Source: a virus. From it: a DNA stretch of 28,900 nucleotides. The DNA is taken from positions 1-28,900 of the IMG/VR virus record IMGVR_UViG_3300030107_004746. One strand, written 5' to 3'. Position numbers and translations under genes: made by a program. Positions 1 through 28,900 of this stretch are shown here, one piece after another. Positions within the stretch are counted from its first letter, which is position 1. Each line of letters opens with the position of its first letter. The notes under the pieces are model-generated. The model was not told where the DNA came from, made no database searches, and saw nothing but the letters and a program-made list of their open reading frames with translations.

Positions 1-636
1 TAACTGACTGTAGTTCTTTCTCATTACAGAGTTGATTTCTTCTACTGATAAAGCTCTTGACCAAAGTGCTACATTAGCCATTTTACCATTAAAATAAGTT
101 CCATCTGGATCGTGCTTACCTAATAATAAGGGTGCATCATCTCCAGAAATTGTAAATGTAGCATTACCATCAGCAACTCCATTTACATAAAATGTAGTAC
201 CATTTGTTACTCCACTTTCAATAGTAATAGCAAAATGATTCCAAGTATCTTTAGATATTGCATTCGTTGAAGAAGTAGCAGTACTTCCATCATAAAATCT
301 TAATTTAGGAGATGCTTCATTTGATAAATAAAATTGATAATTAGTTCCACCAGAATCTCTTTTATGTACCATTGGTCTATACACACTTGCTGTTGTACCA
401 GTAACATACGCCCATAAACAAATAGTTATATTCCCACTAATTTGCAAGGATGAATCATTACCACAATTTATATATTGACTACTATCAGCTACAAACGAAG
501 TCGAACCTTCACAAGGAAACTTGAGGGTGTCTGACTTGTTAGATTTGAAGTCGAGGTATAGTTTAAGGTTGTCCTTTATATAAGGTAGTGAAGTCTTTCT
601 AAACTTTGAAAGTGTATTAGCGATTCCAATAAACAT
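1..636 (-). CDS. LamG/concanavalin-like jelly-roll protein, N-terminal part; probable tail fibre or receptor-binding protein
   Basis: This reading frame starts at the ATG at 636 and runs open off the left edge, giving 212 residues with no stop. Seen: a 43-residue N-terminal segment, then a LamG/ConA-like lectin pattern at about residues 44-203. Marks of that pattern are SQYINCG, ITICLWAYV (71-78), TWNHFAITI (131-139), TFYVNGV (148-154) and the closing FNGKMANVALWSRALS (182-197), the usual end of LamG_3-type jelly rolls. The start is preceded by AAGG eight bases upstream and lies 9 bp after the 86-residue gene. Known: such domains are common in phage fibre and adhesin proteins, where they bind carbohydrate or assist trimerisation. 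Inferred: distal tail or receptor-binding protein, from its place after the tail genes. The C-terminal part, which would decide specificity, is outside the window. Confidence 0.8.
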   Translation of the reverse strand, partial: MFIGIANTLSKFRKTSLPYIKDNLKLYLDFKSNKSDTLKFPCEGSTSFVADSSQYINCGNDSSLQISGNITICLWAYVTGTTASVYRPMVHKRDSGGTNYQFYLSNEASPKLRFYDGSTATSSTNAISKDTWNHFAITIESGVTNGTTFYVNGVADGNATFTISGDDAPLLLGKHDPDGTYFNGKMANVALWSRALSVEEINSVMRKNYSQL

Positions 637-645
637 ATTGAAACC

Positions 646-906
646 TTAATATAAAAAAACTATATCACCAGACGATGGTGCAGCCGATCCAGATGTTTTC
701 CTTGCACCGACCACTCTAAATGGTAAAACTGCTCCTTCTGGACAATTTTGAAAAGCTACCCAGGTACTTCCATCAAAACTAAAATCATAATTATCACCAG
801 TTCCAATGTAAACACCTTTAGTTGCAGAATGAGTTGCGTTGGCATCTGTTATACTAACGGCTTTTGCAGCCGATCCTAAACCTTTGACGATAGGTATTGC
901 AGACAT
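646..906 (-). CDS. Small virion-type beta-rich protein (86 aa), unknown function
   Basis: An 86-residue protein with no charged clusters and a beta-strand-rich sequence. The core has GVYIGTGDNYDFSFDGSTWV, then ..PEGAVLPFRVVGARKTSG.., ending in IVFLY. From memory, small proteins of about 90-100 aa with the same layout (xVxGTxxA..., 'P-G-x-LPxRV', 'IVxLY' end) are often found beside tail-fibre or capsid genes in phages, so I infer a structural or decoration role; I cannot name a family. The SD AGGAG sits 6 bases before the ATG. It is the first gene of the leftmost transcription unit, 65 bp after the 16-mer element, and is followed 9 bp later by the LamG protein. It may be a fibre-base or assembly partner of that protein. 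Confidence 0.75.
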   Translation of the reverse strand: MSAIPIVKGLGSAAKAVSITDANATHSATKGVYIGTGDNYDFSFDGSTWVAFQNCPEGAVLPFRVVGARKTSGSAAPSSGDIVFLY

Positions 907-950
907 AATTACTCCTATATGTTATATAATCATACAAGAATTTTTTATGC

Positions 951-986
951 TTTATATAATTAACGAATAAGGAATGTGAAATATTT
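951..986 (-). promoter_or_regulatory. Candidate promoter with repeated 16-mer, copy 1
   Basis: On the minus strand the 16-mer AAATATTTCACATTCC (986-971) recurs exactly at 23456-23441; both copies lie just upstream of a new transcription unit. Here TTCACA inside the 16-mer could act as a -35 (one mismatch to TTGACA) with TATAAA (956-951) 18 bp later as -10. That sigma70 reading is not reproduced at the second copy, so the shared 16-mer may instead be a regulator site or a phage-specific promoter element. Position and duplication are seen; promoter function is inferred. Confidence 0.45.
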
Positions 987-1027
987 ACATTTTATTTTTA
1001 ACAAAAAAAAGAGCGATGTATTTAATT

Positions 1028-1068
1028 AATTAAAATTTATTTCAGCTGAAAACTTTAAAATTTTAATT
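1028..1068 (-). terminator. AT-rich inverted repeat at the 3' end of the giant gene; possible terminator
   Basis: The arms AATTAAAATTT (1028-1038) and AAATTTTAATT (1058-1068) are complementary and flank an inner palindrome TTTCAGCTGAAA. The structure overlaps the stop codon of the 3217-residue gene. In the minus direction a run of eight T (complement of 1003-1010) follows, but about 18 bases beyond the stem, too far for a textbook intrinsic terminator. The stem is almost all A:T. It could equally be the DNA-level flank of the operator-like 26-bp repeat listed separately. Confidence 0.25.
1032..1057. repeat. 26-bp repeated motif with TTCAGCTGAA core, copy 1
   Basis: The plus strand reads AAAATTTAT-TTCAGCTGAA-AACTTTA. 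A second copy with one base difference (T/C) is on the opposite strand at 23486-23511. The 10-bp centre is a perfect palindrome and the outer bases are conserved but not symmetric, so the two copies have a definable orientation and are inverted relative to each other. Both lie between the end of one transcription unit and the 16-mer element at the start of the next. Inferred role: operator for a dimeric phage regulator. Confidence 0.6.
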
Positions 1069-4000
1069 ATAGACTGCTTGTCTACCTTTACTTCTCTTTG
1101 TAGGTGCTTTTTTTGTTTTCAACTTTTTCTTTTTGCGACCAAAATTTTCATCATAAATCTTTTGTCCAACAAATGGTATTCTTTTAATCGTCATTCTTGC
1201 TGCTTGTCTTTTAATTGGTCTTAATGGATTTTCTTTATCGTTTATTGCTCTGTTTACTGTTTGACCAAAGTTCATAAGTGTCTCAAACATTAAAGAATAT
1301 TTAGGGCCAAATAGAATACTGATAAATGGATTTGCCCAACCAGAGTGTTGTACTGCAAATAACAGATCACCAATGATACCGATCTCCCCAGTCTCCAACA
1401 TAATACCCCAAGCTTTTTTCATTTTAGTTTCTTCTTCTTCTGGTTCTTTATTCCATAGCCAATCACTTGCTTCTTTGTATCCATACCCTAAAGCAAGTCT
1501 CCATAAAATGAGATTGACCATTGGAAACATATTTCCTCTTTTTGTTTCCTCTAAAATAAAATCTTTTAACCATCTTATACTTCTATGAGAAAAACTTTGA
1601 AAGATTGACTTTCTTGTCCAAAACCCTTTTGATGCCCAGTTATATGGTTTATCAATTGTAGAAGTAGGTTGAGTTTGACCAATAGCATTATTACCAATTC
1701 TTAATTTTTCATCTCTGGTAAAATAACCTCTTCTTTTTATTTTATCTATATCTAATCCGTCTGTAACTACATTAAATAATCTTTTTATGTGGTCTTGCAT
1801 CATACCAGTTGCTGATGGATCATAGTTCTTTAGTAATTGCTCTGCTTGTAATACCCTTGAAAATCCAATCGTTTCTCTTACTGATCTTTCAGACCTTGTA
1901 AATAAAATAACATTATCAGCATAGAAAGATGCCATTTTTGCACCTATCCCTGTTTTTTCTAATGATTGAGCAAAAACATATTTAGAACCAATTAAATCGT
2001 GTGCTAATTGTCTGTCTTTTTTATTTCTGGCGATATACAATCTTGCAATACTATATAATGTATTTAATGTGCCACTTTGTGAAAATGCCTTCCCTAAATC
2101 AGTAAGGTTTTTTAAAGTTGTTCTTGGTGTTAATAAAAATGTAGTAGTTGATCTGGCAACCCTATTAAAAGTTTCATCATATATATCTTGTCTTTTTAAT
2201 CCCATTGACCATCCCATAATGTTCGCAGCTAACTTGTGGTCATACCCATCAGCACTGATCACCTCTAATTCTTTATCAATGTTTTCGTATTTATACTCCT
2301 CATCCATCTTACCAAATTCTTTCGCATACCCAATTGCTTCGTATGATTTATCAATATAAGCGTGAGCAATATCCATCACATCATTAACATATGCCCACTC
2401 TGGGAATATACGATCACGATGCAACTCCAATGGGTAGCTATGCTTAAACTTTCCAGTTGGTTCAAATACTTGCTGAATGAAATGTTGTCTTAAACCTTGC
2501 TTTCTGTAGTTATCAAGAAAATCAATAATATATTTTTCTGTCTCTTCTTTACTAATGGAATAACCAGAAAACACATCCCCCTGGCTAACTCTTCCACTTA
2601 TTACTCTTTGGACATGATCAACAATTTCATCCCATCTTGGATGTTGTGGAGACATATCATTATATATCTCTGGCTTTAACGATAATGGGAAATAGTTTTC
2701 AATAAAGTTTAGTTCTTCATTAATATATTTTTTACCCTCTGCATATATATCATTTGTAGTATCCTTCCAAAATCTTAAAAAGGCTTGACCGCCCTCCGAC
2801 AGATCGGATGCACCATCTGACTCAATAATCTTCTTCATTATTTCCTTTTCATCAGAAGGTACTTTTTTCCAAAGTTTTTCCATTTGCACTTCTGAAGGTT
2901 TCACTTTAGAAGAATGATAATAATCAGCTTCTTTAAACATTTTCAATAAAGCATTACCACCATCACCCATTTTTTCTAATGTCCGTTGCATACTTTGTCT
3001 GTTGTATACCCAATACAAACCTAATCCATCTATCGGCTTTTTTAATACTTTAGATGCTCGTTGCATTATTGTTTCTCTATCTTCATCAATCTCTTGTTTT
3101 CTTTCGGCAGCTAATTCTTTTAAAGTTTTTTTCTTTGGTGCTGATATTTGTCTTATTGGCTTTGAACCATACTTTCGCTTTAATAACCAATCTATATAAC
3201 TGGCTATCTCTGTATCAGATGCTTCTCCCAGTGAATCATATCCAGTAATAACCTTTTTATATGTCCTTCTTTCATCATCTGTTAATCCAATTTCATTTTC
3301 AAGTATGTGTGCCCTTGCAAGTGCTTTCCTTCTTGGATTATCTATCTTTTTCTTTTCAGCTACTAATGTAGATCCTTTTTCTCCAAAGGTTAATGCTCTT
3401 GGCGAATGATCTGCGTAACTATTTAATTTTCCATTTTGTTTAACAATTATGTCAGTCAAACTATCTGATACATTTAATTTATTTAAAGTTGTTAAATGCC
3501 ACGGACTAATACCACTATCAGCATCTACAATAGAAATCATTTTCATTGAACCAATATTGGCTGATATTTCTTTTAAGGTCTTTTGCATTTTATGTACTTT
3601 ATCATTAAAAAACTCATAAGGCACATCCACCACCCCTCTGATCCTATTATGTCCATCTAACCCTATTAGTGTGAAAAATCCATTTTGTTCTAAACCTCTT
3701 GCAACTGGAGCCAGATCGGCAGTGTTATATATTTCCTTACCTAACCACTTATGCTCAATAGAAGGTTTTAAAAGTTTATCATCTGGATACGCATCAAATT
3801 CAATCTGCTTAACACGCAATCCTTTCGCTTCTGGACTTTTTGTTATAGTTGCATAACTACCACTATCTATAATAATGTGACCAAGAAATCCCTTTACCTC
3901 TTTATCTTGTATTGAGGTATACTTTAGATCAGCCTTGCTTGGCTCTGGTGAACCAGTTGGATGATTGTGCATCATATAATAACCATCCGCTTTTGTATTT

Positions 4001-7000
4001 GACATACCCTCCCTTATTACGGCAGATAAATCTTTACCACTAACATCATCTAATCCCATTACCGCTCCAGGTAATCTATTGGTCACGGCATTTTGAAATA
4101 CAACTTTGTTATCTTTAATGTAAAATATTCTTAATGTTTCGTATCGGGGATCACGGAGGACTTGGGCAGCCATAGCCAAGTCGTGAGATGTTTTTACTTT
4201 TGTTCCAACGAGGTCAATAAAGCCTTTTTCTCGGAGGGGTTTAGTGATAGCGTTACCTCGTATGGTATACCCAGATCCCAATCCAGACCACGCTCCACTA
4301 TCTTCTGCTCCTCTGGGGTTCGGTTCAGATAATTCTTTTCGGAGTTGGATTGTAAGGTCTTTTTGTTCTGGTGTCGCATTTTCTCTAAACGGCTTTTTTA
4401 TGTCCGTGAAGTTAGGAAATCTTTCTGATGGTTCAAACATACTATGATCTTTTATTGATATTGCTTTATCATCAAACACAACATAATTATATATATCACC
4501 AGTATCGCCACCAGTTTTATTCATAGCTTTATATCTATTACCATCTAATTTTAAATAATCACGCAAAAACATTGATGTTGCTTTTTCTTTTGAAGGCATT
4601 GAGGCATCTAAAAAAGCATTTCCATCTTTATTAATACCACTATTTGGTTTCATATCTGCTTTTAAAAATTCATATATTTGCCTTCCTGTAACAATGTCAT
4701 CAAAATAGTCTGGAGAAATACCGAGAATATCTTCAACCATTTCCATATAAACTGGACTTTTTAATTTTTGTTTATCAAAATATCTTGGTGTTTCTATTTT
4801 ACCACTTTTTATATCTTTTAATACTTTATATAAATCATCACGCAATTGCTCATCTAATGGAGCATCCCAATCCATCCATTTAAACTCATCTGGACTTTTA
4901 CTTGCTATTTCTACTTCGTAAACATTTTTATCTTTAAAAATCTCAAATTCAAAATCATCTTTTTCAATTAATTTTAAAAGTTCATTATAAATTCTAATTT
5001 TATTTTCATAACCGTCTTTGTATTCTGGTTCATCTACAATATATCTTTCATTATGAGTTATACTTTCTTTTATAAAAATTTTAACAACATCCTTTGGTGT
5101 GCGAGTTTTATCTGGCTCTGTTTGTAATTTGCCTTTCTCTGGAAGTGCTGCGTTTTTTAAACTAATTTCTTTTATCAAGAAATCTTCAATTATTTCTGCA
5201 TATATTAATGAATCTTTGTATTTATTATGATGTCTAATCATTGGACTATGCTTATACCATTCTTTTTCCATTAAGTATGGATCATAATTAAATACACTAC
5301 CCACACCATCTTGTCCTATTAATGTAAGATTCCCCATTCTCCATTTTTTTGTAGTAGTATCACCTAATCTTATAGCATACCATTGTGCAATTTCTTTCTT
5401 ATCAGTAAAATATAATCCCCATCCCTCATTTTGTGTGCCTTCACCAGAATCTATTTCTTTTGTACTAAAACTTTTAAAATTATGTGGTGATCCGTGATAC
5501 TTTGTCATTGAATCAAATAAATTATATTGCTCAACTTTATCTTGTGGAGTATCCTTTATAATTGCATCTTTTTGCTTTTCTGCCTGTACTTTTCTTTGTT
5601 GTAGCTCTTTATACTGCTTATTATATGATAATGTATTTATCTTCTTATTTTTTTGCTGATTACTTAATTGCTCAAGTTCTTTATTAATCTGGATCAGTTC
5701 ATCATAGATAGACTCCAGTTCAGCCTTCTGTCTGGTATCTAATGTTTTAACTCTATCAACACCACCAAAGATGTTGTATTGCTTCATTGATTCAAAAATA
5801 CTGGTCTGGTTTTCATCATCTTTATTTGATGATTCAATTATAATTTTAAGTTCTTGCCTTGCTTGTTTGATCTGCTCTTTTACAATAGCAACAGTTTCTT
5901 GGTAGTATTCAATATATGGTCTTTCTTCAAAAGCTTCTGACTTAACTAATTCAAAAGGTATTTCTGCTTTTTGCTGAAATTCATTATGAACATCGGAACG
6001 AAAGTTTTTACCATCTTTAACGGCTTGTTTAATTGACTCTAAATGTTTTTGATCCATATCAGATAAACTGATTGCCCCTGGTTGGCTTGTCATTGAAGCT
6101 TCACCTCTTTGTGTGTAATACAATTCTTTGGAGGTAAGCCTATATAGATTTTTAAACCAATTGCTTTCTTTTTGCCATTTTTTATCATATTCCCTTGCAG
6201 TTTTTTCTTCATTGGCATATTTCTTTTTGTCTATTGCAACAATTCTATCTGTTGTTAGATCATCCATTATTCTACGATCATCTAACTGCCTTTTAAGGTT
6301 ATCAATGTGCTTTTCTAATTCTTTTGCTTTATCCTTTATTTCTGTTGCAGCATCTTCATTAACCTTTTGTGGTTCTTTTCGTAATTCTTTTAAAATAGAT
6401 GCGGGTTTGTCATCTAAAGATTCCATTCTTTCAATAATATTGTCTATCTTGCGATAGAAGTCATCTACATCGCCTTTTATAGCGTTTTCTGTATAAAGAT
6501 GAGTAAATATATCATCTTCGTGTCTATCGGTCAGAAAATCGTGTTTTTTCCTTAATCCACCGACAAACTTGCTAATGCTGACAATACGAGGAAATTCATT
6601 TGTAGATTCGTAATTCTGTTTCAGCTTACCATTGCTATCCAGATAAGAAAGATTTGCTAAATTGCTTATTGCACTTTTTTTAGAAGCATCTGTCTTTGCC
6701 TTTGGGAACATTCCTGGCATTATGTTCGCAATGTCTAATGCCTTATCTCCCCGATCAAGCCTTCTGCGTACTTCGGCAGCATTTTCAAAATCACTCTGTT
6801 GTGTACGAGTAACATTCGATTCACCCGCATAATCTCTTGCCTGTTCCAATGTTGTGCCTTCTGGCAATACCTTCACTGGAACTTCTGATATATTACCTTC
6901 TACCGCCCCTTTTATTCGATGATGTCCAGATACTACATACATATCCCCAGTATCATCTTTCCATAATACTGGTTCCTCCCACTTTGCGGGATCATAATTC

Positions 7001-10000
7001 TTTGCAATATCATCTATAATGCTTTGATTGTATTGTTCTCTTGGCTGAAACTTGCTTTCATCCATTTTAATATCTTTTGGATTAATATCAACGACATCTA
7101 ATTTTTTAGGAGCATCTACAAATTCCTGTTTTGGGATAGTACCCACTATGACATTACTGATAATGTCTTTTTCTCCTCCTGGTTCTATTACATTCCCAGA
7201 TTTATCAATTAACTCCCCAGTGGGCATAATATTATTATCAACGACTTCATCAGTTTCTATCCAAACTGGTTTCCCATTACGAATCTCAATATCGTTATTT
7301 GCAATGCCTTCTTGTATGTTTTGATTCCATTCCTTACTGGTAACATCTTTTGGAGAAACTTTTTTCTTTGTTTCTAACTTTGGCTTTTCTTTTGTCTTTA
7401 GCTTTTTATCCTCTTTTATTTTTACAGACTCTGGTATAGGCTTTATACCTTTTGCATATTTTATAGCTGCAACTTCAGCATCTTTCCAATTTATATATTC
7501 GATCGGAATATCATTCCACTTACCATCTCCCTTTCTTACTTGTATTATATATCTGTTTTTTGGCGATAAATGATCCAAATTATTTTTACCATCTCTTTCT
7601 TTAAAAGATATACTTGGATCTACCTCTGAAAAAAGAACATAAGAACCCATATCGTCTGGTAAATCACCAGTATATATTTCATCCTTTCTATATATTTTAT
7701 CAGTTGGCTTTATAACAGAAAGATGTTCATAATGAAATTCTGTAAAATTAGAATTGTGTTGATGATTGTTGTATAATTTGCCATCCTTTACAATTGGGAA
7801 TTGAGCTATATAAACATAGGCGGGTTCTTCATATTTCCTTCCCTGTCCATCTTTTTTTGTTACAGTTTCGTATCTACTATATATTTTTACTTGCCCATCC
7901 TCTTCTCCGATTTTTACAACTTTGTATCCTCCTCCTCCGTGCATATTCCCTACTACTATATCACCAACACTTACTACTTTTTTTATTTCTTCTAAACTGG
8001 ATTCTTTTGGAAATCTTTTTGTATAAGGCAATATACCAGGTCTATCTTCGCCATCCTCATCTTTCCCATATTTATTAAAATTCCAATTTTTATCACCAGT
8101 AAGCAATTCACCCATAAATTCTCTGCTTTCGCTAAATTCCATTTCACTATATAGTTTTTCACCAGGCTCACGCTTTTCGTATGGATACTCTACTGGTTGT
8201 GCTTCTTTGTAATAATCTATGATTTTGTTTATTAATACCTTTTTAGAGTCTATTGATTTTGTTTTAATCTTTTTTTGTTTTGAATATTCTTGTAATTCCT
8301 TTTTATTGAGATTTTCCAGAATAATAGTAATGTTTTCAGTTGTTCTTTCATCTCCAAATCCTTCTGCAAAACCTAACCTTTCAATTGTTTCTTCTTGGCT
8401 TTCTGATTTTGTTTTTGGTGCTATTTCTGTTTTTTTAGTTTCAAGCTTTTTCTTCTTTTTTGTTTTTAATTTTGGTTTTGGTTTTAATTGTTTTTTAAAT
8501 GATTTAACTAAAGAAGCACCTTCATCAGATTGCATACCAAAACTTATATTATCACTATTAAGATCAAAATCTTTTGCTATTTTCTTTAAAATACCAGAAG
8601 CTAATCCTTGTCTTTGATATTCTTCTGTAACAAAAACATTATCTATTTGATATTTACCAGATGCAGTTACATCTGGTCTAAAAACTTCTGCTTTTGCAAT
8701 TATATCGCCTTTTTCATTTACTTGGTAATATACTTCGCCTTCTCCACTCTCTAATCCTTCTTTGTATATTTTTTTATCAACAGGAGGTATTTCTATTTCT
8801 GGTTCTACTTTTTCAACTACTGGTTCTTTTGTACCATCTTCGCCAAACAACTCTTCACGCATTTTATCTCTGGTGACTTTAACAGGAACTTTTGGCTTTA
8901 TTTCTTCTACCTCTGGTTCTTTACCTTCTAACTGCACTGGTTTTATTTCTTCCAGTTCTGGTTCACCATCTTTGTAAAAGTTTACAGGCTTAATGCTATT
9001 AGCTATGATCTCTAATCTATCCTCCTTGCCCAGATTTATAACTTGTGTTTCAGAATACCCTAATTTCTGGAGGTTTTTTCTCTGATCATTTAATGACATC
9101 TTTACAAGATTATCTCTTGATATAGATGGTATTTCGCCCTCTACAGGCACTTCTACAGACTCTTTTAGCTTTTTAACTTGTGGCTCTCTTGCTCTGGTAG
9201 CTTCTTGTGCAGTTTGTTTACGAATAGCCTCACCAGTTGCTCTTCTTGCACTTAATTTTTGCAAACCATATAATATGTTTTTTCTAACATCTTGTATATC
9301 TTTACGCAATTGCTCTGTAGTTGGGTTGCTATTGCGATACTTTTTTAATGAATCTATAATAAATTTTCTGGCTTCATCTCTTTCTGCTCTTGTTTGCAAT
9401 CCTTTGATCTGTGGTTTAAAATATGTTAAAACATCTTTTGCAACTCTTTCATAAAGTATTCTTTGTTCATTTGGCTTAATGTTTTTTCTATTGATTAATC
9501 CAAACCCCATAAACATTAATGCGTTTATCGTTGCTTCTTTTGGATCTCCAGTTTCGAGTATACCAGTAGTAAAACCAACTAAACCTTCAGCGGGTATACG
9601 CTTAAACGGACTACTAACAGATCCCGCAGCACCCAAGCCAACCCCAAGAAATGCACTTCCTAATATATTTTCTACCTTTTCGCTTACTGGAAGATCCTCA
9701 CCGATCATATCTAATGCACTATAACTTCCAAAGGTTTGTGCTGAAGAAATTGCTCTACCAGATACATCTGCAACTTGTCTTGCTTTAACTGGATCCATTG
9801 TTCCAATTTTAAAACCTTTATCAATTTTCTTTGCACCCGCTAAAGTTTTCTCAACTCCTCTTGTTACTTTTGCAAATGTTTGTGGTGCTTTTAATATTGT
9901 ACTCGTACCACCATACCCCAATAACATTCCCACACCACCATACATAAATCTTTCAATTGGACTTGCTTGAAAACTTAATTCTGCTTCTCTTCTTGTGTCT

Positions 10001-10716
10001 GTTGCTCCAATAGGAACTGCTGATTTAAAAAGTTCCTCAAATAAATTATAACCCTTGCTTGATAAAGTACCTTCACTTACTAATTGATCTAATGTTTCAT
10101 CCTTTGCAATATCCTCTGCTGATTTTTGATCCCCTGGTATTGTATATGGTGTTCCAGACATTGGATCAATAACTTCCCTATCTGGCTTACTAACTGGTTT
10201 AGCATATTTAATTTTTTCTCGATATATCTTTTCAAATTCTGGTCGTATTTTTTCAATCTCTGCCATAACATCAACTTGTTCATCAGAAATCTCTTGAGAT
10301 CTTGGTACTTCAACCTCTTCATCTGTATAACCTACTTGGGGGCCTCTGTACACTCTTTTCTTTTGCACATCTGGTTCACCAGAACGCATAATATATTGTG
10401 GCTCAAAATCATTATTTAACCACTGCTCTTTTAATTTTGACTGTATATCTTGAGCTTCACCCTTACCAGTGCTTTCAAGCTTCTTTATTTCCTGTAGTTT
10501 TTCGGTAGGATTATCACTTTTTTCAATTACCTCATTTCGCCTTCTATTATATTGTATATCGAGGTTTTTGTTATCTAAAAATAGGTCTATCGCATTTTTT
10601 GTTTTGGTCTTGCTCGGAAGTGGAGCCTCACCAGTCAAAAATGGTAAGCCAGTAAGTTCTTGTTTCTGTTCTTTCTTTGGTTTTAGAGGTTTTATCTCAA
10701 ATTTCTTTTTTGGCAT
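1063..10716 (-). CDS. Giant polyvalent virion protein (3217 aa) with SAP, GNAT, ParB-like, ART and JAB domains
   Basis: One uninterrupted 9.65-kb frame. Approximate order seen: hydrophobic Gly-rich segments at 258-275 and 349-405; a SAP/LEM-like stretch at 540-580; GNAT-like domain 659-740 (VFVTEEYQRQGLASG); SAP-like helices 795-835; ParB/sulfiredoxin-like domain 1205-1300 with SGHHRIKG near 1262; coiled coils near 1453-1486 and 1655-1720; ART-PolyVal-like ADP-ribosyltransferase 1738-2092 (YHGSPH at 1740, GWGLYF near 1765, VVFDDKAI at its end); RadC/JAB-type domain 2150-2305 with the metal motif HNHPTGSPEPSKAD (H2250, H2252, D2263); and a long C-terminal polyvalent-type region from about 2500 ending in a very basic tail. 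Known: such multi-domain 'polyvalent proteins' (Iyer, Aravind and colleagues) are thought to enter the host with phage DNA and counter host defences. Inferred: ejected internal virion protein, from its place where T7 gp15/gp16 lie. Its start forms a TAATG overlap with the upstream gene. Confidence 0.85.
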   Translation of the reverse strand: MPKKKFEIKPLKPKKEQKQELTGLPFLTGEAPLPSKTKTKNAIDLFLDNKNLDIQYNRRRNEVIEKSDNPTEKLQEIKKLESTGKGEAQDIQSKLKEQWLNNDFEPQYIMRSGEPDVQKKRVYRGPQVGYTDEEVEVPRSQEISDEQVDVMAEIEKIRPEFEKIYREKIKYAKPVSKPDREVIDPMSGTPYTIPGDQKSAEDIAKDETLDQLVSEGTLSSKGYNLFEELFKSAVPIGATDTRREAELSFQASPIERFMYGGVGMLLGYGGTSTILKAPQTFAKVTRGVEKTLAGAKKIDKGFKIGTMDPVKARQVADVSGRAISSAQTFGSYSALDMIGEDLPVSEKVENILGSAFLGVGLGAAGSVSSPFKRIPAEGLVGFTTGILETGDPKEATINALMFMGFGLINRKNIKPNEQRILYERVAKDVLTYFKPQIKGLQTRAERDEARKFIIDSLKKYRNSNPTTEQLRKDIQDVRKNILYGLQKLSARRATGEAIRKQTAQEATRAREPQVKKLKESVEVPVEGEIPSISRDNLVKMSLNDQRKNLQKLGYSETQVINLGKEDRLEIIANSIKPVNFYKDGEPELEEIKPVQLEGKEPEVEEIKPKVPVKVTRDKMREELFGEDGTKEPVVEKVEPEIEIPPVDKKIYKEGLESGEGEVYYQVNEKGDIIAKAEVFRPDVTASGKYQIDNVFVTEEYQRQGLASGILKKIAKDFDLNSDNISFGMQSDEGASLVKSFKKQLKPKPKLKTKKKKKLETKKTEIAPKTKSESQEETIERLGFAEGFGDERTTENITIILENLNKKELQEYSKQKKIKTKSIDSKKVLINKIIDYYKEAQPVEYPYEKREPGEKLYSEMEFSESREFMGELLTGDKNWNFNKYGKDEDGEDRPGILPYTKRFPKESSLEEIKKVVSVGDIVVGNMHGGGGYKVVKIGEEDGQVKIYSRYETVTKKDGQGRKYEEPAYVYIAQFPIVKDGKLYNNHQHNSNFTEFHYEHLSVIKPTDKIYRKDEIYTGDLPDDMGSYVLFSEVDPSISFKERDGKNNLDHLSPKNRYIIQVRKGDGKWNDIPIEYINWKDAEVAAIKYAKGIKPIPESVKIKEDKKLKTKEKPKLETKKKVSPKDVTSKEWNQNIQEGIANNDIEIRNGKPVWIETDEVVDNNIMPTGELIDKSGNVIEPGGEKDIISNVIVGTIPKQEFVDAPKKLDVVDINPKDIKMDESKFQPREQYNQSIIDDIAKNYDPAKWEEPVLWKDDTGDMYVVSGHHRIKGAVEGNISEVPVKVLPEGTTLEQARDYAGESNVTRTQQSDFENAAEVRRRLDRGDKALDIANIMPGMFPKAKTDASKKSAISNLANLSYLDSNGKLKQNYESTNEFPRIVSISKFVGGLRKKHDFLTDRHEDDIFTHLYTENAIKGDVDDFYRKIDNIIERMESLDDKPASILKELRKEPQKVNEDAATEIKDKAKELEKHIDNLKRQLDDRRIMDDLTTDRIVAIDKKKYANEEKTAREYDKKWQKESNWFKNLYRLTSKELYYTQRGEASMTSQPGAISLSDMDQKHLESIKQAVKDGKNFRSDVHNEFQQKAEIPFELVKSEAFEERPYIEYYQETVAIVKEQIKQARQELKIIIESSNKDDENQTSIFESMKQYNIFGGVDRVKTLDTRQKAELESIYDELIQINKELEQLSNQQKNKKINTLSYNKQYKELQQRKVQAEKQKDAIIKDTPQDKVEQYNLFDSMTKYHGSPHNFKSFSTKEIDSGEGTQNEGWGLYFTDKKEIAQWYAIRLGDTTTKKWRMGNLTLIGQDGVGSVFNYDPYLMEKEWYKHSPMIRHHNKYKDSLIYAEIIEDFLIKEISLKNAALPEKGKLQTEPDKTRTPKDVVKIFIKESITHNERYIVDEPEYKDGYENKIRIYNELLKLIEKDDFEFEIFKDKNVYEVEIASKSPDEFKWMDWDAPLDEQLRDDLYKVLKDIKSGKIETPRYFDKQKLKSPVYMEMVEDILGISPDYFDDIVTGRQIYEFLKADMKPNSGINKDGNAFLDASMPSKEKATSMFLRDYLKLDGNRYKAMNKTGGDTGDIYNYVVFDDKAISIKDHSMFEPSERFPNFTDIKKPFRENATPEQKDLTIQLRKELSEPNPRGAEDSGAWSGLGSGYTIRGNAITKPLREKGFIDLVGTKVKTSHDLAMAAQVLRDPRYETLRIFYIKDNKVVFQNAVTNRLPGAVMGLDDVSGKDLSAVIREGMSNTKADGYYMMHNHPTGSPEPSKADLKYTSIQDKEVKGFLGHIIIDSGSYATITKSPEAKGLRVKQIEFDAYPDDKLLKPSIEHKWLGKEIYNTADLAPVARGLEQNGFFTLIGLDGHNRIRGVVDVPYEFFNDKVHKMQKTLKEISANIGSMKMISIVDADSGISPWHLTTLNKLNVSDSLTDIIVKQNGKLNSYADHSPRALTFGEKGSTLVAEKKKIDNPRRKALARAHILENEIGLTDDERRTYKKVITGYDSLGEASDTEIASYIDWLLKRKYGSKPIRQISAPKKKTLKELAAERKQEIDEDRETIMQRASKVLKKPIDGLGLYWVYNRQSMQRTLEKMGDGGNALLKMFKEADYYHSSKVKPSEVQMEKLWKKVPSDEKEIMKKIIESDGASDLSEGGQAFLRFWKDTTNDIYAEGKKYINEELNFIENYFPLSLKPEIYNDMSPQHPRWDEIVDHVQRVISGRVSQGDVFSGYSISKEETEKYIIDFLDNYRKQGLRQHFIQQVFEPTGKFKHSYPLELHRDRIFPEWAYVNDVMDIAHAYIDKSYEAIGYAKEFGKMDEEYKYENIDKELEVISADGYDHKLAANIMGWSMGLKRQDIYDETFNRVARSTTTFLLTPRTTLKNLTDLGKAFSQSGTLNTLYSIARLYIARNKKDRQLAHDLIGSKYVFAQSLEKTGIGAKMASFYADNVILFTRSERSVRETIGFSRVLQAEQLLKNYDPSATGMMQDHIKRLFNVVTDGLDIDKIKRRGYFTRDEKLRIGNNAIGQTQPTSTIDKPYNWASKGFWTRKSIFQSFSHRSIRWLKDFILEETKRGNMFPMVNLILWRLALGYGYKEASDWLWNKEPEEEETKMKKAWGIMLETGEIGIIGDLLFAVQHSGWANPFISILFGPKYSLMFETLMNFGQTVNRAINDKENPLRPIKRQAARMTIKRIPFVGQKIYDENFGRKKKKLKTKKAPTKRSKGRQAVYN

Positions 10717-11504
10717 TAGTTTGTCGCTGCGTTATAGTCAATATTGTATTTATCCTTTAGGTATGTGTTTAACCACATCTGTGTACGCTCTCTTGCTTCC
10801 TCTTCGTACATTTCTGGTCTTATCACTCCTAACTTTTTAACTTCTTCCAATATTTCCATATACTTATCTTGTGCAGTCTGCTCAATGGTTTTACCAGTAT
10901 CTGGTTCTGGGTTTTTTTGCATAAACCTTCCCCAATTTTCTGGGGACTTAATTGCTTCCCTACCATAACTAAAATTAACGGAATCTGTAAGTGCTGCTTG
11001 TTGCCCTTGTGCCATATTAAAAATGTTTTGAGGCATTGCATAAGTAGTGTCTCCCGCAGTATCAATTGCCGTTTTGTTCATTTTATCCTGTAATTCCATA
11101 ATGGTTTTCATCCATTTATCACGCTTTGCCGATTCATCAACCTTTTCTGGCTTTTCTGGTTCTTCATAAAAAAGCTTCTTACCAGTCATACCCTCATAGG
11201 CTTCACCTTCTTTTTTTAGTTCGCTTAATGATTTACCTTTTATTTCTGTACTATCATCGGCAGTAATTGAAAAAATTGGCTTTGATGCTTCTTCTTTCGC
11301 TTTTGCCGTTTTTTCTTTTTTATCTTTTTTTGATTCTTTCCATTGGTCAATTAAAAAACGATTCATTTCAGCTTCAGTAACATTAAGCGTATCTGGATCA
11401 CCTCCATTAACTGGTGGTAGAATTAACTGATTGGTAGCTTGTCTACCTTTTGTTTTAACCATATTATTTGATTTAAGAAAATCAGCTATTTTTTGATCAG
11501 CCAT
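10716..11504 (-). CDS. Charged internal virion protein candidate (262 aa)
   Basis: I do not recognise a family. The protein is rich in Lys and Glu, with a Lys/Ala/Glu stretch at about 75-95 (KESKKDKKEKTAKAKEEASK), a second charged segment near 125-160 and a helical, acidic C-terminal third. There is no signal peptide or membrane segment. The start is preceded by GGGAGG, which lies inside the last codons of the upstream gene. The stop overlaps the ATG of the giant protein as TAATG, so the two are translationally coupled. Its position directly before the giant ejected protein, after the tail hub, suggests an internal-core or ejection partner (T7 gp14-gp15 region by analogy). That is inference from order only. 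Confidence 0.75.
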   Translation of the reverse strand: MADQKIADFLKSNNMVKTKGRQATNQLILPPVNGGDPDTLNVTEAEMNRFLIDQWKESKKDKKEKTAKAKEEASKPIFSITADDSTEIKGKSLSELKKEGEAYEGMTGKKLFYEEPEKPEKVDESAKRDKWMKTIMELQDKMNKTAIDTAGDTTYAMPQNIFNMAQGQQAALTDSVNFSYGREAIKSPENWGRFMQKNPEPDTGKTIEQTAQDKYMEILEEVKKLGVIRPEMYEEEARERTQMWLNTYLKDKYNIDYNAATN

Positions 11505-11506
11505 AT

Positions 11507-12133
11507 TTACACACCTCCCGCCATTGCTTTCATTATTGCAATTGCTTGTTCATAGCCGACAGTATTTAACAATGTATCAAACAATTGTTGCGGATCCTTA
11601 TCATCACTTGCTTGATATTTAGACATTGCATCTTTTACACCTTTATCTTGCTGACCACTTACATAACTTTCAACTCCCGCAGAAGCACCCCCAGTTAAAA
11701 TATTGATCAGAGCATTTCGCTTATCAGCCTTAACCTTATCTGCTCCAATTGCTAAATCTTTTTCAGCTTGTTTTTTTGCAGTTTGTTCACTCATATATAA
11801 ATCGGCAGCCGTTTTACTAACTTGATTACGAACATTCGCTTCAGAATCTTTCATTGCTCGAATGTTTGCCACACTATCTTGTGTACCTCTGTTAATCATC
11901 TGTCCTTGATAATTTTTATTCGAGACCACTGCTTGAGTATTGGCTTTCCTTGCAGTATCGCCAATAATCATTGATTCTTGACCTTGATCAAATTCTCCGT
12001 GCTTTTTCACTGCTTTTAAATATCTTCCTTGTGCAGTATTGCCAAATTTCGGTTGTAATAAACCAGGTAATTGTGTTGCCGTATTTTTAGCAAATTTTGT
12101 TAAAAACATTGCCGTTGCGGGTGTCAAAGCCAT
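11507..12133 (-). CDS. Internal virion protein candidate (208 aa), T7 gp14-like by position
   Basis: A 208-residue protein rich in Ala, Gln and Lys. Its middle (about 70-145) is a long predicted helix (RNQVSKTAADLYMSEQTAKK and following), then a small-residue stretch ALINILTGGASAGVESYVSG. Known: short-tailed phages encode a helical, Ala-rich, membrane-interacting internal protein of about this size before the larger ejection proteins. The sequence alone does not place it in a named family. The start follows the tail hub gene by 4 bp, with GGAG in that gene's last codons. The 3' end carries the SD of the next gene. Most likely part of the ejected set with the two downstream genes. Confidence 0.75.
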   Translation of the reverse strand: MALTPATAMFLTKFAKNTATQLPGLLQPKFGNTAQGRYLKAVKKHGEFDQGQESMIIGDTARKANTQAVVSNKNYQGQMINRGTQDSVANIRAMKDSEANVRNQVSKTAADLYMSEQTAKKQAEKDLAIGADKVKADKRNALINILTGGASAGVESYVSGQQDKGVKDAMSKYQASDDKDPQQLFDTLLNTVGYEQAIAIMKAMAGGV

Positions 12134-12137
12134 AATG

Positions 12138-15100
12138 TTACTCCACTTCTAATTGTAATCGTTTAATTGTTAGATCATTTGTGCTACTGGGAGAGGTCAA
12201 TTCCAACTCTACTCTGTTTGCATATCTTTTTACTGGAAATCTTGTTGTTCCCGCACTTAATCCAGTTTTGCTGAATGATGCTGAACCAGAACCATCCAAA
12301 TACACATTTGCCGTCATTGCATCATTGCCAGTGTATTGAACAGTTAAATATCGAACTAATCTTTTTCGATGTAAGTCTAATGGGAACTTTTTACTCTTCC
12401 ATTTTGTAATACTTGCATTATTTGTATCGAACTTGATGATTTTATTTGTGGCAACATCATAATTCAACGGACTGCCATTTTCGTCATAATTCAATAAAGT
12501 TAGACTAAAACTACCCATATCAATCTTTCTCCAAGTCTTTAATTCGTAGTTATATGCCCAAACTCTTTCGGTAGATGATTCTAACCATCTATAAATGATT
12601 TCTTGGCGATTTGGATCAAATATGCCCCTTATTTGTGACTTCGTTGTGGCAAGATTGAACTGATCCTCAATATCATAACTTATTTTGTTCATAACGGAAG
12701 GTGTAGCCGTTGAACTGGCAGCCATATTTGCTGATATTTCATAAATACCATCGTGATAAACAAAAAATACGCTATCGTGTACTTCTACTACACCTCTGGA
12801 TGCTACATTTCCTATATTATGCTTGGATTCGACAATTTGCCAAGTTGTTGGATCTGTTGGATTTGATAAACTTAAAATAAAAATTGCTTGAGGCTTAAAA
12901 ACAACTAATCTATTGAACAAGGATGCTAAACCAGTTACTGCACCACCCTCCCGATCCTCAAAAGCGATCACATTGCTTACTGGAATGGTATCAAATTGAT
13001 TTATTTCACTATATGCAACATAATCTTGTCGCTCCTCTGCCTTATCGTCTGGATTTAAATTTACATTTCCTAAAAATAGCCTACTTTTGACAATTTTTGC
13101 ATATTGACCATTTACTCTATTAGAATAAACTGTCTGAATAGGAGATTCACCTAAATCATCCAATCTAAAATCTCTACAAGTAATTGTAATTTTATTTGAT
13201 GATTTTGTATAACCCATACCTGGGGTAGATGATCCAGATGCAGTTGCCACACTAAATCCCTCTAATAAATTTCCTGTAAAATCTTTATTATTTGATGCAG
13301 AGGACATTTTTTCTGTTGATTTAACCCAAACCCCGCCAATATCATCTTGATAAGCACTATTTCCTTCAACTTCAAAAGATTTTTCTCCAAACATTACAAT
13401 GCTACCAGATAAAGAATTTTGTGTTATATCAGAGGGGAAATCAGTAGAATAATTGTGAAATTTAATAAAACCAATAGATGATCCTCCGTATGCACCATTA
13501 ACACCCGAATATTTTGTTTCGTAAGAACCCCAACTTTTTTCTTTTAGCTTCCAAGATGAACCATTAAAGTTTCCATCACTATCTAAATAAGTATTCCCAA
13601 AATTTGCATTATCGTCACAATCAAGTTGCACATAATTGACACTTGGCACTTTCCTAATCGTAGATCCATTTGTATGAACTGCTGCCGTATTTGTAGAATA
13701 ATCTACATCTGCATAATTAATACTTTGACCTCTTGAAATAGTAACAATGTATTCACCAGATACAACTTCTCGTATTTTAACATTTCCACCTATGCCACTT
13801 GCCGTTGCAGATGGAGTACCAACAAAAGTAGTTGTTCCTACACTATTTATAACAATATTGGAACTAACATGGCTACCTATTCTTATTGTATCCCCAGTTT
13901 TTATAACATTTGATATATCAGCAGTAACTGTAAATGTTTTTTGCACATCTTTTGTCCAATCATGATTTGCATTTAAAGTAAATCCTGTATCAACAGGACT
14001 TGTAAGTGGTGAACTTGGTAGTGCCGTAGCTGCCGTTTGAATACCCTCATTATCAATAATATATTTTGTGCTATTTGAAATATTCGTATTTGAATTAACA
14101 ACCATATATGTTTGTGATGCACTCATTGGTCTAACAGTACCAGAATTGATCCAAAAAGGAACTAATGTATCTTCTCCTTCAGAAGCACTATCAATCCCAT
14201 CAAAACCACCATCTGAACTAATCGCATATTTATTATTACCTAAAAATTCTGTATAGCCTAAACCAATTATTGTAGATACATCTGTAGTTTTAATATGTAT
14301 TTTATCATTACTAAAGAAAACACCACTACATTCCTTTGCCGTACCAACAGATGAAAGATCATTATTAGTATCAATAAAGGTCATATGCCCAATTAATTGA
14401 AAATTACCATATGCACCAGATGTTCCAATTGCACGATAAACATTTATTCCTGTAATTCTTTTATTAATTGCAGTTATATCTGCTATTTCTGCCTTCAACT
14501 CTACAATTGAATTATTAATACCAGAATCAGTAATAACTAATTCCTTTGTTTTGTCAAACAAGGTTTCTTGTATACCATCATAAATTGCAGTGCAATTATA
14601 CTTCACTGCATCACCCGCCCTTATTTCACTACTTGTTTTATAAGTATTTTTTAATTCAAGCTTAAAGGGATTGTTAAGGACATTAGAATAGGCATACCAG
14701 TTAGGGGTTATAGTAACACTTGAATTAAATAAACTTCGGTTAATATACCCTACCCAGACACCTTTTGCTTCGTTGGTTGAAACCTTACCAATTGCCCCTG
14801 GTATAAACCTTACAGTATCATTTGTAGCAACAATAGGGTTTTTATCCTTATTATGATAAACAGTTGGTGTGGAAGATGTGTTTGAAGTAGATATTTCTTT
14901 AAAATCATATTTACCCATTATATCTACCCACCTATAATCACAACTGCCAGATCCTCCCCAAGTGCCTGTACCCCAACCAATATCGGTTGCTCTTATTAAA
15001 GATGCTCTTGGTAGATTATTTAATGAAGCATCTGAACTATTATGCGTTACATACTCAACACCATAGGCAACAATATATCCTTTTGCGTGTTCAAACCATT

Positions 15101-16793
15101 GATTGTCACTTGCAACCCCAGTTACAACATCATCAACGCAAGTGGGATTCCAACCTTTATAAGTATCGGCTGCATTATCAGTTAAAGTATGAGCGGTTTT
15201 ATCTGTAGCTACTCTATATAAATTGCCGTGAGCCATACCAGATCCAAAAGAACCACTATCATCTGTACAGACCATTAAATATTTTGTACCACCTGGATGT
15301 CTATAAGCATTTTTAATTCGAGTAATAACTGTTGAAGTAGTAAATACTGATGAATTAACATCTGCCCAAGAAAGAGGGGAGCCTAATGCACTTCCACTTC
15401 CGTGCTGACTATATTTTAATAGATGTTCACTGCCACTGCTTTTAAATAAATAAGCTACAATAGATTCATTTGTACCAGAATCATCACCAAAATCCATTTT
15501 TGTAACCATTTTTAGTTCGTTAGCTAAAGCATTTCCGTCACTCCAATTAAGATTGTTAATTAATTCTTTAAAATGAAATTTATGATTTGAAGCCGTTGAT
15601 TCAGCTAAAACTAAATATTCATAGTTTTGACCACTATGAGTGGAAGTTATTGAAGTAACACCTTTCCAAGTATATCCACCTGTATTTGATGGAGTAGTAA
15701 AATCTGATATACCACTTGAAGTAATTTTAAACAATTGATCACCTGGCACTAAAAGATAAAGATCTCCTGTACCCGCTTCATAGAAATATGCTTCATTTGT
15801 TGCTACTGTATAATCATTATCACCCCATTCAGAACTATCTGGATCGTGTCCATCAATTCCTGTTTCCGTAATGGTTTCATCGCTATTAATTACATATTTA
15901 ACAATTGCATTATAATATTGATCACCATTTTTTGCTGAATAGTATACATAGATAGCATTGTTAAAATTGACCATAGTGACAACTTTAAATGTAGAATACG
16001 CTTTAAATTGATTATAAAGAGCAGTATTTAATTCAGTAACTCCCGATGCACCTACAGAGATCTGTATTCTACCGCTACTACCAGTATCGTAACTATGCAT
16101 TGATAATATTTTATTATTTAACGATAGTAGTGCAATATTCGTAAAACTGGTTGTGTCATTTGATGCGTTTGTATTTACAAATAAATGAGTGCCGTGCTTA
16201 CCACCAAAATTCACACTTCTTAATCCAGTATCGGTTGCCGTTGCAAAAAAACTACCTCCCCAAGTTTTTGCACTATTTGTATTTACGAAGTGCTTATTGC
16301 CTGTTTTATAATTAATTGTATCGAATAAGTCAGTATTTGCTATGGCAGAGTCAGAGGGATTTTTGACTTCAATACACATAACATTATTGCTTTGTGCAAA
16401 GCCAGAATCAGATGCAGTCTCGAAAAATAAAATATTATCTTCAATTTGCAAATGGTCTGATACATTTGGCAAAGATGGATCGTACCAAAACAATTTAAGT
16501 ACATTATTTGAATCAATTATTGCAAGTATATATCTGTATTCTACGGAACTAAACTTGTCTGAAATAAAAGTATATACATTGTAGACTGTATATGTGGTAG
16601 AAAACTTTGTATTAACTGCTGATAATCCAAAAGTAGGTATAGATGAAGGTTGCCCCGCCCCAAAAGTTTTAACAAGCTGACCATCAACAATTTTGAGGTT
16701 TTCCATATTCTGGGCAATAATATCATTTAGATCCTCTACATCAGCGTGTGTCTTTACTCCCTTAAATTCAGAAATGTCAATTAGTTCAGCCAC
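12138..16793 (-). CDS. Tail hub/nozzle protein, P22 gp10/T7 gp12-like, greatly expanded (1551 aa)
   Basis: The start codon is GTG at 16793 with GGAGAG about 8 bases upstream, overlapping the adaptor stop by 8 bp. The N-terminus (LNDIIAQNMENLKIVDGQLV, about 23-42) matches the opening of stabilisation/tubular proteins, which begin with 'N-x-x-N-x-x-x-x-x-G-x-L-x-K'. The C-terminal third has the usual propeller features: RLFLGNVN near 1238, YSEINQFDTIPVSNVIAFED, GLASLFNRLVVFKPQAIFIL near 1285-1305, SRGVVEVHDSVFFVYHDGIYEIS, RQEIIYRWL and WAYNYELKTWRKID. The family is normally about 470 (P22 gp10) to 800 residues (T7 gp12). The extra 700-1000 residues in the middle are Ser/Thr/Asn-rich beta sequence with repeated ITS/GTG/NNA-type strands, possibly added propeller blades or decorating domains. 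Role: closes the portal-adaptor channel and carries fibres. Confidence 0.8.
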   Translation of the reverse strand: MAELIDISEFKGVKTHADVEDLNDIIAQNMENLKIVDGQLVKTFGAGQPSSIPTFGLSAVNTKFSTTYTVYNVYTFISDKFSSVEYRYILAIIDSNNVLKLFWYDPSLPNVSDHLQIEDNILFFETASDSGFAQSNNVMCIEVKNPSDSAIANTDLFDTINYKTGNKHFVNTNSAKTWGGSFFATATDTGLRSVNFGGKHGTHLFVNTNASNDTTSFTNIALLSLNNKILSMHSYDTGSSGRIQISVGASGVTELNTALYNQFKAYSTFKVVTMVNFNNAIYVYYSAKNGDQYYNAIVKYVINSDETITETGIDGHDPDSSEWGDNDYTVATNEAYFYEAGTGDLYLLVPGDQLFKITSSGISDFTTPSNTGGYTWKGVTSITSTHSGQNYEYLVLAESTASNHKFHFKELINNLNWSDGNALANELKMVTKMDFGDDSGTNESIVAYLFKSSGSEHLLKYSQHGSGSALGSPLSWADVNSSVFTTSTVITRIKNAYRHPGGTKYLMVCTDDSGSFGSGMAHGNLYRVATDKTAHTLTDNAADTYKGWNPTCVDDVVTGVASDNQWFEHAKGYIVAYGVEYVTHNSSDASLNNLPRASLIRATDIGWGTGTWGGSGSCDYRWVDIMGKYDFKEISTSNTSSTPTVYHNKDKNPIVATNDTVRFIPGAIGKVSTNEAKGVWVGYINRSLFNSSVTITPNWYAYSNVLNNPFKLELKNTYKTSSEIRAGDAVKYNCTAIYDGIQETLFDKTKELVITDSGINNSIVELKAEIADITAINKRITGINVYRAIGTSGAYGNFQLIGHMTFIDTNNDLSSVGTAKECSGVFFSNDKIHIKTTDVSTIIGLGYTEFLGNNKYAISSDGGFDGIDSASEGEDTLVPFWINSGTVRPMSASQTYMVVNSNTNISNSTKYIIDNEGIQTAATALPSSPLTSPVDTGFTLNANHDWTKDVQKTFTVTADISNVIKTGDTIRIGSHVSSNIVINSVGTTTFVGTPSATASGIGGNVKIREVVSGEYIVTISRGQSINYADVDYSTNTAAVHTNGSTIRKVPSVNYVQLDCDDNANFGNTYLDSDGNFNGSSWKLKEKSWGSYETKYSGVNGAYGGSSIGFIKFHNYSTDFPSDITQNSLSGSIVMFGEKSFEVEGNSAYQDDIGGVWVKSTEKMSSASNNKDFTGNLLEGFSVATASGSSTPGMGYTKSSNKITITCRDFRLDDLGESPIQTVYSNRVNGQYAKIVKSRLFLGNVNLNPDDKAEERQDYVAYSEINQFDTIPVSNVIAFEDREGGAVTGLASLFNRLVVFKPQAIFILSLSNPTDPTTWQIVESKHNIGNVASRGVVEVHDSVFFVYHDGIYEISANMAASSTATPSVMNKISYDIEDQFNLATTKSQIRGIFDPNRQEIIYRWLESSTERVWAYNYELKTWRKIDMGSFSLTLLNYDENGSPLNYDVATNKIIKFDTNNASITKWKSKKFPLDLHRKRLVRYLTVQYTGNDAMTANVYLDGSGSASFSKTGLSAGTTRFPVKRYANRVELELTSPSSTNDLTIKRLQLEVE

Positions 16794-17487
16794 CTACGAC
16801 TCTCTCCTGTATTACCAGATCGCCAGAGGTATTATATGGAACCATTCCACTTACATAATCCATCACTACAGAATTTTCATTATGTGATGTAATCATCGCA
16901 ATTGCACGATTCTGTGCATCAGCTTGTCTATCTTGCTGATTAACAGTTCTCCAACATTCTGCCTCTGCAAATTCTAAAATTGCATCGTGATATATACTAT
17001 TTAACGAAGAAGAATTATCATCTGCGACAATGGCAGTAGGTTTTTTTATATAATAAACATCTAACGCATCATTATCTGAAATGTATACCCTGTTTCCTCT
17101 AAACCAGTATACTGGCGATTGAAAGGAGATTGATACACTACCATTTGACCAATCTGTATATTGCTCAAAAGATATTTTATGATAATAAACAGATGAATTT
17201 GTTCGTTTGATCGCTTGGATGCCGTATACACCACCAAATGGTGTATTAGCACCAGTAAAAACTGATGAAGTTATATCTATAAATTTTTCATTAAGTACAG
17301 AATCATTTTCATTTGCGACATTTGACCTAAAATGATGTAAGTCAATTAAAGCATTGCTATTTAAAAGTTGAATTACTTTATCTTGAGCAACATTTAATAA
17401 TAAAAGTTTTGTGGTGTTGGTAAATAAATCTCCGCTTGGATCTTCCAACCTTGTACCTAATAATGTTAGCATTTCATTGTTTGTCAT
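16786..17487 (-). CDS. Head-to-tail adaptor (tubular protein A-like, 233 aa)
   Basis: The N-terminal helices (MTNNEMLTLLGTRLEDPSGD, then LLLLNVAQDKVIQLLN) are those of portal-adjacent adaptor proteins. The middle has VYWFRGNRVYISDNDALDVYYIKKPTA, and the C-terminal helix has HDAILEFAEAECWRTVNQQDRQADAQNRA, a frequent pattern in podovirus adaptor/gp11-like proteins. The AAGG before the ATG gives a fair SD. It lies between the major capsid and tail hub genes, the same order as T7 gp10-gp11-gp12, which supports the call. A 12-bp RNA hairpin lies just upstream of its start. Function: forms a ring below the portal that accepts the tail hub. The exact family (P22 gp4-like or T7 gp11-like) is not resolved. 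Confidence 0.75.
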   Translation of the reverse strand: MTNNEMLTLLGTRLEDPSGDLFTNTTKLLLLNVAQDKVIQLLNSNALIDLHHFRSNVANENDSVLNEKFIDITSSVFTGANTPFGGVYGIQAIKRTNSSVYYHKISFEQYTDWSNGSVSISFQSPVYWFRGNRVYISDNDALDVYYIKKPTAIVADDNSSSLNSIYHDAILEFAEAECWRTVNQQDRQADAQNRAIAMITSHNENSVVMDYVSGMVPYNTSGDLVIQERVVGG

Positions 17488-17509
17488 AAAATATTTCCTT
17501 GATCGTCAA

Positions 17510-17537
17510 TGAGGGGAGATGAATACACCTCCCCCCA
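17510..17537 (-). other. Strong RNA hairpin between capsid and adaptor genes
   Basis: In the minus-strand transcript, TGGGGGGAGGTG (17537-17526) pairs with CATCTCCCCTCA (17521-17510) as 12 consecutive base pairs, two of them G.U, around a 4-base loop UAUU. It is the only GC-rich structure in a very AT-rich neighbourhood, 24 bases after the capsid stop and 22 before the adaptor start. No U-run follows, so it is not a standard intrinsic terminator. A role in mRNA 3'-end stability, processing or partial attenuation after the highly expressed capsid gene is inferred. Confidence 0.6.
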
Positions 17538-17561
17538 TCGTGTATAAGCAACTATACGAGG

Positions 17562-18638
17562 TTAAACATATGATCCATCGCTATAGACATTATCTATACG
17601 ACAATGTGCCTTACGATTGGTACAAGCCATCTGACCATAAGTGTGAACTTTCATTGAGAAAGTGTTAGACCTTTCTGCTTCAACGAATTTACCCGCAGTG
17701 AACTTTGCACCAGAGTTGAAGAACATATACAAGTAATCTGTATTTAAGAAATAGATACTTGCTTTGTTACTTGCAACAGTTAGGTGGTTATCAGCTACTA
17801 CTGGTATTCCACGAAAATCAATAGAGTTAAAACCCATTGATCCCATTTTTTCATTCATCTTTGAACCAGTCTTACGAGGATCAAGAACTTGCTCAAGCAA
17901 GTCAAATAAATACTGACTTACAATAATCAAATTCGGATCTTCACCAGTTTGCTTACGAGACTGGGCAACTCCCCTTGCTAATAGCTTTGGAAAGTATGCT
18001 GCATCTGAAGCATTTAGCAAATCAGACTCTGTTAACGCATCTCCGTGTACAGTTTCTGCATTAATCACTGGTGACTGCCACCATCCACCCGCAGAATAGT
18101 CACCACTACCATCGGTAGTAACGGCAATTCCACCAATTACTGGGGATTCTGTTTGACTATTACCAGAAATCGCACTAATAATCTCTTTCAAAGAGTGCCA
18201 CGCACCAGATGAAGCACTTGCAGCGTGTAAGTTTGAAGAGAAAGTAGCTTCCAGAGTTTTCTGGAGGTTCTTTACCTTTGAACTAACGACATTTTTAACT
18301 GCTTCATCACTGTTCATAATGAGCATTTCCTCTTTGGTTACTCGAAGAGTACCAGTGAGCATTTTCGGTTCATATTTTGCAAGAACGAATGGATCTATGA
18401 CTGCGGGAGTTAGATCGGTAGCACCGTGCTGACCACCCCAGTATACATTACCAGAACCAGAATCAGCGTACTCAAGAGGTACTCCGATCTGTCTACCATT
18501 GTATGTTTTTGCCTTTTCTTTAAGTATTGCAGCCAAAGGATGACTCTTAACAAAAATATTGTCGTAAAGTACAGACATATACTTTGTACGGATCAGAGCC
18601 TCTAAACTGGTAACACTTGCTAAACTATCTGTTGGCAT
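17562..18638 (-). CDS. Major capsid protein, HK97-type fold (358 aa)
   Basis: The call rests on layout plus internal patterns. The N-terminal region SLASVTSLEALIRTKYMSVL-YDNIFVKSHPLAA leads to QIGVPLEYADSGS and MLTGTLRVTKEEMLIM. In the C-terminal half, LIIVSQYLFDLLEQVLDP, FRGIPVVADNHL (about 276-287), LYMFFNSGAKF and a final GQMACTNRKAHCRIDNVYSD are the usual spine, P-domain and closing elements of podovirus and siphovirus capsid proteins. The SD AAAGGA sits about 9 bases before the ATG. The scaffold gene lies immediately upstream, as expected for a phage that builds a procapsid with a separate scaffold. It is followed by a stable hairpin, which fits high and possibly regulated expression. 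Confidence 0.9.
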   Translation of the reverse strand: MPTDSLASVTSLEALIRTKYMSVLYDNIFVKSHPLAAILKEKAKTYNGRQIGVPLEYADSGSGNVYWGGQHGATDLTPAVIDPFVLAKYEPKMLTGTLRVTKEEMLIMNSDEAVKNVVSSKVKNLQKTLEATFSSNLHAASASSGAWHSLKEIISAISGNSQTESPVIGGIAVTTDGSGDYSAGGWWQSPVINAETVHGDALTESDLLNASDAAYFPKLLARGVAQSRKQTGEDPNLIIVSQYLFDLLEQVLDPRKTGSKMNEKMGSMGFNSIDFRGIPVVADNHLTVASNKASIYFLNTDYLYMFFNSGAKFTAGKFVEAERSNTFSMKVHTYGQMACTNRKAHCRIDNVYSDGSYV

Positions 18639-18656
18639 TTATGTTTCCTTTATTAA

Positions 18657-19484
18657 TTAACCAAATAGATTAAATCCACTAACATCAACATCATCGTAGG
18701 ACATTCTTTTGTTCGGATCTCGCTTTTCAGCAATATCCTTTGCCCCTTGAGTTTTATTGACCTTTGTTGGTGGATTCGGCACAGTCCTTTTAGCCTTTTC
18801 CAATTCTTTCTCCAATTTCTCGGAATTAAGAATCTTATGTGCTTCTTCCAGACTTAATGCCCTTCCTGTTTTTTCATAATGATCTACTGCATAATCAAGT
18901 ACCTTTTCAGCCTGTCTATCTGTCACTTTAAATTCAGTTTTAAAGTCTTTAACCATTTTTTCCATATTCTGCTGATTTTTTAGATCATTAAGCTCGGCTT
19001 GTAACCTTTCATTTTCTTCGGTATAAGGATTTGCCACTTTTTCTGGATCAAGTGACAAAGAGTCTTCGAAAAGTTGCTCCGCATCCTCACCAATTTCTTC
19101 CTTTAAATAATCTTTAATGGTATGGATTATATCCTTTTTACCTTCAAGCTTATTCGCCAGATCAATCATAGGTTGTATTGCCTTTCTTTGTTCTGATACC
19201 TCTTGTGCAGATTGAGTATTGGATTGTTGCCACGACTTTTTATTATCGCTATCCTTTCGCCAAGTATTCACTTCATCAATGGTAAATTGACTACCATCTT
19301 CATCGGTAAATACATACTCTGGCTCTTTTTCCTCAACTACTTCGGATTTATCAGTTGTCGGCTCTGGTGACTCTGTAGTCTTTTCCGACTCTTTGACATC
19401 GGTTTCTGGTTGCTCTGACTCATCTGCGAACAGTTTATCAGAGGCCTCTATAACGACATCATCATAATTTTTATCATCTGACAT
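18657..19484 (-). CDS. Scaffolding protein (275 aa)
   Basis: A very acidic N-terminal half (residues 1-60 full of Asp/Glu/Ser/Pro; repeated ESEKTTESPEP and VVEEKEPE) is followed by mainly helical, coiled-coil-prone sequence (QAELNDLKNQQNMEKMVKDF, about 155-175) and a basic C-terminal part (PNPPTKVNKTQGAKDIAEKR...). This charge split, the size and the position between portal and major capsid are typical of phage scaffolds, whose basic C-terminus binds the capsid protein. GGGAG provides the SD. It is not a recognised sequence family; scaffolds diverge quickly, so the call leans on context. No protease gene is visible nearby, which suggests the scaffold exits intact as in P22. Confidence 0.8.
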   Translation of the reverse strand: MSDDKNYDDVVIEASDKLFADESEQPETDVKESEKTTESPEPTTDKSEVVEEKEPEYVFTDEDGSQFTIDEVNTWRKDSDNKKSWQQSNTQSAQEVSEQRKAIQPMIDLANKLEGKKDIIHTIKDYLKEEIGEDAEQLFEDSLSLDPEKVANPYTEENERLQAELNDLKNQQNMEKMVKDFKTEFKVTDRQAEKVLDYAVDHYEKTGRALSLEEAHKILNSEKLEKELEKAKRTVPNPPTKVNKTQGAKDIAEKRDPNKRMSYDDVDVSGFNLFG

Positions 19485-19504
19485 ATTTATTACTCCCTAT
19501 TGGT

Positions 19505-19624
19505 CTAATAAGACTTTGTTTGTTTTTTTGTGTTTGCCATTGCTTTTGCATAAGCTTTATAACCTTCACGGTTATACTTAAATTTTTTCTTTTTACCAGT
19601 TTTTGGATCTTTTATTGACGGCAT
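19505..19624 (-). CDS. 39-residue basic protein between portal and scaffold
   Basis: A short frame, MPSIKDPKTGKKKKFKYNRE at the N-terminus, then GYKAYAKAMANTKKQTKSY and a TAG stop. Lysine is about a quarter of the residues. It starts exactly in the portal stop codon (TAATG), the same coupling used at four other junctions in the window, and ends 20 bp before the scaffold ATG. Without it this would be the largest unexplained gap inside the head module, which favours a real gene. I do not know its function. A small basic protein here could bind DNA or the acidic scaffold N-terminus; that is a guess. Confidence 0.7.
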   Translation of the reverse strand: MPSIKDPKTGKKKKFKYNREGYKAYAKAMANTKKQTKSY

Positions 19625-21474
19625 TATGCTTGACTCCCTTGTATAAATTGTGAAATACGCTCCATAATGGCGGGATCTAATGCTTGTAATTGCTCACTAC
19701 TCAATAGATCTGGTTGTTCCATTATCATTTGTGCTAATTGCTCCTCTTCTGGTGAACCACTACCCGCTTGATTAACCATTTCAATTACTTGCCCCATTTG
19801 ATCAGCTTGTTGTTCTTGTTGCTCTGGTGGAACCATACCCTGTCTTTGATAGAATCTTTCAATAATATCCTGTTTATCTGGCTCATCTAATGCCTTAACA
19901 ACATCTTCTATGCCATAAATACCTTGAGTAAACAACTCAATCGCTCTTTCCTCTTTTGCTAACCTACCACCAGGGTATCGTGATCCACTCGCCACCTCAA
20001 CATCAAATTCACTATCCATAAGTCTTTTAGCTGATGTTGGATCAAACTCTGGTGTACCTTCTGCATTTCCTTCTGCATCAAACACTCCTTGAGGGTTATA
20101 CTCAATAAATTCATACGCACCAGTAGGGTTTTTCTCACGAATCTCTGATATTTCTGTATCATATATCTGCATTAGATTGACCATATATGTACCGATCTCT
20201 CGCACATATCGCTTTACTTCTTGATTAATTTTAAATCGTATCCTTGTTTGACTGGCTTCTTGCAATGCCATAATGGCTCTACCAGACTTTACCCCTGTAG
20301 GAGTTCTGCCTTGTGTTACATCCTGTATACCAGTAATCGCATCCATAAACATTGTATTCTGCTGCACAAAGTTTTGTATATACGAAGGAATAGTAGGTGG
20401 TTGCTCCCAAGAAACATCATTTGGATCATCTACTAATATTTCTTCCCCTGGTCTACCAGTAATCGGTCTTACTGCCTTCGCTTTCGCTCTTGGTGTTATT
20501 TTTCTTGTCGGGAATCCCGCTTTACGAATGTTATCTGCTACTGCTGACATTGTTTCATTAATTGTTTTTACAATAGTGCGAACATTCTCTGGTTCACCCC
20601 TACCCCAGAATTGATGAGGTGATTTATAATTACCAATCATAAACACTGGCATCCGATATATTTCTAATGGTTCATCAACAAGCAATGTCTCACCCGCTAT
20701 GATCGTATGCCTACCATTTGGATACGCTTTTTTATCTGGATCATCAAAGTAACATTCAATAACCAGTGCCATATCCTTATTGTTTTTACGATCATTGTGA
20801 TGTGCCTCACCATCTTCTATCTGAAATGCTCTAAAATCATCTAAATTCCCTTCACCACCTGGGCGAACACCAAATTGTGCTTCAATAGTGTCTAAACTCA
20901 TTGGTACGCAGAATAAGAAGTAATTATTGTTTTCTAACTCTATATCTGTCGCATATGCTTCTGGTATTACTGTAAAAGGATCTACCACTTGTATATCAAA
21001 CCCTGTAAATACACCTTCCTCACTAAACTCTGGTAACACTTCGATAAATCCATTACCATATAGAAGTGCATCCTTCACACTTTCAATAATTTTAGTATAT
21101 AAGTTGGTGTTTTGTGCAATCTGTTGAAATCTCTTGTGCATTAAATCAGCAAAGAATACATCGTTACTACCTTTAGGCATTATGTCCACTACTGGCATAA
21201 AGTCACCAATGATAGGCAATATTGTTTCTACTGCACTAAATGGGAAGTTATACACCATACGAGTCTGCCATCTGGTTGTCGGTGCTACATTACCCCAGTG
21301 ATTGCCATAATATAAATTTTCGTTCTTTCTCCAACGATCTGTTTTCTGCTCCCTCGCCTTTTTACTTTGATCAAACCACCTTCTTATCCTTGCTATGTGA
21401 TCGGCAGTTTCAGCGACATTCTTTATATGTACATCTGGTTCAAGTGTGGTGGATGTATCTGATACAATAGCCAT
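19624..21474 (-). CDS. Portal protein (616 aa)
   Basis: N-terminal features of podovirus portals are visible: helix ARIRRWFDQSKKAREQKTDR, then WRKNENLYYGNHWG (about 47-60), TRMVYNFPFSAVETILPIIG, and KIIESVKDALLYGNGFIEVLPEF. In the core are IEDGEAHHNDRKNNKDMALV, GNYKSPHQFWGRGEPENVRTI-VKTINETMSAV, the wing-to-clip region QNFVQQNTMFMDAITGIQDV and TGVKSGRAIMALQEASQTRI. The Gln/Glu-rich C-terminus (about 560-600) resembles the barrel and tail of such proteins. Length is normal for the family. It starts in the terminase stop (TAATG) with GGAG 9 bases upstream. Role: dodecameric ring at the packaging vertex, connecting terminase, head and adaptor. Confidence 0.9.
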   Translation of the reverse strand: MAIVSDTSTTLEPDVHIKNVAETADHIARIRRWFDQSKKAREQKTDRWRKNENLYYGNHWGNVAPTTRWQTRMVYNFPFSAVETILPIIGDFMPVVDIMPKGSNDVFFADLMHKRFQQIAQNTNLYTKIIESVKDALLYGNGFIEVLPEFSEEGVFTGFDIQVVDPFTVIPEAYATDIELENNNYFLFCVPMSLDTIEAQFGVRPGGEGNLDDFRAFQIEDGEAHHNDRKNNKDMALVIECYFDDPDKKAYPNGRHTIIAGETLLVDEPLEIYRMPVFMIGNYKSPHQFWGRGEPENVRTIVKTINETMSAVADNIRKAGFPTRKITPRAKAKAVRPITGRPGEEILVDDPNDVSWEQPPTIPSYIQNFVQQNTMFMDAITGIQDVTQGRTPTGVKSGRAIMALQEASQTRIRFKINQEVKRYVREIGTYMVNLMQIYDTEISEIREKNPTGAYEFIEYNPQGVFDAEGNAEGTPEFDPTSAKRLMDSEFDVEVASGSRYPGGRLAKEERAIELFTQGIYGIEDVVKALDEPDKQDIIERFYQRQGMVPPEQQEQQADQMGQVIEMVNQAGSGSPEEEQLAQMIMEQPDLLSSEQLQALDPAIMERISQFIQGSQA

Positions 21475-22796
21475 TAAATGTTACTCCAGTCTTGTTGTTC
21501 TACTTCTGGTTCTATAATAATTGATTCAATAAAATTCTCTTCTGCCTGTTTTGGTGGTGCAGATTTCACATTATCAAAAGCATATGCCGTCATATACCTC
21601 CAGCTATCCATAGCGTGATCATCCTTCTTTAATGGTCGCTCTGGTTGATTCATATCAATCTTTGATGCTGACGGCTGCTCCCACTGGTAATTGATTACCT
21701 CCCTCAAGAAATTGACACAACTACGCATTACTTTAACCTTATTGCTTTTAATGTAGTGAGTTACCTTATCAATGCCACCTTGCACATCGTTCCAAGCATT
21801 AACTACTGGTACATTTAATGTTCTGTACCTATTCCCAATTGTTTCTGGATCATCTTGCTTCCCCGCACCAGTAGAAGGATCAATTAAATAAACCTCTGAT
21901 AAACCTTCACCTTTATAAGCATTGATTATCTTTGCGTGATGATCAACATCCTTACCAGATTCATAATGCTCACGATATACCCATAGCACATCATCATTAT
22001 CAATCGCACCCCATAGCACGGCAGTCGGGTTTGTTCTGCCGTGATCTATTGCAATAATTCTTGTCCATTCTGTTGGCAAACTTCTGTCATTTACAACATG
22101 GAGGTTAGTATCGAAGTCTGGGTAGATCTGCCCTTCAAAGGCATCCCACGAGCCAAATAAATAACGATTCACCCAAATATCATTGTAATTCTTCTGCAAA
22201 GACTCAATATAACCATCTGGTAGGTTGTCTTTGTTTTCATCTGTTGGAGCATTATACATCTTATGCCCAGGTATCGGATCGTGAATAAAGCGTTGCCATA
22301 CCCAATTATGCCCTAATGGATTACCAGTGATCCATCCTTGCACACTATCTACTGCACGAAGTCTACCTAATAATGTTAGATACACTTCTTCAGCAACTTC
22401 TTCAGCTTGGTCAATGTAGAACCAACCAAGATTGATACTCAAAAGCTTTGCGGGATCATCGAGTGATCTTAATATTACTTCGTGACCATTTTTAAATATG
22501 ATCCTGTTCTCTTGTTTTTTGTACTCGTAATGATAGCCAGGAACAAACCCAAATAAGTGTAATATCTCAAAAAAGGTTCGTTGCGTGGAATCCCGCAATT
22601 CTGGATATGTCTGCCTTGCAAGAAGTCCAAGTTGTGGTGGCTGATCTGGATCCAGTATCCGCAGTATTGCCTTTAAACAACCCGCAAATGTTTTACCATT
22701 ACCCAAACCACCAAACATTCCAACGATTGCAGACTCATCAGCAACAAATTGTTGCTGCGTATTGTTTAATTCTACATTTACTTCGTTATTTTCCAT
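21474..22796 (-). CDS. terL: Terminase large subunit (440 aa)
   Basis: ATPase domain: Walker A GGLGNGKT at 29-36, Walker B WFYIDQAEE with D129 and catalytic E132, and a coupling-motif region near TLLGRLRAV and WITGNPLG. RNase-H-like nuclease domain: IIAIDHGRTNP (D251), YLIDPSTGAG (D306) and DDHAMDSWRY (D397) supply the acidic residues. It overlaps the end of the small subunit gene by 11 bp and is coupled to the portal gene. Function: packages the genome into the procapsid and cuts concatemers. The packaging type (cos, headful or terminal repeats) is not evident from the sequence. Confidence 0.95.
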   Translation of the reverse strand: MENNEVNVELNNTQQQFVADESAIVGMFGGLGNGKTFAGCLKAILRILDPDQPPQLGLLARQTYPELRDSTQRTFFEILHLFGFVPGYHYEYKKQENRIIFKNGHEVILRSLDDPAKLLSINLGWFYIDQAEEVAEEVYLTLLGRLRAVDSVQGWITGNPLGHNWVWQRFIHDPIPGHKMYNAPTDENKDNLPDGYIESLQKNYNDIWVNRYLFGSWDAFEGQIYPDFDTNLHVVNDRSLPTEWTRIIAIDHGRTNPTAVLWGAIDNDDVLWVYREHYESGKDVDHHAKIINAYKGEGLSEVYLIDPSTGAGKQDDPETIGNRYRTLNVPVVNAWNDVQGGIDKVTHYIKSNKVKVMRSCVNFLREVINYQWEQPSASKIDMNQPERPLKKDDHAMDSWRYMTAYAFDNVKSAPPKQAEENFIESIIIEPEVEQQDWSNI

Positions 22797-23076
22797 TCTT
22801 TTTCGCCTTGATCACTACAGTAGGCATGGTAACCTTTACCCCACCTTGCACATCTATTTCTTGAGCCTTTAACGATGGAATTGATTTGTCCAATAAAACT
22901 TTTGCACAAGTCATTGCCTGTGGATGTTCTCCTTTTGTGTTTAATGTTGATGCAACTGTAATCACTTTATTTATTACTGTTTTAACCTTCGGATTTGCCC
23001 TTAATTCTTCTGCCAGTGAAATCTTGGGCCTTCCCTTTGGATTATTTGTTTGACCTTTTTTAAGTCCTCTTGCCAT
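22786..23076 (-). CDS. Terminase small subunit candidate (96 aa)
   Basis: The N-terminus GLKKGQTNNPKGRPK (about 4-18) is the 'KGQSGNPKGRP' pattern of DUF5681-type phage proteins often found before terL. The middle HPQAMTCAKVLLDKSIPSLKA and following acidic EIDVQGG resembles the C-terminal half of small TerS-like proteins (helix, Pro-Ser-Leu-Lys, then short strand). Length is shorter than classical TerS (140-180 aa). The direct overlap with terL supports the role: DNA recognition and loading of the large subunit. No strong SD precedes the ATG, so the start is the least certain part. It could also be a DNA-binding accessory, with the true TerS elsewhere. Confidence 0.65.
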   Translation of the reverse strand: MARGLKKGQTNNPKGRPKISLAEELRANPKVKTVINKVITVASTLNTKGEHPQAMTCAKVLLDKSIPSLKAQEIDVQGGVKVTMPTVVIKAKKNGK

Positions 23077-23107
23077 TTTGTTCTATTTTGTTTTACAAAT
23101 ACTATTT

Positions 23108-23251
23108 TTACGCAATCCCTACAATTATTTCATCTGTGTAATATCCCTGTTTCATTGCATAAATCGTCATATATGAACGAATAAAATCATCACTATGTTT
23201 TTTAAATTTTATTGGAAGGTGTAAAACGAGACTTGCAGAATCAGATTTCAT
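23108..23251 (-). CDS. 47-residue unknown protein before terS
   Basis: Short frame beginning MKSDSASLVLHLPIKFKKHS and ending YTDEIIVGIA, stop TAA at 23108. It starts inside the end of the 53-residue gene (ATG overlapping ..GAAATCTGA) and has GAGG 6 bases upstream. The sequence resembles nothing I can name; the centre KHSDDFIRSYMTIYAMKQG looks helical, and similar short segments occur in small DNA-binding proteins. Arrangement and SD make it a likely real gene, perhaps an accessory to packaging because it lies between the unit's promoter region and the terminase genes. Confidence 0.6.
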   Translation of the reverse strand: MKSDSASLVLHLPIKFKKHSDDFIRSYMTIYAMKQGYYTDEIIVGIA

Positions 23252-23402
23252 CCCAAACCTCTTTTACTTGTGTGGATTCTGGCTTTTTTTCTGGAACTGA
23301 TAGGACAGATTCGCCCTGTATTCCTTTTCTATAAATATATGCACCCGCCAGTGCTGATAGGATGCAAGTTATCGAATGTATAATTAGAACATACAAATTC
23401 AT
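23241..23402 (-). CDS. 53-residue single-pass membrane protein
   Basis: The frame encodes MNLYVLIIHSITCILSALAG, then AYIYRKGIQGESVL... to ..KEVWDEI. Residues 3-22 form one hydrophobic segment and are followed by a positively charged YRK; the rest is soluble and charged, so an N-out/C-in or anchor topology is plausible. It is the first gene after the transcription-unit boundary and overlaps the 47-residue gene by 11 bp. SD is weak (AAGAAC), and a dyad lies exactly in front of the ATG. An in-frame-shifted upstream ATG at 23430 opens only a 34-codon frame that I do not favour. Possible roles include lysis or membrane association of packaging; none is shown. Confidence 0.55.
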   Translation of the reverse strand: MNLYVLIIHSITCILSALAGAYIYRKGIQGESVLSVPEKKPESTQVKEVWDEI

Positions 23403-23420
23403 GCGTAAAGTTCTTAACGC
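23403..23420 (-). promoter_or_regulatory. 18-bp dyad abutting the start of the 53-residue gene
   Basis: The sequence GCGTTAAGAACTTTACGC is symmetric except for one central T/T pair in each arm and lies immediately before the ATG at 23402. As RNA it could fold over the ribosome binding region; as DNA it could be an operator. Symmetry is seen, role is inferred. Confidence 0.35.
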
Positions 23421-23440
23421 AGATGTCCATTAAATAAGAG

Positions 23441-23456
23441 GGAATGTGAAATATTT
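23441..23456 (-). promoter_or_regulatory. Repeated 16-mer, copy 2, upstream of the packaging/virion unit
   Basis: An exact copy of the 16-mer at 971-986, in the same orientation, here 39 bp before the first gene of the packaging and virion unit and downstream of the replication genes. Identity over 16 bp in two of the few intergenic gaps is seen. The consensus -10 present at the first copy is not at the equivalent distance here, so a shared regulator site or phage-specific promoter is more likely than a plain sigma70 -35. Confidence 0.45.
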
Positions 23457-23485
23457 TAAAATAATTTGAAATTCACTTAAACTAA

Positions 23486-23511
23486 TAAAGTTTTCAGCTG
23501 AAGTAAATTTT
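23486..23511. repeat. 26-bp repeated motif with TTCAGCTGAA core, copy 2 (inverted)
   Basis: On the minus strand this reads AAAATTTAC-TTCAGCTGAA-AACTTTA, one base different from the copy at 1032-1057, which is on the plus strand. It starts 6 bp after the stop of the 46-residue gene. The palindrome has no loop and no U-run follows, so it is not a good terminator. A protein-binding site is the simpler reading. Confidence 0.6.
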
Positions 23512-23517
23512 AAAAAA

Positions 23518-23658
23518 TTAAATATGAATTACTTTTCGTTGCTTTTGTAGTAGTTCTTTATATCTCTTCATCGTCACTGGATGTACATCTCCTCTGGCGA
23601 TTATTTTCTCATAAACCTCAAGAACTACAACGCTTGGTTTTTGTCTAATAGTAGGCAT
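23518..23658 (-). CDS. 46-residue basic protein following the replication initiator
   Basis: Short frame MPTIRQKPSVVVLEVYEKII, ARGDVHPVTMKRYKELLQKQ, RKVIHI, then TAA. It starts in the stop codon of the initiator gene (TAATG) and is the last gene of the replication unit. It is basic, with two probable helices (VVVLEVYEKIIARG and HPVTMKRYKELLQKQ), a size and make-up compatible with a small DNA-binding or partner protein. No family recognised. It might help load or regulate the initiator; it could also be a truncated terminase-small-like HTH. Both are inference. Confidence 0.65.
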   Translation of the reverse strand: MPTIRQKPSVVVLEVYEKIIARGDVHPVTMKRYKELLQKQRKVIHI

Positions 23659-24620
23659 TATTTTATTTTTGTTCCTTGTAAAATAGTTTCTAACATTTCA
23701 TCAACACTTCTTTCTTTCTCTGATTTTTGTACCACTTTTAAAGGATTTTTCTGTTGTTTTCTGTGTTCGTACTCCCATTTTGGGATAAATTCTCCTTCAC
23801 ATTCACAAAATCGCTCGTATATGGACAGATCTTTTTCACTTTCTATCTTTTTATCACATCCATCGCATATAAATACTCTCGGCTTTATTTCGACTTTTTT
23901 GTTGGACTCTAACACTTTATGTATCGGATCCTCCCAACATTCGCCATAGAGCCAAGTCTTAAACATCGGGATATACTTGCTATCTGTTTCTTTCCAGTTG
24001 TGCTTTATTTGTTGTTTAAGGGCAGTAAGGATAGTCTGGTGATCTGTCTTTTTAAGTGCTGCACGATACTTCTCTTCTGCTTTTTTCTTTCCGTTCTTGT
24101 TTGGATAAATTTTCCAAGCTTCTAAAAAATGAACAGAGTATTTATTTATTTTTCTATTATTTAACTTATTATCATTATTATTTGTATCACTTACTGTATC
24201 GGGTAGCGTATCGGGTGCCGTATCACTTGGTGTATCATTATTTTTTCGCAATCCCTGTAAGTCTCTGTATTTTAGTATAGTTACGATTGTTTTGGGTGTA
24301 TCACTTGCCGTATCGGAAGGTGTATCGGAAGGTGTATCAGTATCCGTATCAATTGTTATTTCTATCCTCTGATCCTTTTCAAGCTTCTTAAAAAACCGAT
24401 GCACCTTCATTTTATCCCATTTCCATCGTTTACCCAGATACCTATTGGAGTGACAAATCTGCCCTCTTTTTAGTGTTTCATTGTCATCATATTCAGCCAG
24501 TTGTAATAGATCTATCCAAGCCTCATATCTGGTAAACGATCTCTTCTTTTGCAATGGATGTATATCGCTATTCATTATTCTCCGTTCCAGAGAAATATAA
24601 CCAACAGTTTTTATACTCAT
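23658..24620 (-). CDS. Replication initiator / replisome organiser, lambda O-like (320 aa)
   Basis: Three parts are visible. Residues about 20-85 look like a winged helix (SFTRYEAWIDLLQLAEYDDN, then GQICHSNRYLGKRWKWDKMK-VHRFFKKLEKDQRI), the N-terminal DNA-binding domain of many phage replisome organisers. Residues 88-146 are a linker of four-residue DT-x-x units. Residues about 158-230 carry FLEAWKIYPNKNGKKKAEEK and IPMFKTWLYGECWED, a conserved block of phage replication proteins. A zinc site follows: C252, C255, C272, C274. Known: lambda O binds iterons inside its own gene and recruits the helicase; here the linker DNA has that same character. The start has GAGGA 10 bases upstream and an ATGA overlap with the preceding gene. 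No helicase or loader is in the window, so the host's or one further right is used. Confidence 0.75.
   Translation of the reverse strand: MSIKTVGYISLERRIMNSDIHPLQKKRSFTRYEAWIDLLQLAEYDDNETLKRGQICHSNRYLGKRWKWDKMKVHRFFKKLEKDQRIEITIDTDTDTPSDTPSDTASDTPKTIVTILKYRDLQGLRKNNDTPSDTAPDTLPDTVSDTNNNDNKLNNRKINKYSVHFLEAWKIYPNKNGKKKAEEKYRAALKKTDHQTILTALKQQIKHNWKETDSKYIPMFKTWLYGECWEDPIHKVLESNKKVEIKPRVFICDGCDKKIESEKDLSIYERFCECEGEFIPKWEYEHRKQQKNPLKVVQKSEKERSVDEMLETILQGTKIK
24184..24243. repeat. Iteron-like array A, five 12-bp units
   Basis: Units begin GTATC at 24184, 24196, 24208, 24220 and 24232; for example GTATCGGGTAGC and GTATCGGGTGCC. They encode DT-x-x residues of the initiator linker. The last seven positions vary between units while GTATC is constant. 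Confidence 0.75.
24298..24357. repeat. Iteron-like array B, five 12-bp units
   Basis: Units begin GTATC at 24298, 24310, 24322, 24334 and 24346, with an extra GTATC at 24340. Two adjacent units are identical (GTATCGGAAGGT). The block lies 54 bp from array A and also encodes DT-x-x repeats. Confidence 0.75.
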
Positions 24621-24847
24621 TTTAGATGAGTCCTCACAAAGTTGATTAGTTTTCCATTACCTATTTTTCGTTGTTCCCACTTAATGATCTGTTGTTGTGT
24701 CCGATGTATCTTAAAAGCAAATATCTCATTATTCTTTCGTTCTTCTGCGTATTTAATCTCCAGTTCAACTTTTTTATTGTTGAGTTCATCGTACTCTTCT
24801 CTGGGTACAACAAATTTCCGAATGAACTTTTTTATTTTTTTAATCAT
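24617..24847 (-). CDS. 76-residue basic coiled-coil protein
   Basis: The frame can be extended upstream to 24874, but the ATG at 24847 has GGAG 8 bases before it and overlaps the stop of the preceding 49-residue gene, so I choose it. The protein starts MIKKIKKFIRKFVVPREEYD, followed by a heptad-like helix LNNKKVELEIKYAEERKNN and a second helix with QQQIIKWEQRK. The amphipathic basic N-terminus could lie on a membrane or bind DNA. It has an ATGA overlap with the initiator. No family recognised. Its neighbours suggest a replication accessory, but nothing shows this directly. Confidence 0.6.
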   Translation of the reverse strand: MIKKIKKFIRKFVVPREEYDELNNKKVELEIKYAEERKNNEIFAFKIHRTQQQIIKWEQRKIGNGKLINFVRTHLK

Positions 24848-24989
24848 TTTTGCTCCAAGATTTATACCATTCATAGATATGTTTAAATAATATATCTAAC
24901 GATGCGGGAAGAAATACCAGTGATGCAATGAGCATTATAATACTGGTACTTAATATCCATAGGTTAGCTATCCATTCATATACGATCAT
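24840..24989 (-). CDS. 49-residue membrane protein with a perfect Shine-Dalgarno
   Basis: The stop codon of the SSB-like gene overlaps the sequence AAGGAGG, which is followed four bases later by ATG at 24989; this is the strongest ribosome binding site in the window. The protein runs MIVYEWIANLWILSTSIIML, then IASLVFLPASLDILFKHIYE and WYKSWSKND. Residues about 8-34 make one long hydrophobic segment, followed by an aromatic, charged tail. Without it there would be a 120-bp gap. It overlaps the next gene by 8 bp. Small phage membrane proteins can be holins, superinfection blockers or membrane anchors for replication; the position in the replication operon favours the last, as inference only. 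Confidence 0.7.
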   Translation of the reverse strand: MIVYEWIANLWILSTSIIMLIASLVFLPASLDILFKHIYEWYKSWSKND

Positions 24990-24998
24990 ACAACCTCC

Positions 24999-25280
24999 TT
25001 AAAAGGGTAAGCTATCATTCTCATCGCCTGGATCATGTGGGGAACGATCTTGCCCTTGTTTTGGTTTATAGGTGTTTAATTCCATATAATGCGTTTGTCC
25101 TTTTTCACCGACTTCTCTACGCTTTTTAATATCAACATTAACCCATCCATCATTGTTTGTAAGTTCACCTAATTGATCAACTGCATCCTTATGAACTGCT
25201 AACTTGATAATACTATTCCCATCACCAAAAGTATGTTCCTTGATGCTGATTCCGTTAATATATACTTTTTCTTCTCCCAT
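24999..25280 (-). CDS. Mini single-stranded DNA-binding protein candidate (93 aa)
   Basis: Beta-rich core VYINGISIKEHTFGDGNSII, KLAVHKD..., WVNVDIKKRREVG, YMELNTYKPK, followed by a Gly/Asp-rich disordered tail that ends DENDSLPF. An acidic tail closing in a hydrophobic-Pro-Phe tip is the hallmark of bacterial and phage SSBs (E. coli SSB ends DDDIPF), used to bind RecQ, exonuclease I and other partners. The body is shorter than a classical OB fold (about 110 residues), so it may be a reduced OB or unrelated fold. Neighbours (exonuclease, annealing protein, RusA-like enzyme, initiator) fit an SSB. The SD AAAGGA lies 6 bases before the ATG. Confidence 0.65.
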   Translation of the reverse strand: MGEEKVYINGISIKEHTFGDGNSIIKLAVHKDAVDQLGELTNNDGWVNVDIKKRREVGEKGQTHYMELNTYKPKQGQDRSPHDPGDENDSLPF

Positions 25281-25282
25281 TT

Positions 25283-25612
25283 TTATTCCTTTCCAAAATT
25301 GAGTTTGAAGTTGTGTATTTCTACTTCGTGGTATTTGTCTGGTATCTTATCCAAGTTGATTAGATGTTGTGAACCTAAAAAGTAATATGTCCAAAATGGT
25401 TTACTTGGCATATTGACATGAATAAAATGAGCAAGACCTAACTTACCCGAAGATTTTTCAAATGTAACCAGTGCTGCTTGAGCCGATAATGGTTCAATTT
25501 GGTGTACAGTAAATGTTTCGCCAGAAAAGTTATTTGAGCGATCTGTATGGCTATATTTATAGGCAACTTCCGTTGCTTTGTTGTATAATGATTTTGCAAT
25601 TTCTTTAGTCAT
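25283..25612 (-). CDS. Conserved-looking phage protein, unknown function (109 aa)
   Basis: No named family. The sequence has an N-terminal helix (IAKSLYNKATEVAYKYSHTD), then alternating strands FTVHQIEPLSAQAALVTFEK, LGLAHFIHVNMPS, FWTYYFLGSQHLINL and a C-terminal HEVEIHNFKLNFG. The well-balanced hydrophobic pattern and compact layout suggest a folded enzyme-like or binding domain, not a disordered peptide. AAAGGA precedes the ATG, which overlaps the previous stop as ATGA. It lies between a zinc protein and the SSB-like gene, so a DNA-metabolism role is possible. Confidence 0.7.
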   Translation of the reverse strand: MTKEIAKSLYNKATEVAYKYSHTDRSNNFSGETFTVHQIEPLSAQAALVTFEKSSGKLGLAHFIHVNMPSKPFWTYYFLGSQHLINLDKIPDKYHEVEIHNFKLNFGKE

Positions 25613-25797
25613 TTACATCCTTTGCATATTTTTCTCTTACGCTTATAAGTTGGAAAATCCTCATAATAATTAATACCATTAGCACTATTGACATACTTTA
25701 CTTGCCAACACCTTTCACAACATTCGCAATAAAAAATATTGTTATCAGCAAAGTTTCCATCGTGGTTCCAGTTTGTTGGTTTACGACCTCGGCTCAT
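25609..25797 (-). CDS. Small zinc-binding protein (62 aa)
   Basis: Cysteine pairs are placed as in two-knuckle zinc fingers: YCECCERCWQ (C24, C26, C27, C30) and ICKGC (C58, C61), with NYYEDFPTYKRKRK between them. I recall small phage proteins with the same outline, a CxxC, Tyr/Trp, 'YYxDFPTYGxxRxxC' and final CxxC, in replication or recombination regions, but have no function for them. The 5' end overlaps the RusA-like gene by 17 bp and the 3' end overlaps the next gene as ATGA. There is no clear SD, so translation may depend on coupling. A nucleic-acid-binding role is inferred. Confidence 0.65.
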   Translation of the reverse strand: MSRGRKPTNWNHDGNFADNNIFYCECCERCWQVKYVNSANGINYYEDFPTYKRKRKICKGCK

Positions 25798-26215
25798 CGT
25801 ACATAATTAGTATCTCGGTTCTCGGATTATCTGTATAAAATCTTTTCCCATATATCTCATTGATCTGGCTATCATTATCAAAGAATCTTTTTGATAACTG
25901 CAACGCATCCATTGTGAATTTTAAGCAGTTATCTATGTCTGGCATTTTAATATGAACCATTGGTGCTGAAGGTTTTAGTTTTCCGCTATTTTTTCCAGTA
26001 CCATAATGGGATTTTGGCCTGTCGAAGTGATACTCGACTGAAAGGGAGATCGCTCCATTTATGGGCAAATTTGGAGCATATAAATTGGCAATCTTTATAA
26101 AATTGTGCTTATCCTTCTTGGAAGGATCATAATTCCAAAAATTGCCGTTCTTATTTACTGATCTATGTCTCTTCTGTGCTTGTGGTTGCCCTGGTATAGT
26201 TATGCTTATCTTCAT
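25781..26215 (-). CDS. rusA: RusA-family Holliday junction resolvase (144 aa)
   Basis: Family signs: the N-terminal strand MKISITIPGQPQAQKRHR (RusA proteins begin with the same 'IPGxPxxKxRxR' pattern) and the catalytic block MPDIDNCLKFTMDALQ with D93, D95 and K99, followed by FDNDSQI (D113, D115). These match the E. coli RusA acidic residues that bind Mg2+. Length fits the family (about 120-145). The ATG at 26215 is not preceded by a good SD and overlaps the upstream gene by 53 bp, but it begins the first family strand, so I keep it. It resolves four-way DNA junctions or trims branched concatemers before packaging. Confidence 0.85.
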   Translation of the reverse strand: MKISITIPGQPQAQKRHRSVNKNGNFWNYDPSKKDKHNFIKIANLYAPNLPINGAISLSVEYHFDRPKSHYGTGKNSGKLKPSAPMVHIKMPDIDNCLKFTMDALQLSKRFFDNDSQINEIYGKRFYTDNPRTEILIMYDEPRS

Positions 26216-26369
26216 TTGGTATGTGGTTTTCTATTAGCTGATCAACTTTGTGGAGAGTTGATTCAACTTGATTTTCACGCTTTTCATCGTGTTCGTGTTT
26301 GTATCTTGCCATCTCTTTAGCAAGACCATTTTTAATATGAAAAATGTCTGTGTGGGTAAATGTCACCAT
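26163..26369 (-). CDS. 68-residue helical protein, unknown
   Basis: MVTFTHTDIFHIKNGLAKEM, then a charged helix ARYKHEHDEKRENQVESTLH-KVDQLIENHIP, and a polar C-terminus rich in Thr. It starts in the stop codon of the zinc-ribbon gene (TAATG) and overlaps the RusA-like gene by 53 bp, a long overlap that leaves a shorter, 5'-only reading possible. High Glu/Lys/His content and coiled-coil character fit a small regulatory or inhibitor protein. Not a recognised family. Confidence 0.45.
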   Translation of the reverse strand: MVTFTHTDIFHIKNGLAKEMARYKHEHDEKRENQVESTLHKVDQLIENHIPNEDKHNYTRATTSTEET

Positions 26370-26554
26370 TAAAAAGATTCCTCTGGTAGTTCTAATTCAC
26401 ATCCGCAATCTTCACAGGATAAACTTTCAGATGCGTTTACTTCTGGCTCGTATGGCTGCCAACTTTTGTTCTCGTGGACACACAATGTCTGGCTCGATTC
26501 TTTCACCACGCTCTTCTTTTCTTTTAAGTCTACTATGCTCTCGAATACACTCAT
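26369..26554 (-). CDS. Small zinc-ribbon protein (61 aa), overlaps the upstream gene
   Basis: A ribbon is visible: C25-x-H27 followed by a strand with W32, then C47-x2-C50 with G51 and a third Cys at 52. The N-terminus MSVFESIVDLKEKKSVVKES is helical and charged. The ATG at 26554 has AAGGA 8 bases upstream, and the 3' end is TAATG-coupled to the next gene, so the frame looks translated even though its first 128 bp overlap the C-terminus of the 113-residue gene in another frame. Metal-binding small proteins of this kind occur often in phages and can act as transcription or repair adaptors; here the role is unknown. Confidence 0.6.
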   Translation of the reverse strand: MSVFESIVDLKEKKSVVKESSQTLCVHENKSWQPYEPEVNASESLSCEDCGCELELPEESF

Positions 26555-26768
26555 TAATTAATTCCTTCATTTTGACAGGCGGGATCTCGCATAAAGGGGT
26601 ATAGCCAACCAAAGATTCCTTTACATTTATCACCCTGTAAATTCCAATGCCCTCTGGATAATCCAGTTGAGCAAGGGAGTACCTTTTTACTAAATCCCGC
26701 CATTCTCTATTCCCTAAATAGGTTTGTTTCCTTTTAGTATGGCTTTTATTCCCTCTGCCAAATTGCAT
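26427..26768 (-). CDS. 113-residue basic protein, unknown
   Basis: Strongly basic at both ends: MQFGRGNKSHTKRKQTYLGN at the N-terminus and HSRLKRKEERGERI... RARSKRI at the C-terminus. The centre WRDLVKRYSLAQLDYPEGIG, IYRVINVKESLVGYTPLCEI looks like a small alpha/beta domain. No HNH, Zn or nuclease motif can be seen. It starts 55 bp inside the end of the annealing-protein gene with AAAGGA 6 bases before the ATG. The two overlaps (55 bp upstream, 128 bp downstream) are unusually long. A nucleic-acid-binding recombination accessory is plausible from charge and neighbours. Confidence 0.6.
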   Translation of the reverse strand: MQFGRGNKSHTKRKQTYLGNREWRDLVKRYSLAQLDYPEGIGIYRVINVKESLVGYTPLCEIPPVKMKELINECIREHSRLKRKEERGERIEPDIVCPREQKLAAIRARSKRI

Positions 26769-27526
26769 AATTGATCCTTTGTTAAACTGGGAGCAAAGGT
26801 CTTGTTGTCAAAATTGGCACGATTACCACATTTATTTTTTACAAACTCGATAATCTCTATCTTTTCAATTTTATCATCATCAATCTTGTCAATTACGGCA
26901 AATATGTTATTCCCTAATTCCTCTTTTGTCTGATCCTTTGCATCCTTCTTTTGTTCCTTTTCCTTCATATCATCCAGAGTCTTAATCTTGGCTTTTTCTG
27001 TATATTCCTTCTTTTTCATATTCGCTTTTACCTTGCGGATTCTATCTTCCTCTTGATCTTTTTCATTCCAATCCTGTTGAAACATTTGAGATAATCCAAA
27101 AGTGGTAAGTACCGCATCAATTAATGCAGATTTCTTTGCCATCTTTAACGCAGCATTGATATTTCCGTGATGCTCTTTCACAGATCTGCCACCGATGCCT
27201 GTACCTATGATTCGACCATTTTGCTCTAACTCACATCGTATAACAATTTCCTTAATATCTACACCAGAGTACGCTGCCTCTTCGTATTTATGTAAACTTG
27301 GAAATGTTGGTGTAAGTCCTGTTGCACTAACAATCTTTTCTGCACCTGGCTTTTCCAGATTTTTCTTATTTCCTCTTCTTGCTGCGTAATCTGTACCTTC
27401 AATAAGACTATTCCCTATCCAAACACAAAGTGTTGCTCGATTACTCGCTCTCCTATCCAACCCACTCAATAAATCCTTTTCTGATAGATCCATCGGATGA
27501 GTGAATACTGTTCCATTTTTGCTCAT
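26714..27526 (-). CDS. Rad52/ERF-type single-strand annealing protein candidate (270 aa)
   Basis: The N-terminal 140 residues (ATLCVWIGNSLIEGTDYAAR, KIVSATGLTPTFPSL, VIRCELEQNGRIIGTGIGGR, then NINAALKMAKKSALIDAVLT-TFGLSQMFQQD) match the pattern of phage ssDNA-annealing proteins of the Rad52/ERF/Sak group, where a conserved 'A-x-KMAxxRAxxDAxLxxxGLSxxFTQD' helix closes the domain. The C-terminal half is Lys/Glu-rich (RKVKANMKKKEYTEKAKIKT and following) and ends in a possible compact helical part. It sits directly after the YqaJ exonuclease with an ATGA overlap and SD GGAGG; the exonuclease-annealing pair is the usual phage recombination module (like lambda Exo-Beta). It anneals the 3' strands that the exonuclease exposes. 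The family is by pattern; a search would confirm it. Confidence 0.7.
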   Translation of the reverse strand: MSKNGTVFTHPMDLSEKDLLSGLDRRASNRATLCVWIGNSLIEGTDYAARRGNKKNLEKPGAEKIVSATGLTPTFPSLHKYEEAAYSGVDIKEIVIRCELEQNGRIIGTGIGGRSVKEHHGNINAALKMAKKSALIDAVLTTFGLSQMFQQDWNEKDQEEDRIRKVKANMKKKEYTEKAKIKTLDDMKEKEQKKDAKDQTKEELGNNIFAVIDKIDDDKIEKIEIIEFVKNKCGNRANFDNKTFAPSLTKDQLCNLAEGIKAILKGNKPI

Positions 27527-28464
27527 TTTTTTACCTCCGTTACTCTAAATGAACGAAAACCATTGCCTTCCTTTGTGTACTTTTCAAGTAGATCTGGATG
27601 ATCTGCACCAAACCCCTTTTTATCAAAAGACTTGCGTGGCTTTCCTGTTTTGTATGATACTGTCCACTGGTTATCTATATCCCGAATACCATCTGAATCA
27701 CCAATGAACTTTTTAATGCTAAATTCAATATTCTTTTGTTCTTCCTGTAAAGTTTTAATCTTCTCTTTTAAAGTGATTAGATCCTTTACGAACCATTGAA
27801 TCTCTCCTTCACTGTCAATAATTTGAATGTCACCATTGCTTTTTGGAAATAGCTTGGCAACATCATCACTATTTATAGGGGGTGGCGGGGTTTTCTCAAT
27901 AACATAAGATTCCCAAAAATCCACCAGTTTGGGTTTTACGATGCCCCACCACTCCCTGTCGAATTTGACTTCTTCTATTTTATAATCGTGGAATCCAATC
28001 TGTATAGCAAAGAACACTGAATCAAATCCAGTGATAGCCATCTGACCTTGTGCTTGGATCTGGTAATACAATGGAATCCTATCCTCCCAATGTCTGTATA
28101 TCATTGGATCCACAGTTTTGATTTCTATTGCAGACTTAACACCATCATCCCTTCTCACAATACCATCCAGATTCGTAGTTAAATAATCATAGTCTTTATG
28201 GATGCGTATCTTTTTATCCCTAACTACCTTTAGACCAGTCTTTTCCGTAAACCAATGGCGAACAACTTTCTCATATAAATGCCCTTGCTGAAAACGGAAA
28301 CTGTGAATGTCCTTTGCACCATTCATTTTTTCTTCCCATAGTTCATATGGTGTTTTCCACGGAGAATATCCTAAAGCTGATGCAAAGTCACTGGTTCCAA
28401 TGGATGCCTGTCTGATCGCTATCCAGTCCTCTCTGGACATATCTACTGTACTTATGTAATTCAT
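27523..28464 (-). CDS. YqaJ-type recombination exonuclease (313 aa)
   Basis: YqaJ/lambda-Exo pattern: RQASIGTSDFASALGYSPWK-TPYELW (G-x-S and 'ALGxSPWxTPxxLW'), FRFQQGHLYEKVVRHWF, LTTNLDGIV and SAIEIKTVD (catalytic D and E-x-K), then QIQAQGQMAITGFDSVFF. These are the metal and catalytic residues of the PD-(D/E)XK exonuclease fold. A start at 28482 is possible, but the ATG at 28464 has GGGAGG 8 bases upstream, comes 1 bp after the previous stop and begins right before the domain, so I choose it (313 aa). It resects dsDNA 5'-to-3' to give the annealing protein its substrate. C-terminal residues about 230-300 form a coiled coil (DLITLKEKIKTLQEEQKNIE). Confidence 0.85.
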   Translation of the reverse strand: MNYISTVDMSREDWIAIRQASIGTSDFASALGYSPWKTPYELWEEKMNGAKDIHSFRFQQGHLYEKVVRHWFTEKTGLKVVRDKKIRIHKDYDYLTTNLDGIVRRDDGVKSAIEIKTVDPMIYRHWEDRIPLYYQIQAQGQMAITGFDSVFFAIQIGFHDYKIEEVKFDREWWGIVKPKLVDFWESYVIEKTPPPPINSDDVAKLFPKSNGDIQIIDSEGEIQWFVKDLITLKEKIKTLQEEQKNIEFSIKKFIGDSDGIRDIDNQWTVSYKTGKPRKSFDKKGFGADHPDLLEKYTKEGNGFRSFRVTEVKK

Positions 28465-28465
28465 C

Positions 28466-28825
28466 CTACTTGCCCTCCCCATCTATTTCATCAAGCATCT
28501 TTCTTAATTTTATGGTATTAGACAGTGGAATATTTATTATAACCTTCTTTACTTTCCCTCTTGGTGTCAGCTTTATATTTGCAGCACACCTTGCAATTAA
28601 TGTGTAGTAAGGTTCTCCCTCTTCTGTTCTATAATATCCTTCAGTATAAATAGATATGTTTGGCTCTTCTACCCCTTTTGGAATAAATGTTCTTTCACCA
28701 GTATTAATATCTACTTTGTGAATCCCTTGTTCATCTTCTCTCTTAATATCTTCAACACTTACGCCAAGTGTTAAACCATCCCTACTACTATTTATTAGTT
28801 TTTCATTTAATTGATTAGTTGCCAT
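28466..28825 (-). CDS. 119-residue unknown protein, first complete gene of the recombination set
   Basis: The start has AAGGA about 8 bases upstream (28839-28835 complement). The protein has beta-rich segments GEPYYTLIARCAANIKLTPR and KVKKVIINIPLSNTIKLRKM, preceded by a polar N-terminal third (INSSRDGLTLGVSVEDIKRE). No catalytic motif or family is recognised. Its last codons carry the SD for the exonuclease, which supports co-translation and a role in DNA metabolism or as an accessory to the exonuclease. No signal peptide or membrane segment. Confidence 0.7.
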   Translation of the reverse strand: MATNQLNEKLINSSRDGLTLGVSVEDIKREDEQGIHKVDINTGERTFIPKGVEEPNISIYTEGYYRTEEGEPYYTLIARCAANIKLTPRGKVKKVIINIPLSNTIKLRKMLDEIDGEGK

Positions 28826-28836
28826 TTTTCTTTTCC

Positions 28837-28900
28837 TTATGTTATTGAGATTAAATTTTTAATGGTTGCCACCCCATCATTACCCTTTTGAATTGCGGAG
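28837..28900 (-). CDS. C-terminal end of a gene running in from the right edge
   Basis: One minus-strand frame is open from the window edge to TAA at 28837 and encodes ..SAIQKGNDGVATIKNLISIT. The stop overlaps the SD of the 119-residue gene, the same tight spacing seen at other junctions. Two other frames stop within a few codons. Only 20 residues are visible, so the product is unknown. Confidence 0.45.
   Translation of the reverse strand, partial: SAIQKGNDGVATIKNLISIT

Follow-up and report, generated by a model that had tools for sequence, protein, structure and literature searches.

The locus examined here raises the question of whether a phage carries its replication origin inside the gene of the very protein that would bind it, or whether a repetitive stretch of protein is simply mirrored in its DNA. 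The window, by which we mean the whole 28,900-nucleotide stretch analyzed (positions 1 to 28,900 of the IMG/VR virus record IMGVR_UViG_3300030107_004746), contains a predicted initiator gene in which the pentamer GTATC occurs 11 times on the plus strand, split into two blocks, A and B (Table 1). A first-pass annotation, made from the sequence alone, had described these copies as two blocks at nearly exact 12-bp spacing, and our counts agree: eight pairs of GTATC lie exactly 12 bp apart in the window, compared with 0.09 expected under random placement. The sole array copy off the 12-bp grid of its own block is the one at 24340, a half-step copy within block A. Read on the coding strand as GATAC, the copies start at gene offsets 270, 276, 282, 294, 306, and 318 in block A and at 384, 396, 408, 420, and 432 in block B, with 66 bp from start to start between the nearest repeats of the two blocks. 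The AT-rich tract reported beside one of the blocks is also present; its 45 bp adjoin block B and contain three C and no G. A DNA similarity search of the array region in a phage collection gave no match, as did Rfam and tRNA scans, and GC skew, which had been proposed as a means of mapping the replication start, shows no switch in the window.

Table 1. Features of the initiator gene and its repeat array (window positions).
Feature	Position	Strand	Description
Initiator gene, 320 aa	23658..24620	-	N-terminal winged helix, disordered linker, C-terminal domain
Winged-helix DNA-binding domain, codons 1-122	24254..24620	-	Wing loop interrupted by block A; predicted from AlphaFold and weak PDB matches
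Block A	24298..24350	+	GTATC at 24298, 24310, 24322, 24334, 24346 (12-bp grid) and at 24340
Spacer between blocks	24237..24297	-	Encodes wing strand 2 and the helix that follows it (KTIVTILKYRDLQG)
Block B	24184..24236	+	GTATC at 24184, 24196, 24208, 24220, 24232; exact 12-bp spacing
AT-rich tract	24139..24183	.	A or T at 42 of 45 positions; putative unwinding element; encodes NNNDNKLNNRKINKY

The product of the gene matches the PHROGs family of replication initiation proteins phrog_270 (E = 1.2e-18), and its C-terminal half matches phrog_270, 9474, and 9327; NCBIfam gave no match for the protein. The AlphaFold model has a mean pLDDT of 74, with values of about 89–97 across residues 11–90, and displays a winged helix with helices at residues 59–66 and 70–82 and wing strands at 86–91 and 110–115. 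Foldseek searches with this model returned MarR- and CRP-type winged helices and initiator N-domains, all with weak E-values. Given the placement of the two wing strands in the model, block A, which spans codons 91–108, encodes the wing loop between them. The first-pass annotation had put both blocks in the linker between the domains; this holds for block B, which encodes the start of the linker (residues 129–159 have pLDDT <50), but not for block A, which the model places inside the wing loop of the DNA-binding domain. We also note in the C-terminal half a conserved CxxC ... CxC stretch (FICDGCDKKIESEKDLSIYERFCECEGEF) that resembles a zinc ribbon.

The winged helix is homologous to that of gp38 (G38P), the replisome organizer of Bacillus phage SPP1 (BLASTP, 31% over 144 columns, E = 2e-17; tblastn within the phage collection, E = 8e-10, H29), and both proteins match the DnaD-like phrog_186 and 2514. 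SPP1 gene 38 contains the origin oriL, which consists of gp38-bound direct repeats and an AT-rich unwinding element (PMC6316719). In this gene, the strand IVNYEKWQG has the 11-bp repeats just behind it and, beyond those, a tandem tract rich in AT (AACAATGAT); block B and the adjoining AT tract occupy the same position, just past the last wing strand. The wing of SPP1 carries one repeat copy, AAAAAGACA, where the window has the whole of block A, and the gp38 side of the alignment shows a 15-residue gap exactly at block A. In phage phi879, AAAAGACA occurs in the wing, and the linker holds copies at 339, 350, 361, 383, and 394. The window thus shares with G38P-type initiators a homologous N-terminal winged helix, linker repeats after the wing strand, and an adjoining AT-rich tract, whereas it differs from SPP1 in the period of its repeats (12 bp, in codon frame, and in two blocks, as opposed to 11 bp of the ACGAAAAAGACA type, out of codon frame, and in one main block) and in the absence of the TIGR02220 C-terminal domain. 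Other relatives likewise have 12-bp arrays, so we treat the repeat period as variable rather than defining, and because the C-terminal domain differs, we assign the window to the G38P type for its N-domain and origin layout only.

That an initiator gene can house the origin is already known from lambda, SPP1, TP901-1, and Tuc2009, and the same has been inferred for 80alpha. The lactococcal replisome organizers TP901-1 ORF13 and Tuc2009 Rep2009 bind direct repeats in their own genes that constitute ori (PMC8965321), a likeness of plan to the window. ORF20 of the Staphylococcus phage 80alpha is a gp38 homolog for which an in-gene origin was inferred because a deletion was not complemented in trans; the same study describes no array of the form seen in the window (PMC5499656). 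In lambda, iterons and an AT-rich region lie in the middle of the initiator gene, and extra iterons lengthen the protein (PMC7466680). The first-pass annotation had called the window array lambda-like, and the shared plan of iterons and AT-rich tract within the gene stands. The homolog, however, is SPP1 gp38: no lambda O family was matched by the window protein in Pfam at E 0.1 or among PHROGs at E 0.01, lambda O has been called unrelated to gp38 (PMC5499656), and the lambda iterons number four to six, differ in sequence, and form one block. We therefore use lambda as an analogy, for an origin that may work alike, and claim neither common descent of the plan nor kinship of the initiators.

These comparisons, along with the selection on DNA described below, make it highly probable that the repeats are the replication origin of an uncultured phage, located inside the gene of their putative binder, as in SPP1. 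This reading draws on the layout, on homology to an initiator whose own gene has been published as the site of an origin, and on DNA selection beyond coding, and it lends strong support to the first-pass proposal of an iteron origin with an AT tract in the initiator's own gene. By analogy with SPP1, we infer that the winged helix of the initiator would bind the repeats of both blocks (coding-strand core YGATACR, 12-bp period), that the loaded blocks would bend or wrap the DNA, that this distortion would open the adjacent AT-rich tract, and that the C-terminal domain would then recruit the helicase machinery. No helicase loader or DnaB-type helicase was recognized among the window genes scanned.

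Iterons of the plasmid type often have a further role in replication control, and the sites bound by the initiator could likewise be mainly a control element, for autorepression or for copy number, with the true origin elsewhere. Besides the oriL of gene 38, SPP1 does have another origin, oriR, located away from that gene (PMC6316719). We nevertheless regard such a role as unlikely, given that block B has the AT tract beside it, the arrangement found in SPP1 oriL, that a position deep within the gene would be odd for a promoter operator, and that no second GTATC cluster of this kind is found elsewhere in the window, though the genome may extend beyond it.

A further explanation is that only the protein is repetitive, with a flexible acidic DT-x-x extension of the wing and linker giving rise to the DNA repeat as a by-product of its codons. 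The period of 12 bp is in codon frame, as this explanation would have it, and for that reason a blind period-12 test is not decisive for the window array (p = 0.16 in the window, 0.05 in L001, and 0.06 in L002, two orthologs). The consistent use of GAT for Asp had been put forward as an argument for a DNA element, and this argument fails: GAT accounts for 517 of the 582 Asp codons (89%) in the larger ORFs of the window, and with the protein held fixed, a GATAC count as high as that seen has p about 0.28 to 0.35, so GATAC itself goes little beyond what the protein demands. Similar DT repeats also occur in many unrelated viral proteins. Scanning viral contigs for the 12-bp GATAC pattern yielded at least 120 stretches, mostly low-complexity DT repeats in unrelated proteins among the matches listed, and we rejected the pattern as an origin finder because it is unspecific. 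About 15 of the 120 matches listed (L005–L124) were classed as initiators, some with a different N-domain in L010, L019, L033, and L062.

The bases flanking GATAC speak against a repeat at the protein level only. With the protein fixed, YGATACR occurs 10 times versus 2.7–5.2 expected (p 2e-4 to 4e-4 in the window, L001, and L002 each); because this motif was read off the window and is partly post hoc, the two orthologs provide the better, though related, tests. In L044, whose initiator is 39% identical to that of the window over 128 residues and is joined to a 78%-identical terminase, CGATACA is found eight times versus 1.1–1.6 expected (p = 5e-5). There, both blocks keep to the 12-bp grid, with GGTAC (Gly-Thr) at two of 10 grid positions. 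Among the scan matches listed, split by eye into initiators and others, a pyrimidine precedes 0.81 of GATAC copies at the 15 initiator loci versus 0.45 at the 105 other DT-repeat loci. On the evidence of sequence comparison, the constraint on synonymous bases flanking GATAC in the three orthologs shows that the DNA is under selection beyond coding, with the proviso that the relatives compared are not independent of each other.

To place the array within its family, we gathered homologs by their N-domain, ignoring the array, and added a few phage records, which gave 92 dereplicated genes including the window gene and its two orthologs. An iterated HMM search with the arrays unmasked was discarded, as it drifted to any DT-rich protein. 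Repeats were scored by shuffling synonymous codons within each gene, with correction over 19 periods and a threshold of p ≤ 0.01, in the 63 genes that were long enough. Linker repeats beyond coding were detected in 32 of the 63, and 29 of these have a period of 11 or 22. In two control regions taken from the same genes, the final 80 codons and the N-domain, the count was 0 of 63 each. Successive copies of an 11-bp repeat fall in all three reading frames by turns (33 bp being 11 codons), which a repeat of the protein would not yield; such repeats, which do not fit codons, sit at the same place in most homologs. Across the family, the gene position of the repeats stays the same, but their sequences differ. 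Moreover, 38 of 90 genes have a word shared between wing and linker that is longer than in at least 95% of control segments, so a wing copy is common among these initiators. As a separate observation, the near-identical prophage initiators L135, L141, and L136 differ from each other by one, two, or three copies of RKDSEKTVKEH, an 11-residue unit whose 33 bp comprise three 11-bp repeats, and their array length thus varies in frame-keeping steps.

A second array-blind scan, anchored on the terminase, gave 80 loci, 48 of which have an initiator-like ORF. The 66-bp gap of the two-block form is common to the window, L001, L002, L280, L281, and L283 (the L044 contig), and the layout of block A is kept in L001, L002, and L044. 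Other terminase-linked loci have linker arrays on the 12-bp grid plus one or two wing copies, spelled GACAC or largely GGTAC. In L291, all eight array Asp codons are GAC, whereas the rest of the gene has nine GAT and one GAC; the arrays of L307 (7/7), L317 (7/7), and L301 (7/8) likewise favor GAC. Relatives that keep DT but use GAC freely were what the first-pass annotation expected of a repeat without a DNA role; GAC is indeed used, but uniformly within an array, while other Asp codons are mostly GAT. This wholesale switch against the gene's own usage favors a DNA element over a protein repeat. Asp usage in the array differs from that of its own gene at p<0.05 in 10 of 17 arrays, and the combined p of 1e-12 over the 17 is overstated because the genes are related. 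The array of L295 is mixed, with six GAT and two GAC. Repeats of 11 bp occur in two members of the same lineage, L310 and L323, and a third, L321, gives a signal at 22 bp.

The spacing also survives a change of the DT residues themselves: in L286, L287, L290, and L355, arrays are largely GGTAC, which replaces Asp with Gly on the same 12-bp grid. An array thus tends to be spelled in one way within a genome and in other ways in other genomes, the pattern that binding sites following their binder should show. Despite 86% identity of the initiators, the arrays of L291 (GACAC) and L295 (mostly GATAC) are spelled differently; the two proteins differ in the recognition-helix region as well, which is no more than suggestive. 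In light of the constrained flanking bases, the switched Asp codons, the Asp-to-Gly replacements, and the 11-bp repeats, we consider a repeat at the protein level alone very unlikely. Functionless expansion of tandem repeats by replication slippage can be set aside as hardly credible, for although repeat number varies among relatives and L135, L141, and L136 differ by 33-bp units, the array layout is kept across 74% to 39% protein identity and repeats recur at one gene position throughout the family with different sequences.

If the repeats are taken as a probable in-gene origin, three traits set it apart: a 12-bp period in phase with the codons, a block that lies within the wing, and arrays that are respelled as wholes from one relative to another. 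In the open-licence papers searched, we found no previous account of phage initiators with iterons of 12 bp or with iterons embedded in the wing. Since a 12-bp period is in codon frame, single repeats could be gained or lost without a frameshift, whereas the 11-bp relatives would need 33-bp steps of three repeats. It is conceivable, though we hold the idea tentatively, that the origin has expanded into the wing, part of the very domain by which it is read, and that the initiator's specificity and the origin diverge together as a single self-encoded unit; as part of this idea, the respelling of whole arrays (GATAC, GACAC, GGTAC) alongside protein changes would reflect their joint divergence. 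If so, such a unit could stop co-infecting relatives from using each other's origins.

The phage lineage represented here lacks a close match in the phage collection searched, and the locus supplies it with a probable replication origin. For SPP1-gp38-like initiators in general, it suggests a sequence rule for locating origins, with the wing itself and the region immediately past its final strand as the places to inspect. The locus also offers a clean comparative case in which the same DNA is a putative binding site and part of the coding sequence of the binder. A single lineage, traced by terminase linkage, includes both the 11-bp version, which shifts the frame, and the 12-bp version, which keeps it, so the competing constraints lend themselves to a direct test.

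Elsewhere on the minus strand of the window, genes for a RecE-like exonuclease, a protein with a weak Bet-like annealing protein match, and RusA adjoin the initiator and terminase genes (21474–28825), and the order of these genes is kept in L001. The 3217-aa protein encoded at 1063–10716 of the same strand gives weak matches to GNAT, ART-PolyVal, and RadC/JAB and resembles polyvalent proteins known from other phages.
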